From Noviherbaspirillum pedocola (GTDB lineage: Bacteria; Pseudomonadota; Gammaproteobacteria; Burkholderiales; Burkholderiaceae_D), in contig NZ_JAEPBG010000002.1 in the NCBI RefSeq assembly GCF_016632335.1, positions 310,001 through 374,000 on the forward strand: a DNA stretch of 64,000 nucleotides, given 5' to 3'. The notes beneath the pieces were generated by a model. It did not search any database and was not told the origin of the DNA. It saw nothing but the letters and a program-made list of their open reading frames with translations. This document shows, piece after piece, positions 1-64,000 of the stretch (position 1 is the stretch's first letter; each line of letters starts with the position of its first letter). A program made the translations under genes and the position numbers.

Positions 1-61
1 GGTGCATGCGCTGCTGGAAATTCCTCCTGAACCCATCAAGAGCGCGAGCCCATGCTACTGA
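1..61 (+). CDS. 3' end of an upstream gene (partial), possibly the first XrtA-associated sugar transferase
   Basis: Frame 2 is open from the window edge to a TGA at 59-61, giving a 19-residue tail (VHALLEIPPEPIKSASPCY). It overlaps the xrtA start by about 10 bases, as expected for a translationally coupled operon. In related XrtA loci the gene just before xrtA is often the EpsH1-associated sugar transferase 1, so that is the likely identity by context only. The fragment is too short to recognise. Another frame stops at position 30, so even the reading frame is uncertain. Confidence 0.35.
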   Translation, partial: VHALLEIPPEPIKSASPCY

Positions 62-1587
62 CCGAGACCCGCGCGGCGCCGCGCGACCTGCTCAAGACCC
101 TGGCCATCGCGCTGGCGGTGCTGGCGCCGTTCTTCCTGTACTTCGGCACGGTGCGCACCATCGTCGCCACCTGGGACAGCTCGGAAACCTTCGCGCATGG
201 CTATGCGATCCTGCCAATCTCGCTGTGGCTGATCTGGAAGCGGCGCGCAGTGCTGGCGCGACTGTCGCCGGAACCGTTCTGGCCGGCGCTGCTGCTCCTG
301 GCCGCGTGCGGCTTCGGTTGGCTGCTGGCCGAGCTGGCCGATGTGCAGGTGGTGCGCCAGTATGCATTCGTCGCGATGCTGCCCTTGACCGTGCTTGCCG
401 TGTGCGGCCGGCGCGTGGCCTGGTCGATTGCCTTTCCGCTGCTGTTCCTCCTGTTCGCGGTGCCTTTCGGCGAAGTCTTCATCGAGCCGCTGATCAATTT
501 CACCGCCGACTTCACCGTCTGGGCGCTGCAGCTGACCGGCATTCCGGTGCTGCGCGAAGGCAGCAGCTTTTCCATCCCGAGCGGCAACTGGTCCGTGGTC
601 GAAGCCTGCAGCGGCGTACGCTACCTGATCGCCTCGGTGACGCTGGGCTGCCTGTATGCCTATCTGAGCTACCGCTCGCGCGCGCGCCAACTGCTGTTCG
701 TGGTCGTCTCGGTGCTGGTGCCCATTGTCGCCAACGGCATGCGCGCCTACATGATCGTGATGATCGGGCATCTGTCGAGCATGCGCCTGGCCACCGGCGT
801 GGATCACATCATCTACGGCTGGCTGTTCTTCGGCCTCGTGATGTTCATCATGTTCTGGATCGGCAACCGCTGGCGCGAGGATGTCAGCGCCGAGGCCGAA
901 GCGGAGAAGATGGCCGCAACGACACCGATCGCAGCCGGCGCGGCCTCAGGCCAGGTGGCGCTCGCCGCCATTGCTACGATCGCCTGCATGGCCGTCTGGC
1001 CGCTGTATGCGAAACACACCGAGACGGCCAATGCGGGCGCGCGGCCGGTGAGCCTGGCGTCCTTCCATTCCACATGGACGAGCGCGCCGCGCATGACGGC
1101 ATGGCAGCCGCATCTGAATGCGGGCGCGGCCGCCATCACGGACACGCTGCAGCAGAATGGCAAGACCGTCGGCCTGGAAGTGCATTACTACCGCGCCCAG
1201 CCGCAGGGCACCGGCCTGATCAGCTCGGTCAACCGCCTGACCGAAGACCTCGAAGATTCCTGGCGACGCATCGGCGCGGAAAACCGCGTCGAAACGGTGA
1301 ACGGCCGGTCGCTGGCCGTGAAGGAAACCCGGCTGCGCGGCGCCGACGGCACGCTGGTCGTGTGGCAGTGGTACTGGATCGATGGCCGTTTCACTACCAA
1401 CGATTATCTCGGCAAGGTGCTGCAGGCCCGCGAGCGCCTGTTCATGCGCGGCGATGATGGCGCAAGCATCCTGACGTATGCGCGCTTCCGCGAGCAGCCC
1501 GAAGAAGCGCGCGCGGCGATGCGCGCCTTCCTCGCGTCCAACCTGCCGTCGCTGGAAGCGACGCTGGCGACGAACCGCAAGGACTGA
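52..1587 (+). CDS. xrtA: Exosortase A fused to an EpsI-type domain
   Basis: Inner-membrane transpeptidase-like protease that recognises the PEP-CTERM tail of exported proteins. The first ~290 residues are polytopic and carry the exosortase triad: Cys186 in EACSGVRYL, Arg231 in NGMRAY and His252 in DHIIYGW. An N-terminal loop with the family motif TWDSSETFAHGY lies around residues 40-52. Residues ~300-505 form a periplasmic EpsI-like domain, after one more hydrophobic segment near 305-320. In many relatives EpsI is a separate gene; the fused form of about 510 residues is common in betaproteobacterial XrtA. The ATG at 52 overlaps the end of the upstream frame. The glycosyltransferase at 1599 follows after 11 bases, so this is an operon. 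The family and residues are clear. Confidence 0.96.
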   Translation: MLLTETRAAPRDLLKTLAIALAVLAPFFLYFGTVRTIVATWDSSETFAHGYAILPISLWLIWKRRAVLARLSPEPFWPALLLLAACGFGWLLAELADVQVVRQYAFVAMLPLTVLAVCGRRVAWSIAFPLLFLLFAVPFGEVFIEPLINFTADFTVWALQLTGIPVLREGSSFSIPSGNWSVVEACSGVRYLIASVTLGCLYAYLSYRSRARQLLFVVVSVLVPIVANGMRAYMIVMIGHLSSMRLATGVDHIIYGWLFFGLVMFIMFWIGNRWREDVSAEAEAEKMAATTPIAAGAASGQVALAAIATIACMAVWPLYAKHTETANAGARPVSLASFHSTWTSAPRMTAWQPHLNAGAAAITDTLQQNGKTVGLEVHYYRAQPQGTGLISSVNRLTEDLEDSWRRIGAENRVETVNGRSLAVKETRLRGADGTLVVWQWYWIDGRFTTNDYLGKVLQARERLFMRGDDGASILTYARFREQPEEARAAMRAFLASNLPSLEATLATNRKD

Positions 1588-1598
1588 GGGCGCGAGCG

Positions 1599-2735
1599 AT
1601 GGCAGCGAAGAACGACACGCCGCTGGTAGTGCACCTGATCTACCGCTTCGATTTCGGCGGCCTGGAAACCCTGGTCGCCGAATGCATCAACCGGATGCCC
1701 AAGGATCAGTATCGGCATGCGATCGTCTGCCTGACCGGCTATACCGACTTCGCCAGCAAGATCAGCCGGCCCGATGTGCAACTGATCGCGCTGAACAAGC
1801 CGCCCGGACTCGCGCCCGGCATCCACTGGAAGCTGTACAGGCTGCTGCGCCAATTGCGTCCCGCGGTGCTGCACAGCTATAACCTGGCCGCGATCGAATA
1901 TGCATTCACCGCGGCGGCGGCCGGCGTGCCGGTGCGGGTGCATGCCGAGCATGGCCGCGATGCCGCCGACCCGCAAGGACTGAATCGCAAGCACAACATG
2001 CTGCGCCGCTGGCTGGTGCCCTTCATCGACCGCTACATCCCGGTCTCCGCCGATCTGCAGCGCTGGCTTGGCCAGGTAGTCGGCGTGCCGACGGCCAAGA
2101 CGCTGATGATTGCCAATGGCGTCGATACCGAGCGGTTCCGACCCCGCATTGAGCCGCGCGACGGCGACGAGTTCGTCATCGGCACCGTCGGCCGCATACA
2201 GGATGTGAAGAATCACAAGGGCCTGGTGGAAGCCTTTGTGCTATTGCGCGAGATGCTGCCGCAGCGCGCACTGCGCCTGGTCATCGTCGGCAACGGCCCG
2301 CTGTTCGAGCCGCTGAAGCAGCAGGTTGCCGATGCGAATCTGCAGGATGCGGTATGGCTTGCCGGCTCGCGCACCGACATCCCGGAACTGATGCGCGACT
2401 TTGATGTGTTTGCCTTGCCGTCGATTGCCGAAGGCACGCCGGTGACCATCCTCGAAGCGATGGCGACCGGGCTGCCGGTCGTGGCGTCGAAGGTGGGCGG
2501 CATACCCGAGGTGGTCGATGAGGGCGCGACCGGCCTGCTAGTGCCGCCCTCGGATGCGCGCTCGCTGGCCGAGGCATTGGCCGTGTATGCGCGCGATCCG
2601 GCGCTGGCCGCGCGCCACGGCGCCGCGGGACGCCAGCGCGTAGAACGCAGCAACAGCATCGCGGCCATGGTGTCGGGCTATGCCCGCCTGTACGATGCGC
2701 TGCGCGCCACCAAGAAATCCATGAACAAGGCTTAG
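1599..2735 (+). CDS. XrtA/PEP-CTERM-associated family 4 glycosyltransferase (EpsH1-associated sugar transferase 2)
   Basis: A 378-residue GT-B fold, GT4-type glycosyltransferase, expected to transfer a sugar from a nucleotide donor during exopolysaccharide assembly at the inner face of the membrane. The N-terminal motif FDFGGLETLVAECINRM and the AEHGRD stretch near residue 110 are typical of the glycosyltransferase that follows xrtA in these loci. The C-terminal donor-binding half shows GTVGRIQDVKNHKGLVEA and the EGTPVTILEAMATGLPVVAS motif with the donor-binding Glu. It sits between xrtA and the amidotransferase with gaps of 11 and 3 bases, so it is co-transcribed. The sugar and acceptor cannot be read from the sequence. 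Confidence 0.9.
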   Translation: MAAKNDTPLVVHLIYRFDFGGLETLVAECINRMPKDQYRHAIVCLTGYTDFASKISRPDVQLIALNKPPGLAPGIHWKLYRLLRQLRPAVLHSYNLAAIEYAFTAAAAGVPVRVHAEHGRDAADPQGLNRKHNMLRRWLVPFIDRYIPVSADLQRWLGQVVGVPTAKTLMIANGVDTERFRPRIEPRDGDEFVIGTVGRIQDVKNHKGLVEAFVLLREMLPQRALRLVIVGNGPLFEPLKQQVADANLQDAVWLAGSRTDIPELMRDFDVFALPSIAEGTPVTILEAMATGLPVVASKVGGIPEVVDEGATGLLVPPSDARSLAEALAVYARDPALAARHGAAGRQRVERSNSIAAMVSGYARLYDALRATKKSMNKA

Positions 2736-2738
2736 ATC

Positions 2739-4661
2739 ATGTGCGGAATCGTCGGCATCTTTGATATGCGCGCCATGCGCGACATCGACCAGCAACTGCT
2801 GCATCGTATGAACGAATCGCAGCATCACCGCGGCCCGACCGAAGGCGGCCTGCACCGCGAGCGTGGCGTGGGCTTCGGCCATCGAAGGCTGTCCATCATC
2901 GACCTGTCCTCGGGCCAGCAGCCGCTGTTCAACGAGGACGGCAGCGTGGTCGTGGTCTTCAATGGCGAGATCTACAACTTCATGCCGCTGATGGAAGAGC
3001 TGACCGCGCTCGGCCACACCTTCCGCACCCGTTGCGACACCGAAGTCATCGTCCATGCCTGGGAGCAGTGGGGCGAAGCCTGCGTCGACCGCTTGCGCGG
3101 CATGTTCGCGTTCTCGATCTGGGACCGCAATCGCCAGACCATGTTCCTGGCGCGCGATCGCCTCGGCATCAAGCCGATGTATTGCGCGCTGCTGGCTGAT
3201 GGCATGTTCCTGTTCGGCTCCGAGCTGAAGGCGCTGATGGCGGTGCCGGGCCTGTCGCGCGACATCGACACGCATGCGGTCGAAGAGTATTTCGCCTATG
3301 GCTATGTGCCCGAGCCGCGCACCATCTTCAAGAGCGCATTCAAGCTTGCGCCCGGCCACACGCTGCTGCTGAAGGCCGGCGCTTCCAGTTTGCCGGCGCA
3401 GCGCCGCTACTGGGACGTGCCGTTCAAGCCGCATGCGCCGATGACGGCCGAAGATGCCGAGCGCGAAATGATCGACCGGCTGCGCGAAGCGGTGGCAAGC
3501 CACATGGTGGCCGATGTGCCGCTGGGTGCCTTTCTGTCCGGCGGTGTCGATTCCAGCGCAGTCGTGGCGATGATGGCCGGCGTCTCGAGCGAACCGGTCA
3601 ACACCTGCGCGATCGGCTTCAACGACCGTGCCTATGACGAGACCGAGTATGCGAACGAAGTCGCGCAGCGCTATGGCACGCGGCATTTCCGCGAAGTCGT
3701 GGAATCCGATGACTATGGCCTGATCGATACCCTGGCGCGGCTGTATGACGAACCCTATGCCGACAGCTCGGCGCTGCCGACGTATCGCGTCTGCGAACTC
3801 GCGCGCAAGCATGTGACCGTAGCGCTGTCCGGTGACGGCGGCGACGAGAACTTCGCCGGCTATCGCCGCTATCGTTACGCGATGGCGGAACAGCGGGTGC
3901 GTTCGATGCTGCCGGCCTCGCTGCGCAAGCCGGTGTTCGGCTTTCTCGGCACGGTGTATCCGAAGGCGGACTGGGCGCCGCGGGTGTTCCGCGCCAAGAC
4001 CACGTTCGAAGCGCTGGCGCGCGATCTGGTTGAAGGCTATTACCACGGCGTGGCCAAGATGCCGGACCGCGTACGTGCCCGACTGTTTTCCGACAGCTTC
4101 AAGCGCGGCCTGAATGGCTACAGCGCCATCGAAGTGATGCGCGAGCATGCGAAGGCGAGCCCGACCGATGATCCGCTGTCGATGCTGCAGTACCTGGACA
4201 TGAAGACCTGGCTGCCCGGCGACATACTCACCAAGGTCGACCGCGCCAGCATGGCGCATGCGCTGGAAGTGCGAGTGCCGCTGTTGGACCATGAATTCGT
4301 CGAATGGGCATCCGGCGTGCCGGCTTCGCTGAAGCTGCACGGCAGCGAAGGCAAGTACCTGCTGAAGAAGTCGCTGGAGCCGCATCTGTCCCAGGACGTG
4401 CTGTACCGGCCGAAGATGGGCTTTTCCATTCCGCTCGCCGCCTGGTTCCGCGGTCCGCTGCGCGACCGGGTGCGCGCCGCGCTGCTGTCGCCGTTGCTGG
4501 CTGATACCGGCATCTTCAACATGGCGTTCCTGCGCGAGATGGTGGAAAACCACCAGTCCGGCCGCAGCGATTACAGCGTGCCGATCTGGTCGCTCTTGAT
4601 GTTCGAAGCTTTCCTGCGCAATTGCATCGGCGAGGCTGAGCCGAGCGCGATGGCGGCCTGA
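2739..4661 (+). CDS. XrtA/PEP-CTERM system amidotransferase (asparagine synthetase-like)
   Basis: A 640-residue, two-domain class II glutamine amidotransferase. Cys2, exposed after Met removal, would hydrolyse glutamine (domain ~2-215). The second half is an asparagine-synthetase-type ATP-pyrophosphatase domain with the PP-loop LSGGVDSSAV near residue 265 and a later SGDGGDE motif. It starts 3 bases after the glycosyltransferase, the position always held by the EpsH1-associated amidotransferase in XrtA loci. It is therefore more likely to amidate a cell-surface component, for example a uronic acid or peptide carboxylate, than to make free asparagine. The substrate is not known. It appears to be the last gene of this operon, as repeats and an opposing gene follow. 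Confidence 0.93.
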   Translation: MCGIVGIFDMRAMRDIDQQLLHRMNESQHHRGPTEGGLHRERGVGFGHRRLSIIDLSSGQQPLFNEDGSVVVVFNGEIYNFMPLMEELTALGHTFRTRCDTEVIVHAWEQWGEACVDRLRGMFAFSIWDRNRQTMFLARDRLGIKPMYCALLADGMFLFGSELKALMAVPGLSRDIDTHAVEEYFAYGYVPEPRTIFKSAFKLAPGHTLLLKAGASSLPAQRRYWDVPFKPHAPMTAEDAEREMIDRLREAVASHMVADVPLGAFLSGGVDSSAVVAMMAGVSSEPVNTCAIGFNDRAYDETEYANEVAQRYGTRHFREVVESDDYGLIDTLARLYDEPYADSSALPTYRVCELARKHVTVALSGDGGDENFAGYRRYRYAMAEQRVRSMLPASLRKPVFGFLGTVYPKADWAPRVFRAKTTFEALARDLVEGYYHGVAKMPDRVRARLFSDSFKRGLNGYSAIEVMREHAKASPTDDPLSMLQYLDMKTWLPGDILTKVDRASMAHALEVRVPLLDHEFVEWASGVPASLKLHGSEGKYLLKKSLEPHLSQDVLYRPKMGFSIPLAAWFRGPLRDRVRAALLSPLLADTGIFNMAFLREMVENHQSGRSDYSVPIWSLLMFEAFLRNCIGEAEPSAMAA

Positions 4662-4691
4662 GGCAAGCAGGCGATCCTGTAGGGGTACCTT

Positions 4692-4880
4692 GTAGGTTGG
4701 GCTGACAAGCCCAACAGCAGCTCGAGTGCCCGCGGACTCCACCGTAGGTTGGGCTGCCAAGCCCAACATCACACGCCCGCGGGCCGCGAACATGTTGGGC
4801 TTGGCAGCCCAACCTACGAGCTAATATCGGGCGCCTGCGCACCACGAGCAGCTTGGGTTTCCTTCATCAGACCAACCTGC
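4692..4880. repeat. Cluster of GTAG-headed REP-like palindromes (family A)
   Basis: Three near-identical copies of GTAG plus GTTGGGCT-loop-AGCCCAAC lie at 4692-4715 (+), 4744-4767 (+) and 4794-4817 (-). A degenerate reverse copy ends near 4880. The GTAG head, short imperfect stem-loop and opposed orientation match REP / BIME elements mobilised by RAYT transposases in proteobacteria. They fill the gap between two convergent genes and may also act as a transcription barrier. Related copies occur at 14.9-15.2 kb and 45.0-45.1 kb. Confidence 0.85.
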
Positions 4881-4913
4881 GTATTGCGGCCCGCTTACTT
4901 CGGGCGTCTCCCA

Positions 4914-6464
4914 TCAACCGGGACCAGCACGCGTATAAATATCCACCCGCTTTTCATTCTTGCCGGTCTCGCCCTGCAACTCGATGCTGCGCGCCAGGCG
5001 CCATGCGCTGCCATCGTGCAGCAGCTGCTGCAATTGCTGCATCGAAGGCTGGTCGGACAGGTATCCCTGCTGCAATACGATGGTTGCGATGTTTTCCTTC
5101 TGCAGCATTTTCTCGAGCGCGGCACGATCGTAGTGCTGATCCTTTACGCCAAAGGCCCGCGAAATCGTGATGTCGACCAGCGTCTTGTCAGCGCGCCGAA
5201 TGCCGATGTCGCGCCGCGTGCCGAAGGTGCGCATGTCAAAGATGAAGTTGCCGTCGCGGTGCGCCGAGACCATGACATTCGCATGAGGCGGCGTCAGTGC
5301 CTGGGCTGCCAGCGCAGCATCCTGATAACCGGAGACCACCGGCACCTGCGTCACCACCAGCGCCTGCCAGGCCAGCCAGACTGCCAGCAGCGGCAAGGCC
5401 AGGCGCGCAAGCCATGGCAGCAGCGCCGCAATCCCGATGGCGGCAAACAGGAACAGGAAGGGCAGGCTGGGAAGATTGAAGCGCGGCTCCTTGTTGGATA
5501 CCAGGCTGAACAGGATCCATGAAGACAGGCAGAAGCTGAACACCATGGCGCCAACCAGCGGCATGCGGCGCCGCGCCGTCAACGCAAGCGCAGCGACAAG
5601 CCCGGCAATGACGAATGCGAGCGCGGGCCAGCCCATCTGGTCCGGGAGCTGTTGCGCATACCAGGTCCAGTTTTCCAGGCTCATCAGCTTCGGCATGCCG
5701 GGCATATTGGTGACCTGGGACTGATTGACGCGGCTGAAGTAGGCCACCATCGCTACCGAGGGCAGGGCCAGCACGATCAGCGGCAGCAGCGCCAGTAGCC
5801 GCATCCTGATGGGCGCCGTTGGCTTGTTGCGATACGCGAAGACGAAATACAGCATGGGCGCCACCGCGTAGATGGCTTGTGCGCGCGTGAGGATCGCCAG
5901 GCCCAGGCAGATGGTCGTAGCGAAGAGCCAGGAACGCTTGGCACTGTCGATATAGCGCAGCAGGCACCAGGCAGTGGCCAGCAGCAGTGCAATGGCGGGG
6001 ACGTCGATTTGCACCTGCCGTCCCCACAGCGCCATCTCCGGCAGGCACAGCATCGCTACCGCGGCGGCGACAGCGCTGAAGGCATCCATGGCGCGCCGTG
6101 CAAGCAGATACGCGAAGATCCCGGCCAGCATCGCGTACAGTTCCACTACCACTTGCGAGACGGCATGATGCGCGCCGAATACCGCGAGGAAGGGTACCGA
6201 GCTCAGATAGAAGAAGGGCGGGTAAAAGCCGATATTGATCGCCGGGTACTGGTGGTAGTACTCGGAAGCGAAACGAATCGGTCTGAGCAATCCGCCTTCG
6301 ACGAAAAAGTCGCGCAGGAATACGCCATTCATCGCATGCCGCGACGAGTCGAACCACCAGAAGTCGCCATTGGTCGGGGTGGTAATGAACAGGGCAACGG
6401 CCAATGCCGCCATCACGGCAATGGCGATGAGATTCCACAGGCGGTCTTTTGAATGATCTTTCAT
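4914..6464 (-). CDS. Polytopic GT39/ArnT-like glycosyltransferase family protein
   Basis: A 516-residue integral membrane protein with about 10-12 hydrophobic segments. The first periplasmic loop carries acidic and His residues (TNGDFWWFDSSRHAMNG, residues ~31-47), the usual site of catalytic Asp/Glu residues in GT-C enzymes such as PMT and ArnT. A soluble C-terminal domain of ~110 residues follows the last membrane span. GT-C enzymes use polyprenyl-phosphate sugars as donors and act on the periplasmic side, which fits the DPM1-like GT2 enzymes nearby. The ATG at 6464 has GAGGAA upstream on the minus strand. The acceptor is unknown, and the assignment rests on topology and the loop rather than on a diagnostic motif. 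Confidence 0.7.
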   Translation of the reverse strand: MKDHSKDRLWNLIAIAVMAALAVALFITTPTNGDFWWFDSSRHAMNGVFLRDFFVEGGLLRPIRFASEYYHQYPAINIGFYPPFFYLSSVPFLAVFGAHHAVSQVVVELYAMLAGIFAYLLARRAMDAFSAVAAAVAMLCLPEMALWGRQVQIDVPAIALLLATAWCLLRYIDSAKRSWLFATTICLGLAILTRAQAIYAVAPMLYFVFAYRNKPTAPIRMRLLALLPLIVLALPSVAMVAYFSRVNQSQVTNMPGMPKLMSLENWTWYAQQLPDQMGWPALAFVIAGLVAALALTARRRMPLVGAMVFSFCLSSWILFSLVSNKEPRFNLPSLPFLFLFAAIGIAALLPWLARLALPLLAVWLAWQALVVTQVPVVSGYQDAALAAQALTPPHANVMVSAHRDGNFIFDMRTFGTRRDIGIRRADKTLVDITISRAFGVKDQHYDRAALEKMLQKENIATIVLQQGYLSDQPSMQQLQQLLHDGSAWRLARSIELQGETGKNEKRVDIYTRAGPG

Positions 6465-6941
6465 TGCGATGGGGATTCCTCGAAGGATGGCGGCGCTAAA
6501 CCGCCGTGTGCAGGTACGGATTCAATGCCGGGCGCATTGTCGGACGCACGGTCGGCCGCACTGCGCGTTGCCTGGTTGGCAACGGAACAGAAGATAGCAG
6601 TGTAGAAAATAGTGCATGCTGCGTCAGCGCAAGCACGCTTGAGATGCGATGTCCCACATTCCCTCGGAGCACGACTCCACTCGCGCTGTTCTGAGCAACA
6701 TCATTGTCAAGTTCTTTTCCGCTGAATCGTGATCATGTGATTCGCTTCAACGGTTGAGGAAAAAGCCCGTGCTAGCATGCGTTCGTCGTTGTCTGATTAG
6801 TAACATTGCTTCCACTTAAGAAGGAATGCAGCTGTCCTTGGCGTTGCGCCACCTGGCGCGCAAAGCGATGCACTGTGTCGAGGCCGCAAGCAGGTTCGCG
6901 TCATAACGGGGCAACGACTTACCGTGTTTTACAGGACCCTG
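6465..6941. other. Divergent intergenic region, probable promoters for both sides
   Basis: This 477-base gap separates the minus-strand GT-C gene from the gtrA-gtrB pair. It contains short stops in all frames and no protein that I recognise. No convincing -35/-10 pair stands out. It should hold promoters for both directions because the flanking genes are divergent. Confidence 0.4.
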
Positions 6942-7316
6942 ATGACTTCCCAATTTCTGAAATTCGTCACGGTAGGCGGCATAGCGACCGCCACCCAGTA
7001 CGTCATTCTTTATGCCCTGGTGTCCGGCGCGGCCTGGGATCCCGCCCATGCCTCGATGCTGGGCGCAGCCATAGGCGCGGTGCTCAATTACTGGCTGAAC
7101 TACACCTTCAGCTTCCAGAGCGGGCGGCGACACCGGGAATCGTTTCCGCTGTTCGTGCTGATGGCAAGTTGCGGCACGGTATTGAACGGCTTGATCGTCA
7201 AGGGCCTCACGCTGGCCGGGGTGTATTACATGTTGGCGCAGGTCGTTGCGACGATCGTAGTGCTTGGTTTCAACTTTTATGTCAGTCGCAAATGGATATT
7301 CGTTCAAACGAAATGA
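6942..7316 (+). CDS. GtrA family membrane protein (putative polyprenyl-phosphate-sugar flippase)
   Basis: A 124-residue protein with four hydrophobic helices and the family signatures FLKFVTVGGIATATQYVILY at the N-terminus, GAVLNYWLNYTFSF in the middle and NFYVSRKWIF at the end. GtrA proteins are thought to flip undecaprenyl-phosphate-linked sugars across the inner membrane for periplasmic transfer. I chose ATG 6942 because AGGA lies 5 bases upstream; a GTG at 6924 in the same frame would add six residues. The stop overlaps the next start as ATGA, so it is translationally coupled to a GtrB-like glycosyltransferase, the classic pairing. Confidence 0.9.
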   Translation: MTSQFLKFVTVGGIATATQYVILYALVSGAAWDPAHASMLGAAIGAVLNYWLNYTFSFQSGRRHRESFPLFVLMASCGTVLNGLIVKGLTLAGVYYMLAQVVATIVVLGFNFYVSRKWIFVQTK

Positions 7317-8359
7317 GCACGATCAAGGCAACCGTGGCTTCAAAGCATTCGCTGTCGCCGCGCGAGCCGGGTGCATTGCCCAGCATCTCCGTCGTTGCTC
7401 CGGCCTACAACGAAGAGGAAGTGCTGGAAACCTTTTACGAGCGCGTCACGAATGTGCTCACTGCCATCGGCGCGCCGTATGAGATCGTGCTGGTCAACGA
7501 TGGCAGCCGCGACAATACGCTGGCGATGATGCATGCGATGCGCGCGCGGGATGACCGTATCACCGTGGTCGATCTGTCGCGCAACTTCGGCAAGGAAATC
7601 GCGCTGACCGCTGGCCTTGATCATGCGCGCGGCGATGTCGTGGTGGTGCTCGATTCGGACCTGCAGGATCCGCCCGAGCTGATCGTCGAAATGCTCGAGG
7701 GCTGGCGCGAAGGCTATGACGTCGTCTATGGCGTGCGCAGCCAGCGCGATGGCGAAACCTGGTTCAAGAAGGCGACGGCAAAAGCGTTCTATCGCATCAT
7801 CGGCAAGATCAGCCGGGTGCAGATCCCACAGGACACCGGCGACTTCCGCCTGATGACGCGGCGCGCGGTGCGCGAGCTGTCGAAGCTGCGCGAAGAGCAC
7901 CGTTTCATGAAGGGACTGTTCGCGTGGATCGGCTTTCCATCCAAGCCGCTGTTCTATCGGCGTGATCCGCGCGTGGCCGGCACGACGAAATGGAATTACC
8001 TCAAGCTGCTGAACCTGGCGATTGAAGGCATCACCTCCTTCACGATCACGCCGCTGAAGGTGGCCACGTTGCTCGGATCGTCGGTGGCATTGCTTGCCTT
8101 TCTTTATGCCTGCTATGTGATCTCCAAGACCATCATCCATGGCGACCCGGTGCGCGGCTATCCTTCGCTGATGGTGACGGTGCTGTTCCTCGGCGGGGTG
8201 CAATTGATTGCCATCGGCGTGCTCGGTGAATACATCGGCCGCATCTTCAATGAAGTCAAGCGCCGTCCGCTGTATCTGGTCAATCGCATGCTGCCATCCA
8301 GCCTCGAAGATGCGGCGGATGAAACAAGTTCCAGCGCCCGGACCGAACAGGTTCACTAG
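7313..8359 (+). CDS. DPM1/GtrB-type family 2 glycosyltransferase (polyprenyl-phosphate glycosyltransferase)
   Basis: A 348-residue GT2 enzyme that would load a sugar onto undecaprenyl phosphate for the adjacent GtrA. The GT-A domain shows SVVAPAYNEEE, VNDGSRDNT, RNFGKE and the metal-binding VLDSDLQDPPE. Two hydrophobic helices near the C-terminus (VATLLGSSVALLAFLYACYV and a second ~35 residues later) anchor it, followed by the conserved GVLGEYIGRIFNEVKRRPLY. ATG 7313 overlaps the gtrA stop; an ATG at 7292 in the same frame is less likely. A second, more distant GT2 of the same type lies at 12213. The sugar is not determinable. Confidence 0.92.
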   Translation: MSTIKATVASKHSLSPREPGALPSISVVAPAYNEEEVLETFYERVTNVLTAIGAPYEIVLVNDGSRDNTLAMMHAMRARDDRITVVDLSRNFGKEIALTAGLDHARGDVVVVLDSDLQDPPELIVEMLEGWREGYDVVYGVRSQRDGETWFKKATAKAFYRIIGKISRVQIPQDTGDFRLMTRRAVRELSKLREEHRFMKGLFAWIGFPSKPLFYRRDPRVAGTTKWNYLKLLNLAIEGITSFTITPLKVATLLGSSVALLAFLYACYVISKTIIHGDPVRGYPSLMVTVLFLGGVQLIAIGVLGEYIGRIFNEVKRRPLYLVNRMLPSSLEDAADETSSSARTEQVH

Positions 8360-8604
8360 GCAATACCAAGCCCCAGTGTGCAATGCATGCGATGCGCCAA
8401 CGCCGCGCAGGCCGCGTCGTTTTCTTGCCGATCACGACGCTGCAAAGCCTCAACATTAGTGATTTAAATCGACTGATGGCCTGATAGTCGCCCGTTCTCG
8501 CGCAGCGGTATATCAAAATGTCATCGCCATTTGCCTGCCCGCATCGCCGGATGCGGGTCTGGCAATCACTGCAATGAATCTTGCTATCAAATCGGACCGC
8601 CATT

Positions 8605-10176
8605 ATGCAGCCTAGCTTGTTGGGAAACGAAGATGCCGTGCTTGAAGCCGCACCGGCCACGACGAAACGGGGGGCGCTGACTTACGTCGGCGCATTCATC
8701 GTTCTATTCGGAATCATCATGATTCCGTTTTTCCTGTGTTCTCCATTGCCGCTGGTGGATTACCCGAACCATGTGGCGCGGATGTACATCATCGCCAACC
8801 TGTCGCATTCGGCGGACCTGGCGAAATACTATGCGCTGAACTGGGGCTTCGTGCCGAACCTGGCGATGGATCTGATCGTGCCCGCACTGATCGGCCCGCT
8901 TTCGGCTGAAACCGCGTCCTGGCTCTTTACGTTAGTCACGCTGCTGCTGATCGCCACCGGCACGATGGCGCTGCATCGCGCGCTGTTTCGCCGCTGGACC
9001 TATACGCCGTTCCTGTGCTTTCTCCTGCTGTACAACCGCTCCTTCATCTGGGGCTTTCTGAATTACCTGTTCACGGTAGGCCTGGCCCTGTGGGTATTCG
9101 CCGCCCATGTGCATTTCCGCAAGCGCGGATCCGTCATCAATCGCGTCGGTCTGTTCACGATCGCCTCGATCGTGCTGATGACCTCGCATCTGCATGCGTT
9201 TGCCTGCTATGCGATCCTGGTCGGCTGCTATGAGATCTCGATCGCCTGGCGCGTGCGGCGCAAGACCGGCGCCATCCCCTGGATGGACCTGGTAATACCG
9301 GCGCTGCAGTTCGTCGCGCCGCTGCTAATTTTCGTCCTTCTCAGCAGCACCGCAAACCGCGCCGGAGAGATGGCTTACTTCGGCATCCTCGGCAAGATCA
9401 ACGGCTTGGTCGACATCTTCAACAACTACAACGCGGTGCTCGACGTGGCGACCTTCGCGGTGCTCGGCGGCCTGTTCGCGCTGGGCCTGTACACCCGGCG
9501 CATCGTCGTGCACCAGGACATGCGCTTCGGCATCGTGGCGCTGTTCCTGATCTACTGGGCGATGCCGGACCAGATCTTCTCTTCGTTCTTCGCCGATCGG
9601 CGCCTCATGGTGCTGGTGGGCCTGGTGCTGGTGGCATCGATGGACCTGCGGCTCGAAGGCCTGCGCTGGCAGCGCCCGCTGCTCGCTGCGATTTGCCTGC
9701 TGTTCGTGGGGCGCATGGGCGTCATCATGCTGAACTGGCATCGCACCGAGCCGGTGTTTCGCGATGTGCTCTCGGTGATGGACGACATCAAGCCGGGCAC
9801 CCGCGTGCTGGCCATGGTTGGCGGCGGCATCACGCCGACGATACAGAATCCACCGCTGGACCACATCTCGAACCTAGCCGTGGTGAAGAAGAACGTCTAC
9901 ATCAATAGTCTGTTCGCCGAGCCGGGCCAGCAGCCGCTGCGCGTGGTGACGGGCAATTCCGCGAGCTACTCGATTTCGCCGTCGCAGACGCTGCGCCAGA
10001 AGCCCGAGCAGAAGCTGGCCAACCCGTTCCCGAATATTCTGTGGGAGCGATTCGACTACGTGCTGCTGATCAATCCGGTGTCGATCACGAAGGACATCCC
10101 GTCCTATCTGCATCCTGTTCGTCATGCCGGCGTGGCGACGCTGTATGCGGTAGGAGATGAGGCCAAGGTGGATTGA
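8605..10176 (+). CDS. Polytopic membrane protein, paralogue 1 of 3 (possible GT-C fold)
   Basis: A protein of 523 residues with about ten hydrophobic segments. It is clearly paralogous to the protein at 10440-11930: both carry FLCSPLPL, DYPNHxARMY, the run FVPNLAMDLIVP, and a C-terminal half with SNLAVVKKxVYINSLFAEPGQQPLRVVTG. The Asp/His in the first loop (DYPNH) resembles the acidic first-loop motif of GT-C glycosyltransferases, but I see no family that I can name. ATG 8605 is preferred; an in-frame TTG at 8581 would add eight residues. A strong terminator follows at 10203. The context of a GT2 enzyme and flippase suggests a role in periplasmic glycan transfer; this is inference. Confidence 0.75.
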   Translation: MQPSLLGNEDAVLEAAPATTKRGALTYVGAFIVLFGIIMIPFFLCSPLPLVDYPNHVARMYIIANLSHSADLAKYYALNWGFVPNLAMDLIVPALIGPLSAETASWLFTLVTLLLIATGTMALHRALFRRWTYTPFLCFLLLYNRSFIWGFLNYLFTVGLALWVFAAHVHFRKRGSVINRVGLFTIASIVLMTSHLHAFACYAILVGCYEISIAWRVRRKTGAIPWMDLVIPALQFVAPLLIFVLLSSTANRAGEMAYFGILGKINGLVDIFNNYNAVLDVATFAVLGGLFALGLYTRRIVVHQDMRFGIVALFLIYWAMPDQIFSSFFADRRLMVLVGLVLVASMDLRLEGLRWQRPLLAAICLLFVGRMGVIMLNWHRTEPVFRDVLSVMDDIKPGTRVLAMVGGGITPTIQNPPLDHISNLAVVKKNVYINSLFAEPGQQPLRVVTGNSASYSISPSQTLRQKPEQKLANPFPNILWERFDYVLLINPVSITKDIPSYLHPVRHAGVATLYAVGDEAKVD

Positions 10177-10202
10177 GGCCTTGGTAGAAGGAAGGATGCA
10201 GG

Positions 10203-10235
10203 ATGGCGAGGGCAGTGTCCCTCGCCATTTTTTTT
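10203..10235 (+). terminator. Rho-independent terminator after the gene ending at 10176
   Basis: A 10-bp perfect stem (ATGGCGAGGG / CCCTCGCCAT) with loop CAGTGT is followed by eight T residues. It lies 27 bases downstream of the stop codon and is a textbook intrinsic terminator. Confidence 0.93.
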
Positions 10236-10303
10236 GCGCGTCGGCACCGGGGCATGGTCAGGCGGGATCCGAAGCAATCATCGATGCCTATCGCTTGGGG
10301 CGT

Positions 10304-10364
10304 GTAGGGTGGGCGCCAGCCCACGCGGCGATTGACCGTCCGCGTGGGCTGGCGCCCACCCTAC
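10304..10364. repeat. Inverted REP pair, family B (GTAGGGTGGGC type)
   Basis: Two 25-base arms (10304-10328 and 10340-10364) are perfect inverted complements, separated by 11 bases. Each arm starts with the GTAG head followed by GGTGGGCGCCAGCCCACG, itself a small palindrome. This is a BIME-like pair, the second subfamily in the window; a more diverged pair lies at 50341-50441. It sits between convergent genes. Confidence 0.85.
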
Positions 10365-10439
10365 GAACGTATGCACGACCGGGCCGCTGCTTGCTTGCGC
10401 ACATGCGGCCGCTGCGTCTGCAATGCCACTACTCTCGGG

Positions 10440-11930
10440 TCAATGCGTTACCGTGTAAAGCCGCACATTGTCCTTCTCGAACGCCAGATGCATCGCGGCC
10501 GGGCGCTCCTTCACGAAGAACTGCGGATTGATCATCAGCACGTAGTCGAAGCGTTCCAGCGGCAACTCCTTGAATGGATTCGCGGTGCCCATCTGGCTCG
10601 CTTTCATGCGGAAGGTCTGCGAAGGCGATACCGAATACTTCGCATGAAAGCCCGTCACCACGCGCAGCGGTTGCTGGCCCGGTTCAGCGAACAGACTGTT
10701 GATGTACACATCCTTCTTCACCACCGCCATGTTCGCAACATGCTCCAGCGGCGGATTCTGCAGGCTTGGATAATCGGTGCAGCCATAGAGCACTGCAACG
10801 CGGCTGCCGGGCTGCAGCCTGTCTATGGCTTCCATCACTGGCGCATACACCGCGCGCGCATGCATCCAGTTCACCCCGATCACGGCCATCCTTGCCACAA
10901 ACAGCAGGGCAATGGCGGCGCAAACGAGGGCAAGCGCGCGCCTCGAGCGTACCTGGATGCGCATGGCCGCCACGGCGACCAGCGCGATCATGACCAGCAG
11001 CCGGCGGTCGGCGCCATACGAGGAAAAGAATTGATGCGGTATCGCGAGATACAGCACGAACAGTATCGCCAGCGGCAGGATCATCAGGCGATGCAGCTGC
11101 AGTCGTTTCGTCGCCAGCGCCCATGCCGCCAGGCCGACGAGCAGCACGAAGCTGAAGGCGTCCAGCGGCAGGTTGTAATTGTTGAACAGGTCAAGCAGGC
11201 CAACGGCCTTGTCTATCGGATTGCCGAACTGGTTCTCGCCTGAGCGGCCCATCGTCGCACTGAAGCGGAAGAACAGAACGATGGGCAGTACGAACTGCGC
11301 GGCGGCCACCAGCAGCGAGCGCCAATCCAACGGCCTCTTCTCGCGCCATTGCCGCCATGTGATCGACAACTCATAACCGCCAACGAGAATCGCATAGCTG
11401 GCGAAGGCATGCAGGTGCGCCACCAGCAGGATGGTGGACAAGAGCGAGAACAACAGGATGCGCAGGGCGGGCGACCGGTCGCGCATGCGCACATGGAAAG
11501 CCATCAGCCACAGCGCCAGGCCGACCGCGAACAGGTAATTCAAAAAGCCCCACAGCAGATGGCGGTTGTACAGCAGCAGAAAAGCGGCGAACGGAGCGAG
11601 AGACGAGCTGCCGTACAGCGCACGATGCAGTGCGATGGCGCCGCTGGCCATCAGCAGCAGCGCCACCGCGGTGAAGAGCAGAGTGGCAGACTCGGCGGAC
11701 AGCGGAGGAATCAGGCGCGGCACGATCAGATCCATCGCCAGGTTCGGCACGAAGCTCCAGTCCAGCGAATAGTATTGGGCCAGCTGCGCCGAATGCGGCA
11801 GCTTGGCGATGAGGTACATCCGCGCCAGATGATTCGGGTAATCCGACAGCGGCAAGGGTGAGCAGAGCAAGAACGGAATCAGTACCAGCACGGACAAAGC
11901 GAGAAAGGCGAGCACATGGCTCGCCGGCAT
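10440..11930 (-). CDS. Polytopic membrane protein, paralogue 2 of 3 (possible GT-C fold)
   Basis: A protein of 496 residues from ATG 11930, with about ten hydrophobic segments. It is closely similar along its whole length to the protein at 8605-10176, sharing FLLCSPLPLSDYPNHLARMY, the FVPNLAMDLIVP run, a LLWGFLNYLFAVGLALW segment and the AVVKKDVYINSLFAEPGQQP stretch. The two genes are convergent, so this is an inverted duplication with the terminator and REP pair between them. The open frame extends to a TTG at 12029, adding 33 residues; the upstream part has no matching sequence in the paralogue, so I favour 11930. Function unknown; a GT-C-type transferase or glycan polymerase is possible. 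Confidence 0.75.
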   Translation of the reverse strand: MPASHVLAFLALSVLVLIPFLLCSPLPLSDYPNHLARMYLIAKLPHSAQLAQYYSLDWSFVPNLAMDLIVPRLIPPLSAESATLLFTAVALLLMASGAIALHRALYGSSSLAPFAAFLLLYNRHLLWGFLNYLFAVGLALWLMAFHVRMRDRSPALRILLFSLLSTILLVAHLHAFASYAILVGGYELSITWRQWREKRPLDWRSLLVAAAQFVLPIVLFFRFSATMGRSGENQFGNPIDKAVGLLDLFNNYNLPLDAFSFVLLVGLAAWALATKRLQLHRLMILPLAILFVLYLAIPHQFFSSYGADRRLLVMIALVAVAAMRIQVRSRRALALVCAAIALLFVARMAVIGVNWMHARAVYAPVMEAIDRLQPGSRVAVLYGCTDYPSLQNPPLEHVANMAVVKKDVYINSLFAEPGQQPLRVVTGFHAKYSVSPSQTFRMKASQMGTANPFKELPLERFDYVLMINPQFFVKERPAAMHLAFEKDNVRLYTVTH

Positions 11931-12212
11931 CTTGTTTCGGACAATCAATGGATGCTCCGTTCCGAGAGTTTGATTCGCCTCAAGTCGATTTCCCCAGCGC
12001 CTTGCGCGAATCGTAGAGTGAAATTGCAAAAATGTAATCTAATTCATTCTATCCAAACGCCAGGGCAGCAGCTCTGCAATGGCATCCATCGTTGTGCTCG
12101 AGCAAGGCAGTGTGTACGAGCGCCGCCACGCCGGGCACGGCACCGATGACGATAAGGGGAGTCGCTTCGAAGCCGCCGCCGTCGACGGAAACCGCGCCGA
12201 TCCGCGTGAGGC

Positions 12213-13220
12213 ATGAGTTTGAGGACAGCAGTGCAAACCCTATTCGAATCGACCCATCCATCAGCGCTCGACACGGCTGGGCAAGGGAAGAAACTTGCCA
12301 TCGTGGTGCCCTGCTACAACGAGCAGGAAGTGCTGCCGACCACGATACGGCGCCTGATCGAAGTGCGTGACAAGCTCGCGCTCGAAGGCCTGATCCGCGC
12401 CGATAGCAGCATCACGTTCGTCGATGACGGCTCGCGTGATCAGACCTGGAGGCTGATCGAGGATGGCGCGCGCGCGCATGCGGGCGTGCACGGCATCAAG
12501 CTCTCGAGAAATCGCGGCCACCAGAACGCACTGATCGCGGGACTGCTGCATGTCGATGGCGACATGGTCATCAGCGTCGATGCCGATTTGCAGGATGACC
12601 TCGGCGCAATCCGCCAGATGGTGCTCAAGTATCACGACGGCTGCGACATCGTCTATGGCGTGCGCAGTCATCGGGCCAGCGACACCTTCTTCAAGCGCTT
12701 CACCGCCGAGTCGTTCTACCGCCTGCTTGATCTGCTGGGCGTGGATGTCGTGTTCAATCATGCGGATTACCGCCTGATGAGCCGGGCCGCGATCGAAGCG
12801 TTGAAGGCTTACCGCGAAGTGAACCTGTATTTGCGCGGCATCATTCCGCAACTCGGCTTTCGCACCGATGTCGTGACCTATGAAAGAGCCGAACGCTTTG
12901 CCGGCGAGTCGAAGTATCCGCTGACGAAGATGCTGGCGCTGGCATGGAATGGGCTGACGTCGTTTTCGCCAAGTCCGCTGCGCTGGATTACGGGAATCGG
13001 CATTGTGGTATCGCTGTTTTCCTTCGGCATCGGCGGCTGGGCCCTGACCGCCACGCTGGTGTTTCACACCGCCATTCCCGGCTGGGCATCGACGGTGATA
13101 CCAATGTACTTCCTCGGTGGCATACAGCTGCTGAGCCTGGGCATCATCGGCGAGTACGTGTCCAAGATTTATCTCGAAACCAAGGCGCGTCCGCGCTTCA
13201 TCATTGAAAAGACTGTCTGA
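12213..13220 (+). CDS. Second DPM1/GtrB-type family 2 glycosyltransferase
   Basis: A 335-residue GT2 enzyme with VVPCYNEQEVLPTT, FVDDGSRDQT, KLSRNRGHQNAL and the metal motif SVDADLQDD. Two C-terminal membrane helices are followed by LGIIGEYVSKIYLETKARPRF, the GtrB-like tail. It would make a polyprenyl-phosphate sugar on the cytoplasmic face. It resembles the gene at 7313 in layout but not closely in sequence. It is divergent from paralogue 2, and paralogue 3 starts 18 bases after its stop. It therefore forms a GT2 plus polytopic-protein unit, mirroring the arrangement of the 7313 and 8605 genes. Confidence 0.9.
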   Translation: MSLRTAVQTLFESTHPSALDTAGQGKKLAIVVPCYNEQEVLPTTIRRLIEVRDKLALEGLIRADSSITFVDDGSRDQTWRLIEDGARAHAGVHGIKLSRNRGHQNALIAGLLHVDGDMVISVDADLQDDLGAIRQMVLKYHDGCDIVYGVRSHRASDTFFKRFTAESFYRLLDLLGVDVVFNHADYRLMSRAAIEALKAYREVNLYLRGIIPQLGFRTDVVTYERAERFAGESKYPLTKMLALAWNGLTSFSPSPLRWITGIGIVVSLFSFGIGGWALTATLVFHTAIPGWASTVIPMYFLGGIQLLSLGIIGEYVSKIYLETKARPRFIIEKTV

Positions 13221-13238
13221 CATGGGAATGCCAACAAC

Positions 13239-14840
13239 ATGAGCGTGGACTTGGGGCAATCGCGCCCGCGGCTGCTGTTCACGCTTTTCGTCGCCTGGGG
13301 CGCGCTGATCTTCTGGATTGCACCGCATCCGCCCATGGTGGATTTGCCGCAACATGCGGGACAGATTGCGTTGCTGCACGACTTCGTGCTGCGCAGCTCG
13401 CCATGGTCGGACAACTTCCTGATCAATCTGAGCACGCCTTATCTGCTCGGCTATGGCCTGGCGCTGCCGCTGTCCTTCATCATGCCGATCGCAGCAAGCA
13501 TGAAGCTGCTGCTGTCGATCGCCTATCTCGGCTTCGTGTTCATCGGCGTGAAGATGCGCCAACGTGTCGGCGCGGACGAGCGCATCGACTGGCTTTTCAT
13601 TCCCGGCTTCTTTGGTTTCAGCTACAACTGGGGTCTCTACACCTTCCTGCTGGCCGCGCCGATTTGCCTGCTATTCATCTATCTCGCAGACCGCTACGCG
13701 GAAAAGCCCGGCCTGCGCCGCGGTGTATGGACCGTGCTCTGTGGCCTGGCGCTGCTGGTATCGCATGGACTGGCGTTCGTGCTTGGCTGGGCGGCGGGCT
13801 TTGGGTTGCTGGCGTTGCGCAGCCTGCGGGCGCGTCGCATCCCCGTCGCGCAGGTGCTGCCTTTCGCGCTGCTTGCCCTGGGAGCGGTGGGTTATTTCAT
13901 CCTCGGCCGGCACATGGATGCGGCCGTCATCAGCAGCAACGGCGTAGCGGACTATTGGGGGCCCGATCCGCTGGCGCGCCTGCTCAACGGACTGATGTTC
14001 AATTTCGCCTTCGACCATGTAAGCGGTTCGCCGAATCGCTACATGGTGCTGGGCGCGCTGATGTTCCTCGCGCCCTTGCTGATGGGGCTGCGTCCGCGCT
14101 GGCGCAATCTGGCGAGCTGGGTGCCTTTTGCCTGCGTGGCCGGCATCTTCTTTCTCGGTCCCAGCACGGCGAGCAATACCTCGCTGCTGTATGAGCGTTT
14201 TTCCCTGTACCTGCTGCCGCTGTTTGCCTGGCTGTGCGCGGCGCCAAAGGCGTCGGATGCGGCCTTATCCGCGTTCGGTGCGGCGCGCGCACGCGTGGGG
14301 CAGGGCGTGTTGATACTCTGCTGCGTGGCGACGCTCGGCATGGTGTCCCTGAATGCCTGGCGCTTCCGCGCAGAGACCCACGACTTCGATGCCGCAGTGC
14401 GCCAGCTCGATGCGAAGGCACGCACGCTCGGCCTGGTGTTCGACACTTCCAGCACTACGCTGCGCAACAACATCGTCTATGTGCATTACCCGCTGTGGTA
14501 CCAGGCGGAAAAGCATGGCCTGACCGATTTCAATTTCGCCTGGTTCACGCCGCAGATCGTGCGGTACAAGCCGAGTCGCCAGCCGCCGGTGCACATCGGC
14601 TTCGAATGGTCGCCGGACCAGTTCAATTGGAAACAGCACCAGGGCGAGCATTACCGCTATTTCTTCGTGCGCGGCCCGCATGCGAGTGTGGAGAAACTGT
14701 TTGCGGGCGCGCCCTGCATGCCGCAGCAGGTCATCAGCGCCGGGGCCTGGGTGGTGTACGAGAATCCCTGCGTGCGCGAAGGCGCAGCGGCCGGCGGCGC
14801 GCCGCAGGTGGCATCGTTCGAGGGAAAGGCGGGGCAGTAG
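13239..14840 (+). CDS. Polytopic membrane protein, paralogue 3 of 3 (more distant)
   Basis: A 533-residue membrane protein with about ten to twelve hydrophobic segments. It shares architecture with the proteins at 8605 and 10440: a first loop with a short acidic/His motif (HPPMVDLPQHAGQI, residues ~28-41, compare DYPNHxAR), a GxYTFLLAAP segment in place of GFLNYLFxVG, and a soluble C-terminal region. Identity is low, so it is a distant relative. It starts 18 bases after the GT2 gene and should be co-transcribed with it. The pair suggests that the GT2 product, a polyprenyl-phosphate sugar, is used by this protein; this is inference. No recognised family. Confidence 0.72.
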   Translation: MSVDLGQSRPRLLFTLFVAWGALIFWIAPHPPMVDLPQHAGQIALLHDFVLRSSPWSDNFLINLSTPYLLGYGLALPLSFIMPIAASMKLLLSIAYLGFVFIGVKMRQRVGADERIDWLFIPGFFGFSYNWGLYTFLLAAPICLLFIYLADRYAEKPGLRRGVWTVLCGLALLVSHGLAFVLGWAAGFGLLALRSLRARRIPVAQVLPFALLALGAVGYFILGRHMDAAVISSNGVADYWGPDPLARLLNGLMFNFAFDHVSGSPNRYMVLGALMFLAPLLMGLRPRWRNLASWVPFACVAGIFFLGPSTASNTSLLYERFSLYLLPLFAWLCAAPKASDAALSAFGAARARVGQGVLILCCVATLGMVSLNAWRFRAETHDFDAAVRQLDAKARTLGLVFDTSSTTLRNNIVYVHYPLWYQAEKHGLTDFNFAWFTPQIVRYKPSRQPPVHIGFEWSPDQFNWKQHQGEHYRYFFVRGPHASVEKLFAGAPCMPQQVISAGAWVVYENPCVREGAAAGGAPQVASFEGKAGQ

Positions 14841-14907
14841 GCGCCGTGCTCCGGATGTGTGGCAGGAAAGCCGAGGCGGGCGCAGCCCGATGACACCGAG
14901 ATAGCGC

Positions 14908-15166
14908 GTAGGTTGGGCTGACAGCCCAACAAGAACACCCGCAGGCCGCGAGCATGTTGGAATTCGCGTAGGTTGGGCTGCCAAGCCCAACGAAAGCTCG
15001 ATCCCATACGAACTCCCGTTGGGCTTCCTTCCGAACTCCCGTTGGGCTTCCTTCGTCAGCCCAACCTACGAACCCGCAACTGCGACCTTGAAAGGCTTGA
15101 CTGACAAGCCCAACGGAACCTCGTATGTCCGCGGATGTTCTTGTTGGGCCTGTCAGCCCAACCTAC
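14908..15166. repeat. Cluster of REP-like palindromes, family A
   Basis: Forward GTAGGTTGGGCT copies lie at 14908-14930 and 14968-14991. Reverse copies ending in CCCAACCTAC lie at 15041-15069 and 15143-15166, with partial copies at 15018-15034 and 15094-15114. This is the largest repeat array in the window and lies between convergent genes. Apart from the repeats and the hairpin at 15191, I see nothing in the 419-base gap 14841-15259. Confidence 0.85.
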
Positions 15167-15190
15167 GCAAATGCGTGCCGCAAATGACAA

Positions 15191-15217
15191 GGGGCGGGAA
15201 TTTCGCATTCCCGCCCC
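15191..15217 (-). terminator. Hairpin terminator of the ugd-epimerase-synthase operon
   Basis: An 11-bp perfect stem (GGGGCGGGAAT / ATTCCCGCCCC) with a 5-base loop lies 43 bases downstream of the minus-strand gene ending at 15260. The downstream minus-strand bases TTGTCATTT are only moderately T-rich, so termination may be partial. Confidence 0.6.
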
Positions 15218-15259
15218 CGGCTTCATAGGCTATCGCATGTTGCAGCCCGATGACATTGA

Positions 15260-16300
15260 TCAGTCGTTCAGGCTTGCCGCCTCGGTGATCTTGTCCTTGT
15301 ACGCGTCCAGGATCTGGCGCAGCGCATCCTTCATCAGGTATTGCGGCTTCCAGCCGAGATCGTTCATCGTGTTCTCGATCTTCGGCACGCGGTTCTGCAC
15401 GTCCTGGTAACCCTTGCCGTAATAGCCGGCCGACGTGGTTTCCACCAGCTGCACCCGCTTGGCGGAGTCGCGGTATTCCGGATACTCGGCAGCCAGTTCC
15501 AGCATCATCGTGGCCAGCTCGCGGATCGAGTAATTGTTGACCGGGTTGCCGATGTTGAAGATCTTGCCCGTAGCGGCGCCATCCTTGTTGTCGATGATGC
15601 GCACCAGCGCGTCGACGCCGTCATCGACGTAGGTGAACGCGCGCTTCTGCGCGCCGCCATCGACGAGCTGGATGTTTTCGCCGCGCACGATATGGCCCAG
15701 GAACTGGGTCACCACGCGCGAGGAGCCTTCCTTCGGCGTGAAGATCGAATCCAGGCCGGAGCCGATCCAGTTGAACGGGCGGAACAGCGTGAAGTTCAGG
15801 CCTTCCATGCCGTAGCCGTAGATCACGCGGTCCATCAATTGCTTCGAGCAGGCATAGATCCAGCGCTGCTTGTGGATCGGGCCGTAGACCAGGTTGGAAT
15901 TCTCGGGGTCGAACTCGCCGTCGGCGCACATGCCGTACACCTCGGAGGTCGACGGGAACACCAGGTGCTTCTTGTACTTCACCGCGGCGCGCACGATGGG
16001 CAGGTTGGCTTCGAAGTCGAGTTCGAAGACGCGCAGCGGCTCCTTCACATAGGTCGACGGCGTGGCGATGGCCACCAGCGGCAGGATCACGTCGCACTTG
16101 CGCACGTGGTATTCGACCCATTCCTTGTTGATGGTGATGTCGCCTTCGAAGAAGTGCATGCGCGGATGAGACAGCAGATCGGCCAGACGGTCGTTCTGCA
16201 TGTCCATGCCATAGACTTCCCAGTTGGTGGTTTCAAGGATGCGCTTGGACAGGTGATGGCCGATGAAGCCGTTCACCCCGAGGATCAGGACTTTTTTCAT
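15260..16300 (-). CDS. NAD-dependent ArnA-like UDP-glucuronate decarboxylase (UDP-4-keto-pentose / UDP-xylose synthase-like)
   Basis: A 346-residue short-chain dehydrogenase fold enzyme close to the C-terminal domain of ArnA and to stand-alone bifunctional UDP-4-keto-pentose / UDP-xylose synthases. The NAD loop GVNGFIGHHL is at residues 8-17, the catalytic PSTSEVYG with Ser119-Glu120 at 116-123, and the Tyr149-xxx-Lys153 pair in YACSK. It would oxidise and decarboxylate UDP-GlcA to UDP-4-keto-pentose, and possibly reduce that to UDP-xylose. The frame extends upstream to 16507, overlapping the neighbour, but MKKVLILGVNGF at 16300 is the natural start. It is the last gene of the three-gene operon with ugd. 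ArnA-type transformylase is absent. Confidence 0.88.
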   Translation of the reverse strand: MKKVLILGVNGFIGHHLSKRILETTNWEVYGMDMQNDRLADLLSHPRMHFFEGDITINKEWVEYHVRKCDVILPLVAIATPSTYVKEPLRVFELDFEANLPIVRAAVKYKKHLVFPSTSEVYGMCADGEFDPENSNLVYGPIHKQRWIYACSKQLMDRVIYGYGMEGLNFTLFRPFNWIGSGLDSIFTPKEGSSRVVTQFLGHIVRGENIQLVDGGAQKRAFTYVDDGVDALVRIIDNKDGAATGKIFNIGNPVNNYSIRELATMMLELAAEYPEYRDSAKRVQLVETTSAGYYGKGYQDVQNRVPKIENTMNDLGWKPQYLMKDALRQILDAYKDKITEAASLND

Positions 16301-16304
16301 GTGA

Positions 16305-17297
16305 CTAGCGAAGGGGAGGGTTATGCGACCGCGAATTATACCAATCACGGAACGCCGCCAATCCTTTCGCCAGTGGCGTGGACGGCGCAAAGCCGACCCA
16401 GTCGCGCAAACGGTCGGTGTCGGCGTAGGTTGCCGGCACGTCGCCGGGTTGCATCGGCTGCCAGTCGATGCTGGCCTTGCGGTCCAGCACGTCTTCCAGC
16501 GTCGCAATGAAATCCTTCACCTTGATGGGCTGGTGGTTGCCGATATTGAAGACCGCATGCGGTGGCTTGCCTTCCTGCGCCGCCTGCGGCTTGAACAGCA
16601 GCCGTACCACGCCTTCGACGATGTCGTCGATGTAGGTGAAGTCGCGTTCCAGCTCGCCGCCGGCGAATACCGGGATAGCCTCGCCGGCGAGAATTTTCTT
16701 CGTGAAGCTGAAGTAGGCCATGTCCGGCCGGCCCCAGGGACCATAGACGGTGAAGAAGCGCAGCCCCGTCATCGGCAGGCCGTACAGATGGCTGTACGAA
16801 TACGCCATCAGCTCATTCGACTTTTTCGTTGCCGCATACAGCGACACCGGCTCGTCGGTGCGGTCCGACTCGGCGAAGGGCACCTTGACGTTGGCGCCAT
16901 ACACGCTGCTGCTGCTCGCATACAGCAGGTGCTCGGTGCGATGCCTGCGGCAGGCTTCGAGGATATTGCCGAAGCCGACCAGGTTGGACTGGATATATGC
17001 CGCCGGATTCTGCAGCGAATAACGCACGCCGGCCTGCGCCGCGAGATGCACCACCAGCTTCGGCTGAAACTCCTCGAACAGCGCGGCGACCTGGCCGGCG
17101 TCGGCGATATCCATCGTCACGCAGCGGATGCCGCGCGGCTCGAGCAGCGCGGCGACGCGGTCATGCTTCAGCTGTACCGGATAGTAGTCGTTGAAGTTGT
17201 CGCAGCCGATGACGGCATGGCCCATGTCGGCCAGGCGGGCCGCGACGAAACTGCCGACGAAACCGGCGGCGCCGGTGACCAGAATGGGCTTGTTCAT
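16305..17297 (-). CDS. NAD-dependent epimerase, likely UDP-glucuronate 4-epimerase
   Basis: A 330-residue extended SDR protein. The NAD-binding loop TGAAGFVG is at residues 8-15, the catalytic Ser in ASSSSVYG at ~127-134, and the Tyr154-xxx-Lys158 pair in YAATK. The sequence DNFNDYYPVQLKHDR and the LRFFTVYGPWGRPDMA motif (residues ~177-192) are characteristic of UDP-glucuronate 4-epimerases, which make UDP-galacturonate. It lies between ugd (13-base gap) and the decarboxylase (4-base gap), so both would draw on the UDP-GlcA made by Ugd. Other uronate epimerases are possible, but the motif and context agree. Confidence 0.88.
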   Translation of the reverse strand: MNKPILVTGAAGFVGSFVAARLADMGHAVIGCDNFNDYYPVQLKHDRVAALLEPRGIRCVTMDIADAGQVAALFEEFQPKLVVHLAAQAGVRYSLQNPAAYIQSNLVGFGNILEACRRHRTEHLLYASSSSVYGANVKVPFAESDRTDEPVSLYAATKKSNELMAYSYSHLYGLPMTGLRFFTVYGPWGRPDMAYFSFTKKILAGEAIPVFAGGELERDFTYIDDIVEGVVRLLFKPQAAQEGKPPHAVFNIGNHQPIKVKDFIATLEDVLDRKASIDWQPMQPGDVPATYADTDRLRDWVGFAPSTPLAKGLAAFRDWYNSRSHNPPLR

Positions 17298-17310
17298 GCC
17301 GGTACCCCGC

Positions 17311-18675
17311 TTATTCGCGATTGTGGCCGGGACGACCGATGCCGTGATAGGTCAGGCCCGCTTCCATCACCAGCGCCGGATCGTACAGATTGCGTCCGTC
17401 GAAAATGGCGCGGCCGCGCAGCGCGCCGGCAAGGCGCTCGAAGTCCGGAGAACGGAATTCCTTCCATTCGGTGACCAGGGCCAGGGCGTCCGCGTCTTCT
17501 ACCGCATCCCAGGCCGAGTCGCACAGCGTGACATCGCGCGCAAAGGCTTCTTCGCCGAGGCTGCCGATCAGCTGGCGCCGCGCTTCGTTGCTGGCCACCG
17601 GATCATAGGCGCGCACCTTGCAGCCGGCGGCGAGCAGTTGCGATATCAGCACCAGGCTCGGCGCTTCGCGCATGTCATCGGTATTGGGCTTGAAGGACAG
17701 GCCCCACAGCGCGACGGTCTTGCCGCGCAGCGCAGCGTCGCCGCCGAAGTGGCGTGAAATCTTGCCGAACAGGATGTTCTTCTGCGCTTCGTTGACGTTC
17801 TCGATCGCTTCCAGCAGCTTCAGGCTCTGCTTATGGTCGCGCGAGGTCTTCAGCAGCGCCTTCACATCCTTGGGGAAGCACGAGCCGCCGTAGCCCATAC
17901 CGGCATACAGGAAATGCGGTCCGATGCGCGGATCCGAGCCTATGCCCATGCGCACCGACTCGATGTCCGCGCCCAGCACCTCGGCCAGATTGGCCAGCTC
18001 GTTCATGAAGCTGATGCGGGTGGCGAGCATCGCATTGGCGGCGTACTTGGTCAGCTCGGCGCTGCGCACATCCATTTCGATGAGCTTTTCGTGGTTGCGG
18101 CCGAAGGGCGCGTACAGCTGGCGCATCATCTTGGTCGCATGCGCGTCATCGCTGCCGACGACGATGCGGTCCGGCCGCATGAAGTCTTCGATGGCCGCGC
18201 CTTCCTTCAGGAATTCCGGATTGCTGACTACAGCGAACGGCACGTTCTTGCCGCGCTTTTTCAGTTCGGCGGCGATGGTGTCGCGCACCGAATCGGCGGT
18301 GCCGACCGGAACGGTCGACTTGTCGACCACGACCAGCTGCTTTTCCATGCGCTCGCCGATGCTGCGCGCGGCAGCCAGGATGTGGCGCAGGTCCGCGCTG
18401 CCGTCTTCGTCCGGCGGCGTGCCGACCGCGAGGAAGATGATGTCGGCATGCGCCACCGCGCGGTTGTAATCGGTGGTGAACAGCAGGCGGCCGGCAGCGG
18501 CGTTGCGCGCCACCAGCGTATCGAGACCGGGTTCATGAATCGGGATTTCGCCGGCATTGAGCATGTCGATCTTGCGGGAGTCGACGTCCAGGCAGAGCAC
18601 GGTATTGCCCACGTCGGCAAAGCAGGCGCCGGAAACCAGTCCTACATATCCGGTGCCGATCATCGTAATTTTCAT
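17311..18675 (-). CDS. ugd: UDP-glucose 6-dehydrogenase
   Basis: A 454-residue enzyme that oxidises UDP-glucose to UDP-glucuronate with two NAD. The N-terminal Rossmann motif [14 protein letters not shown] is at residues 7-20, the STVPVGT motif near 120-126, and the catalytic Cys266 sits in [10 protein letters not shown]. The C-terminal domain carries [16 protein letters not shown]. Length is typical. ATG 18675 ([12 protein letters not shown]) is the family start; the frame stays open upstream to 18735. It is the first gene of a three-gene minus-strand operon for UDP-GlcA, UDP-GalA and UDP-pentose. The upstream region, shared with a divergent glycosyltransferase, contains an AT-rich stretch and a perfect palindrome. 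Confidence 0.97.
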
Positions 18676-19085
18676 AGGGCGCTTGAGAAGACTAAGGGAA
18701 TTCGGAAAGCGGTCGCTGGGACCGGGGACCATCAAAACCCGCGAGTATAACGGCCGATGTCGGTGAAAACGATGCGGCTGTCAGACGAAACGGGCGATAA
18801 TCGCTCAAAAATACGGTTTTACCATGTCGTGCTTCCGCGCATCAACAAAATAATTTCCGTATATAAATATTGATAATATTGAATTATGATGCAGCGGAGC
18901 GAGATTCCTTATTGATTCGGCGCAAGAAAATCGGCAGCGGGCGGCAAATCACGGCATGTTGCGATTGCGCATGACATAACAATTCGACATGTTGCAACAT
19001 GTCGCCGCTGAGCTGGACAAGCTGCCATGAACATCGCCCGGCACGCTGGCAGCCAGGCTACGGCAGAGACAAAGACAACGAGTGC
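18676..19085. other. Divergent control region between ugd operon and GT4 gene
   Basis: A 410-base gap with no gene. It holds an AT-rich stretch at about 18845-18890 (several TATA-like hexamers) suitable for promoters, and the 18-base palindrome at 18986-19003. A GG-N10-GC pair at 19040-19053 resembles a sigma-54 site only weakly. Confidence 0.5.
18986..19003. promoter_or_regulatory. 18-base perfect palindrome, possible operator
   Basis: GACATGTTG/CAACATGTC is a perfect inverted repeat lying between the divergent ugd operon and the glycosyltransferase at 19086. A half-similar GCATGTTGCG lies ~30 bases upstream. The size and symmetry fit a dimeric regulator site. The regulator is not identifiable. 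Confidence 0.45.
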
Positions 19086-20264
19086 ATGAAATTACTAACC
19101 TTCAGTACGCTGTTTCCCAACGCGCAGCGACCCAACCACGGCATTTTCGTCGAGACGCGGCTGCGCTATCTGCTGGCGAGCAGGCAGGTGCAATCGCGCG
19201 TGGTGGCGCCGGTCCCCTGGTTTCCGTTCAAGCATGAGCGCTTTGGTGTTTATGGCACGCTTGCCAGCGTGCCGCAGTCCGAAGTGCGCCACGGCATCGA
19301 TGTGACGCATCCGCGCTATCCGGTCATACCGAAGGTCGGCATGAGCGCCGCGCCGCTGTTGCTGGCAAAGGCGATGAAGCCCGTGATCGGGCGCGTGATC
19401 GATGAAGGCTACGATTTCGATGCCATCGATGCGCATTACTTCTACCCCGACGGCGTGGCCGCGGTCATGCTGGGCCGCTATTTCAACAAGCCCGTCGTCA
19501 TTACCGCGCGCGGCACGGACATCAACCTGGTGCCGCAATACGCGCTGCCGCGGCGCATGATCCGCTGGGCCGCCGAGCATGCGGCCGGCATGATCACCGT
19601 GTGCAATGCGCTGAAGGACGAAATGGTTGGTCTGGGCATTGCGCCGGACCGCATCACGCCGCTGCGCAACGGCGTGGACCTGCAGCTGTTCCAGCCCGGA
19701 GACAGGCAGGCGCTGCGCGCCGAGCGCGGCATGGAAGGCTTCACGCTGATGTCGGTCGGACATCTCGAGCCGCGCAAGGGACATGAACTGGTGATCGCCG
19801 CGATGCGGCAGCTGCCCGATGCGCGCCTGTTCATCGCCGGCAGCGGCCCGGACCGCAAGAAGCTGGAAGACCTGGCGCAGGAATTGAAGGTGGCCGACCG
19901 GGTGCGCTTTCTCGGCCCGCTGCCGCAATCCGAACTGCGCAACTGGTACGGCGGCGCGGATGCGCTGGTACTGGCTTCGAGCCGCGAAGGCTGGGCCAAT
20001 GTGCTGCTGGAGTCGATGGCCTGCGGCACGCCGGTGGTGGCAAGCAATGTCTGGGGCACGCCGGAAGTGGTTGCTGCTCCGGAGGCCGGCGTGCTGATGG
20101 CCGAGCGCACCCCGCGCGGCGTGGCCGACGCGGTGCGTCAGTTGCAGGCGGCTTATCCATCGCATGAAGCCACGCGCCGCTATGCCGAACGTTTCAGCTG
20201 GGACGACACGACCCAGGGACAGCTCACGCTCTTTCGCAACATCCTGGGACAAGGTCGGGCATGA
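19086..20264 (+). CDS. Family 4 glycosyltransferase
   Basis: A 392-residue GT-B fold enzyme. The N-terminal domain begins MKLLTFSTLFPNAQRPNHG and contains the acceptor-side loop ARGTDINL near residue 142. The C-terminal domain has SVGHLEPRKGHELVI, the SGPDRKKLE turn and SSREGWANVLLESMACGTPVV with the donor-binding Glu pair. This type is common as a sugar transferase in exopolysaccharide loci. The frame is open from 18999, but the ATG at 19086 is the family start. Its last four bases overlap the next gene (ATGA). Donor and acceptor cannot be read from the sequence. Confidence 0.9.
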   Translation: MKLLTFSTLFPNAQRPNHGIFVETRLRYLLASRQVQSRVVAPVPWFPFKHERFGVYGTLASVPQSEVRHGIDVTHPRYPVIPKVGMSAAPLLLAKAMKPVIGRVIDEGYDFDAIDAHYFYPDGVAAVMLGRYFNKPVVITARGTDINLVPQYALPRRMIRWAAEHAAGMITVCNALKDEMVGLGIAPDRITPLRNGVDLQLFQPGDRQALRAERGMEGFTLMSVGHLEPRKGHELVIAAMRQLPDARLFIAGSGPDRKKLEDLAQELKVADRVRFLGPLPQSELRNWYGGADALVLASSREGWANVLLESMACGTPVVASNVWGTPEVVAAPEAGVLMAERTPRGVADAVRQLQAAYPSHEATRRYAERFSWDDTTQGQLTLFRNILGQGRA

Positions 20265-21418
20265 AGATTCTGTATCACCATCGCACCCGGTCCAAGGACG
20301 GCCAGTATGTGCACATTGAAGAAATGATCCATGCGCTGCGCGACCTGGGGCACGAGGTCATCATCGTCGCGCCGCCGGGCAGCGAGAGCGAGGACTTTGG
20401 CTCCGACGCCGGCATGGTGGCCTGGCTCAAGCGTCATATACCGAAGTTCATCTATGAATTGATGGAGCTGGCTTACAGCTTCGTGGCGTACCGTCAGCTT
20501 GCAGCAGCGGTGAAGAAGCATCAGCCGGACTGCCTGTACGAACGCTACAACCTGTTCCTGCCGGCCGGCATCTGGATCAAGCGCCGCTTCGGCCTGCCGA
20601 TGCTGCTGGAAGTCAATGCGCCCATCTTCGAGGAACGCGCCCGCTACGACGGCTTGGCGCTCAAGGGCCTGGCGCGCTGGTCGCAGGCCTATGCATGGCG
20701 CAATGCCGATTGAGTGCTGCCGGTGACGGGCGTGCTTGCGGACATCGTCGCCGACTACGGCGTGCCGCGCGATCGCATCGTCGTCATTCCGAATGGCATC
20801 AACTGGGAACAGTTCGAGCGCGCTCCCGAGCATGCGCAGGCCAAGGCGGCGCTGGGATTGCAGGACAGGCTGGTGCTTGGCTTCACCGGCTTCGTGCGCG
20901 ACTGGCATGGTCTGGACAAGGTCATCGACATGATCGCCCAGGACCCGCCGGAGTCATCGCGCCATCTGCTGGTCGTTGGCGATGGCCCGGCCCGCGCCGC
21001 GCTTGAAGCGCAGGCCGATGCGCTGAACATCCGTCATCGCGTCAGCTTCACCGGCGTGATCGGCAGGGCGGATGTGGCGAAATACGTGGCCGCGTTTGAC
21101 ATCGCATTGCAGCCGGCGGTGGTGTCCTATGCATCGCCATTGAAACTGTTCGAGTATCTTGCCCTGGGTAAAGCCATCATTGGCCCGGCGCAACCGAACC
21201 TGATGGAAATCCTCAGCGATGGCGAGAATGCGGTATTGTTCGACCCAGTTGCCGCAGACGGCATGGCCAAGGCCATCGGCAGACTGAGCGCCGACGCGGC
21301 GCTGCGCAAGCACATGGGCGAAAGCGCCCGCAACACCATCACCGAGAAAAAGCTGACCTGGCGCGAGAACGCGATCCGGGTCGTTCAATTGTTCAAGAGG
21401 ATACCCAGGCATGCGTGA
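20261..21418 (+). pseudogene. Family 4 glycosyltransferase interrupted by an in-frame TGA
   Basis: The reading frame is continuous over 386 codons apart from one TGA at codon 151 (20711-20713). Both halves belong to one GT4 protein. The first part has HTRSKDGQYVHIEEMIHALRDLGH and ends ...AWRNAD. The second begins VLPVTGVLADIVADYGVP, and carries IPNGINWEQF, GFTGFVRDWHG and PLKLFEYLALGKAIIG. Between AD and VLPVT related enzymes usually have one residue, so a CGA-to-TGA change would explain it. The GTG right after the stop could restart translation of the 234-residue half, but a working split enzyme is unlikely without evidence. Possible causes are a true nonsense mutation, a base-call error or readthrough. 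The flanking genes overlap at both ends, which argues the gene was functional recently. Confidence 0.85.
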
Positions 21419-22730
21419 CGTAGTCATCTTCGGCATCATCTTTGGCCTGGTGCCAATGATGCTCAAGCGACCGGCGATCGGGGCGCTGGTGTTCATGTGG
21501 ATCAGCATCATGAATCCGCATCGATTGGCTTATGGGCCGGCGCATGATTTTCCGTTTGCGGCGATGGTGGCGGGGATTACGCTGATTTCGGTGTTCAAGT
21601 CGAAGGAGCCGAGGAAATTCCCGGCTTCGGCCGTCACGGTGCTGCTGTTGGTGTTTGCCGCTTGGATGACGTTTACCTCTTTCTTCGCTCTCAGCCCAAC
21701 GATTGTGTGGATGGAGTGGAATCGGGTAATCAAGACGCTGTTCATGGTGGTGATCACGATGCTCGTGGTGAACACTGAAAAGGATCTGAAGCTCATGGTC
21801 TGGATCCTGGGGCTTTCACTCGGCTTCTTTGGTTTGAAGGGCGGTCTGTTCACGCTGGCTTCGGGCGGCAGCTATCGAGTGCTTGGACCCGATGGCAGCT
21901 ACATCGCCGAGAACAATTCGCTGGCACTGGCCTTCGTCATGACCATACCGATCATCTGGTTTCTGCGTACGCAGGTGCATAAGCATTGGATGCGCCTGGG
22001 ACTTACCGCGCTGGCCATCCTCACCGCGATTTCCGCCGCCGGCTCCTATTCCCGCGGCGCGCTGCTAGCAGGCGTGGCCATGATGATGTTCCTATGGCTG
22101 AAAAGCCGGAACAAGGTTGGCACCGGCGTCGTGCTGGCCTTGATGGTGCCAGTGGTGATGCTGGCCATGCCGGAGCAATGGTTCACGCGCATGTCGACCA
22201 TCGACAGCTATCAGACCGACGGCTCGGCCCTGGGACGTTTCAACGCCTGGTACTTCGCGATGGCGGTCGCCAAGAGCCATGTGCTTGGCGGCGGCTTCCT
22301 GGTCTTCAATCCGTGGATGTTCCGCCTCTATGCACCGAACCCGCTGGACTTCCACGTGGCGCACAGCATTTACTTCCAGGTGCTGGGCGAGCATGGCTAT
22401 ATCGGCCTCGCGATCTTCGTGTCACTCATCATCTCTTCGTGGCTGATGGCATCGAGCATCATTCGTTCGGTGCGCAAGGTGTCGGAGCTCAAGTGGGCCA
22501 GTGATCTCGCGGCGATGTGCCAGGTGAGCATGATTGGCTATCTGGTTGGCGGGGCTTTTCTTTCGCTAGCTTATTACGATTACTTTTACTATGTGATCGC
22601 CGCGCTCGTCATCACGCGCAAGGTCGTCGCCCCACAACTCGCCGCGTTGAAGCTGGGGCAGGGTGCACAGCAACGTGAGGTCGAGCCGGGAGTGCCGGCG
22701 TTCGCCAAGGGAGGGATGCATGCGTCTTGA
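21411..22730 (+). CDS. Putative O-glycosylation ligase / O-antigen polymerase, exosortase A-associated
   Basis: A 439-residue polytopic protein with about ten hydrophobic segments and a large periplasmic loop between the last ones (residues ~270-325). It starts MRDVVIFGIIFGLVPMMLKRP, and the stretch WISIMNPHRLAYGPAHDFPF near residues 29-48 is the hallmark of the O-ligase family that tracks XrtA. The Wzy/WaaL-like region contains a GSYSRGALL motif and an SIYFQVLGEHGYIGL motif. It would polymerise or transfer lipid-linked glycan on the periplasmic side, perhaps to PEP-CTERM proteins, which are Ser/Thr-rich; this target is a hypothesis. It overlaps the preceding GT4 by 8 bases and the next gene by 11. 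Confidence 0.92.
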   Translation: MRDVVIFGIIFGLVPMMLKRPAIGALVFMWISIMNPHRLAYGPAHDFPFAAMVAGITLISVFKSKEPRKFPASAVTVLLLVFAAWMTFTSFFALSPTIVWMEWNRVIKTLFMVVITMLVVNTEKDLKLMVWILGLSLGFFGLKGGLFTLASGGSYRVLGPDGSYIAENNSLALAFVMTIPIIWFLRTQVHKHWMRLGLTALAILTAISAAGSYSRGALLAGVAMMMFLWLKSRNKVGTGVVLALMVPVVMLAMPEQWFTRMSTIDSYQTDGSALGRFNAWYFAMAVAKSHVLGGGFLVFNPWMFRLYAPNPLDFHVAHSIYFQVLGEHGYIGLAIFVSLIISSWLMASSIIRSVRKVSELKWASDLAAMCQVSMIGYLVGGAFLSLAYYDYFYYVIAALVITRKVVAPQLAALKLGQGAQQREVEPGVPAFAKGGMHAS

Positions 22731-25023
22731 TGAGCGTGCCGACTCAATTACGAGTCCGCTACTGCGGGGCGCGTCGCATCAGGGCGCACCGCGCGGACTG
22801 GGTGCCGACTTCGCGAATGGCCTTTTTTCGCTGTTTTCGTCGCACGGTCCCAGCGCGCGGCTGACCATCTTGCTGTTTCACAAGATTCCGCGTATCGCCG
22901 ATCCACTCACGCCGGACGAGCCGATCTTGGCCCAGTTCGAACGCACGCTGGATTTCCTGTCGGGGAATGCCAATGTGCTGCCGCTGTCCGAAGCCGTTGG
23001 CGCGCTTGGAAAAGGCACGTTGCCGCGCCGGTCCATCGCCATCACCTTCGATGATGGTTATGACGATTGGCTGCATACCGTCGGTCCGGCGCTGCGCAAG
23101 AGGAATCTGCCTGCGACCTTCTTCATCACGACCGGACAGCTGGAAGGCCCCGCACTCTGGCATGAACGCATCATTGCTGCCGTACGCGCACTCCCTGACA
23201 CCGGCTCGCGCCTTCCGTATGGATTCGGAAACTATAGTGATCTGAGATCGCAGCAACGACGCATCAAACTGATCGCCGAGCTGCAGGAACGCCTGAAGTA
23301 CGCTCCGCTTTCCGAGCGCATGGCAGCCATAGAGATGCTCGAGGCGCAGGCGATATCCCTCCCGGTATGGCCTGTCGGTTTTGGGCGCGACGCAGTGCGC
23401 GAATTGCACAACCAGGGCTTCGAGATAGGCGGGCATACCATCAGCCACCCGATTCTTAACGAATGCAGCGACGATGAAGCGCTGCAAGAGATCGGCGGAT
23501 GCAAGGAAGAGCTCGAGAGCATCATTGGTGGCAAGGTCCATTCCTTCGCCTATCCGAACGGGCGGCCAGTGAAGGATTACGAGGGTCGCCATGTGGCGAT
23601 GGTGAAGGCATGCGGATACCGTGCGGCCGTGGCAACCAGCGGCGGCGCCGCCAAAAGCAGCTCGGATATTTTCCAGCTTCCGCGCTTCACTCCTTGGGGC
23701 GAGAGCGAAGAAAGAATGGCGCTGCAACTGGCGCGTAATCTCGTTGCGGCAGAAAAGCATGTGCGCTCGGTTCCGGTCATTTCAGAGTTGCAGACACAAA
23801 CTCCGGTTCGTTGCCTGATGATCGCCAGCACATTCGCTCCGCTGCATGGCGGATCGGCTGTTGTCTACGACAACCTGTGTCGGCATATGCCTGAGGGGAG
23901 TATTCGGGTTCTCACCGCACGCAAGAGCTATCTCACCAATCGGGAAATCGAGGGATGGCAAGAGCATGATCGCGCAGCGCCATATCCTGTCGAACGGATT
24001 CCGCTGCTGCGGCCTCTGATGCAACCCCCGCCGGCCAATATCCTCGTTTCGTTGTGGCGCTTCGCGGTGCGTGACATCCCGCTCTATGCAAGCACGCTGA
24101 TTGCGGCAGCGAGCATCGTTCGCAAGCACCGCATCAATGTGATCTGCGTTGGCGAGCTCGTTACCGGCAGCTGGCTGGGGATTGCGCTGAAACGCCTTTT
24201 TGGCTGCAAGCTGGTGATCTATATACATGGAGAGGAAATTACGACCGCTACTGGTGGACGGCTTTCCGGAAATAAGCGACGCGAGTACCTGCATCATGCG
24301 GACAAGGTGGTTGCGGTTAGTTCCTTCACTTGTGATGCGTTAACCCAGGGGATGGCATTGCATTCGGAGAAGATTGAACTGATCCAGAACGGCGTCGATA
24401 TCGACAGGTTCACCCCGGGCGAGAAAGACCCGGAGCTTATTCGCAGGTATGGATTGGAAGGTAAGAAAGTCGTGCTTACCCTTGGCCGCCTCGTGCCGCG
24501 CAAGGGGGCGGATATGGCAATACGGGCAATGGCACCGCTGCTGAAGATGCGCAACGACGTTCATTACCTGATCGTGGGCGATGGCGAATTACGGGATGAA
24601 CTTAAGCGAATCATTGGCGAAGAGCAGGTCACCGACAAGGTCACGCTTGTAGGAAAAGTTTCGGAAGAAGACCTGGTGAAGTACTTCCGCCTTTGCGACA
24701 TCTTCCTCATGCCGAATCGGACCATGCCGGATGGGGATACCGAAGGGTTTGGTTTGGTGTTTCGCGAAGCGAATGCGTGTGGTAAGCCTGTAATCGGCGG
24801 GCATGCTGGTGGCGTAGTAGAGGCTGTATTGGATGGCGAATCCGGCCTTCTCGTTGATGGCAACAACACTCAGGAAATTGGTCAAGCTGTGCAGCGATTG
24901 CTCGGCGATGAAGCTTTCGCTGCACAAATCGGCAAAGCCGGAATGGCGTTGGCGATCAGCAGTAGTACGAAAAGTGTAGCCGCTAGATTTTTGGCAACGT
25001 GCGGAAGATTGTTGCGGGATTAA
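22720..25023 (+). CDS. Polysaccharide deacetylase fused to a family 4 glycosyltransferase
   Basis: A 767-residue two-domain protein. Residues ~45-350 are a NodB-type carbohydrate esterase 4 domain, with ITFDDGYDDW (metal-binding Asp111/Asp112 region), GGHTISHP (His pair) and FAYPNGR. Residues ~365-767 are a GT-B, GT4 domain with STFAPLHGGSAVVYDN, YIHGEEI, the NGVDIDRF turn, LGRLVPRKGAD and the donor motif DTEGFGLVFREANACGKPV. Both domains look intact with no stop between them. ATG 22720 has a strong AGGGAGGG site 4 bases upstream and overlaps the ligase stop. Deacetylation coupled to sugar transfer would suit an amino-sugar polymer. The second half is slightly AT-richer and borders the AT-rich block downstream. 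Confidence 0.88.
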   Translation: MRLDERADSITSPLLRGASHQGAPRGLGADFANGLFSLFSSHGPSARLTILLFHKIPRIADPLTPDEPILAQFERTLDFLSGNANVLPLSEAVGALGKGTLPRRSIAITFDDGYDDWLHTVGPALRKRNLPATFFITTGQLEGPALWHERIIAAVRALPDTGSRLPYGFGNYSDLRSQQRRIKLIAELQERLKYAPLSERMAAIEMLEAQAISLPVWPVGFGRDAVRELHNQGFEIGGHTISHPILNECSDDEALQEIGGCKEELESIIGGKVHSFAYPNGRPVKDYEGRHVAMVKACGYRAAVATSGGAAKSSSDIFQLPRFTPWGESEERMALQLARNLVAAEKHVRSVPVISELQTQTPVRCLMIASTFAPLHGGSAVVYDNLCRHMPEGSIRVLTARKSYLTNREIEGWQEHDRAAPYPVERIPLLRPLMQPPPANILVSLWRFAVRDIPLYASTLIAAASIVRKHRINVICVGELVTGSWLGIALKRLFGCKLVIYIHGEEITTATGGRLSGNKRREYLHHADKVVAVSSFTCDALTQGMALHSEKIELIQNGVDIDRFTPGEKDPELIRRYGLEGKKVVLTLGRLVPRKGADMAIRAMAPLLKMRNDVHYLIVGDGELRDELKRIIGEEQVTDKVTLVGKVSEEDLVKYFRLCDIFLMPNRTMPDGDTEGFGLVFREANACGKPVIGGHAGGVVEAVLDGESGLLVDGNNTQEIGQAVQRLLGDEAFAAQIGKAGMALAISSSTKSVAARFLATCGRLLRD

Positions 25024-25471
25024 ATCGGTGTGAACGAAAATTTTTGTATTTATCGCATTGCTACCACCAAAAAAGTCTTTTAAGCGCACTCAAAAAATCT
25101 GTCGAATAACGCGATAGCAAATCAGTGAGCGAGCGAGCACAGCAGAGGAAAACTAATAGGCGTAACGGCTGTCTGTAGTTGTGCGATGTGAAAGCCTGCT
25201 ACTAAGTGCAGCGTCGGCTGAATGTCCAAAACGACTTGCTCATAGCCAAGATCGCCGCTTGTTTTACTTTCAGCGATACTCGCCCATCAAAAGCTGTTGG
25301 ACTAAGCCCAAAGCCAGAATGCGAAAAGCAAGCTAAGACATTAAACCACGCTGCACTCGACGTAACCCTTAACCAAGCTGTTGAGCACATCGCTGCTCGG
25401 ATACGCGAAGCTGGTTCCTGCTATGTAGGTACACATGACCTCAGTTCGAAAAGTGCGCTATGTTCGTTAAT
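25024..25471. other. Gene-poor junction between convergent genes at the edge of the AT-rich block
   Basis: A 448-base gap with lower GC than the genes before it. Both strands contain open frames of 60-127 codons (25206-25589 plus, 25202-25390 minus), but neither resembles a protein that I recognise, and the plus frame runs into the acyltransferase gene. It could be a decayed mobile element or gene. I see no inverted terminal repeats. Confidence 0.3.
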
Positions 25472-26680
25472 CTATCCTTGCGTGGCTGGGGCGACAGACG
25501 CTGGTCGCCGCAGTAATCGCAAGATTCGGGCATGCAACGGCAGTGAAGCGCCCATCGCAGGCAACTCGATGAAGCGAAATGTGATGTAACAGATAGTGAT
25601 TAACGGGAAGATCAGGGCGCACACAACAGCCCAGAACATTAAGCCATTAATCGCTTGGCTGACCCCAGTGCGGACATAGCCGTCAAAGGTCACAAAGAGA
25701 ATAATCCCGTGCAGCAAATAAACGCTATATCCCATGTCGCCGACAAGTCTAATTCCGCGATGTAGAAGCACACCAAAAAGCGAATTGCCGCACGCTATGA
25801 TGATGAAGACGACACTCAGAAGCAAAACTGATTTCCAACCGTAATCAGTGGGCGGCATGAAAAATACAAGCCCCAAGCAAAGTAGCGCGACGCACCCCGC
25901 GAACCTACCTGAACAGAAGGCGCGTAGCCCCGAGTAGCGCGCACAATAGGCAGCCACAATCCCGCCTAAGAAAATAGACAATTGCAGCAGACTTGGATAG
26001 TGCATTTGCTCCACAATGAAGGTACATGCGCAAATGCTGAGCAGGAAAGGCAGTACCTGACGCTTTGTCCCGACGAAAAATCCAATTAAAGGAAGGGCTG
26101 CATAAAAAATTAATTCATAAGGCAACGACCAGATAACGTGGGCGACAATAATTGCAGTAGAACGATGCCCGTTTATGTCAGGCAGTCCTAATATCCCGAA
26201 GGGAATCCACTTTATCAAACTTCTCAAAATATTTGCCGGTGCATCGTGAAGCAAAAAATCGGTCTTGTACATCACGATGCAACACACTGTTAGGAGCATC
26301 AAGAAATAAATTGGTCCAAGGCGCATGAAGCGCGAGATGTAGAAGCGCCCCCAGTCGATCGGCTCTTCTGTAGCCCTCAATAGTTTTGAGAAAAACAGGA
26401 ATGCTGTAATCATGAAAAACAGCGAGACACTTATCTGCCCAAGATTTCCATAGAAGTATGACGGCGGCAATTGCCATTTACTGGTTTTAATGTAGAAAAA
26501 CCAAATGCAAGCGTGATGTAGAAATACTGAAATTACCAGAAATCCACGAAGTCCATCGAGAGTAGAGATGCGTGCCGCTTGGATATGAGCAGGAAACAAC
26601 CGTGCTAGAAGAGCGGCATAAAAAAACGCTACCACTATCGCTACAATAGCAAAGATCGGTGAAGCTGGATCGCTCAGCAT
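25472..26680 (-). CDS. Acyltransferase 3 family membrane protein (OafA-like)
   Basis: A 402-residue inner-membrane protein with about ten hydrophobic helices. The N-terminal family motif is ISTLDGLRGFLVISVFLHH (residues ~38-56), with the DGLRG and catalytic His, followed by the FYISRFMRLGPIYFLML motif. Such enzymes O-acylate (often acetylate) sugars of O-antigens and exopolysaccharides, using cytoplasmic acyl-CoA. ATG 26680 has TAGGAG 4 bases upstream, a very good ribosome site. Codon usage is AT-richer than in the flanking kilobases, consistent with transfer. It is convergent with the deacetylase fusion gene. Confidence 0.9.
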   Translation of the reverse strand: MLSDPASPIFAIVAIVVAFFYAALLARLFPAHIQAARISTLDGLRGFLVISVFLHHACIWFFYIKTSKWQLPPSYFYGNLGQISVSLFFMITAFLFFSKLLRATEEPIDWGRFYISRFMRLGPIYFLMLLTVCCIVMYKTDFLLHDAPANILRSLIKWIPFGILGLPDINGHRSTAIIVAHVIWSLPYELIFYAALPLIGFFVGTKRQVLPFLLSICACTFIVEQMHYPSLLQLSIFLGGIVAAYCARYSGLRAFCSGRFAGCVALLCLGLVFFMPPTDYGWKSVLLLSVVFIIIACGNSLFGVLLHRGIRLVGDMGYSVYLLHGIILFVTFDGYVRTGVSQAINGLMFWAVVCALIFPLITICYITFRFIELPAMGASLPLHARILRLLRRPASVAPATQG

Positions 26681-27228
26681 ATTGCTCCTAAATAAAAAAT
26701 TTTTTCGAACATAACATATATATAAATCAACATTTTCTTAAATTCAAATTACTAGGATCGTTCGCCGCGTTAGTGGAAGCAACACCATATCGGTTCGGAT
26801 TCATTACTTTCACCTTTGTTGGAGCGTCGCAGCTATCAACAGACAATTTCGAATGGCTCCCTTGGTAGATCCCTAATGCGTGCGTGCTACTGCCTACGAT
26901 TGGTGCCTGGGTCGTTGCCCTCACGATTTCTTGCCGGGCCTGCTCCTATGTCGCTTAACGCCAGTGCTGCATTAACCTGTTCTTCAGCATCCGCAATAAA
27001 GCCTTGATCGGAGTGGTATCGTAACGATTCCTACGCCAGTTTTCCGGGGTGCGCATGTCAAATTTCATTAACAGTGTCTGATGCTTATGAACTATTTTGC
27101 TGGAGCGAGCAAGATACTGGATCACCCGTAATACGGGGCGGCGAAGTGAGGCCGCTCGAAAGGTCGCCCGCTCGATTGGTTAAATCAGCCAGAACGTCAT
27201 ATGGAGTTTTATTAGCACCATTTGATAA
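26681..27228. other. 548-base gap with possible decayed coding sequence on the minus strand
   Basis: No intact gene. On the minus strand a frame is open from 27179 to a TAA at 26955-26957 (about 74 codons, containing TPENWRRNRYDTTPIKALL), but no start with a ribosome site is visible. Two other minus frames continue as protein-like stretches down to 26727, as if frameshifts had broken one gene. I do not recognise the product. No inverted repeats were seen. Confidence 0.3.
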
Positions 27229-28215
27229 TTATAATTTCAGTTGATCAGCTACTTCATTCGAGGCTCTTCCAAATCGGCAAAGCAAAAAGTCCCTCACGCC
27301 GAAGCGAACTGCTTTAGCATTCAGGTCAGATGAGATTAGCCATCGCAGAAAACCGAGACGGGTAATCTCTTGATTGCTCACACTACGCGCTATGTTGGAG
27401 GTGGTCCAATAAAGAGACTTCAGTCCTCTCAGTAATGTGGCTGATCCGCCTTGCTTTTTTCCAATTAAAAGCAATGTATTACGTGTGGCATAGTAAGTCT
27501 TCATCGGTGTGCGACGCCCACCGAACGCTCTGGATTCCTTATGGAAAATTTTTACTCCAGACTCACAGACTGATTGAAAGCCGAATTGTTTGCTTCTGGT
27601 ATGGAAATCCGTTTCTTCTAGCTGCAGGAAAAACCTTTCATCTAAAAGACCGACAGATTCGAATATGGTGCGATGTATGCCAAGGCAGGCGCCGTATGCG
27701 TAATCCATTACAAAACGACTAACTCCGCCGTCAACAGCACCAAACGCGTATGTACCCCCATCAACTCCAGGATGGAGTTGAGGTACCATTGGTTCATCCC
27801 AATAATAAATGCTAGGGTGTACTAAACACGGTGCTAGGGAGGTCAAAGCCGCGAACCAATTCTTCGCCATTAATTCTGGGAATACGATGTCATTATTGAG
27901 TAGACAAATCCAATCGTAGCCGCGGCTTAAGCCAATGCGAATTCCAACATTATTTCCTCCTGCCCATCCTAAATTCTCATCAAGTGCAACGAGTTCTATT
28001 TTGGGAAAATTAAGTCTTAGCTGTTCTGTCGTCCCTTTAGCGGATGCGTTGTCTACCACAAGAATGTCCATTTCTTCTGGCCTATTATGTTCTAGGCTCC
28101 TCAAGCATTCTGCAGTGTCGTCGTATCCATTAAAGCTTAATACGATGCATAAAACCCGTTGATGATTTTTACTAGGTATTCCGTCACCTATACTTTTATT
28201 GGGCCTGGTCTTCAT
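27229..28215 (-). CDS. Family 2 glycosyltransferase (rhamnosyltransferase-like)
   Basis: A 328-residue GT-A enzyme with VLSFNGYDDTAECLRSL, VVDNAS, the ENLGWAGGNNVGI motif and LLNNDIVF, which occupies the DXD position. The later ERFFLQLEETDFHTR holds the catalytic-base region (ED/ETD) typical of WcaE/rhamnosyltransferase-type GT2 proteins. ATG 28215 is 7 bases from GGGAG on the minus strand; an in-frame GTG at 28221 is less likely. It sits in the AT-rich block between an acyltransferase and another glycosyltransferase, as in an O-antigen or EPS cassette. Confidence 0.88.
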   Translation of the reverse strand: MKTRPNKSIGDGIPSKNHQRVLCIVLSFNGYDDTAECLRSLEHNRPEEMDILVVDNASAKGTTEQLRLNFPKIELVALDENLGWAGGNNVGIRIGLSRGYDWICLLNNDIVFPELMAKNWFAALTSLAPCLVHPSIYYWDEPMVPQLHPGVDGGTYAFGAVDGGVSRFVMDYAYGACLGIHRTIFESVGLLDERFFLQLEETDFHTRSKQFGFQSVCESGVKIFHKESRAFGGRRTPMKTYYATRNTLLLIGKKQGGSATLLRGLKSLYWTTSNIARSVSNQEITRLGFLRWLISSDLNAKAVRFGVRDFLLCRFGRASNEVADQLKL

Positions 28216-28323
28216 TCTCACTCCCTTTGGAGAATCTAAAGATTATAGTTATTGAACTTGTGAGTTATTGGATCTTGATGCGCTTGACCTCCGGCATATA
28301 GCTAGAAGGAAAAACGCCATCTG

Positions 28324-29508
28324 TTATACCTGCTGCGTGGGTTTTATTTCTAGGTTGCTACTCTTTAATGAATTGCTAGTGATCGTCCGATATCTTTGAG
28401 CTAATTCATTCAAATTATATCTTTTTTCATATTCGAAAATCGAAAGTTGGAGATTTTGGTACTCCTCAGGAGTAAGCTTGTATAGGGTTTCAGCAATTTG
28501 GGAAGGGCAGTCAGCCGTGATGGAGAAAGCTGCGACTTCTGGGAACATTTTTATTACTCTGGATGACGCGATGATTGGAATCTTCCTATTGATTGCGTCA
28601 TGTAGAGCGCCGCTAGATGCATTGTCATAGTACGTACCCGTAGGCCAGAAAAATAAAAAATGCATCCTATCAAGAAGGTTTAGGAACTCGCTTCGCTCAA
28701 TCTGTTGGTTGGCAGGCTTTGTTTCAAATCGAGAAAAGTTTTCTGTCTTGCTACTAGGATGTTCTGCTCCAATTGCATGAAACCTAAATCTATTTCGATT
28801 ATCAGTGAGGCTAATTATTTTGGAAAGCTCAAGAAGCTGGCTTATCCCCTTGTCAACCGATGCGCCACCTGCCAACCCGATATTTATTGGGTTGCTTAGA
28901 TACTTTCTAGACTGAAGTATTTCCCGCTGAACCCGTGGATGTGGAAAGTAATGAAAGGAATCGAGAAATTCTGGTAGATCCTGGCATGTCTTCGATTGAA
29001 TATGCTCCTCGAGCACCATTATTTGAGCGCCTGCTGCGCTTGCTTTTTTTAAGGACGAGTATAAGTCTGCAAATTTGCGGAACGGGTTTTTAGAGCGCCA
29101 TCCTAGGAGTTCGTTATAGTCACCATGCATGAATATTTGGAGCTTCTGAGACTTGCGGCGAGGAAGCGCTCTAAGCGCAGATATGCACGGACCCGATGCG
29201 GATGCAAATACAATCATGTCTGCATTCATAAGATCAAAGAATGCGCTTTGAATAAGATAAAATGCCCTTTTTATAATATTTGTCGGTAAAGTGTCGCGGT
29301 CTTTATATACTTTCCAAGTAATGACGCGTATCCGGTCGAGTAAATCATTTTGTAATTCGGCTAAAATCATCTCGCCTTGTTGGCGCTCTCCAAGAAAAAT
29401 TATTTCCGCGGAGGGGAATGCTTGAGCAATGGTCTGTACTATCCCGCAGTTGAAGGGAAAATGGATGGTATTTGCCAATGTTGGCTCTATGATCAAAATT
29501 TTTTTCAT
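28324..29508 (-). CDS. Probable GT-B glycosyltransferase, family uncertain
   Basis: A 394-residue soluble protein. The N-terminal half starts MKKILIIEPTLANTIHFPFN and has an HGDYNELLGWR stretch near residue 128. The C-terminal half has NIGLAGGASVDKGISQLLEL, the donor-domain entry of GT4-like enzymes, a GTYYDNASSGALHDAINRK region at the nucleotide-sugar site, and IPIIASS after it. The usual EGxxxxxLEA motif is replaced by NASSGALHDA. It is the most AT-rich gene in the window by eye. It lies between two cassette genes on the same strand. Function as a glycosyltransferase is likely but the sugar is unknown. Confidence 0.7.
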   Translation of the reverse strand: MKKILIIEPTLANTIHFPFNCGIVQTIAQAFPSAEIIFLGERQQGEMILAELQNDLLDRIRVITWKVYKDRDTLPTNIIKRAFYLIQSAFFDLMNADMIVFASASGPCISALRALPRRKSQKLQIFMHGDYNELLGWRSKNPFRKFADLYSSLKKASAAGAQIMVLEEHIQSKTCQDLPEFLDSFHYFPHPRVQREILQSRKYLSNPINIGLAGGASVDKGISQLLELSKIISLTDNRNRFRFHAIGAEHPSSKTENFSRFETKPANQQIERSEFLNLLDRMHFLFFWPTGTYYDNASSGALHDAINRKIPIIASSRVIKMFPEVAAFSITADCPSQIAETLYKLTPEEYQNLQLSIFEYEKRYNLNELAQRYRTITSNSLKSSNLEIKPTQQV

Positions 29509-29665
29509 TTTTCTTTCTTATTTGTATTTTCTCGAATAGATGGCAGCTGCTATTGTTTGAGCAGCGAGTCTTACTAAATTCTTGTGCGAGTTGTCGAAGC
29601 TAAAAGTTAATCTGTTTCAAGGTCATGATGTGCTCGTTGCTGTAACGGGTTCATGGTTTCGACGA

Positions 29666-30757
29666 TCAGTTCGAATTTTTAAGCGCGAATTTCGGAATTA
29701 AATCAACTAGCATCAAACCAGCTGCTTCCAAATGTCGGAAGATGATCGCTGCTATGAAGCTGGCTAATGTTGAAATGCTAACGATATATATCATGTGCTC
29801 TGACCTCAACGTACCGAGTTTTGCTGTCTCAACTATGAGATACGAGGTTAGTGAAATAATAATACTGAAGTGCACCAGATATAGCGGGAAAGATAGGGTT
29901 CCTAAAAATCTGGAAAATTTGGAAGAGAAAAACGCTGTAGCGGCGCGTGATGTGTATGCGCAGAAGACGAGCGCTATTGCTACTGGCATTCTCAGGTCAA
30001 GATAATAAAAGCTTGTTTCAAGACCAACGGCGAGTATAAACACGCAACTTAATAAAATGAGGATTGACGAAATTTTCCATATGAAGCATGACTGAAAGCG
30101 CTGAAGTATTCCCTCTTCGCGGTATTGGGATAACAATAGCCCAGCAAAAAATAACGAGTAGTAGGATTTGGCTGCTATAAGGAAAAATATGAGTCCGTAT
30201 ATGACGAATTTTGGGTGCGTTAATCGTTCTGATACGTATAAGTACAAAATGATCAGCATAGAGCCCAGCAACTCTATTGTCATTGTCCATAGGAATGGAT
30301 TGTAGGAGTTCTTTAGATTTCCGCCATCGTAAACGGTGTAGATTGAATATCTTAATACAGAAGGTAACGTTGGGCTGAACGCAATGAAAGCCCCAAGCCA
30401 GTCTTCTCGATGGATAATTTTTGCGGCTTCGATGTTAAATGTTAATCCTACCTTCATAAGAAGATAAGTGCACATGCATGAAAGTAGGATTGGTACTGTC
30501 AGTCGGAAATATCTCTTTATTAGAAGCGTGTCTAATGTGTTTATATTTTTTTTTCTCATGTACGCTAACGAAAGCGCGTCTCCCGAAAGCACAAAAAAAA
30601 CTGAAACGGCAAGGCCGCCGTTAATCAAGACATGAGCAGATGCGCCGCGAATTGTCGGAGCCAAAACGCCAAAAAGCTCATCAATCAGATGAAATAAAAC
30701 GACTACAAGTGCTGCCCATCCTCGTATGCCGTCGATCTCGCTAACACGCTTTCCCAT
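29666..30757 (-). CDS. Second acyltransferase 3 family membrane protein
   Basis: A 363-residue polytopic protein with the family N-terminus VSEIDGIRGWAALVVVLFHL (DGIRG and the catalytic His within ~15 residues) and a following FVLSGDALSLAYMRKKN. About ten hydrophobic helices are present, and the length is typical. It would O-acylate a surface polysaccharide residue, distinct from the paralogue at 25472, to which it has little similarity beyond the motif. AT-rich codon use, same strand as its neighbours. ATG 30757 starts MGKRVSEIDG. Confidence 0.88.
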   Translation of the reverse strand: MGKRVSEIDGIRGWAALVVVLFHLIDELFGVLAPTIRGASAHVLINGGLAVSVFFVLSGDALSLAYMRKKNINTLDTLLIKRYFRLTVPILLSCMCTYLLMKVGLTFNIEAAKIIHREDWLGAFIAFSPTLPSVLRYSIYTVYDGGNLKNSYNPFLWTMTIELLGSMLIILYLYVSERLTHPKFVIYGLIFFLIAAKSYYSLFFAGLLLSQYREEGILQRFQSCFIWKISSILILLSCVFILAVGLETSFYYLDLRMPVAIALVFCAYTSRAATAFFSSKFSRFLGTLSFPLYLVHFSIIISLTSYLIVETAKLGTLRSEHMIYIVSISTLASFIAAIIFRHLEAAGLMLVDLIPKFALKNSN

Positions 30758-31089
30758 GCGTTTTCCCTTCGTTTTTAAGGCTCCATGTTACATTAAGGAA
30801 CTATTCTGAAGGAAAATTTTTGAGTCTAGAGTGAATTTTTGCGTATAACAACGCGGAAGAGATGTTTGTGGTGGAAGAGGGAGCGGTGGTTTTGCTTAGC
30901 GCTGGGAGTATCTTAAGCGGGAATAGTATTTTGTGATTTGCAAGGTAGGAGCATAACCCGTTCTTGCAAATGTATTCTTTCGATGAAAGGCCACGGCGGC
31001 AGAATAATTTCCACCAACAGCGTCGTGCTTGCAAACGCTGTTCAAGTTGCTAGTAATCGCTTCTTATGCAGAAAATTGCTTCCACAGGT
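30758..31089. other. 332-base gap, nothing recognised
   Basis: The gap between two minus-strand genes has stops in all frames at short spacing apart from a 77-codon frame without homology that I know. It should carry the promoter of the acyltransferase gene at 29666-30757. I see no repeats. Confidence 0.4.
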
Positions 31090-32529
31090 TCAAGCAAATC
31101 GTGCACGCAGCCCACTAAGTAGATGGTGGATTTCTTCTACTAAAGGATGGCGAGTTATTCTCAAAGCCGCGTACCAGGTAAGTGCAAGTGGTAGAGCCAT
31201 TATAGAAAGGGCTGCAATTGCTGGCATCGGAGGTAGGATAGTTTTCAACATCCATGCCGACGCTGCACAAGCGGTAGCGACCAATGCACTTGGCAGTATG
31301 GCCACCAGCATGCTGATGAAATCGTGCCCCAAATATTTTTTATGTTGCATCACCATTACAGGTAGCGCGGCTGCAGTTGCTGCACATATGGCCCATGCAA
31401 ATTTCTGCATACTTCCGTCGAACAAAACAAATCCAAAAGCGACTCGGGAAATAAGTACAACGATCATCGAGATCGCGGAAAGGTATGGTTTTCCTATTGC
31501 AGTAAGCGCCGTCGGGGTGTAGTTAAAGATCATAGAGATGGCCGCAGCAATCGCTAAGGCGGGTACTGCGGGAACCGCATCAAGCCATTTCGCGCCATAT
31601 AGGGCCGTGATGATCTCTTGAGCTAGCACGAACGTTAAAGCCAAGGCAGGCCAGCCTACGCCAGTTAGCAATGCTGTTGCACGGTTCAACAGCGGCCCGA
31701 CCGCTTCCCCGCGGTGATATGCCTGAGAGATATAGGAGATTGATCCATAGTTAACCGTGGTTCCGGCGACGTAAGTAAATATCGAAACCGTCGAACTCGC
31801 CCGGCTAAATAGCCCCACCAGTCTGGCATTTCCCAATTTTCCAAGCAGAATATCCGGCAGCGCGTTATTGACAGCGACCGCGCAATTGGACATTAGGGTG
31901 CCCATCCCGAAATGCACAACCTTGCCCCAGTTCCTGAATGAAGGCGACCAAGGCAAATGCTTCGGACGCAGTGGCGCATATGCGATGGCACATGCCAGGA
32001 TGTTGGCCAGATTCGCCCACGCCATGCTCATCGTGCCGAACCCAAGTCCAGCCAAGCCAAGACATGTGACCGCGTAGGCGCCGGTGCCGGCCACCGTCAC
32101 GATGGCTTGCTTGCCCGCCGCATACTCCCGTGTCAGCAGTGCATGGGTCACAGAGCCGAACGGAATAAAGATGAAGCCGATCGCCAGCACCTTCATCACT
32201 GGCGCCATCTGCGGTTCATTGAACCAAGAGGCTATCCATCCGCTGGCAATATAAAGAAGCAGCGCAATCAACCATGACGACGTGAACAGAACGCCATTGG
32301 CGGCACGCAGTTTTTCCGGAGTCAGTTCAGGCTCGTGCTGCACATACGTCGCCACGCCGAAATCGCGAAAGATATGCGCGATGTTGACGAACACGATGGT
32401 CATCGAGAACACGCCGATCTCACTCGGGCTCAACAGGCGGGCGAGCAGCAGGCTGACGATGAATTGGACAATCGTCGCTCCCGATGAAGAAAAGAAATTG
32501 ATTACCAGGGAGCGGCGCAGGCTTGTCAT
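31090..32529 (-). CDS. PST-type polysaccharide flippase (Wzx-like)
   Basis: A 479-residue membrane protein with 12-14 hydrophobic helices. The start MTSLRRSLVINFFSSSGATIVQFIVSLLLARLLSPSEIGVF is the usual beginning of PST/MOP-superfamily flippases, followed by FRDFGVATYV and NRVGLFSRA-like motif (ARLVGLFSRAS). It would move undecaprenyl-diphosphate-linked oligosaccharide units to the periplasm for polymerisation. It lies in the AT-rich cassette with two glycosyltransferases and two acyltransferases, but its own composition is closer to the core genome. Length normal. Confidence 0.92.
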   Translation of the reverse strand: MTSLRRSLVINFFSSSGATIVQFIVSLLLARLLSPSEIGVFSMTIVFVNIAHIFRDFGVATYVQHEPELTPEKLRAANGVLFTSSWLIALLLYIASGWIASWFNEPQMAPVMKVLAIGFIFIPFGSVTHALLTREYAAGKQAIVTVAGTGAYAVTCLGLAGLGFGTMSMAWANLANILACAIAYAPLRPKHLPWSPSFRNWGKVVHFGMGTLMSNCAVAVNNALPDILLGKLGNARLVGLFSRASSTVSIFTYVAGTTVNYGSISYISQAYHRGEAVGPLLNRATALLTGVGWPALALTFVLAQEIITALYGAKWLDAVPAVPALAIAAAISMIFNYTPTALTAIGKPYLSAISMIVVLISRVAFGFVLFDGSMQKFAWAICAATAAALPVMVMQHKKYLGHDFISMLVAILPSALVATACAASAWMLKTILPPMPAIAALSIMALPLALTWYAALRITRHPLVEEIHHLLSGLRARFA

Positions 32530-32566
32530 GTGCTTGTTGCTGTTCTTGGAGGAATGTCGCTACGAA

Positions 32567-33502
32567 TCAGGCCGGATGGGAAGTCAAACCGGAGATGCGG
32601 CGAATCGCTTCTCGCGACGTTCTCTCGTATTTGCTGTTAACGAAGCGCATCGAGCCGATGAAATGCAGAAATGCCGTTTCATCGCTCATCACATCCGGCG
32701 TTCCGTATTTCGGGAAAGGCAGTACGCAGGTGTTCTGCGCATTGGCTACGAGGTAATTCGATGTAACCTGTTCCGTTCCCCATGAAGCCCAACGTTGCCT
32801 TCCAATGTTTTCAGCCATCAGGCGGCTGAATTCAAGCAAGTCCTGTTGCATCGTTCCGCTGGAGGGAAACCCGGTGAAGCCAGCGCAGCCGCGCACATAC
32901 ATCCTGTGTACAGGCAGGCCAATGTGTGCCATGCGCGCTTCGGAGAGGCCTTGTATGTGGCGCTGACCCTCAATGTCCGGGCCGGCGCGATCGCTGGTTT
33001 GCGCGATGGTCATCAATGCTTGCTTTGGCTCTTCGCCCAGAACGAATCCGGCATTTGAACGAATCGCATTGATCACTTCCGCAATCATTCGAACCGTTAC
33101 CGTATCGGCATCCAGTTGGACGACATAGTCCTGTGGGGAGTAGGAACAAATGGCAAGCAGTCTTTCCCAGCAACCGCCGCGCGGCACATCTGGATGGGTA
33201 AATTCGTCTGCCTTGCGGAATTCGATATGCGGTACGTGCTGACGGATCAGGGCGCGGTCCTGTTCATCGATCGATGGATCGCAAACCATGACGATTCGGC
33301 CAGGATTGGCAAACTGCGTAAAGGATTTCAGGGCGACCAGATAAGAAAGCACATCCCTTTTATGCACCATCGACAACAGGATGAAGGGCATATCGCCCGT
33401 CTGAAGCGCAGGTGTTTTCAATACCTGACGGATCGACTGCTGATGACGCCACTTGAAGAAATCTCTTCTCAAGCGTTGGTTAATCGAAGATAGGAAAGAC
33501 AT
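32567..33502 (-). CDS. Putative GT-A type glycosyltransferase-like protein
   Basis: A 311-residue soluble protein. The N-terminal half reads as a Rossmann-like fold with VLSYLVALKSFTQFANPG and the strand VMVCDPSID, and then YVVQLDADTVTVRMI with Asp131-Ala-Asp133, which fits the DXD metal site of a GT-A enzyme. A conserved-looking GCAGFTGFP and WASWGTEQVTSNYL follow. I do not recognise a specific family; sequences of this kind occur in polysaccharide loci. It begins 37 bases downstream of a divergent or independent promoter region and the flippase follows 37 bases after its stop. Confidence 0.65.
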   Translation of the reverse strand: MSFLSSINQRLRRDFFKWRHQQSIRQVLKTPALQTGDMPFILLSMVHKRDVLSYLVALKSFTQFANPGRIVMVCDPSIDEQDRALIRQHVPHIEFRKADEFTHPDVPRGGCWERLLAICSYSPQDYVVQLDADTVTVRMIAEVINAIRSNAGFVLGEEPKQALMTIAQTSDRAGPDIEGQRHIQGLSEARMAHIGLPVHRMYVRGCAGFTGFPSSGTMQQDLLEFSRLMAENIGRQRWASWGTEQVTSNYLVANAQNTCVLPFPKYGTPDVMSDETAFLHFIGSMRFVNSKYERTSREAIRRISGLTSHPA

Positions 33503-33803
33503 CGAAGCCTCATGGATTGTGCTGGACTTGCTTCAACCGATATCGCGCCGGGTTCTTGCGAAATTTCACCGGTTTTTGCATACGTAAAGCGGTGAAGTAG
33601 TGATATCAGGAAACAAGGCCGGCCGAGTATAGCATGCTGTTTTTGTCAATTTGTTGACAGTGCGCTAATGCATTGTTCTTGGTGATCAGGTAGGTAAAGC
33701 GGGCACTATGTAGTGACGTTTCCAGCAATAAAGCAGGCATGGACATCTTGTTCACGGATATGGAAAACGAGAGCTGAAAAGTCTTTTCAGGAATGTTCAT
33801 TTG
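33503..33803. other. 301-base intergenic region with a short hairpin
   Basis: No gene is visible. A hairpin CTGAAAA-gtc-TTTTCAG (33774-33790) lies just after the minus-strand operon ending at 33804, and the minus-strand bases that follow are partly T-rich; it may be a weak terminator. The AT-rich part near 33640 could be the promoter of the gene at 32567-33502. Confidence 0.45.
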
Positions 33804-34883
33804 TTATTTTTCTTCACTTCTTTCCGCCACCACCTTATGCCCCAAATGCCGCACCAATAACCCCACCGGCATCCTCAACCAATGTGCCCGCACAAACAGT
33901 AACCTTCTTGCCACGCCGGTCAACCCATCCGCGCAGCTCGCATGCGGCGACTGCAGCGCCCGACCATACAACCCATCCATCAGCATGCGTACCGGCCATG
34001 CAGGCGCACCTCGCGCCGCATCCCGCATAACCTCTTCCGGCACCGGCGTATCCAGCATCCTGCGCGCATACCGCAACGCGTAATACAGCGGCCGCGCCAG
34101 ATCCAGCTCGCGCGACCGCGCCGGCAGTGTCTTCCAGAACGCAGGATCGTCGCCGAACGCCCGCAGCAGCGCATCCAGGTCCGCCAAATCGCGCAGCCCA
34201 TGATGCAGTTCTTCCTCATGAAACAGATGACAGGCGCTATGCAGAACCATGTCCACCGGCGCCAGGGTCTTCAACTCCGGGCGCGCCGCGATCGGCCGCG
34301 CCGCGGCGATCAGCTTGGCAGAATCCGGCTTGCTGCGCGCCGTGAACGGCAGGATCGCATGGTGGACATCAACCACCGTCATGCGCTTGCCATGCTGCAT
34401 CGGCGGCAGTTCATGCATCCATTGCCGGTAGTAGCGCTGGTCATAAGCGTCATGATGCGTGCTGCCCCAGCCGTGCAGCATCAGCGCGGCTTCCGCGGCG
34501 TTGATCTGCGCCTTTGGCACCAGCACGTCGATATCGGAGAACAGCCTGCCATGCGCGCAAGGCAGGTCGGCGGCGACGTAGGCGGCGCCTTTCAGCAGAA
34601 TCGTCGGCAGGCCAGCGCCGGCGAGCGCGGCGCGCACCTGCTCGATTTCCCATAGCGCCGCCTGGCGATGGCGCGCCGCGACCAGGCGCGCGCCGCGCAG
34701 GTGCAGCAACGCTTGGGGCGGCAGATGCGCATCCAGGTCATGCGCTTCCATCAGCCAGGCAAGCCGCGCCAGCAGGTTCGCCGCGCGCGCCTGGCGCAGC
34801 AGCAGATCCCACTGCGCCAGCGACAGGGTGGCGGCGCGGCGCGGTTCGCGCAGTACCTGGAGGATCAGGGCATCGACTTTCAC
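33804..34883 (-). CDS. Nucleotidyltransferase family protein (NTP_transf_5-like) of the HprK-related cluster
   Basis: A 359-residue protein. The core TILLKGAAYVAADLPCAHGRLFSDIDVLVPK (residues ~112-142) has the nucleotidyltransferase signature GGRxxxDxD-like 'RLFSDIDV', as in the large PF14907 family found beside surface polysaccharide and peptide-modification genes. The start is a GTG at 34883 overlapping the upstream stop as GTGA; the longer frame to 35120 is a shadow of the kinase gene. It is the last of four co-directional, overlapping genes. It could transfer a nucleotide to a protein or small molecule; the substrate is unknown. Confidence 0.75.
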   Translation of the reverse strand: MKVDALILQVLREPRRAATLSLAQWDLLLRQARAANLLARLAWLMEAHDLDAHLPPQALLHLRGARLVAARHRQAALWEIEQVRAALAGAGLPTILLKGAAYVAADLPCAHGRLFSDIDVLVPKAQINAAEAALMLHGWGSTHHDAYDQRYYRQWMHELPPMQHGKRMTVVDVHHAILPFTARSKPDSAKLIAAARPIAARPELKTLAPVDMVLHSACHLFHEEELHHGLRDLADLDALLRAFGDDPAFWKTLPARSRELDLARPLYYALRYARRMLDTPVPEEVMRDAARGAPAWPVRMLMDGLYGRALQSPHASCADGLTGVARRLLFVRAHWLRMPVGLLVRHLGHKVVAERSEEK

Positions 34884-35797
34884 AATGGCTGCTCGTCGGG
34901 ACGCAGATCGGCAAAGGCGGCAATCGCTTCGTTCATGTCGCTGTAGCGGAATTCGTAGCAGCGCGAGGCGCCGACAAGGTTCGCCAGCGCTTCGAAGCCG
35001 GCTGCACCCAGCGCCGAATAATTGAAGGCATTGTCGGCCAGACGCAGCGCGGCGCCACCGCGCGGCAGCGGTGTCAGGCTGGTCGCGGCGCCGGACTCGT
35101 ATTTCGGGAAGATCACCCAACCGGGGCGCGCCGGTTCCAGCGAGCGCGCCACGCTGTCCGTCGGCGGCTTCATGTGCGCGACCGTGCCCTTGAGCGTGTC
35201 GCGCACTGCGGGTGTGAAGACGGCCTGCGGCGCTTTGCTGCGCATGATGTCTATCGATGCATTCTTCAGGCTGACCGGGCGCGGCAGCGGCAGCAGGGCG
35301 CCGTCGCTACGACGCACCAGCGCCAACTCGTCGGACAGCAGCCGCCAACCGTTCTGGATCAGCGCGGCGCACAGGGTGCTCTTGCCCGAGCCTGGCGGCG
35401 CCGGCATCACGGCGGCGTGGCCGTGTCGCTCGATGACGGCGGCGTGGATGATCAGCACGTCCTGGATCTGGCTGGAAACGCACCAGTTCAAGCCCCATTC
35501 GAACATCGGAAACGCCTGGTCCGCCGGCAGCGGCTTGAACGGCGAAGCGCCGTCCACCCGGAAGTCCACCTGCGGCCGCAACCAGCGGCGCAGATTGCGC
35601 GGCGGCGCTATCTCGACATGGAAATCCGCGAAGTCTTCCCCGGCCAATGGATAGTCCGCGTACAGCAGCTCGATGCCGGCGGCGACGTTTTCCAGCGGGC
35701 TGTGCACGCAGGCGGTCAGCATGCCGGTGCGAAAGCGCAGGCCGGAATGCCGCAGCCGGCTGCGCAGCTCTTCGGAAGACAGGGTGGAGATGTTCAT
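34880..35797 (-). CDS. HprK-related kinase A
   Basis: A 305-residue protein with a P-loop MPAPPGSGKSTL at residues 131-142, the HPr kinase-like Walker A (compare GxxGxGKS), preceded by VLIIHAAVIERHGHAAV and followed by GWRLLSDELALVR, the HprK Asp-rich motif. The N-terminal ~110 residues are a separate domain. Families of HprK-related kinases occur with a PqqD-like protein but without HPr; the partner and phosphoryl acceptor are unknown. It begins at the last base of the PqqD-like gene stop (TAATG) and its stop overlaps the nucleotidyltransferase start (GTGA). Tight coupling suggests one complex or pathway. Confidence 0.88.
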   Translation of the reverse strand: MNISTLSSEELRSRLRHSGLRFRTGMLTACVHSPLENVAAGIELLYADYPLAGEDFADFHVEIAPPRNLRRWLRPQVDFRVDGASPFKPLPADQAFPMFEWGLNWCVSSQIQDVLIIHAAVIERHGHAAVMPAPPGSGKSTLCAALIQNGWRLLSDELALVRRSDGALLPLPRPVSLKNASIDIMRSKAPQAVFTPAVRDTLKGTVAHMKPPTDSVARSLEPARPGWVIFPKYESGAATSLTPLPRGGAALRLADNAFNYSALGAAGFEALANLVGASRCYEFRYSDMNEAIAAFADLRPDEQPL

Positions 35798-36075
35798 TAG
35801 CGCGGCATCTGTTCAACCAGGGACAGGCCTTGCAAGGTCATCAGCAGTTCGTGCAAATGGGTGCGCAGGTCAGCGTCATCAGGCAGCTGCCAGTCGGCGG
35901 CGCATTGGGCGGCGAGACCCTCTTCGTCAACGGATTGCGCCCGCAGACGCGTCAGGACGTCGGCAGCGATGGCTGAGAGCAGATGGGTATCGCCCGAAAG
36001 ATCATTGTAGACAATGGCTTCGTCTTCCCAGGAGCGCAAACGCAGGCTTTGCGCGGGATGGATCTGCCATTTCAT
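35797..36075 (-). CDS. PqqD family protein of the HprK-related system
   Basis: A 92-residue protein (MKWQIHPAQSLRLRSWEDEAIVYN) with the PqqD-like layout: WxxxPxxxLR, a VYNDLSGDTHLLSAIAADVL core and a C-terminal helical LHELLMTLQGLSLVE. PqqD-type proteins bind ribosomal peptides and present them to modifying enzymes, so this one could bind a peptide or the exported protein encoded upstream. The longer frame to 36159 is less likely because ATG 36075 gives the family-sized product. The gap to the upstream gene is 23 bases, and it overlaps the kinase start. Confidence 0.85.
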   Translation of the reverse strand: MKWQIHPAQSLRLRSWEDEAIVYNDLSGDTHLLSAIAADVLTRLRAQSVDEEGLAAQCAADWQLPDDADLRTHLHELLMTLQGLSLVEQMPR

Positions 36076-36098
36076 CGTGTCGGTGTCATTGCTGCCAA

Positions 36099-36821
36099 TC
36101 AGGCGGCAATCGGGGTCATCGTTGCCTGCAGGTATTGAATGATGTCGGCGTCGTACCAATAAATGCCGGCGCTGACTTCATAGCGGTTGCCCTGGGACCA
36201 TTCGCGGTAGATCTGCAGCACCTGCTGTGTCGTCGGAAAGGCATTGCGGCCGGAAACGGCATTCAGGTACGCGGCGATCAGGTATTTTACGACCGGCGGC
36301 GTGCTGTCGCCGTTGAGCACTTCACGCATCGTGGCGTTGGATTCGGTACCGACTGCATCAGCCTTTGCGGACTGTCCAGGGGGATTACCGTTCGCATTGC
36401 CATTGCCATTGCCATTACTTTTCGACGGGCTCCACGGCGTGGTGGTAGCCAGCGGCGCATCGAAGAAGCTGAACTTGGTGGTTTTGATCCAGGCGGCCGT
36501 GCTGGTCTCACCGAAGATCGAAACGAAAGTGGTGCTTTCCTCGATTGGCCACCTCTGCATTGCCGACCATCCTGCCGGGTCGCTGCCAGTGCAGATCGCC
36601 GGATCGCCATGCGCGCTGGCATTGTTGGACAGAAAGCCGGACGGCGATTTGCAGGTGTTTTGCGCCAGCACGGAGCGGCTGGCCAGGGTCATCACGACAC
36701 CGGAGGCGCCAATGCCAAGGCGGGTGAAGCGGCGGCGCGAGGCATTGACTTCTCCGCGCATGGCGGCCTCGTTCGTCGGTTCGTGATCCATCGGTTGATT
36801 TTCGTGATTATCCATCGTCAT
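36099..36821 (-). CDS. Tat-leader exported protein at the head of the HprK-related operon
   Basis: A 240-residue protein of unknown family. Residues ~25-55 look like a Tat signal: ASRRRFTRLGIGASGVVMTLASRSVLAQ, with the twin Arg, hydrophobic stretch and an AQ-type cleavage site. The mature part has two Cys near the start (CKSP... AICTGS), an Asn/Gly-rich NGNGNGNANGNPPG spacer around residue 145, and a helical end (IQYLQATMTPIAA). ATG 36821 has AGGAG 7 bases upstream; an in-frame ATG at 36845 lacks a good site. It is the first of four co-directional genes and a likely substrate of the PqqD/kinase/nucleotidyltransferase genes; that is inference. Confidence 0.7.
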   Translation of the reverse strand: MTMDNHENQPMDHEPTNEAAMRGEVNASRRRFTRLGIGASGVVMTLASRSVLAQNTCKSPSGFLSNNASAHGDPAICTGSDPAGWSAMQRWPIEESTTFVSIFGETSTAAWIKTTKFSFFDAPLATTTPWSPSKSNGNGNGNANGNPPGQSAKADAVGTESNATMREVLNGDSTPPVVKYLIAAYLNAVSGRNAFPTTQQVLQIYREWSQGNRYEVSAGIYWYDADIIQYLQATMTPIAA

Positions 36822-37126
36822 TGCTGTGCTCCTGCGTTTTGCCATCGGGGGAAGAGCGGCTTCCCGCGGCTATCCTAGCAGATTCGCCCTAGCGCCACCC
36901 CGGCGAGATGATGTTGATCTGATAATAATTTGATGCGACGCAATCGAGAGTTGCAATTCTTATACAATTCTTCCCGAAATTGCGGATGATCTGTGCTCCC
37001 CGCTTTACTGCCGACAATCGTACCCTTATTCCAACATATTTCCAAGAAGTAATATTTATTGGTATTCAAGCTTGCCCTCTAGCGGCAGATGCACCAATCA
37101 ATCGAATTCTGATGAAAGGACGCACC
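36822..37126. other. Divergent promoter region
   Basis: This 305-base gap separates the minus-strand HprK-related operon from the plus-strand lytic transglycosylase. The part 36905-36975 is AT-rich, with TTGATC, TTGCAA and TATACA-like hexamers, but I cannot assign a single -35/-10 pair. Good ribosome sites exist for both start codons (AGGAG for 36821 and AAGGA for 37127). Confidence 0.45.
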
Positions 37127-38098
37127 ATGCTGTTTGACCGCATGACCCGGATTGCAATTCCCCTGGCTCTGTTTGCCGCCTGCAGCGCGGCTGGCGCAGC
37201 GGCTTCCGGACCTGGCAGCGGTGCAAAGGGCGATGCCGAAACCCTGGTAAGCCAGGCAATCCGCTACGAGAATGCCGAAGGCGTGCCTCGCGATTATGCC
37301 AAGGCAATGGACCTTTACTGCGCCGCAGCACGCGCAGGCAATGCGGATGCGCAATACCGACTCGGGTGGATGTATGCGAATGGCCGCGGCATGCCGCGCG
37401 ACGATGCGCAGGCGGCGCATCTGTTCCACCTGGCCGCGAAGCAGGGGCATATACAGGCCGAAACCATGCTGAAGCTTTCGGGTAGCGCCAAGACGGTTGC
37501 GCCCGCGTGCCTGACGCCGCCGAAACCGCCGCAGCCGGCGCAAACCGCATCCATCGACCCGGCAATCGCCATCGTGTATCCGAAACGCATACACAAGGTG
37601 GTCGACAAGGTGTCGCCGCAATACGAGGTCGATCCCCAACTGGTGCTGGCCTTCATCGCGGTGGAATCCGGCTTCAATCCGCGCGCGGTGTCGCCAAAGA
37701 ATGCGCAGGGGCTGATGCAACTGATACCGGAAACTGCGCGTCGCTTCCGCGTCAAGGATGCTTTCAACGAGGAAGACAACATCAAGGGCGGCGTGCGCTA
37801 TCTGCAGTGGCTGCTGTCCTTCTTCCGCGGCAATGTGTCCCTGGTCGCAGCCGCCTACAACGCCGGCGAAAAAACGGTGGAGAAATACAAGGGCATTCCG
37901 CCGTATCCCGAAACCCGCGATTACGTGCGTCGCATCACGGCGCTCTATCGCAAGACCAGCCATCCTTATCAGGCCAATCTGACCGAAGCATCGCCGCTGG
38001 TGGCTCGGATGCAGCCAGTGCTTCAGGATTCTTCGCGCACCATCCAGGGTATGGTCCAGCCGACCACGCAGAGCAGCACCTGGGTAATGTCGCCATAA
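37127..38098 (+). CDS. Exported lytic transglycosylase with Sel1-like repeat
   Basis: A 323-residue periplasmic or outer-membrane enzyme that cleaves peptidoglycan glycan strands. An N-terminal signal peptide (residues 1-25, cleavage near AAGAA) precedes a Sel1/TPR-like segment (residues ~35-115, YAKAMDLYCAAARAGNADAQ and a second partial repeat). A proline-rich linker then leads to an SLT domain (residues ~150-290) with catalytic Glu180 in AVESGFNPRAVSP, plus GLMQLIPETARRF and AAYNAGEKTVEKY. ATG 37127 is chosen because AAGGA lies 8 bases upstream; an ATG at 37112 is possible. Its 3' end overlaps the opposite-strand VanZ-like gene by 76 bases. Confidence 0.9.
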   Translation: MLFDRMTRIAIPLALFAACSAAGAAASGPGSGAKGDAETLVSQAIRYENAEGVPRDYAKAMDLYCAAARAGNADAQYRLGWMYANGRGMPRDDAQAAHLFHLAAKQGHIQAETMLKLSGSAKTVAPACLTPPKPPQPAQTASIDPAIAIVYPKRIHKVVDKVSPQYEVDPQLVLAFIAVESGFNPRAVSPKNAQGLMQLIPETARRFRVKDAFNEEDNIKGGVRYLQWLLSFFRGNVSLVAAAYNAGEKTVEKYKGIPPYPETRDYVRRITALYRKTSHPYQANLTEASPLVARMQPVLQDSSRTIQGMVQPTTQSSTWVMSP

Positions 38099-39249
38099 CG
38101 GCCCGGCACCCATTGCTGTTGCCACTCGAGCAGGAACACGCCGCCGCATACCAGCACGCTGCCGATCACGAGCGCTTCGATGTGCCGGTATCGCGGCAGC
38201 GCCATGCGTGCCAGGCAGCCGATGGCCATGAAAGGCCACAGCAGTTCCAGGATGTTTTCCAGGCCGGTGAAGCTGCGCATCTGCCCGACGAAGGGAATCC
38301 AGTTGAAGCCTGCGGTGAAGGCGCCGCCGTCCGGGCTCATCTCAGCAACCGTGAAGCCGGCTGCGGCAAGCACGATGCCCAGCGCAGCAAGCCAGCTTCG
38401 CGGCGCGCGCTGCAAGACGCATGCGGCTACGAAACCTGACACCGAGCCAAGCAGCGCTTCCAGCGACAATACCCGCGAAATCACCAGTACCTTGCTGGCA
38501 AGGACAAAGCACAGCGCGAGCAGAAAAAGCCGCAGCGCCGGCGCCTGCGGCCGCGCCAGCATCAGCGTGAGCATGGCAAGCGCGGCGGTATTCAGCGCAT
38601 AGACCACCACCTTGGCCGATTGCATGGTCTGCGGCGCGAGCAGCGTGTGATACAGGCCCGAGAGCGCATGGCGCGCATGGCCCACGTCCAGCGATGGCAC
38701 CAGCGGACTGGTTTGCGACAGGATCCAGATGCCTATCGTCACCAGTCCCGCATTGACCAGCGCCCCGTGCAGAAACAGCCGATCACGCAAGCGCAGCAGC
38801 ATTGAGCCCGACAGGGTATGGCGCAGCGCAAATCCGGCCAGCATGCCGCCGAAGGCCGTGCCGGCCGCGTTCATCGCCACGTCGACCATGGACGACACCC
38901 GCGCAGGATTGAATTGCTGCAGACTCTCGATGCCGAAGGACAGCGCTGTCCCCATCACCGTGCATAGCAGCAGCGCGCTGATGTGGCGCAGGAAGCCGGC
39001 AAGCCAAAGCGTGAGCATCAGGCCGAAGGGCGCGTACACGAGCACGTTCTGCAGCATGTCGGCCTTGTCCAGATGCGACGGCCATTCGTGCACGAAGCCA
39101 AACAGCGGCGCCATCGGCCAGCGCCAGCGAAAGGGGTACAGGCTGCCGTAAAGGATCAGCAGGGTATAGGCGAATGTCGCGAGCAGCATCCTGGAGGCAT
39201 GAGGACGGGGCCTTGCGACGGTGCTGGTGGCAGTGCTGGCGGGTGGCAT
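38023..39249 (-). CDS. VanZ-like family membrane protein
   Basis: A protein of up to 408 residues, with about ten hydrophobic helices. The first ~140 residues match the VanZ fold: LYGSLYPFRWRWP, HLDKADMLQNVLVYAPFGLMLTLW and the acidic GIESLQQFNPARVSSMVDVAMNAAGT motif. Proteins of this type occur in XrtA loci and near polysaccharide genes; a role in teichoplanin-like resistance is only a name legacy. ATG 39249 is the longest plausible start; an ATG at 39189 would remove ~20 charged residues before the first helix. Ends inside the lytic transglycosylase gene on the other strand. Confidence 0.8.
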   Translation of the reverse strand: MPPASTATSTVARPRPHASRMLLATFAYTLLILYGSLYPFRWRWPMAPLFGFVHEWPSHLDKADMLQNVLVYAPFGLMLTLWLAGFLRHISALLLCTVMGTALSFGIESLQQFNPARVSSMVDVAMNAAGTAFGGMLAGFALRHTLSGSMLLRLRDRLFLHGALVNAGLVTIGIWILSQTSPLVPSLDVGHARHALSGLYHTLLAPQTMQSAKVVVYALNTAALAMLTLMLARPQAPALRLFLLALCFVLASKVLVISRVLSLEALLGSVSGFVAACVLQRAPRSWLAALGIVLAAAGFTVAEMSPDGGAFTAGFNWIPFVGQMRSFTGLENILELLWPFMAIGCLARMALPRYRHIEALVIGSVLVCGGVFLLEWQQQWVPGRYGDITQVLLCVVGWTIPWMVREES

Positions 39250-39314
39250 CGAATGGGGCGCGATTGACTTGCGGAATTCGCGTTCTCGTATTGAGCGAAA
39301 GCGATAGTTGCCGG

Positions 39315-39332
39315 ATTGTACGCGAGTACAAT
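39315..39332. promoter_or_regulatory. Short inverted repeat in the divergent galE / VanZ-like promoter region
   Basis: ATTGTAC-GCGA-GTACAAT has two 7-base arms and lies between galE (start 39409) and the VanZ-like gene (start 39249). It contains TACAAT on both strands, which could serve as a -10 element, but no well-spaced -35 sequence is seen. It may be an operator or promoter; unproven. Confidence 0.35.
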
Positions 39333-39408
39333 GGCCGCGGCCTGAACATCGCGCCGCGGCCTCTTCCGATGCGGCCTGCATCCTTCCAATCACATCGACA
39401 GATTTCCT

Positions 39409-40428
39409 ATGCCCAAGACCATACTCGTTACTGGCGCGTCCGGCTTCATCGGTTCGCATACCTGCGTTGAACTGCTGCAAAGCGGCTTCGACATCGTGGC
39501 GCTCGACAATCTGTGCAACAGCTCGCGCGAGGCGCTTGAGCGGGTGCGGAAAATCACCGGACGCGACTTTCCTTTCGTTGAAGCGGATATCCGCGATCGC
39601 GCCGCGCTGGATGCGATTCTTGCTCAGCATCGCATCGATGCGGTGATCCATTTCGCCGGCCTGAAGGCGGTCGGTGAATCGGTGGAAAAGCCGCTCGAGT
39701 ATTTCGAGAACAACGTTTCCGGCAGCGTTACCCTGCTGCAGGCATTGCGCGCGGTGAATGTGAAGACCTTCGTGTTCAGCTCGTCGGCGACGGTCTATGG
39801 CGACCCTGAGGTGCTGCCGCTGGTGGAATCGGCGCGGCTGTCGGTGACCAATCCCTACGGCCGCACCAAGCTGATGGTCGAGCAGATTCTGAACGACCTC
39901 GAGCGTTCGGATGCGTCGTGGCGCATCGGCATCCTGCGCTATTTCAATCCGGTTGGCGCGCATGAAAGCGGTTTGATCGGCGAAGACCCGCGCGGCATTC
40001 CGAATAATCTGATGCCCTTCATCGCGCAGGTCGCGGTGGGGCGGCGCGAGAAGCTATCGGTGTTCGGCAATGATTACCCGACCCCGGATGGCACCGGCGT
40101 GCGCGACTATATCCATGTGGTCGATCTGGCGCGTGGGCATGTGGCGGCATTGAATCGGCTGTTTGCGCAGGAGGGTGGGTTTACCGTCAATCTTGGAACC
40201 GGGCATGGGTATAGCGTGCTTGAGGCGGTGAAGGCATTTGAGAAGGCCAGTGGACGGCCGGTGCCTTATCAGATCGTGCCGAGAAGGCCGGGGGATATTG
40301 CGAGCTGCTATGCGTCGCCGGTGCTGGCGGAGGAATTGCTCGGGTGGCGGGCGGAGAAGGGGATGGAGGAAATGTGCCGGGATCACTGGAGGTGGCAGAG
40401 TGGGAATCCGGAGGGGTTTGGGGGGTGA
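39409..40428 (+). CDS. galE: UDP-glucose 4-epimerase
   Basis: A 339-residue SDR enzyme interconverting UDP-glucose and UDP-galactose. The NAD loop GASGFIGSHT is at residues 9-18, with DNLCNSS after the second strand. SSSATVYG is at 124-131 and the catalytic Tyr150-xxx-Lys154 sits in NPYGRTK. The motif FNPVGAHESGLIGEDPRGIPNNLMPF is the GalE type that accepts UDP-hexoses. It supplies UDP-Gal to the glycosyltransferases in the region. No operon partner is visible; hairpins and a tRNA gene follow. Confidence 0.97.
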   Translation: MPKTILVTGASGFIGSHTCVELLQSGFDIVALDNLCNSSREALERVRKITGRDFPFVEADIRDRAALDAILAQHRIDAVIHFAGLKAVGESVEKPLEYFENNVSGSVTLLQALRAVNVKTFVFSSSATVYGDPEVLPLVESARLSVTNPYGRTKLMVEQILNDLERSDASWRIGILRYFNPVGAHESGLIGEDPRGIPNNLMPFIAQVAVGRREKLSVFGNDYPTPDGTGVRDYIHVVDLARGHVAALNRLFAQEGGFTVNLGTGHGYSVLEAVKAFEKASGRPVPYQIVPRRPGDIASCYASPVLAEELLGWRAEKGMEEMCRDHWRWQSGNPEGFGG

Positions 40429-40466
40429 TTGAGTTTCGTTGTTTGCGACGTTTGTCGGGAAAGGTT

Positions 40467-40671
40467 GAGGATGCGCTTTGCGCATCCTTGGGTCTAAAAT
40501 GAAGCTTTCAGTCGAGTCCGACTGAAAGCTTGAGATAAGAACACGGAGGGACTCGGTCACGTTCCGCGACCCCGGCCTCGCTTGCAAGCGAGGCCTTTCG
40601 AGTCCCTCACGTGAGGCGCGCAGGCGCCTCACTCGTGGGCACAGCTTGAAGAATTCGCTGCGCGAGTTCTT
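40467..40671. repeat. Dense group of hairpins with a broken inverted copy of the tRNA-Leu 3' end
   Basis: Between galE and tRNA-Leu lie hairpins at 40469-40487 (GGATGCG-based), 40503-40532 (13-base arms AAGCTTTCAGTCG / CGACTGAAAGCTT), 40574-40595 (perfect 22-base palindrome), 40611-40632 and about 40649-40671. A 14-base stretch CACGGAGGGACTCG at 40542-40555 exactly repeats tRNA-Leu bases at 40732-40745. Its complement CGAGTCCC returns at 40599-40606, followed after a 25-base insert by CGTGGGCAC (40634-40642), the acceptor end of the same tRNA. The stretch thus looks like a tRNA-derived, hairpin-interrupted element. No protein frame is evident. Confidence 0.6.
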
Positions 40672-40676
40672 GAATG

Positions 40677-40717
40677 GAAAAAGCGAAAGGCCCGGTTGAA
40701 TTCTCAACCGGGCCTTT
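40677..40717 (-). terminator. Rho-independent terminator of tRNA-Leu(CAG)
   Basis: A 14-base perfect stem (AAAGGCCCGGTTGA / TCAACCGGGCCTTT) with loop of 4 bases lies just downstream of the minus-strand tRNA. It is followed in the transcript by a T run (CGCTTTTTCC). Confidence 0.85.
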
Positions 40718-40724
40718 CTATGTT

Positions 40725-40809
40725 TGGTGCCCACGGAGGGACTCGAACCCCCACACCTTGCGGCACATGGACCTGAACCATGCGCGTCTACCAATTCCGC
40801 CACGTGGGC
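40725..40809 (-). tRNA. tRNA-Leu (anticodon CAG)
   Basis: The minus-strand 85-base sequence folds as a leucine tRNA: acceptor GCCCACG paired with CGTGGGC before an encoded CCA, D-arm with GGTAGA, anticodon stem CATGG / CCATG with loop TTCAGGT (anticodon CAG), a long variable arm (GCCGCAAGGTG), and a T-arm with GGTTCGAGTCC. It lies upstream of and divergent to rnr. Confidence 0.95.
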
Positions 40810-40963
40810 CTTGCTTGCGACGGAGGGCATTATACGGGCTCAATTCCGCTTGTCAATTGTTGATCCGGTCCTTCTGCGCGATGGGGCAAATTAGGAAATC
40901 GACGGAGGGTCCGTTACACTAGCCGCCTGCCTTGTCAACCCTTAACTTCAATACCACACGCTT

Positions 40964-43609
40964 TTGAGCCAATTTCCATACCCCATACCCAGCAGGGAAG
41001 ACATCCTCGGCCTGCTGCGCACTTCCGGCGAGTCGAAGGATGCGGCCGCGATCGCGGCGGCGCTGCGCGTCGGGCCGGATGAGACCGAAGGACTGACGCG
41101 ACGCCTGAATGCGATGGAGCGCGATGGCCAGATCCGCATGGAACGAAACGGTCAGTACAAGCTGACCCATGTGCAGGACTTCATTGAGGGACGCGTCTCC
41201 GGCCATCGCGAAGGCTATGGCTTTCTGATCCCGGATGAAGGCGGCGACGACCTGTTCCTGTCCGAGCGCGAAATGAAGAAGGTGCTGCATGGCGATCGGG
41301 TGCGCGCCCGCGTCACCGGCACCGATCGCCGCGGCAGGCCCGAAGGCAGCATCGTTGAGGTCGTCGAGCGCGCCAATACCCGCGTCATCGGCCGCCTGCT
41401 CAATGAAAACGGCATGTGGCTGGTGGTGCCGGAAGACAAGCGCATCGGCCAGGACATCCTGCTGTCAGGCTCGCCCGGCCAGGCCAAGAGCGGGCAGGTG
41501 GTCAGCGTCGAGCTGGTCGAACAGCCTTCGCGTTATACCCAGCCGGTCGGGCGCGTGGTCGAGGTGCTCGGCGACATCGACGATCCGGGCATGGAAATCG
41601 AAATCGCAGTGCGCAAGTACGGCGTGCCGCATGAGTTCTCCGACGATGCGCAACGCCAGGCAGGCAAGCTGCCGTCGCAGGTGCGCATCGCCGACATGAA
41701 GGATAGGGTCGACTTGCGCGACATCGCGCTCGTCACCATCGATGGCGAGGATGCGCGCGACTTTGACGATGCGGTCTATTGCGAGCCGGTCAAGATCGGT
41801 CGCACCAAGGCCTTCCGCCTTCTGGTGGCGATCGCCGACGTCAGCCACTACGTCAAGCCTGGCGACGCACTCGACGCCGATGCGCTCGAGCGCAGCACCT
41901 CGGTGTACTTCCCGCGCCGCGTGATACCTATGCTGCCCGAGAAGCTGTCCAACGGCCTGTGCTCGCTGAATCCGGACGTGGATCGCCTGACGCTGGTGTG
42001 CGACATGGTCATTACTGCCAGCGGCGAGGTCAAGGCTTATCAGTTCTATCCGGCGGTAATGCACTCGGCCGCGCGTCTGACCTACAACGAGGTCGCAGCG
42101 ATCCTGTCCAATACCCGCGGCACCGAAGCCGCGCGGCGCCAGGAGCTGGTGCCGCATCTGCAGGACTTGAATGAAGTGTTCCGCGCGCTGCTCAAGGCGC
42201 GCCAGGCGCGCGGCGCCATCGACTTCGAAACCACCGAGACCTACATGGTGGTCAATGCCGCCGGCAAGATCGAGCAGATCCTGCCGCGCACGCGCAACGA
42301 CGCGCATCGGCTCATCGAGGAATGCATGCTGGCCGCCAACGTCTGCGCGGCCGACCTGCTCGAGCGCCACAAGCAGCACACGCTGTACCGCGTGCATGCG
42401 ACGCCGGCCAAGACCAAGCTGGACCAGTTGCGCACCTTCCTCGGCCAGATGGGCCTGACGCTGGGCGGCGGCGACGATCCGTCCGCATCGGACTATGCCG
42501 AGCTCATGCCGAAGATCAAGGAGCGGCCGGATGCGGTGCTGCTGCAGACCATGCTGCTGCGCTCGATGCAGCAGGCGGTCTACAGCCCGGAAAACATCGG
42601 CCACTTCGGTTTGTCGTATGAGGCCTATGCGCATTTCACCAGCCCGATCCGGCGCTATCCGGACCTGCTCACGCATCGCGCGATCAAGGCGGTGCTGGCC
42701 GGCAAGCGCTATGAGCCGCGCGGCATCGATACCTCCTCGCTGAACACCACGCTGTCGCCGGCGGCGCGGCGCCAGGCGGCCGAGGACAAGGCCAACGGCA
42801 AGAAGCGCTCCGAAGGCGAGCTCGCGGTGTGGGAATCGCTCGGCATTCATTGCTCGGCCAATGAGCGCCGCGCCGATGAAGCCTCGCGCGATGTCGAAGC
42901 CTGGCTCAAGTGCTATTTCATCCGCGATCGTCTCGGCGAGGAGTTCACTGGCACCATCTCGGGCGTGGCGCCGTTCGGCATCTTCGTGCAGCTCGACAAT
43001 CTGTTCATCGAAGGCATGGTCCACGTGACCGAGCTTGGCGCCGATTATTTCCAGTACGACGAAACCCGCCATGAACTGCGCGGCGAGCGTACCGGCAAGC
43101 GGTATCAGCTGACCGATCGGGTCACGGTGCAAGTCAGCCGCGTCGACCTGGATGCGCGCAAGATCGATCTGCGCCTGCTGGATCAGCCGGACTTCCGCAC
43201 GCAATTGAAGAATGAAGCGCGCCGCGCAGAAGGCGAGCAGAAGGACAAGTCTGGCAGGCGACGCCGCAATGGCGGGGCCAATGCCGCGGCCACTGCCGCT
43301 GTCGCCGGCCCGGCCGATGCGGTCAATACCGGCAATGCGGCCAATGGAGTCGAAGGCAAGGAAGGACAGCGCGGCATGCCATGGGGCGCGGGCACCGGCT
43401 CGGGTAGCGGATCGAGCATCATGCCGGCCAATGGCATGGGCAAGCGCAGCGGCAAGCGCAATGGCAGCGGCAAGGCGGCGCAGGCCGAAAGCAAGCCGGC
43501 AGGATCAAAGAAGGCTACGAAGCCCGCGAAGGCGGCACGCAATACGCGCGCGGCAAATGCCGGCGGTGGCAAGAGCAACAAGAGCAGCAAGGGAAAGCGT
43601 CAGCAATAA
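40964..43609 (+). CDS. rnr: Ribonuclease R
   Basis: An 881-residue 3'-to-5' exoribonuclease that degrades structured RNA and helps quality control of rRNA and mRNA. It has an N-terminal helix-turn-helix region (residues ~1-70), cold-shock domains (~75-230), the RNB catalytic domain with [11 protein letters not shown] (four-Asp metal site, residues ~262-272) and an S1 domain near residues 655-740 ([22 protein letters not shown]). The tail is basic and Ala/Gly/Lys-rich for about 130 residues, as in many betaproteobacteria. The start is a TTG at 40964 ([12 protein letters not shown]), the usual N-terminus in this order. The stop is 1 base before rlmB, a classic rnr-rlmB operon. Confidence 0.97.
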
Positions 43610-43610
43610 G

Positions 43611-44354
43611 ATGAAGAGCAAGTTACTTTTCGGCTTTCATGCCGTCACCGCGCGCCTGCGCCATGAGGCTTCGAGCATCGAGGAAATCTATGTCGATGCG
43701 GGCCGCCACGATCAACGCATGCGCGATTTGCTTCGCGCCGCGCAGGAAGCGAAGGTGCGCATCATCCAGGCCGACGACGACCGGCTCTCGGCCATGGTCG
43801 GCACGCGCCGGCACCAGGGCGTGGTGGCCACAGCCAGTCCGCTGTCGCTGGCGCGCAATCTCGATGAGCTGCTCGATGTCATCGAAGGCCCGCCGCTGCT
43901 GCTGATCCTCGATGGCGTGACCGATCCGCACAACCTCGGCGCCTGCCTGCGTGTCGCCGATGGCGCCGGCGCGCATGCGGTGATTGCGCCGAAGGACCGC
44001 GCGGTCGGCCTGAATGCCACCGCGGCCAAGGTCGCCAGCGGCGCGGCCGATACCGTGCCTTACATCACGGTCACCAATCTCGCGCGCACGATGCGTGATC
44101 TGAAGGAACGCGACGTGTGGCTGACCGGCACCGCCGACGAGGCCGAGAAGAGCCTGTATGAAGCGGACTTCACCGGCGGCACTGCGCTGGTGATGGGCTC
44201 GGAAGGCGAGGGCATGCGCCGGCTCACGCGCGATACCTGCGATCTGCTGGTCGCCATTCCGATGGCGGGCTCGGTGGAAAGCCTGAATGTATCGGTGGCT
44301 TCGGGCGTCTGCCTGTTTGAAGCGCGGCGGCAGCGCATCGCCAAGGGCGCTTGA
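43611..44354 (+). CDS. rlmB: 23S rRNA (guanosine-2'-O-)-methyltransferase RlmB
   Basis: A 247-residue SPOUT-class methyltransferase that methylates G2251 of 23S rRNA with SAM. An N-terminal substrate-binding domain (residues 1-85) is followed by the trefoil-knot domain with [18 protein letters not shown] (~105-122), [13 protein letters not shown] (~190-202) and [15 protein letters not shown] (~212-226), the three SPOUT motifs. It starts 1 base after the rnr stop and shares its transcript. The partner TTG of the next frame overlaps its stop, but that gene starts later. Confidence 0.96.
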
Positions 44355-44380
44355 ACAGTGCCATCGATGAAAGGCGCGCA

Positions 44381-45037
44381 ATGAGTGACGACCTGCCGCT
44401 GAGCGCGGCCGAGATCCGGGTGCTGGGGGTGCTGGCCGAGAAGGAGGCGCTCACGCCGGACAATTACCCGCTGTCGTTGAATTCCCTTACCGCAGGCTGC
44501 AACCAGCTTTCCAGCCGCGAGCCGGTGATGCAGCTGTCCGAAGACGAAGTCATGGACACGCTCGGCGCGTTGATGGCGAAGAAGCTCGCAGCCGAGGTCA
44601 GCCAGGCCGGCGCGCGGGTCAAGAAGTATGAACACCGGATGCGGCCGCGCTGGTCGCTTGAACAGGACAAGCTGGCCGCGCTGGTAGTGCTGATGCTGCG
44701 CGGACCGCAGACCGCCGGCGAGGTACGCACCCGCGTCGGGCGCATCCATGAGTATGCGAGCGTGGCCGAGCTGGAAAACGCGCTGCAGTTCCTGATCGAC
44801 AAATATCCGCCGCTGGTGGCAAGGCTGGCCCGCGCTCCCGGCGCGAGGGAAGTCCGTTATGCGCATCTGCTGGCGGGTGAGATCGATGAGGCGGCCTTGC
44901 TGGCGCAGGGCGAGAGCGCCACGGGATCGTCGAAGGGCGATCGCGTCGCGCGGCTGGAAGAGGAAGTCGCCGCATTGCGCGCCGAGATGGAAAGGATGTC
45001 GCAGGAGTTTGCCGAGATACGCAAGCTGCTGGAGTAG
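44381..45037 (+). CDS. yceH: YceH family protein (DUF480 / UPF0502)
   Basis: A 218-residue protein with the family motif LSAAEIRVLGVLAEKEALTPDNYPLSLNSLTAGCNQ at the N-terminus, which reads as a winged-helix fold, and a predicted coiled coil at the C-terminus (residues ~188-218, VARLEEEVAALRAEMERM). Function is not established; a nucleic-acid-binding role is suggested by fold. ATG 44381 follows AAAGG; a TTG at 44351 in the same frame overlaps rlmB and is unlikely. It is 26 bases after rlmB and may belong to the same transcript. Confidence 0.9.
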   Translation: MSDDLPLSAAEIRVLGVLAEKEALTPDNYPLSLNSLTAGCNQLSSREPVMQLSEDEVMDTLGALMAKKLAAEVSQAGARVKKYEHRMRPRWSLEQDKLAALVVLMLRGPQTAGEVRTRVGRIHEYASVAELENALQFLIDKYPPLVARLARAPGAREVRYAHLLAGEIDEAALLAQGESATGSSKGDRVARLEEEVAALRAEMERMSQEFAEIRKLLE

Positions 45038-45043
45038 CTCTGC

Positions 45044-45121
45044 GTAGGTTGGGCTGGCAAGCCCAACATTGAACGCCGCGGAGCGTGAACCTGTTGGGCT
45101 TCCTTCGTCAGCCCAACCTAC
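45044..45121. repeat. Inverted REP pair, family A
   Basis: A GTAGGTTGGGCT copy at 45044-45067 faces a reverse copy at 45093-45121 that ends in CCCAACCTAC. They form a BIME-like unit between convergent yceH and prsT. Confidence 0.85.
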
Positions 45122-45157
45122 GGGGATTGCGCAAAGGCCGCGCAAAACCGAAAAGAG

Positions 45158-45186
45158 AAAGGCGCCGCTACACGCGGCGCCTTTTT
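45158..45186. terminator. Bidirectional Rho-independent terminator between yceH and prsT
   Basis: An AAAGGCGCCGC / GCGGCGCCTTT stem with loop TACAC is followed by TTTTT on the plus strand. On the minus strand the bases after the stem are CTTTCTCTTTTC. It can serve both converging genes. Confidence 0.85.
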
Positions 45187-45208
45187 CATTGCAAGCCAGC
45201 GCTGGTCC

Positions 45209-47986
45209 TTACATCGTCTTCAGCAGCGCCTTGGCTTCTTCCATTTTCTCGAAGTTGCCGCCATTGGCCACCAGCTGCTCGAGCTCCTTCTTCGCGTTCG
45301 CCTTGTCGCCATTCTTCGCCAGCGCCACCGCCAGGTTGTAGCGGATGTTCGGCGAATTCGGCGCTGCGGCAGCAGCCTTCTGCAGATAGCCGAGGCCGCG
45401 CGCGGTGTCGCCGCTGGCGACCAGGATCGAGCCGGCGGTATCCAGCACGGCAGGATTATCCGGCGCCAGCTTCAGCGCCTTCTCCGCATATTCCAGCGCG
45501 CGCGAATCATGCTGCTGCTGGTAGGCCAGGGCCAGGTTGTTGAGCGCGGCGACATTGTTCGGCTCCTGTTTCAGCACCTCCTGGAAGCCGTCGATGGCGC
45601 CCTTGTAATCGCGCTTCGCCATCTTCGCAGTCGCGTATTGCAGCCGCACGCCGTTGTCCTGCGGATGATCCTTCAGCCATGCGGCAATGCTCGCGTCAGC
45701 ATCCTTGCCGCGGCCGGACGCGTCCAGCGCCTCGGCCTGCTTGACCACCATCAGGGCGTTCTTGCTCAGGTCCAGCGCGCGGCCGTAAGGCTGCACTGCC
45801 TGCGCCGGCTTCTTCTGCATCATCTGGACATCGCCTTCGAGCGCATAGCCCACCGGCGATTGCGGCTGCTGCTTCTGGATCTGGCGCGCGATGTCGAGCG
45901 CGCCGGCACCATTGCCCTTGCGTACATCAATGGCAGCCATGGCCAGCTGCGCATCCAGGTAATCCGGCTTCAGCGTCAGCGCGCGCTTGAGCGAATCGAC
46001 CGAGCCGGCTTCATCACGCATGGCCATCTGCACCGTGGCGATCCGGTATTGCGCCAGCGCCGAGTTCGGCTGCACCGCGGCCAGCTTGCGATAGGTTTCG
46101 AGCGCGCCGGCCTTGTCATTGTTGGCGAGCTGCGCCTGGGCCATGAAGTCCAGCACTTCCGGGCTGGTCGGATGCGCGATCACCTGCGCCTGGGCCAGCT
46201 TGGCTGCCTTGTCCTTGTCGCCGGTGCGCAGATACTGCATGCCGAGCTGCAGCTGCGGCGGGATATCGTTCGGACGCAGATTCGCGGCCTTCTCCAGCCA
46301 CGAGGTCGCTTCTTCCTTGTGACCCTGGGACATCGCCAGGTTGGCCAGCACGCCCATGACCTGGATGTTCTGCTTGTCCTGCTCGAGGAAAGTTTCCAGG
46401 CGCGACTTGGCGGCGTCGGGCTTCTTCTCCTGCGCATCGATCTGCGCCAGGTTGGCCACAGGCGGGAAGAAGCGCGGATCGATCTTGGTCGCGGCGTCGA
46501 AGGACTGGCGCGCGCCGGCCAGGTCGCCCTTGGCCAGCAGCACGTTGCCTTTCAACGTCTTGATCGATGCGTCGTTCGGCTTTTCCTTTTCCAGCTTGTT
46601 CACCGACTCGAGCGCCTTGTCGTACTGGCGCATGCGCATCTGCGTCATCACCAGCACCACGCCGGGCTGGGTATTGTTGGCGTCCATCTTGCTGGCCGCT
46701 TCGAGCTCGGCCATGCCGCTGCTGTTTTCACCCTGCGCCAGCTTGCTCATGCCCAGCGCGGTGCGGATCATCGGCGAACCCGGCGACAGCTCGCTGGCTT
46801 TGGCCAGCACCTGCTCGGCCTTGTCGAATTCGCGCGAGCGCATGTAGGACTCGCCGGCCAGGGACAGCAGTTGCGGATCCTGCTTCGCATTTTCCAGCGC
46901 CGGATTCAGCACCGACAGCGCGCGCTTCGGATCGCCGTTCTTCAGCATCACGGCGGCCAGCAGCTTGGTCGCGTAGTCGTTGCCGGGATTGGCTTCGAGA
47001 TAGCGCTTGACCAGCAGCTCAGCCTGTTCGTTGTTGCCCAGGCCGTACTGGATGGCGCCGGTCAACAGCAGGCTGGGCATGTGGTCCGGCGCAATCTTCG
47101 TCACCTGCTGGATCTCGTCCAATGCAGGAGCGAACTTGCCCTGACTGAAGTCGAGCAGCGCGGCGGTGTAGTTGACCAGCGGTGCGTTCGGCGCGACCTT
47201 CTTCGCGGCGTCGACCTGGATGCGCGCATCGTCATAGCGGCGCATCGCGATGTCGAGGTTGGCCTTGCCGGTGAGGGACTGAATATTGTCCGGTTTGACC
47301 TTGATGGCGGCGTCGTAAGTGGCGAGGGCTTCTTCATTCTTGCCCTGCGCGCGCAGCAGATCGGCTTTCGCATGCAGCGCTTCGAGGCTGTTCGGATTCT
47401 TGGCCACGGCCTGGTCGACCAGCTTGCCCGCGCCATCGAGATCCTTGGCGCCGAAGGCGATCTTGGCCAGGCCGACCAGCGCCAGCGGCGTATCCGGTTG
47501 CAGCTTGAGCGCGGCATTGAAGGAAGACTTCGCCTGATCGCTCTTGCCCAGCGCCAGGTAGATGTTGCCGCGCACGATCTCGGCATTGGCATCGTTCAGA
47601 TCGCCGGCGGCGGCAAGCGCATCGAGCGCCTTTTGCGGCTCGTTTTGCGCCAGCAGCGAACGGGCCAGTTGCGGCGCGGTCTTGGCTGCCGGCACGCCCA
47701 GCTCGCCGGCGCGGCGGATTTCCTTTTCCGCCGAGAGCGGATCGCCGGTTTCGTTGTAGATCACGCCGAGCAGGTAACGGGCGTTGCCATCGTTCGGATT
47801 CTGTTGCAGCGCATTTTTCAGCTGAATGATCGCTGCCTTCTCATCGCCTTTCTGACGATATTTCGCGGCTTCGGCCACCAGCGCGTCGGGTGACTGGCGG
47901 CTGCAGGAAGCGAGGCCGCCGGAAAGCAGCATGATTCCCGATATCGCGGCCGCCATCGCGGCGAGCTTCCTCTTGTTGCTAGGCAT
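45209..47986 (-). CDS. prsT: XrtA/PEP-CTERM system TPR-repeat lipoprotein PrsT
   Basis: A 925-residue lipoprotein. The signal ends in a lipobox (LASC, Cys28), so it is lipidated, most likely at the outer membrane. The rest is about 25 tandem TPR units of ~34 residues, such as AAIIQLKNALQQNPNDGNARY and ARGLGYLQKAAAAAPNSP. It would scaffold export or modification complexes in the EPS/PEP-CTERM system. In XrtA genomes prsT lies near prsK and prsR, as here. The long opposite-strand frame 45509-47893 is only its high-GC shadow. No paralogue in the window. Confidence 0.95.
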   Translation of the reverse strand: MPSNKRKLAAMAAAISGIMLLSGGLASCSRQSPDALVAEAAKYRQKGDEKAAIIQLKNALQQNPNDGNARYLLGVIYNETGDPLSAEKEIRRAGELGVPAAKTAPQLARSLLAQNEPQKALDALAAAGDLNDANAEIVRGNIYLALGKSDQAKSSFNAALKLQPDTPLALVGLAKIAFGAKDLDGAGKLVDQAVAKNPNSLEALHAKADLLRAQGKNEEALATYDAAIKVKPDNIQSLTGKANLDIAMRRYDDARIQVDAAKKVAPNAPLVNYTAALLDFSQGKFAPALDEIQQVTKIAPDHMPSLLLTGAIQYGLGNNEQAELLVKRYLEANPGNDYATKLLAAVMLKNGDPKRALSVLNPALENAKQDPQLLSLAGESYMRSREFDKAEQVLAKASELSPGSPMIRTALGMSKLAQGENSSGMAELEAASKMDANNTQPGVVLVMTQMRMRQYDKALESVNKLEKEKPNDASIKTLKGNVLLAKGDLAGARQSFDAATKIDPRFFPPVANLAQIDAQEKKPDAAKSRLETFLEQDKQNIQVMGVLANLAMSQGHKEEATSWLEKAANLRPNDIPPQLQLGMQYLRTGDKDKAAKLAQAQVIAHPTSPEVLDFMAQAQLANNDKAGALETYRKLAAVQPNSALAQYRIATVQMAMRDEAGSVDSLKRALTLKPDYLDAQLAMAAIDVRKGNGAGALDIARQIQKQQPQSPVGYALEGDVQMMQKKPAQAVQPYGRALDLSKNALMVVKQAEALDASGRGKDADASIAAWLKDHPQDNGVRLQYATAKMAKRDYKGAIDGFQEVLKQEPNNVAALNNLALAYQQQHDSRALEYAEKALKLAPDNPAVLDTAGSILVASGDTARGLGYLQKAAAAAPNSPNIRYNLAVALAKNGDKANAKKELEQLVANGGNFEKMEEAKALLKTM

Positions 47987-48322
47987 GTCTGTTCCTCTGT
48001 TTGGATGTCGGCAGGTTGTTATGGGTAGGTGTCTTTGACAGGATTCCTGAAGCTTGGCGGCGCGGTGAAACGCCTGCGTCTTCTATTTTTCCTGGGAGAA
48101 TGAATTACAAAATGCTAATGAATGACTGGCATGAGATTACACCAAGGCTGCGCCCGATGGGAACAATTACACCGTTGGTTGCAATTGTTTTGAGGAAACG
48201 CAGATGCCGCCCAGCCTGAATGTCAAACAGCATGCTGTATCATCGCGCGTTGCAACACTGACCATTTTGCGTTCCGCCGTGCGGGCGCATTTCGTGCGTA
48301 TCCATCCGAATTCATAGAGACA
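47987..48322. other. Divergent promoter region between prsT and the ACP gene
   Basis: A 336-base gap without genes. It contains a 12-base palindrome ACAGCATGCTGT at 48227-48238, and TTGACA-like hexamers on both strands without a good partner. No sigma-54 site with correct spacing was found. Confidence 0.45.
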
Positions 48323-48571
48323 ATGGCATCCATCGCAGAAGTACGAAACATCGTGACCGACATCCTGGGCTTGGGCGAACGCGGCGCCGCGCTGCAGCCG
48401 GAGAGCCCGCTGCTGGGAGCGATTCCCGAACTGGATTCCATGGCCGTTATCGGATTGATCACTGCGCTGGAAGAGCATTTCGGCATCGCCGTCAATGACG
48501 ATGAAATCAGCGCCGAAGTCTTCGAAACCCTCGGCAGCCTCGCCGCTTTCGTCGACAGCAAGCTGGCCTGA
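48323..48571 (+). CDS. Acyl carrier protein, exosortase A-associated
   Basis: An 82-residue carrier protein of the phosphopantetheine-binding class. Ser39 in PELDSMAVI is the attachment site; the remaining helices fit a four-helix ACP. It is not the fatty-acid ACP, whose gene sits with fabD and fabG. It overlaps the start of hydrolase 2 by one base (TGATG), and is thus the first gene of a three-gene operon with the two hydrolases. It likely carries an acyl or aminoacyl group loaded by the AMP-forming ligase at 56977; the group is unknown. Confidence 0.92.
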   Translation: MASIAEVRNIVTDILGLGERGAALQPESPLLGAIPELDSMAVIGLITALEEHFGIAVNDDEISAEVFETLGSLAAFVDSKLA

Positions 48572-49404
48572 TGTCGGGCGCGCCCAGTCATCCTCCGGCG
48601 CATCCCTTCTTCCTGGACGCGCAGCCGGGCCGGCGCTTTTGCCTGTACCACCGTCCGCATGGCATGGCGCGGGGTGCCGTGCTGCTGGCGCCGGCTTTTG
48701 CCGAGGAAATGAACCGGGCGCGACGCATGTGCGCGCTGCAGGCACGCCTGCTCGCCGAGCACGGCTACGGCGTGCTGCTGATCGATACCTACGGCTGCGG
48801 CGACAGCGACGGCGAATTCGGCGATGCGCGCTGGGAAATCTGGAAAAGCGATATGCGGATCGCGCTGGGTTGGATGCGTAGCGAATGCCCGGGCCCGGTC
48901 TGGCTATGGGGATTGCGGCTCGGCGCGCTGCTGGCGCTGGAGGCGACGCGCGATGCCGGTGAACTCGCCGGCCTGCTGTGGTGGCAGCCGGTGACCGATG
49001 GATCTTCCTATCTGACGCAATTTCTGCGCTTGCGCCTGGCCGCGGACATGCTGGCCGGCGGCACTAGCGAGGGCGGCACCGATCGCCTGCGCCGTGAGCT
49101 GGAGGCCGGGAATGCGCTGGAGATTGCCGGATACCAACTGGCGCCGGAACTGGCGCTGGCCATCGATGCCCTGCGTCTGACGCAGGCGCCTTCCTGCCCG
49201 GTGCACTGGCTCGAAGTGCTGTCGCAGGCGGGGCGCGATTTGCCGCCGGGGCGTGCACGCCTGGTGCAGCATTGCGCACAGGCCGGCTGGGACTTGCGCA
49301 AGCATGTCGTCGAAGGGCCGTCGTTCTGGGCCACACAGGAAATCGAGGAGGCGCCGGCGCTGTTGCGGGCGACGCTGGCCGCGCTGCAATCGGAGGCGTC
49401 GTGA
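48571..49404 (+). CDS. Exosortase A-associated hydrolase 2 (alpha/beta fold)
   Basis: A 277-residue alpha/beta-hydrolase-like protein with LLAPAFAEEMNRARRM (oxyanion-side loop) near residues 38-54 and LLIDTYGCGDSDG near 68-81. At the nucleophile elbow the sequence is LWGLRLGALLAL, with Arg116 where a Ser would be expected in GxSxG. So it may be catalytically unusual or inactive. This is how family 2 members commonly look, as far as I recall. It overlaps both neighbours (TGATG, GTGA). Confidence 0.88.
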   Translation: MSGAPSHPPAHPFFLDAQPGRRFCLYHRPHGMARGAVLLAPAFAEEMNRARRMCALQARLLAEHGYGVLLIDTYGCGDSDGEFGDARWEIWKSDMRIALGWMRSECPGPVWLWGLRLGALLALEATRDAGELAGLLWWQPVTDGSSYLTQFLRLRLAADMLAGGTSEGGTDRLRRELEAGNALEIAGYQLAPELALAIDALRLTQAPSCPVHWLEVLSQAGRDLPPGRARLVQHCAQAGWDLRKHVVEGPSFWATQEIEEAPALLRATLAALQSEAS

Positions 49405-50276
49405 CCGACCGCGCCATTGCTTTCGCCTGCGAGGATTGCTGGTTGTATGGCGTGCTGTCGGTGCCGGAGCAGCCGGCGCGGCGCGGCGTGCTTCTGGTGG
49501 TCGGCGGGCCGCAGTATCGGGTTGGCAGCCATCGGCAGTTCGCCTTGCTGGCGCGGCGTCTGGCCGATGCCGGTGTCGCGGTGATGCGCTTCGACTATCG
49601 CGGCATGGGCGACAGCGAAGGCGAACGGCGCGATTTCAGCACCGTCGACGCCGATCTGCGCGCCGCAGTCGATGCCTTCACCGCACAAGTTCCCGAGGTG
49701 AGGGAAGTGGTGTTGTGGGGACTGTGCGATGCCGCGTCGGCCGCGCTGTTCTACGCGCATCAGGATCGCCGGGTGACCGGCCTGGCGCTGGCCAATCCCT
49801 GGGCACGCACCGAGGAGGGGGCGGCGCGCGCGACGCTGAAGCACTATTACCTGTCGCGCCTGGTGCAGCCGGGTCTGTGGCGCAAGATTGCGAGCGGACG
49901 CTTTGATTACGGTGGCGCGCTGCGTTCCTTTGTCGACCTCTGTTCCGCGGCAGGCGGCAAGTCGCGGCAGGGAGCGGCTGCCGAGTCGCAGGCCCATTCG
50001 CCAGCCGGACCGAAAGCCGCGTCCACGCCAGCCTTGCCCGAGCGCATGCTGCAGGGATTTACCCGTTTTCCCGGCGAGACGCTATTCATCATCAGCGGCG
50101 CCGACCTCACCGCCCGCGAATTCGAGGACATGGCGGCGGCGCCCGCATGGCGTCGCGCGATGCGCGATGGGCGCGTCACCCGTCGTGTGCTGGCCGGCGC
50201 GGACCATACTTTCTCCCGGGCTGCATGGCGCGAGCAGGTGGCGCAATGGACGCTGGAGTGGCTGCGCAGCTGGTAG
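49401..50276 (+). CDS. Exosortase A-associated hydrolase 1 (alpha/beta fold)
   Basis: A 291-residue alpha/beta hydrolase with the loop LLVVGGPQYRVGSHRQF and the RFDYRGMGDSEG turn. The nucleophile elbow reads LWGLCDAASAAL with Cys109 in place of Ser, and a plausible catalytic His lies near the end in AGADHTFSR. A Cys nucleophile is found in dienelactone-hydrolase-like and some thioesterase-like enzymes, which would suit release of a thioester from the ACP. It starts at GTG 49401, overlapping hydrolase 2. The middle has a low-complexity Ala/Gly insert (~residues 195-215). Confidence 0.88.
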   Translation: MTDRAIAFACEDCWLYGVLSVPEQPARRGVLLVVGGPQYRVGSHRQFALLARRLADAGVAVMRFDYRGMGDSEGERRDFSTVDADLRAAVDAFTAQVPEVREVVLWGLCDAASAALFYAHQDRRVTGLALANPWARTEEGAARATLKHYYLSRLVQPGLWRKIASGRFDYGGALRSFVDLCSAAGGKSRQGAAAESQAHSPAGPKAASTPALPERMLQGFTRFPGETLFIISGADLTAREFEDMAAAPAWRRAMRDGRVTRRVLAGADHTFSRAAWREQVAQWTLEWLRSW

Positions 50277-50340
50277 GGGGAATTGGCGATGCTCCGGGCG
50301 AGCTTTCCACCGCCGCGCAGATTGCATATCGGGACGATGC

Positions 50341-50441
50341 GTAGGGTGGGTGTAGCCCACGCGTTTCATCGAACATGTGGATAGGTCATATCTGCGCGTC
50401 TGGTGGATCAGAGAGGCGCGTGGGCTGGCGCCCACCCCACG
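50341..50441. repeat. Inverted REP pair, family B (diverged)
   Basis: GTAGGGTGGGTGTAGCCCACGCG at 50341-50363 faces CGCGTGGGCTGGCGCCCACCCCAC at 50418-50441. Together they resemble the 10304-10364 pair, with a longer spacer. They separate convergent genes. Confidence 0.75.
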
Positions 50442-50456
50442 ACGCGAAAAAACTTT

Positions 50457-51605
50457 TCAACCGCCTCGCAAGCGGCGCAGCCAGCGCTTGAATTTCCCGC
50501 CTCCGATATTGAGCGCCGCCAGTGCCATGCCGCGCGCTGAGCGCAGATTGTAGGCAACCAGTCCCCAACGCTCGCGCGAGTGCGACATCCAGTCGCGCTT
50601 GTAGGCATCGTCGCCGGTCAGATAATCCACTTCCCGCACCCGATCCAAATCGATCGCATGCTCCATCATGCGCGCGGTGAGCAATGAGCCGATCGACAGG
50701 GCGGCGTAGCGTTCGTCATAGGCCAGCTTGTAGATCGATGCCACGCCATCGCACACGATCCACAACTGCGCCGCCGCCGGTTCGCCGTCGACATGGGCAA
50801 GTCCGAGGCGCAGCCAGCCCTCGCGCGCGCAAAGGCGGATCAGCGCGGGCATGAATGCCGGCGTCGGTTCCGGCGATTTCCAGCTGTTGCGATAAATCGC
50901 TTCATACGCGGCGATGCCGGCTTCCAGGTCGAGGTCGTCAGCACCGGTGACGATGCGAAAACTGGCGCGGCCTGAACGCGCCAGGCTCTTTTCCTTGCGC
51001 TTCAAGGTATTGCGCAGCGACGAAGGCAGGCTGGCTGCATATTCCGCGTAGCTGCGACCGTCGACCTGCAGATACCAGTTGATGAAGCAGAAATAGCGCT
51101 GCACAGCCATCCCGGCCACGCGCAGCGCTTCTTCCAGGGCGGCGAACGATGGCGAATCGACATCCATCGGGCGCAGGTCGATCTGGTCCCAGCCTTCGGC
51201 AACGATGCGCTGCAACATGCGCGGCAGCAGAAGCGAAACCTGTGCATCGGCGCTCAGCAGCGGCGCATAAAACGAGCTGTACCAGTTCGTCAGTGCGGAA
51301 AGTGTGCGCACACCAAAGCGGCCGGAGAACCCCAGCAGTGGCAGCAACAGTCGCGGCTCGTCCTCCGCAGTGCCCAGGGTGTACAGGCGCATGTCGTCGC
51401 CAGCCAGACCGCCATGCGCAGCAAGATTGGCCAGCCAGGGCAGGCTCACGAAGAAGCCTTCACGCAGCGCAGCCTCCCGAAACAAGGACTGGACCGCTGG
51501 TGGCAAGCTCGCCAAGTCCTGGTAGACCGCGAATTCTTGCGCAGCGGCGTCAGCCGGCGTAATGAAGCGACGTTCGCCGCCGCTCAAGCTGGGAGAGGCG
51601 CTCAT
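50457..51605 (-). CDS. GNAT/FemAB-like acyltransferase (CelD-type) beside the XrtA genes
   Basis: A 382-residue protein of the BioF2/CelD-like acetyltransferase fold: a first half with LLLPLLGFSGRFG and a WYSSFYAPLL strand, and a second half with YRNSWKSPEPTP, GLAHVDGEPAAAQLWIVCDG and KLAYDERYAALSIGSLL, the acyl-CoA-binding region. It ends with LTGDDAYKRDWMSHSRERWGLVAYN, typical of polysaccharide-locus members. It may acylate or aminoacylate an exported glycan. In some XrtA loci a FemAB-type gene occurs, but this one does not match its N-terminus. It is divergent from the glycosyltransferase operon. Confidence 0.8.
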   Translation of the reverse strand: MSASPSLSGGERRFITPADAAAQEFAVYQDLASLPPAVQSLFREAALREGFFVSLPWLANLAAHGGLAGDDMRLYTLGTAEDEPRLLLPLLGFSGRFGVRTLSALTNWYSSFYAPLLSADAQVSLLLPRMLQRIVAEGWDQIDLRPMDVDSPSFAALEEALRVAGMAVQRYFCFINWYLQVDGRSYAEYAASLPSSLRNTLKRKEKSLARSGRASFRIVTGADDLDLEAGIAAYEAIYRNSWKSPEPTPAFMPALIRLCAREGWLRLGLAHVDGEPAAAQLWIVCDGVASIYKLAYDERYAALSIGSLLTARMMEHAIDLDRVREVDYLTGDDAYKRDWMSHSRERWGLVAYNLRSARGMALAALNIGGGKFKRWLRRLRGG

Positions 51606-51844
51606 GCTTGGAAATTGCTATTGCAGAAAATCAATGGTTGGTCCTTTCAGTTTCATAATCGACCATATCACCGATATCATGTGCACTGATTTCGAAAATA
51701 TTGCAATTTTACTATTCAAGTTGAGCTGCAGAAATCCAAGTGGCCAGCCTCTTGAGCTAAGTCGAACCCGGGGCGCGGACCGGTGGAATTCGGGAACTTG
51801 CAGGAATGTCATATCGCCGCGACAGGAGAGGTGCAATGACAGAA

Positions 51845-51858
51845 AAGAAACGTTTCTT
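51845..51858. promoter_or_regulatory. 14-base perfect palindrome, possible operator
   Basis: AAGAAACGTTTCTT lies in the shared control region between the GNAT-like gene and the glycosyltransferase operon. Its regulator is not identifiable. Confidence 0.35.
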
Positions 51859-51991
51859 GGTAACACTGCACGTTTCATTGATGCGACAATCGCACATGTC
51901 ATTGTATTTACGACAAGAACACTCCGCACTGCAGCATTATCATTCATGAACAAGCGATCCATTTTTTTGAGATGCCGCATCAATAAATTTC

Positions 51992-52020
51992 TTTACAGTA
52001 ATATTGTTACTAGATAATAT
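51992..52020 (+). promoter_or_regulatory. Sigma-70 promoter for the XrtA glycosyltransferase-prsK-prsR operon
   Basis: TTTACA (51992-51997) and TAATAT (52015-52020) are separated by exactly 17 bases, a close match to the consensus. A transcript would start near 52027, leaving an ~80-base leader before the GTG at 52108. Good spacing in an AT-rich stretch makes chance less likely. Confidence 0.65.
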
Positions 52021-52107
52021 TTTCCTGAGGGAAATTTTCAATGGATCAGTATCCGGCATGCGGGGATGTTTCCTCGGCGAGACCGGATTGAGTCGGAGTA
52101 AGAAGAC

Positions 52108-53502
52108 GTGTTAAAGATTTCCAATCATTACGTATCGAAGATCGCTTCGGCGCTATTGCTGCTCGAAATCGGCATCCTGATCGCATCCGCTTATCTCGCT
52201 GCGGCGATCCGCTTGCCGGGTGCCGGTTTTCTGCGCGCCGAAGACCAGCAGTTTTTCCCTTCGGCGATCGCCTTTGCGCTGTCGATGGTATTTGCGATGA
52301 CGGCGCTGGGCATGTATCAGCACGATTTCCGCGAAGGCTTCCGCAATACGTTGCTGCGCCTGATGCCGTCCTTCCTGCTGGGTTTCGCGATCACGGCACT
52401 GGTGTTCTACATGATGCCGAGCTTCTACTTCGGCCGCGGCGTGCTGCTGATGATGATTGCCATTGCCGCCTGCGGCATCCTGGCGGTGCGGGTACTGCTG
52501 TTCAAATCCTCCGAGTCGCGCCTGCTGGAGTCGCGCATCCTGTTTCTCGGTTCGGGCACGCTTGCCAAGGAATGCGCGGATCTTGCCGCCAACAACAACG
52601 GCTATCACAAATATGACGTCGTCGGCTTCGTGCCGATGCCGGATGAAACGCCCGCGGTGGCATCGGGCGCCGTGCTGCCGGTAGGCAAGTCGCTGGTGTC
52701 GATTGCGCGCGAGCGCGGCGCGCAGGAGATCGTGGTCGCTGTGCAGAATCGCCGCGGTGGCGCTTTTCCGATTCGCGAACTGCTCGACTGCAAGCTCAAC
52801 GGCATCAAGGTCATCGATTCCGCCACCTTCTTCGAGCGCGAAGCCTGCCAGATCCGCGTCGATTCGCTGCAGCCGAGCTGGTTCGTCTTCGGCACGGGTT
52901 TCGACCAGGGTTTCCTGCGCAGCCTGGTCAAGCGCGCCTTCGACCTGTTCGCCAGCATGCTGATCTTCATCGGCACGCTGCCGGTGACCGCGATCACCGC
53001 GCTGTTGATTTATCTCGAAGACGGTGCGCCGATTTTTTACCGCCAGGAACGGGTGGGGGAAGATGGCTACACGTTCATGGTTCTGAAATTCCGCAGCATG
53101 CGCAAGGACGCGGAAAAAGATGGCGCGCCGAAATGGGCGTCCACCGGCGACCCGCGCACCACGCGCGTGGGCCGGGTGATCCGCAAGCTGCGCATCGACG
53201 AGATTCCACAGATCCTGAACGTATTGAAGGGCGAGATGAGCTTTGTCGGCCCGCGCCCGGAACGTCCGTTCTTCGTCGAGCAGCTATGCGAACAGGTGCC
53301 TTACTACAACATGCGCCACAGCATCAAGCCGGGCATCACCGGCCTGGCGCAGGTGCGCTATCAGTACGGCGCCTCGGTCGAAGACGCGGTGCAGAAGCTG
53401 CAGTACGACCTGTACTACGTGAAGAACAACAGCCTGTTCCTGGATCTGCTGATCCTGCTGGACACGCTGCAGGTGGTCTTGCTTTCCAAGGGCAGCCGGT
53501 GA
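52108..53502 (+). CDS. XrtA/PEP-CTERM system polyprenyl-phosphate glycosylphosphotransferase (EpsB-like)
   Basis: A 464-residue membrane enzyme that starts EPS repeat-unit assembly by transferring a sugar-1-phosphate to undecaprenyl phosphate. The N-terminal half has four membrane helices and a Rossmann-like domain (LFLGSGTLAKECADLAANNN, ~residues 148-167). The C-terminal half is the bacterial sugar transferase domain, beginning SLVKRAFDLFASMLIFIGTLPV (~274), with KFRSMRKDAEKDG, RKLRIDEIPQILNVLKGEMS and GPRPERPFF. The start is a GTG at 52108 with GGAG upstream. A 19-base gap separates it from prsK, so they form one operon. Confidence 0.95.
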   Translation: MLKISNHYVSKIASALLLLEIGILIASAYLAAAIRLPGAGFLRAEDQQFFPSAIAFALSMVFAMTALGMYQHDFREGFRNTLLRLMPSFLLGFAITALVFYMMPSFYFGRGVLLMMIAIAACGILAVRVLLFKSSESRLLESRILFLGSGTLAKECADLAANNNGYHKYDVVGFVPMPDETPAVASGAVLPVGKSLVSIARERGAQEIVVAVQNRRGGAFPIRELLDCKLNGIKVIDSATFFEREACQIRVDSLQPSWFVFGTGFDQGFLRSLVKRAFDLFASMLIFIGTLPVTAITALLIYLEDGAPIFYRQERVGEDGYTFMVLKFRSMRKDAEKDGAPKWASTGDPRTTRVGRVIRKLRIDEIPQILNVLKGEMSFVGPRPERPFFVEQLCEQVPYYNMRHSIKPGITGLAQVRYQYGASVEDAVQKLQYDLYYVKNNSLFLDLLILLDTLQVVLLSKGSR

Positions 53503-53521
53503 GCGCGGCTGGCGCTCTGCC

Positions 53522-55615
53522 ATGGTGATCAATGTCGTCGCCACCAGTTATGGCATTGCCGCCGCCGCCTTCCTGCTGCTGACGGCGCTCCTTTTTACGA
53601 GCTGGCGCGGCCGGCTGCATGGCAAGGCGCTGGCGATCGCCAGTGGTCTCACCGCCGCCTGGGCCGCGGTAGTGGCGCAGCAGGCGGCCAACGGCATACA
53701 ACTGTCGCTCTTGTCCGATGTGCTGGAAGTGCTGCGCATTGCCGCCTGGACTGCCTTCCTGATGACGGTGCTGTCGCCATTTCGCCGCGATGACGGCGCT
53801 CCGGTGCTGCGCGTCTGGATGCGTCCGCCGCTGGTTACCGCGCTGTACCTGGTTTGCCTGAGCGGCGGCTTGTATGCGCGCTGGGTGCTGCGCGATGCCA
53901 CCGATACCAGCTACTTCCTGTTCAACTATGTCGGCCGGGTCTGCTTCGCCGTCATCGGCATGCTGCTGGTCGAGCAGTTGTACCGCAGCACGCCGCCCGA
54001 GGAACGCTGGGCGGTGAAGTTCGCCTGCTTTGGCATCGGCGGCCTGTTCGTCTACGAGTTCTACCTGTACAGCGACGCCATGCTGTTCCATGCCCTGAAC
54101 GCGGAAATCTGGGCCGCGCGCGGCCTGGTCAATGCGCTTGCGGTGCCGCTGATCGCGGTGTCGGCGGCGCGCAATCCGCGCTGGTCGATGGAAATCTCGG
54201 TGTCGCGCCGGGTGGTGTTCCACTCGGTCACGGTGTTTGGCTCGGCGCTGTACCTGTTGCTCATGGCGGCCGCCGGCTACTGGCTGCGCTTCTTCGGCGG
54301 CAGCTGGGGCTCGGTGATGCAGGTGGTGTTCCTGTCCGGCGCGCTGCTGCTGCTGGCCGGCATCCTGTTCTCGGGCACGATGCGCTCGAAGCTGCGGGTG
54401 ATGATCAGCAAGAACTTCTACAGCTACAACTACGATTACCGCGAGGAATGGCTGCGCTTCACCCGCACGCTGTCGGAGCAGGGCCCGGGCTTGGGCGAGC
54501 GCGCGGTGCAGGCGATCGCCAACCTGGTGGAAAGCCCGACCGGCGCGCTGTGGCTGCGCGAGGGATCGAACTACATCGTCGCCGCGCGCTGGCATCAGCC
54601 GGACGCGGCCGGCGTCGAGCCGGCCGGCAGCGCGTTCTGCCGCTTTCTCGAGGAGCGCGAATGGGTGGTGGACCTGGACGAGCTGCGCGCGAACCCGCAA
54701 AAGTACGATGGTCTCGAAGTGCCGGCGTGGCTGAGCGGCCTGTCCCGCGCCTGGCTGGTGGTGCCGCTGATCATGCATGGCAGTTTGCTTGGCTTCATGG
54801 TAGTGTCCCAGCCGCGCAGCCGGATCCGGCTGAACTGGGAGGTCACGGATCTGCTGAAGATCGCCGGCAACCAGGCGGCCAGCTATCTGGCGCAGCAGCA
54901 GGCGGACAAAGCGCTGATGGTGGCGCGGCAGTTCGAATCGGTGAACCGCATGTCCACCTTCATCGTGCATGACCTGAAGAACCTGATTTTCCAGTTGTCG
55001 CTGCTGGTGACGAATGCCGACAAGCATCGCAACAACCCGGAATTCCAGAAGGACATGCTGGAAACCCTGGACCACTCGGTGCGCAAGATGAAGCTGTTGC
55101 TGCACAAGCTCAACAGCGGCGATTCGCTCGAAGGCGTTGCGCCGCTGATGCTGGACAAGCTGCTCGAGCAGGCCGTGGCCCTGAAACGCGGCTTCGAGCC
55201 GCAACCGACGCTGGAGCTCGTCGACAGGAATCTGTCGCTGATGGCAAACTGGGGCCGCCTAGAACGGGTGCTCGGCCACCTGATCCAGAATGCGATCGAC
55301 GCCACCGGCCGCGAAGGCCGGGTCACGATCCGGCTCAATCGCCGCGGCGACAATGCCGTCATCGAAGTCATCGATACCGGCGCCGGCATGAGCGCGGAAT
55401 TCATCCGCGACCGCCTGTTCAAGCCCTTCGAGACGACCAAGTCGGCCGGCATGGGCATCGGCGTGTTTGAAAGCAGGGAGTATGTGCAGGAACTGGGCGG
55501 CAGCATGGAGGTACAGAGCCGCCCGGGCGAAGGAAGCACCTTCACCATCACGTTGCCGCTCGCCGGGGAAAGGGCGGCGCGACTTCAGGACGAACATCAA
55601 GAGGAATCGGCGTGA
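53522..55615 (+). CDS. prsK: XrtA/PEP-CTERM system sensor histidine kinase PrsK
   Basis: A 697-residue membrane sensor. About nine helices in the first ~290 residues are followed by a GAF-like domain (~320-450) and a HisKA-like region where His483 in FIVHDLKNLIFQLSLL is the phosphorylation site. The GHKL ATPase has HLIQNAIDATGREG, IDTGAGMSAEF and a STFTITLPL end. It phosphorylates PrsR. Its stop overlaps the prsR start as GTGA, confirming the pair. ATG 53522 is 19 bases after the glycosyltransferase. Confidence 0.96.
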   Translation: MVINVVATSYGIAAAAFLLLTALLFTSWRGRLHGKALAIASGLTAAWAAVVAQQAANGIQLSLLSDVLEVLRIAAWTAFLMTVLSPFRRDDGAPVLRVWMRPPLVTALYLVCLSGGLYARWVLRDATDTSYFLFNYVGRVCFAVIGMLLVEQLYRSTPPEERWAVKFACFGIGGLFVYEFYLYSDAMLFHALNAEIWAARGLVNALAVPLIAVSAARNPRWSMEISVSRRVVFHSVTVFGSALYLLLMAAAGYWLRFFGGSWGSVMQVVFLSGALLLLAGILFSGTMRSKLRVMISKNFYSYNYDYREEWLRFTRTLSEQGPGLGERAVQAIANLVESPTGALWLREGSNYIVAARWHQPDAAGVEPAGSAFCRFLEEREWVVDLDELRANPQKYDGLEVPAWLSGLSRAWLVVPLIMHGSLLGFMVVSQPRSRIRLNWEVTDLLKIAGNQAASYLAQQQADKALMVARQFESVNRMSTFIVHDLKNLIFQLSLLVTNADKHRNNPEFQKDMLETLDHSVRKMKLLLHKLNSGDSLEGVAPLMLDKLLEQAVALKRGFEPQPTLELVDRNLSLMANWGRLERVLGHLIQNAIDATGREGRVTIRLNRRGDNAVIEVIDTGAGMSAEFIRDRLFKPFETTKSAGMGIGVFESREYVQELGGSMEVQSRPGEGSTFTITLPLAGERAARLQDEHQEESA

Positions 55616-56964
55616 GCCAGTCAAAAAGCCATTTGCTCATCATTGAAGACGATCCGGGCCTGCAGAAGCAGTTGAAATGGAGCCTGGATGAATACGACGT
55701 CCTGACCGCGGGCGACCGCGAAGCAGCGCTGGCAATGGTGCGCCGGCATGAGCCGCCGGTCATCACCATGGACCTGGGCCTGCCGCCCGATCCGGACGGC
55801 GCTTCCGAAGGCTTCGCCACGCTGCAGGCGATCCTGTCGCTGACGCCCGATGCGAAGGTCATCGTTTTGACCGGCAACCAGGACCGCGCCAATGCCGTCA
55901 AGGCCATCGGCCTGGGCGCCTACGATTTCCATCACAAGCCTTTCGATCCCGAGATGCTCGGGCTGGTCATCAAGCGCGCGTTCTATCTGCATGCCTTGCA
56001 GAAGGAGAACCGCAAGATGATGCAGACCGGCGCCGATTCGCCGCTGGCCGGCGTGATCAGCCGCGATCCGGGCATGCAGAAGCTGTGCCGCAGCATCGAG
56101 AAAGTGGCGCCGACCTCGGCCAGCGTGATGCTGCTCGGCGAATCCGGCACCGGCAAGGAAGTGCTGGCGCGCGCGCTGCACCAGATGTCGCCGCGCGCGG
56201 AAAAGCGCTTCGTCGCCATCAACTGCGCCGCCATTCCCGAGAACCTGCTGGAGAGCGAACTCTTCGGCTACGAGAAGGGCGCCTTCACCGGCGCGGCCAA
56301 GACCACGCTGGGCAAGATCGAAACCGCCAACGGCGGCACCTTCTTCCTCGATGAAGTCGGCGACCTGCCGATGGCGCTGCAGGCCAAGCTGCTGCGCTTT
56401 TTGCAGGAGCGGGTGATCGAGCGCGTCGGCGGCCGTGAAGAAATTGCGGTGGATGTGCGCATCGTCTGCGCCACGCACCAGAACCTGAAGGAGCTGGCCA
56501 CGGCCGGCCGCTTCCGCGAAGACCTGTATTACCGGCTGTCCGAGATCGTCATCAACATTCCGCCGCTGCGCAACCGCATCGGCGACGCGGCGCTGTTGGC
56601 TCACCATTTCAAGAACAAGTTCTGTGCCCAGGAAAACCGCAGCTCGCTGCATTTCTCCGAGGATGCCATCAAGCTGATCGAGTCCTACCCGTGGCCTGGC
56701 AATGTGCGCGAGATGGAGAACTGCATCAAGCGCGCCATCATCATGGCCGACGGTCCGCAAATCGTCGGTGAGGACCTCGGCATCGGCGATTCGCCGGCCA
56801 CCGACGAATTCATGAACCTGCGCCAGGTCCGCGACGAAGCCGAGTACAAGGCCATCGTCAAGGCGCTGGCGCGGGTCGACGGCAACATCGTGCGCGCCGC
56901 GGAACTGCTCGGCGTGTCGCGTCCGACGCTGTATGACCTGATGAGCCGGCATGGCATCAAGTAG
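55612..56964 (+). CDS. prsR: PEP-CTERM-box sigma-54 response regulator PrsR
   Basis: A 450-residue NtrC-family activator. The receiver domain holds Asp54 (VITMDLGLP); the AAA+ domain has Walker A GESGTGKE at 176-183, GAFTGA at 223-228 (the sigma-54 contact loop), and a later VDVRIVCATH and FREDLYYRLSE. A Fis-type helix-turn-helix closes it (RAAELLGVSRPTLYDLMSRHGIK). When phosphorylated by PrsK it should drive sigma-54 promoters of PEP-CTERM genes. A good candidate target lies at 61546-61561. It starts with GTG and is followed 12 bases later by the ligase gene. Confidence 0.96.
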   Translation: MSQSKSHLLIIEDDPGLQKQLKWSLDEYDVLTAGDREAALAMVRRHEPPVITMDLGLPPDPDGASEGFATLQAILSLTPDAKVIVLTGNQDRANAVKAIGLGAYDFHHKPFDPEMLGLVIKRAFYLHALQKENRKMMQTGADSPLAGVISRDPGMQKLCRSIEKVAPTSASVMLLGESGTGKEVLARALHQMSPRAEKRFVAINCAAIPENLLESELFGYEKGAFTGAAKTTLGKIETANGGTFFLDEVGDLPMALQAKLLRFLQERVIERVGGREEIAVDVRIVCATHQNLKELATAGRFREDLYYRLSEIVINIPPLRNRIGDAALLAHHFKNKFCAQENRSSLHFSEDAIKLIESYPWPGNVREMENCIKRAIIMADGPQIVGEDLGIGDSPATDEFMNLRQVRDEAEYKAIVKALARVDGNIVRAAELLGVSRPTLYDLMSRHGIK

Positions 56965-56976
56965 GCGGATGGTTGC

Positions 56977-58578
56977 ATGAGTTTGCGCATCAGCGATTTC
57001 ATCCAGGTCTCGGCGCTGCGTTCTCCGCAGTCCGAGGCACTGGTGCATGGCGAGCGCAGGCTGTCGTATGCAGAGCTGGCGCGCGAAACCGATGCCTGGG
57101 CTGATGCATTGCTCGCATTGGGCGTCGAAGCCGGCGAGCGCGTGGCGGTGTATCTCGACAAGCGCATCGAAACCGTGGCTGCGATCTTCGGCGCCTGCGC
57201 GGCCGGCGCGGCGTTCGTGCCCGTCAACCCGCTGCTGAAGGCTGACGGCGTTGGCTACATCCTCGCCGACTGCAATGTGCGCGTGCTGGTGACCTCGAGC
57301 GAGCGTCTCGCGCTGCTGGCGCCGGCCCTGCGGAGTTGTCCCGATCTGCGCTGCGTGATCGTGGTTGGCGATACCGGCGCATTCGACTTGCCGGGACTGC
57401 GCATCATCGATGCCGCCCGGCTGCCGCAAACCTGCCCGCCGCAAGGCGTGCATCGCCGCATCGACAGCGATGTCGCGGCAATCCTGTACACCTCAGGCAG
57501 CACCGGCCGGCCGAAGGGCGTGGTGCTGTCGCACCGCAATCTCGTGGCCGGCGCGCAGAGCGTGGCGTCCTATCTGCACAATCGCGCGGATGATCGCATC
57601 CTGTCGGTGCTGCCGCTGTCCTTCGACTATGGCCTGTCGCAATTGACTACCGCCTTCCTGTCTGGCGCGACCGCAGTGCTGATGAATTACCTGATGCCGC
57701 GCGACATCGTGCGCATGGTCGCGCGCGAACGCATCACCGGGCTGGCCGCGGTGCCGCCGCTATGGATACAGCTGTCGCAGCTGACCTGGCCGGATGCCGC
57801 CACGCTGCGCTACCTGACCAATTCCGGCGGCGCGATGCCGCGCGCGGTAGTCACGCGCCTTGCCGAGCTGCTGCCGCAGGCCGAGATATACCTGATGTAC
57901 GGCCTGACCGAAGCCTTCCGCTCTACCTATCTGCCGCCTTCGGAAGTGCGGCGCCGGCCGGATTCGATCGGCCGAGCGATACCGAATGCCGACGTGCTGG
58001 TGGTGCGTGGGGACGGCACGCCGTGCGCGCCCGATGAGCCCGGCGAACTGGTGCATCGCGGCGCGCTGGTCGCGCTCGGCTACTGGAACGACCCGGTCAA
58101 GACCGCCGAACGCTTCCGTCCCGCGCCGGCGCGCGATGGCGCGCTGCCGCTGCCGGAAATTGCGGTATGGTCCGGCGACACGGTGCGCATGGATGCCGAA
58201 GGCTATCTGTACTACATCGGTCGCAGCGACGACATGATCAAGGTCTCGGGCTACCGCGTCAGCCCGACCGAGATCGAGGAAGTCATTCATGACGCCGGCG
58301 GCGTGCTCGAAGTCGCGGCGGTTGGCCTGCCGCATCCGGTGCTCGGGCAGAGCATCGCGGTAGCCGCGGTGCCCATGGTGCCGAACGAAGGACAAGGCAA
58401 GCCGGCAGGCCAGGCCGAGATCATCGACGCCTGCCGCCGTGCCTTGCCGGCCTACATGGTGCCTTCGCATGTCGAGCTGCGCGAAGAAGCTCTGCCGCGC
58501 AATCCGAATGGCAAGATAGACCGCAAGCTGCTGCAGCAGGAGCTGGCACAGCGTTATACGAACGTGACTGCACCATGA
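56977..58578 (+). CDS. Exosortase A-associated AMP-forming acyl-CoA/ACP ligase
   Basis: A 533-residue adenylate-forming enzyme. The P-loop-like motif ILYTSGSTGRPKGVV is at 170-183, YLMYGLTEAFRST near 306-317, and the hinge YYIGRSDDMIKVSGYRVSPTEIEE with the catalytic PNGKIDRKLL Lys near the C-terminus. It would activate a carboxylic or amino acid as an adenylate and load it on CoA or the ACP encoded at 48323. Its stop overlaps the decarboxylase start (ATGA). In XrtA genomes these two genes recur with the ACP and hydrolases; the natural substrate is unknown. Confidence 0.93.
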   Translation: MSLRISDFIQVSALRSPQSEALVHGERRLSYAELARETDAWADALLALGVEAGERVAVYLDKRIETVAAIFGACAAGAAFVPVNPLLKADGVGYILADCNVRVLVTSSERLALLAPALRSCPDLRCVIVVGDTGAFDLPGLRIIDAARLPQTCPPQGVHRRIDSDVAAILYTSGSTGRPKGVVLSHRNLVAGAQSVASYLHNRADDRILSVLPLSFDYGLSQLTTAFLSGATAVLMNYLMPRDIVRMVARERITGLAAVPPLWIQLSQLTWPDAATLRYLTNSGGAMPRAVVTRLAELLPQAEIYLMYGLTEAFRSTYLPPSEVRRRPDSIGRAIPNADVLVVRGDGTPCAPDEPGELVHRGALVALGYWNDPVKTAERFRPAPARDGALPLPEIAVWSGDTVRMDAEGYLYYIGRSDDMIKVSGYRVSPTEIEEVIHDAGGVLEVAAVGLPHPVLGQSIAVAAVPMVPNEGQGKPAGQAEIIDACRRALPAYMVPSHVELREEALPRNPNGKIDRKLLQQELAQRYTNVTAP

Positions 58579-59822
58579 ATTCCAATCGTCCCGTGCATAC
58601 GCCGCAACGGCATTTCCAGGCCGTCGATGGCTGCCTGATGGTCGGCGGCATGCCGCTGACCCGGCTGGCCGAACGCGTCGGCAGCACACCTTTCTTCGCT
58701 TATGACCGCAGCGTGATCAAGAAGCGCGTGGCCGAACTGCGCGCCGCGCTGCCGGCCGCCATCGAACTGCATTTCTCGGTCAAGGCCAATCCGATGCCAG
58801 CGGTGGTGCAGCTGATGTCGGGCCTGGTCGACGGCTTCGATGTCGCTTCGGCCAGCGAATTGCGCGTGGCGCTCGATACGACGATGCCAGCCGGCGAGAT
58901 CAGCTTTGCCGGCCCGGGCAAGCTTGATGCCGAGCTGGCGCAGGCCATTGCCGCCGGCGTGGTGCTGTCGCTGGAGTCGCCGAATGAAGCGCGGCGCGCC
59001 GCGGCGATCGGCGATCGTCTGGGGCTTACGCCGCGGGTGCTGTTGCGGGTGAATCCGGACTTCGAGATGAAGTCCTCCGGCATGAAGATGGGCGGCGGCG
59101 CCAAGCAGTTCGGCGTCGATGCCGAGGCCGCGCCGCAGCTGCTGCGCGAGATCGGCGCAATGGGGCTGGACTTCCACGGCCTGCAGATTTTCAGCGGCTC
59201 GCAAAGTCTGTCGGCCGAGACCATCGTCGATGCGCAGCGCAACACCTTCGAACTGGCGCAGCGGCTGGCCGAGCATGCGCCGGCGCCGATTGCGCTTTTG
59301 AACATCGGCGGCGGCTTCGGCATACCGTATTTCCCCGGCGAGGCGCCGCTGGACCTGGCGCCGGTGTCCGAGCAGCTCGCCGCGATGCTGCCGCGGATAT
59401 CGGATGCGCTGCCCGGCACGCGCGTGGCCATCGAACTCGGTCGCTACCTGGTCGGCGAAGCCGGCATCTATGTCACCCGCATCACCGACCGCAAGGTCTC
59501 GCGCGGCCAGGTGTTCCTGGTCACCGATGGCGGCATGAACCATCATCTCGCCGCCTCGGGCAATCTGGGGCAGGTGATACGCAAGAATTATCCGGTGGCC
59601 ATCGGCAACCGCATGGCGGTCGATGGAGAAGGCGCGGCGCTGGAGACGGTCAGCGTGGTCGGGCCGCTGTGCACGCCGCTCGATACACTGGCCGACCGCA
59701 TGCCTTTGCCGCATGCCGATGTCGGCGACCTGGTGGTGGTATTCCAGTCCGGCGCCTACGGGCCGAGCGCAAGCCCGGCGAATTTTCTGAGCCGCCAACC
59801 GGCGGCTGAGGTACTGGTCTGA
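58575..59822 (+). CDS. Exosortase A-associated PLP-dependent decarboxylase
   Basis: A 415-residue fold III decarboxylase of the diaminopimelate/ornithine/arginine group. Lys70 in HFSVKANP is the PLP Schiff-base residue, SGFDVASASEL-like (DGFDVASASELR) follows near 94, and NIGGGFGIPYF near 242 binds the cofactor phosphate. IELGRYLVGEAG near 290 is present. It decarboxylates an amino acid to an amine, possibly the one activated by the co-encoded ligase. It overlaps the ligase by 4 bases. A separate diaminopimelate decarboxylase gene (lysA) should exist elsewhere, so this one is likely dedicated. Confidence 0.93.
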   Translation: MNSNRPVHTPQRHFQAVDGCLMVGGMPLTRLAERVGSTPFFAYDRSVIKKRVAELRAALPAAIELHFSVKANPMPAVVQLMSGLVDGFDVASASELRVALDTTMPAGEISFAGPGKLDAELAQAIAAGVVLSLESPNEARRAAAIGDRLGLTPRVLLRVNPDFEMKSSGMKMGGGAKQFGVDAEAAPQLLREIGAMGLDFHGLQIFSGSQSLSAETIVDAQRNTFELAQRLAEHAPAPIALLNIGGGFGIPYFPGEAPLDLAPVSEQLAAMLPRISDALPGTRVAIELGRYLVGEAGIYVTRITDRKVSRGQVFLVTDGGMNHHLAASGNLGQVIRKNYPVAIGNRMAVDGEGAALETVSVVGPLCTPLDTLADRMPLPHADVGDLVVVFQSGAYGPSASPANFLSRQPAAEVLV

Positions 59823-59885
59823 ACAGTTGAGTGTTTACGTTGCATCACGGCGCTGCGCCGGGGAGCTTATAAGAGAGGAAAAAGC

Positions 59886-61316
59886 ATGGCCAACATTTAT
59901 CCCATCATTCTGTCCGGCGGCTACGGCACCCGGCTCTGGCCGCTGTCCCGCGCGGCCCTGCCCAAGCAATTGCTGCCGCTGGTCACCGAGAAGACCATGC
60001 TGCAGGAAACCGCGCTGCGCGTGGCCGAGTGGCCGGAGATGCAGCCGCCGGTCCTGGTCTGCGGCGATGAGCACCGATTCCTGGTGGCGGAGCAGCTGCG
60101 CCAGATCGGCATCAAGCCAACCGCGATCCTGCTCGAGCCCGAAGGCCGCAACACCGCGCCGGCCGTTGCCGTCGCAGCGAATTTCCTGATGGCGCGCGAT
60201 CCCGAGGCGCTGATGCTGGTGCTGCCGGCCGACCACATGATCGAGGATGTGGCCGCCTTCCATGCCGCTGTCGGCAAGGCTGCCGAAGTCGCGCTCAAGA
60301 GCGGCGCGCTGGTGACCTTCGGCATCGAACCGACCGCCGCCGAGACTGGCTATGGCTACATCCGCCGCGGTGCCGCTCTACAGGGTTTCGACGGCTGCTA
60401 TGCGGTCGAGCGCTTCGTCGAGAAGCCGGACGCCGCCACCGCGCAATCCTTCATCGAAGATGGCGGCTACAGCTGGAACAGCGGCATGTTCCTGTTCGAA
60501 GCGGGCCGCTACCTCGAAGAACTCAAGCGCCTGGCGCCGGCGATCGCGGAGCATGCGGCCAGCGCGATCGAGGGACGCCACGGCGACCTCGATTTCTGCC
60601 GCCTGGAGGAAGCCGCCTTCGCAAGCTGCCCGTCCGACTCGATCGACTACGCGGTCATGGAACGCACCGATCGCGCCGTCGTCGTGCCGGCCGCGCTCGG
60701 CTGGAGCGATGTCGGTTCCTGGTCCGCGTTGTGGGAAGTGCAGAAGGGCGACGAGAACGGCAATGTGCTGCGCGGCGACGTCTATGTCGATGGCGCGCGC
60801 GATTCGCTGGTGCGCGCGGAAAGCCGCATGGTGGCGCTCATCGGCGTGGACAACCTGGTGGTCATCGAGACCGACGACGCCGTACTGGTGGCGCACAAGG
60901 ACCAGGTGCAGCAGGTGAAGAAGGTGGTGGAGCATCTGAAGCAGAAAGGGCGCAGCGAGCACCTGAACCATACCCGCGTCTACCGGCCCTGGGGCTATTA
61001 CGAAGGCATCGACGCGGGCAGCCGCTTCCAGGTCAAGCGCATCATGGTCAAGCCGGGTGAAAAGCTGTCGCTGCAGATGCATCATCACCGCGCCGAACAT
61101 TGGGTCGTGGTCCGTGGCACCGCGCGCATCACCTGCGGCGAGACGGTGAAGCTGCTCTCGGAAAACGAGTCCACCTACATCCCGATTGGCGTGACGCATC
61201 GCCTGGAAAATCCGGGCAAGATGCCGCTCGATATCATCGAAGTACAGTCCGGCAGCTACCTCGGCGAAGATGACATCGTGCGTTTCGAGGATGTCTATCA
61301 GCGTGTCCCGCAGTAG
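59886..61316 (+). CDS. manC: Mannose-1-phosphate guanylyltransferase / mannose-6-phosphate isomerase
   Basis: A 476-residue bifunctional enzyme. The nucleotidyltransferase domain starts IILSGGYGTRLWPLSRAALPKQLLPL, with VEKPD, GYSWNSGMFLF and GWSDVGSW. From about residue 325 a cupin-type phosphomannose isomerase domain follows, with RPWGYYEGIDAG, VKPGEKLSLQMHHHRAEHWVVV and the metal His residues. It makes GDP-mannose for the EPS. A good AGAGAGGAAAAAGC ribosome site lies before ATG 59886. It is 63 bases after the decarboxylase, probably the last gene of the operon; a hairpin lies at 61429. Confidence 0.94.
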   Translation: MANIYPIILSGGYGTRLWPLSRAALPKQLLPLVTEKTMLQETALRVAEWPEMQPPVLVCGDEHRFLVAEQLRQIGIKPTAILLEPEGRNTAPAVAVAANFLMARDPEALMLVLPADHMIEDVAAFHAAVGKAAEVALKSGALVTFGIEPTAAETGYGYIRRGAALQGFDGCYAVERFVEKPDAATAQSFIEDGGYSWNSGMFLFEAGRYLEELKRLAPAIAEHAASAIEGRHGDLDFCRLEEAAFASCPSDSIDYAVMERTDRAVVVPAALGWSDVGSWSALWEVQKGDENGNVLRGDVYVDGARDSLVRAESRMVALIGVDNLVVIETDDAVLVAHKDQVQQVKKVVEHLKQKGRSEHLNHTRVYRPWGYYEGIDAGSRFQVKRIMVKPGEKLSLQMHHHRAEHWVVVRGTARITCGETVKLLSENESTYIPIGVTHRLENPGKMPLDIIEVQSGSYLGEDDIVRFEDVYQRVPQ

Positions 61317-61428
61317 TCATCCGGGATGTATCTTGTCGGCAATTTTTACAGACGGTATCCGTTAACGAAAGATTAACTTTGCGCGGTAACATCGATTTAA
61401 ACCCGCGCTGTATATAGGGAAAAACCCT

Positions 61429-61458
61429 GAGGCGGTGGCAAGGCGTTGCCGCCGCCTC
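61429..61458 (+). terminator. Hairpin downstream of manC
   Basis: The sequence GAGGCGGTGGCAA-ggcg-TTGCCGCCGCCTC forms a long, slightly imperfect stem. The following TCAAATCTTTCC is only partly T-rich. It may end the manC transcript. Confidence 0.55.
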
Positions 61459-61545
61459 TCAAATCTTTCCATGTGGCTTGTCGATGATTTTTACATCTGC
61501 GTGAAACTTTGCGCCTAAGTCTCTGAATCGCTACGCAAATTTGTC

Positions 61546-61561
61546 AGGCACGGCCCTTGCT
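61546..61561 (+). promoter_or_regulatory. Sigma-54 promoter upstream of the orphan gene
   Basis: The sequence AGGCACGGCCCTTGCT has GG (61547-61548) and GC (61559-61560) spaced by exactly ten bases, with GGCACG and TTGCT matching the -24/-12 consensus (TGGCACG-N4-TTGCA/T) at all but the first position. A transcript would start near 61572, ~87 bases before ATG 61659. As PrsR is the sigma-54 activator in this window, it is the likely regulator. Confidence 0.75.
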
Positions 61562-61658
61562 AACTGAAGAGCGCGGGTGCGGACGCGGCTGGGAAACCCG
61601 GCCGCGGTTGGCAAACCGGTCAGCGCTTTTGCGCAGGCCTTGCGAGAGAGACTCCAGA

Positions 61659-61883
61659 ATGAATATCGACAACCATACGGCGGTGCAGGACAAGCTGATT
61701 CCTCCACCGCGCTTCGTGCGACGTGACTTCCTCAGCGCGCACATCGTCGAGACCGGCATCATGCTGCAAAAGGAATATGGCACCGAGCATGCGGCTGCCT
61801 TCCTGAAGGACAACTTCATCCACCTTGACGTCGCCATGCGGGTGCTGTTGCGCCCGGCCGAACGCAGACGCCCTTCGGCATAG
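61659..61883 (+). CDS. Small orphan protein (74 residues) behind a sigma-54 promoter
   Basis: MNIDNHTAVQDKLIPPPRF... is a 74-residue protein of unknown family, with GTEHAAAFLKDNFIHLDVAMRVLL near the end. It has no signal peptide, membrane helix or PEP-CTERM tail, and looks like a helical cytoplasmic protein, ending in a basic PAERRRPSA. ATG 61659 has a GAGAGAGAC site ~6 bases upstream; a longer frame to 61557 would run into the promoter. Its placement after the XrtA operon and the promoter suggest a regulatory or accessory protein of the PrsR regulon. Confidence 0.65.
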   Translation: MNIDNHTAVQDKLIPPPRFVRRDFLSAHIVETGIMLQKEYGTEHAAAFLKDNFIHLDVAMRVLLRPAERRRPSA

Positions 61884-61953
61884 AGCGGCTTCATCCTGGC
61901 CGGGTCGAGACGCTGTTGCAGCGTTGAGCCGGCCAAGACGAATCCGCTTCGGC

Positions 61954-62730
61954 CTATTTGTTCGCCATCAGCTTGCGGATGTAATTGCTCGGGATTGCGT
62001 AAGTGATTCCGCTGGGATTGCTGATGGCGTTTTCCTTCATGCCCTTCACATACACCATGTTGATGATGCCGACCACGCCGCCGGTGCTCGGATCGTACAG
62101 CGGGCTGCCGCTGCTGCCCGGATAAGCGGTGGCGTCGAGCTGAAACACCGCGAACGGCGAGCGCTGCATCTGCGCAATCATCTTCGCATCGAGCTGCTTC
62201 GCGCTCGTTGCCGGCACCGAGATCGGCGTCTTTGCCGACAGCAGCGCCCGGTGCGTCACATGCCGCAAGCCCAGCAGTAAACCCAACGGAAAGCCGGTGA
62301 ATGCCAGGGTCTGGCCTTCTTCCACCGCATCCGAATCCTGCAGCGGCATGGTTGGCAGCGGCTGACCGCCGATGCGCAGATGCGCCAGGTCATGTTCCCG
62401 GTCGATCGCCTCGACGGTAGCCTGGCGGAAGCGCGGCGCCGCCGGATCGCCGGTAAAGATACCCAGCGTTTCCTTGCGCGCTTCATCCAGCGCCGGTGGC
62501 AATACATGCGCATTCGTGATCACCGACAAGCCGTCGCCGACGACAAAGCCGGTACCACGGAAATCCACTGATGGACTCCGGGTTTGCTCGAAGGTACCGA
62601 CCGCGACAACGGCTGGCTTGACGCGCTTGACCACATCGACCAGATCATCGGCGTGAGCGCTCATCGGCAGCGGAAGCGAGACCAGCAGCAGGGCGCTTAG
62701 CAGGCAGGCGCGCCGGGACAGGGAAAGCAT
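61954..62730 (-). CDS. Exported trypsin-like serine protease (S1C-like, without PDZ)
   Basis: A 258-residue protein with a signal peptide (residues 1-27, cleavage after AHA). The catalytic triad is seen as His75 in VITNAHV, Asp114 in REHDLAHL and Ser207 in YPGSSGSPL. Unlike DegP or DegS it lacks a PDZ domain. It would act in the periplasm, with an unknown substrate. ATG 62730 has AAGGA 9 bases upstream; the frame extends to 62784 but this is unlikely. It lies at the end of the XrtA region, without a clear operon partner. Confidence 0.88.
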   Translation of the reverse strand: MLSLSRRACLLSALLLVSLPLPMSAHADDLVDVVKRVKPAVVAVGTFEQTRSPSVDFRGTGFVVGDGLSVITNAHVLPPALDEARKETLGIFTGDPAAPRFRQATVEAIDREHDLAHLRIGGQPLPTMPLQDSDAVEEGQTLAFTGFPLGLLLGLRHVTHRALLSAKTPISVPATSAKQLDAKMIAQMQRSPFAVFQLDATAYPGSSGSPLYDPSTGGVVGIINMVYVKGMKENAISNPSGITYAIPSNYIRKLMANK

Positions 62731-62817
62731 CGTATCGAATCCTTGTTTTTGATGTTGTAAAGAAACGGTTAGCCCGCGCAGCATAGCCGGCGGGCAGGCG
62801 GACGGGGTTGCAGAGAA

Positions 62818-63645
62818 TCAAAGCGCACCGGGTTCCGCGCCCGATGCGCGCAGTCGATACCAGGCGATACCGAGCAATTCCCACAGCGCATACCAGGAAC
62901 GGCGCATGCCCTCGGCGCTTGGCAGCCAGGCGTCCACATGCTGCGGCTGGTTGCTGAAGAACATGGTTGGCGCGCTGACTACGTCCAGCCCGGCGCGCTC
63001 GAAGGCAGCGCGGGCGCGTGGCATGTGCATCGCATCGGTGACGAGCAGAATGCGGCGGATGCCGTCCGCGCGCAGCAGCGCCGCGCTGAGGGAGGCGTTC
63101 TCACCGGTATCGCGCGAGCGCGTTTCCACCCATTTGACCGGCACGCCGAAGTCTTCACGCAGCGCAACGGCCATTGCATCCGCCTTCGAATAGGCGCGGT
63201 CAGCGGCATCCGGATCGACGCCGCTGGCGCCGTTGCCGCCGGTCACCAGAATAGGAAGTTTGGTGTAGCGCTGCAGGTGCGCCGCATAGCGCAGCCGGGC
63301 CAGCGCGACGTAGTCGGGAATATCGCGGCCGCCGTACTCGGGCGCATTCTGCAAGCGACCAGCGGCGAGCACGACGATGGCTTGTGCGCCGGTATGGTCC
63401 AGCGACTGCAGCGGCGTGGTGAGGCGTTCCAGCGGCGCGACGAAAAAGCGTGCGCCGGCGGCGGTGGACAGAAAAGCCAGCGCCGCCAGCGCAGCGCCGG
63501 CGATGATGCGCCCGGCCAGCGGCCAGCGCCGCCATATCACCAGGCCGACGACGATCAGCAGGAACAGGCTCGAAGGCGGGAGAATCAGATCGCGCGGAAT
63601 CGTATTGATCAGCGCAAGTAGCGGATTGAGGCTCATGGAAGGCAT
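62818..63645 (-). CDS. YdcF/ElyC-like DUF218 membrane protein
   Basis: A 275-residue protein with two N-terminal hydrophobic helices (residues ~22-64) and a DUF218 domain from ~85, with AIVVLAAGR, PILVTGGNGASGVD, VETRSRDTGENASLSAALL and ILLVTDAMHMPRARAAF. Members are linked to envelope integrity and lipid-carrier supply (ElyC, SanA), fitting the glycan region. The ATG at 63645 or 63636 could be used; neither has a strong ribosome site. It is upstream of the protease on the same strand with a gap of 87 bases. Confidence 0.85.
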   Translation of the reverse strand: MPSMSLNPLLALINTIPRDLILPPSSLFLLIVVGLVIWRRWPLAGRIIAGAALAALAFLSTAAGARFFVAPLERLTTPLQSLDHTGAQAIVVLAAGRLQNAPEYGGRDIPDYVALARLRYAAHLQRYTKLPILVTGGNGASGVDPDAADRAYSKADAMAVALREDFGVPVKWVETRSRDTGENASLSAALLRADGIRRILLVTDAMHMPRARAAFERAGLDVVSAPTMFFSNQPQHVDAWLPSAEGMRRSWYALWELLGIAWYRLRASGAEPGAL

Positions 63646-63767
63646 TCGAAAAGGCGGGCGGGCAGAGTAGACCGCAGCCGGCGCAGCGGCGTCAAGAGCA
63701 GGGGAAACGATGGCGGAGAATTAACAAGTCACGCTGCCGCCCCGTGCTAGAATCTCGGCCTTGCCGC

Positions 63768-63860
63768 GCCCGAGTGGTGAAATTGGTAGACACAGCGGAC
63801 TTAAAATCCGCCGCTTACCCGAGAGGGGGCGTACCGGTTCGATTCCGGTCTCGGGCACCA
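63768..63860 (+). tRNA. tRNA-Leu (anticodon UAA)
   Basis: The 93-base sequence starts GCCCGAG, pairs with CTCGGGC before an encoded ACCA, and has D-arm GGTAGA, anticodon stem GCGGA / TCCGC with loop CTTAAAA (anticodon TAA), a long variable arm, and T-arm CCGGTTCGATTCCGG. A TAGAAT hexamer at 63748-63753 could be its -10 element. It is the second leucine tRNA in the window. Confidence 0.95.
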
Positions 63861-64000
63861 GATTTTGCGTTGGGTAGGTTTCGGCTTTTAAGGACCACCC
63901 TGCGGTTTCGTATAGGTGGTGGCCTTGCAGCTTGATCAATTGGGCTTGGTACCACGCAAACCTGACTCGTACCGTATAGCCTCGTTTAAGGCCGTAGAAG

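Follow-up and report, generated by a model that had tools for sequence, protein, structure and literature searches.

A predicted beta-alanyl-ACP module within an exosortase A locus of Noviherbaspirillum pedocola

We propose that five genes in an EPS locus of N. pedocola, encoding an acyl carrier protein (ACP), a ligase, a fold III PLP decarboxylase, and two relatives of alpha/beta hydrolases, form a module of the VinN/VinL/VinO (AfcQ/AfcK) type, the probable product of which is beta-alanyl-S-ACP. In the first step, the ligase would activate L-Asp and load it on the ACP. In the second, the BtrK-like decarboxylase would take the alpha-carboxyl off the ACP-bound residue, leaving beta-alanyl-S-ACP. 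Two variants of the second step are conceivable: iteration would give oligo-beta-alanine, and a supply of 3-methylaspartate would give a 3-aminoisobutyryl unit.

Organization of the locus

The window, by which we mean the whole 64,000-nucleotide stretch analyzed here, is a genuine XrtA/EPS setting. It contains exosortase A (XrtA; 52..1587, + strand; TIGR03109, 358 bits), an XrtA-system amidotransferase (2739..4661, +; TIGR03108, 1083 bits), a putative O-glycosylation ligase (21411..22730, +; TIGR03097, 481 bits), and PrsT (45209-47986, −), and a glycosyltransferase-rich polysaccharide locus surrounds the module. The first half of the module consists of the ACP (48323..48571, +), hydrolase 2 (48571..49404, +; TIGR03101, 306 bits), and hydrolase 1 (49401..50276, +; TIGR03100, 339 bits). 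Downstream are a FemX/Acetyltransf_6-type transferase, or GNAT-like gene (50457..51605, −; Pfam Acetyltransf_6, 116 bits), and a sugar-phosphate transferase of the EPS locus (52108..53502, +; Pfam Bac_transf, 218 bits). The PrsK histidine kinase (53522..55615, +; TIGR02916, 882 bits) and the PrsR sigma-54 response regulator (55612..56964, +; TIGR02915, 749 bits) separate this half from the second, which comprises the ligase (56977..58578, +; TIGR03098, 768 bits) and the decarboxylase (58575..59822, +; TIGR03099, 606 bits). A ManC-type mannose-1-phosphate guanylyltransferase/mannose-6-phosphate isomerase follows (59886..61316, +; TIGR01479, 717 bits).

All genes named in the initial annotation of this DNA are present with open reading frames, in the places it gave around prsK-prsR. 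The two hydrolase genes overlap by 4 bp, as do those of the ligase and decarboxylase. By curated NCBIfam cut-off, these four proteins are members of TIGR03101 (203 bits), TIGR03100 (168 bits), TIGR03098 (592 bits; 592.35), and TIGR03099 (478 bits). For hydrolase 1 we picked a GTG start, and its TIGR03100 score comes from a longer open reading frame beginning at 49272.

The carrier protein and the ligase

The ACP has 82 residues and matches Pfam PP-binding at 34.2 bits (cut-off, 20.8). Its phosphopantetheine serine, Ser39, lies within the motif PELDSMAV, and its closest PDB match is 2lki_A (92 bits; runner-up, 25.7 bits).

We consider it very likely that the ligase activates the side-chain carboxyl of L-Asp and loads this ACP, a prediction that narrows the earlier proposal of an unspecified amino acid and draws on the pocket residues and an AfcQ ortholog. 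The top PDB match for the pocket segment is VinN (3wvn) at 112 bits, and the next different protein scores 90 bits. The predicted pocket residues Asp217, Ser283, and Arg315 align with VinN Asp230, Ser299, and Arg331 at agreeing spacings, and the role of these VinN residues is as proposed in PMC7756342. The ligase thus has the pocket of the VinN/AfcQ type, in which Asp serves the alpha-amino group and Ser or Thr together with Arg the alpha-carboxyl of an Asp-type substrate. Among relatives, Asp is conserved in 86/87, Ser or Thr in 87/87 (39 Ser, 48 Thr), and Arg in 87/87; these and later residue counts cover matches above chosen limits (ligase, 320 bits; decarboxylase, 230 bits; hydrolases, 150 bits) and take identical sequences once, while a gene fetched twice with differing ends may count twice. 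As a control from the same genome, none of the 28 other AMP ligases with readable positions had the full Asp/Ser/Arg triad, and two had the Asp.

According to the accessible text of PMC12186527, AfcQ loads L-Asp on the carrier AfcK (Ser40) in vitro, oligo-beta-alanine by iteration is reported for it, and its Arg311, equivalent to VinN Arg331, is proposed from a model to set orientation. A Burkholderia arboris ligase (L227) has an Arg-Lys spacing of 192, as in AfcQ Arg311/Lys503, and lies near a fatty acyl-AMP-ligase-like gene, an ACP with Ser40, a KAS III-like gene, and a decarboxylase. From this spacing and these neighbors, we infer that it is the AfcQ ortholog. It falls in the same curated family as the window ligase (TIGR03098, 631 bits; 630.7), is 50% identical to it over 522 residues, and sits inside the 14-ligase clade that holds it (SH-aLRT 100, in a long-branched tree from a brief search).

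The decarboxylase

The decarboxylase is likely, judging from its relatives, to remove a carboxyl from an ACP-bound amino acid. Its PDB matches are led by BtrK (244 bits), and the best diaminopimelate (DAP) decarboxylase reaches 143 bits. It carries the loop CTPxD (CTPLD in the window), compared with CE[ST]xD in the DAP decarboxylases listed, and the Thr of the loop is kept in 91 of 92 relatives. In a tree, six DAP decarboxylases formed a separate branch (100/100) with BtrK and TIGR03099 on the other side, and BtrK was not resolved as sister of TIGR03099. SbnH also has the CTPxD loop and its substrate is not ACP bound; the loop therefore marks loss of the DAP pattern rather than use of an ACP. 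The window protein thus shares with the BtrK/VinO type its fold III PLP family, its greater nearness to BtrK than to DAP decarboxylases, the absence of a CExxD loop, and a gene encoded together with those of a carrier protein and a ligase. The initial annotation had the decarboxylase provide or modify an amine; what is supported of this is the conversion of an ACP-bound residue to an amine-bearing unit, predicted here to be beta-alanyl.

AfcP acts in vitro on AfcK-bound Asp to give beta-Ala (accessible text of PMC12186527). We rejected it as the ortholog of the window decarboxylase: the AfcP ortholog shares 27% identity with the window protein and reaches 89 of the 478 bits that TIGR03099 requires. 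The predicted decarboxylation step therefore draws on BtrK, on gene context, and on a second Burkholderia cluster (L225), in which ligase and decarboxylase are both above the TIGR cut-offs, and not on AfcP.

Comparison with characterized systems

The AFC-BC11 system of the Burkholderia cepacia complex shares with the window a TIGR03098 ligase, the D/T/R pocket, a stand-alone ACP, and an adjoining PLP decarboxylase. It differs in its distant AfcP, its KAS III-type release, and its lipopeptide product, and purpose-built profiles found no relatives of hydrolase 1 or 2 in the fetched AFC-BC11-type stretches. The vicenistatin proteins VinN/VinL/VinO and VinH/VinI, as far as described in the accessible text of PMC11284099, have in common with the module the order of events, the pocket triad, and decarboxylation on the ACP; unlike it, they make a polyketide starter unit, with VinM/VinK, in an actinomycete antibiotic cluster, and they prefer 3-methylaspartate over Asp. 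The methylaspartate mutase of that system has a counterpart beside a related module (L190), the second copy carried by genome G029. There, all on one strand, the order is GNAT-like gene, ACP, ligase, methylaspartate mutase S (158 bits; cut-off, 110), mutase E (406 bits; cut-off, 390), GlmL-like gene, and decarboxylase. The L190 ligase (495 bits) and decarboxylase (427 bits, loop CNPTD) are both under the TIGR cut-offs.

The third comparison is butirosin BtrI/BtrJ/BtrK, in which BtrJ is a different kind of ligase. BtrK is the nearest solved relative of the window decarboxylase (PDB 2j66 and 7ru7). In butirosin, too, an amino acid is decarboxylated on a small carrier, but the substrate is Glu, in contrast to our prediction, and the product is an aminoglycoside (accessible text of PMC7857480). 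Because BtrK uses Glu, this amino acid may be an alternative substrate of the module.

The hydrolases

Neither hydrolase is likely to be a plain hydrolase. Where a Ser-type alpha/beta hydrolase has Ser in GxSxG, hydrolase 1 has Cys and hydrolase 2 has Arg. The triad of hydrolase 1, Cys109-Asp235-His269, is conserved in relatives where aligned (Cys, 35/35; Asp, 29/29; His, 26/26), and in an alignment with PDB 9pjb the Cys falls on the Ser. In hydrolase 2, Arg116 occupies the nucleophile elbow; Arg replaces the nucleophile in 25/25, and F252-W253 are kept in 24/24, aligned, nonidentical relatives, with a His one position ahead of the conserved Phe in 1 of 24 aligned sequences. By these residues, hydrolase 1 is a probable acyltransferase or thioesterase and hydrolase 2 a probable catalytically dead partner.

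The Cys triad of the one and the Arg of the other make it doubtful that a hydrolase releases the product, as had been suggested at first. Furthermore, neither one was detected in the flanks of core (ACP, ligase, and decarboxylase) loci outside Proteobacteria or in the two alphaproteobacterial plasmid clusters. Across 160 genomes of the order, hydrolases above cut-off were found only together with XrtA. They are an add-on to the core, mostly with XrtA.

Distribution of the module

Of these 160 genomes, 21 contained all five genes and XrtA. Ligase and decarboxylase were both present in 30 of the 34 genomes with either, and the same figure held for decarboxylase and ACP; the set is therefore more than chance. 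Some sets were broken in this sample: G103 and G128 had a decarboxylase without a ligase, G037 and G151 a ligase without a decarboxylase, and G092 the ACP and hydrolases with neither. Since the ligase search scored at most 8 candidates per genome, it may have overlooked some ligases, with G103 and G128 as possible cases. The ligase set of the order takes in G151 (427 bits), four same-genus genomes (488-559 bits), and a fragment in G052; an ACP-like match in G141 (33 bits) and a sub-cut-off hydrolase 2-like match in G142 (93 bits) were left out. The division of the set into two halves, correctly described for the window, looks like a local rearrangement, because, in a set of 30 genomes having both ACP and ligase, the two are no more than 10 kb apart in 22 and no more than 1 kb apart in 10.

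In the order sample, XrtA and the decarboxylase occurred together in 27 genomes, XrtA only in 16, and the decarboxylase only in 5 (p = 1e-14), with XrtA counted only above a 208-bit cut-off and weaker exosortase matches in 13 more genomes. The corresponding numbers for the class were 21, 33, and 13 (p = 8e-10), from 303 genomes searched of 330 requested and a decarboxylase set that excludes G423 (338 bits) and retains three sub-cut-off matches (430-456 bits). Despite this association, we rejected the idea that the module is confined to XrtA genomes. Contiguous ACP-ligase-decarboxylase genes occur in several phyla, including outside Proteobacteria, often where no exosortase was found. Of 32 genomes searched for an exosortase/archaeosortase, 23 carried the core, or a decarboxylase related to it, and gave no match; several were partial MAGs. 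EPS clusters on Sinorhizobium meliloti pSymB and Aureimonas pAU20a also carry a GNAT-like gene, ligase, decarboxylase, and ACP; S. meliloti 1021 has a VinN-type ligase without an adjoining decarboxylase.

The specific tie to XrtA drawn in the initial annotation is therefore not supported in that form. That annotation would have given up the module if its genes occurred apart both from XrtA and from one another; the core does occur without a detected exosortase, but its genes mostly keep together. The "exosortase A system-associated" names of TIGR03098, TIGR03099, TIGR03100, and TIGR03101 express association only, and for the core the label is misleading.

Fate of the beta-aminoacyl unit

In a third step, a GNAT-type transferase (the FemX-type protein at 50457), hydrolase 1 with its Cys, or both would move or cap the beta-aminoacyl unit, with pseudo-hydrolase 2 as partner of hydrolase 1. 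The most likely acceptor would be an amino sugar or hydroxyl of the EPS repeat unit from the surrounding glycosyltransferase locus. We hold this polysaccharide destination tentatively, as a possibility somewhat short of even.

The FemX-type protein is a candidate acyl or aminoacyl transferase. It had no sequence match in the PDB. Relatives occur in 7 more fetched loci, in 6 of them less than 3 kb from a module gene, with distances measured between open frames rather than genes. More generally, the ACP-ligase-decarboxylase core mostly adjoins a GNAT-type gene, and these neighbors belong to several families that profile comparison does not unite. The GNAT-like open reading frames of Sinorhizobium and Aureimonas had no Pfam match and showed similarity to the Rubrobacter-type group by profile (probability, 81%). 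For the family of L019/L021/L006, a low-confidence structure model (mean pLDDT, 60; pTM, 0.56) gave listed Foldseek matches that were nearly all GNAT acetyltransferases, at query TM-scores of 0.34-0.46.

Alternative explanations

The first two steps could instead lead to a small secreted or membrane metabolite, such as a lipopeptide, an N-acyl-beta-alanine, or a signal, with GNAT/LuxI-type or FeeM-type acyltransferases N-acylating beta-alanyl-ACP and the hydrolases releasing the product. The same core serves, or has been proposed to serve, in making the lipopeptides AFC-BC11 (accessible text of PMC12186527) and bolagladin. Close to the module there are TIGR03694 acyltransferases in L177 and L163 and a FeeM-domain protein in L166. 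L225 includes KAS III-like genes and acyl-CoA dehydrogenases, and relatives of these KAS III-like genes are present in a Photorhabdus locus; such natural-product clusters make a secreted metabolite possible. Against this, the module of the window and those of S. meliloti and Aureimonas have neighbors that include polysaccharide-type genes (glycosyltransferases, polysaccharide deacetylase, and O-antigen ligase-type and Wzz/Wzx-type genes), and hydrolases above cut-off turned up only alongside XrtA in the order sample. We regard a metabolite as unlikely, if credible.

In another reading that keeps both steps, the acyl-enzyme of exosortase A could be resolved by an amine nucleophile that is, or derives from, the beta-aminoacyl unit, and beta-alanine would thereby link PEP-CTERM proteins to EPS or lipid. 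(Oligo-)beta-alanine would then sit on the EPS repeat unit or lipid carrier, its terminal amine serving as acceptor in transpeptidation and forming a covalent PEP-CTERM-EPS bridge. Such a bridge would be the Gram-negative equivalent of the cross-bridge on lipid II to which sortases anchor proteins. The two hydrolases would together make up a heterodimeric Cys acyltransferase specific to anchoring, and core-only genomes would decorate in the same way but anchor no protein. The XrtA association in both samples favors such a link, and EpsH/XrtA residues are consistent with a transpeptidase (accessible text of PMC1569441). We rejected it as the leading reading since 14 of the 43 XrtA genomes of the order lack all five genes; the many core-bearing genomes with no exosortase match weigh against it as well, and we judge it improbable.

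Less probable again is a decarboxylase that uses free DAP, lysine, or ornithine to supply a diamine for EPS or a PEP-CTERM protein, with ligase and ACP handling an acyl group independently of it. Many fold III decarboxylases do act on free amino acids, and TIGR03099 is related to lysA. We rejected a lysA-type identity on score (TIGR01048, 226 bits; cut-off, 298), on the missing CExxD loop, and on the genome's own lysA elsewhere (L002; TIGR01048, 491 bits). BtrK is by far the closest solved relative, the ligase and decarboxylase genes keep company, and the corresponding AFC-BC11 steps occur on the carrier (accessible text of PMC12186527).

Finally, we give hardly any credence to an ordinary fatty acyl-CoA ligase in a module that lipidates EPS or protein, the identity that the initial annotation had named as fatal to its proposal: 108 NCBIfam families match the ligase and most of the 25 listed are acyl-CoA ligase models (179-320 bits), but among those 25 the best fatty acyl-CoA model reaches 320 bits against a cut-off of 476 (NF004837), only TIGR03098 passes its cut-off, and the pocket residues, the own-genome control, and the inferred AfcQ ortholog led us to reject it.

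Significance

The ligase, decarboxylase, and hydrolases called "exosortase A system-associated" have had curated names without a product, and the module to which they belong now has a testable chemistry. If the prediction of a beta-aminoacyl module is true, many environmental bacteria, among them perhaps S. meliloti strains such as Rm41, would have beta-alanine or 3-aminoisobutyrate chemistry in their surface polysaccharides. Carrier-bound synthesis of beta-amino acids would then extend from antibiotics to what appears to be cell-surface assembly.

Module genes and their genomic setting

The five genes of the initial annotation are all present in the window as open reading frames of the families it had implied: an acyl carrier protein (ACP; 48323-48571), hydrolase 2 (TIGR03101; 48571-49404), hydrolase 1 (TIGR03100; 49401-50276), a ligase (TIGR03098; 56977-58578), and a decarboxylase (TIGR03099; 58575-59822). 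Scores for the four TIGR families all exceed the curated cut-offs. The genes lie in a large exosortase A (XrtA)/EPS locus of a 7.2-Mb genome, together with XrtA itself (TIGR03109), the amidotransferase TIGR03108, the glycosyltransferase TIGR03088, the O-ligase TIGR03097, PrsT, PrsK, and PrsR. An overlap of 1 bp between ACP and hydrolase 2 and overlaps of 4 bp between hydrolase 2 and hydrolase 1 (taken with a GTG start) and between ligase and decarboxylase point to two blocks with coupled translation. GC content at 24001-32000 is 0.44-0.49, compared with 0.60-0.65 elsewhere in the window, which suggests that foreign DNA was inserted in the locus.

Distribution and linkage

Among 160 genomes of the order, XrtA was found in 43, the decarboxylase, ligase, and ACP in 32 each, hydrolase 1 in 24, and hydrolase 2 in 26. 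The five families had been said to recur with XrtA. The complete set accompanies XrtA in 21 genomes; the core of ACP, ligase, and decarboxylase also occurs in five genomes without XrtA or hydrolases. Another 14 genomes have XrtA and none of the five genes. Nine further genomes hold partial sets, in which some absences may reflect contig ends or ligases overlooked in the initial search. One has the ligase alone (G151); the eight with XrtA lack hydrolase 1 (G140 and G159), decarboxylase (G037), ligase (G128), or both hydrolases (G111), or hold only ACP and hydrolases (G092), ligase and decarboxylase (G082), or decarboxylase (G103). Hydrolases scoring above the cut-off were found exclusively with XrtA and ACP in this sample. 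XrtA and the decarboxylase were associated both in the order (27 genomes with both, 16 with XrtA only, 5 with decarboxylase only; P = 9.8e-15) and among 303 genomes of the class (21, 33, and 13, respectively; P = 8.1e-10), with P values that exaggerate independence because the sampled genomes are kin. Hydrolase 1 occurred in 23 of the class genomes, always with the decarboxylase and in 20 cases with XrtA.

The split of the module in two is present in the window, but it looks local rather than the mark of two modules, since, of the 30 order genomes with both ACP and ligase, 27 have the two on a single contig, 22 have them no more than 10 kb apart (17 divergent), and 10 within 1 kb.

The ligase pocket and its tested relatives

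The top PDB match of the ligase pocket segment (57520-58230) was VinN of vicenistatin biosynthesis (112 bits; next other protein, 90). Asp217, Ser283, and Arg315 are the window ligase residues that align with VinN pocket residues Asp230, Ser299, and Arg331; chain numbering in this alignment is shifted by 16, and the spacings of 69 and 101 agree. Across 87 nonidentical relatives from fetched loci, spanning Proteobacteria, Rubrobacter, Chloroflexota, Myxococcota, and others, these positions hold Asp in 86, Ser or Thr in all (39 Ser, 48 Thr), and Arg in all. As a control, we aligned 29 other AMP-ligase matches from the window's genome, one of them a fragment; the triad was found in none of the 28 readable sequences, and the Asp alone in two.

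In vitro, AfcQ, the VinN-type enzyme of AFC-BC11, activates L-Asp, not beta-Ala, and loads it on Ser40 of the carrier AfcK, where semipure AfcP converts it to beta-Ala; oligo-beta-Ala is attainable by AfcQ iteration, and Arg311 (equivalent to VinN Arg331) is proposed, on a modeled structure, to point the substrate at Lys503 (PMC12186527, 2025). With the window ligase as query, a search of plasmid records led to Burkholderia arboris (L227) and B. cenocepacia (L226) records of 1.1-1.3 Mb. In both, a decarboxylase and a relative of KAS III-like genes lie upstream of the ligase; close by are a 600-aa gene resembling fatty acyl-AMP ligases and an ACP with its serine at residue 40 (assumed start). 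The AfcQ-like ligase is a single frame in B. arboris and is spread over two ORFs in B. cenocepacia (L226, 15989-17577; NZ_CP091014). The B. arboris ligase has an Arg-to-Lys spacing of 192, as in AfcQ Arg311/Lys503. From this spacing and its neighbors, rather than from AfcQ's own sequence, we infer that it is an AfcQ ortholog. At 630.7 bits, it passes the TIGR03098 cut-off (592.35). Identity to the window ligase is 50.2% over 522 residues, and both sequences fall inside a clade of 14 proteobacterial ligases (SH-aLRT 100; short tree search). Thus, the inferred ortholog of a reaction-tested enzyme sits in the "exosortase A system-associated" ligase family. With L-Asp loading and decarboxylation on the carrier reported for the relatives AfcQ and AfcP (PMC12186527), the product in the window's system would be beta-alanyl-S-ACP.

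A methylaspartate mutase operon bears on the substrate. One genome (G029) carries an XrtA-type module copy and a second locus, L190 (G029:C23, 3821-11192), with genes on one strand for a GNAT-like protein, ACP, ligase, methylaspartate mutase S, methylaspartate mutase E, a GlmL-like protein, and decarboxylase. Mutases S (157.5 bits; cut-off, 110) and E (405.6; cut-off, 390.1) pass their thresholds; the GlmL-like protein, the ligase (495 bits; pocket motifs FDYG/TTGG/TEAFR), and the decarboxylase (427 bits) fall below theirs, those of TIGR03098 and TIGR03099 for the last two. A mutase likewise accompanies the ligase/ACP/decarboxylase set in the vicenistatin cluster, where glutamate mutase is paired with VinN/VinL/VinO (PMC11284099). 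On the simplest reading, the family acts on acids of the Asp type, with 3-methyl-Asp used alongside the mutase and Asp in its absence. The L190 product may be based on 3-aminoisobutyrate.

The decarboxylase

Among named organisms, the nearest relatives of the window decarboxylase are in Herminiimonas, Herbaspirillum, and Undibacterium. Its top solved-structure match is BtrK, the L-glutamyl-[BtrI acyl-carrier protein] decarboxylase of butirosin biosynthesis (244 bits, versus 143 for the best DAP decarboxylase), and the genome encodes a separate lysA. A loop reads CTPLD in the window enzyme, CTPED in BtrK, and CE[ST]xD in the DAP decarboxylases shown, and its Thr is conserved in 91 of 92 relatives. 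CTPxD is also present in SbnH, whose substrate is citryl-diaminopropionate, so the loop speaks against DAP, yet not for an ACP substrate. In a tree of 31 sequences, six DAP decarboxylases formed one branch (100/100) opposite BtrK and the TIGR03099 enzymes, whose mutual order was not resolved. BtrK, SbnH, AcsE, MccE, and FigC have been assigned, together with DAP decarboxylases and D-ODC, to a clade unconnected with polyamine synthesis (PMC7857480).

The AfcP ortholog is far from the window enzyme (27% identity) and below the TIGR03099 cut-off (89 versus 478 bits), which counts against decarboxylation of the ACP-bound acid by the window enzyme. A B. cenocepacia locus (L225, about 12707-23962) favors it, with ligase (700 bits) and decarboxylase (559 bits) both above the TIGR cut-offs. 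This locus also has an ACP, KAS III-like genes, two acyl-CoA dehydrogenases, and a LuxR-type regulator, and the cluster is reminiscent of dehydro-beta-alanine pathways.

Decarboxylases occur in other settings too. One in Paenibacillus (L053, 9953-12686) groups with BtrK (100/99) near an 83-aa ACP-like ORF, perhaps in a butirosin-like pathway. In Photorhabdus (L016, L017, L018, and L020), the decarboxylase (637 bits on TIGR03099 in L016) sits in a natural-product-like operon with two KAS III-like-related genes, a stand-alone adenylation domain, an alpha/beta hydrolase, and an RND-pump-like protein (names assigned by eye). The operon adjoins what look like type I-E CRISPR-cas genes, and XrtA-locus query proteins had no match near it.

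The hydrolases

The nucleophile elbow of hydrolase 1, at the position of the Ser in an alpha/beta hydrolase from the PDB, is Cys in all 35 relatives, with triad partners Asp (29/29 aligned) and His (26/26 aligned). Hydrolase 2 has Arg at the elbow in 25 of 25 relatives and Phe-Trp in 24 of 24 aligned at the place inspected for the catalytic His. For a Cys enzyme and a dead partner beside an ACP, we infer that acyl transfer or thioester control fits better than simple hydrolysis. Bcam1334, a TIGR03100 prediction, belongs to an EPS cluster of B. cenocepacia (PMC3584217).

The core beyond XrtA

Loci of Rubrobacteraceae, Chloroflexota, Rokuibacteriota, and Myxococcota have the order ACP-ligase-decarboxylase, usually with a GNAT-type gene directly upstream, -4 to 61 bases from the ACP in the 13 loci where the two were called side by side. 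From the decarboxylase-relative set, 31 loci had detectable ACP, ligase, and decarboxylase and no detected hydrolase; 30 had a GNAT-type match within 3 kb, three of the loci having supplied a query. The exosortase/archaeosortase signature TIGR04178 had no match in 23 of 32 genomes searched, a set with several partial MAGs and a few genomes with only a related decarboxylase.

A 4-kb stretch is common to 27 Sinorhizobium plasmid records, including Rm41 and SM11; 1021 is not among them. In L222, this stretch contains a GNAT-like ORF, ligase, decarboxylase, and ACP, and next to it are glycosyltransferases, a gene of the O-antigen ligase family, and a polysaccharide deacetylase. Aureimonas pAU20a has a similar arrangement that includes genes for an O-antigen translocase and a Wzz-domain protein. 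Profiles built from fetched relatives found no hydrolase 1 or 2 relatives in either stretch. On S. meliloti 1021 pSymB (1443598-1461130; L228), positions 5743-9548 of the locus hold an asparagine-synthase-like gene, an ACP, and a VinN-like ligase that stays under the TIGR03098 cut-off (457.6 bits; FDYG/NTAA/TECKR), with no decarboxylase found near the ligase.

Candidate transferases and destination

GNAT-type neighbors of the module are recurrent but belong to several families: a FemX/Acetyltransf_6 group (8 sequences, including the window's at 50457-51605, minus strand), a related FemAB-like group (13 sequences), a seven-locus group (L190, Desulfobacula L019, Thioalkalivibrio L021, Duganella L006, and three order-sample loci), a Rubrobacter-type group (29 and 5 sequences), and a Sinorhizobium/Aureimonas pair. 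All seven PDB matches of the seven-locus profile were GNAT acetyltransferases (E up to 1), as were nearly all of the matches listed for its low-confidence structure model. The Rubrobacter-type model was good (mean pLDDT, 85), and the 50 matches listed for this predicted structure were two-domain GNAT acetyltransferases and N-myristoyltransferases, of which the second class transfers acyl groups from thioesters to amines. A GNAT-type match lay within 3 kb in 16 of 21 hydrolase-bearing loci. A second asparagine-synthase-like amidotransferase, related to TIGR03108 but under its cut-off in the single copy scored, was present in 19 of 35 stretches compared (L158-L188), often beside or near the decarboxylase.

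The beta-alanyl product would be transferred to EPS. We found no open-license paper linking exosortase loci with VinN/BtrK/AfcQ chemistry. The predicted chemistry is itself already known; its setting, an XrtA/EPS locus, would be new.
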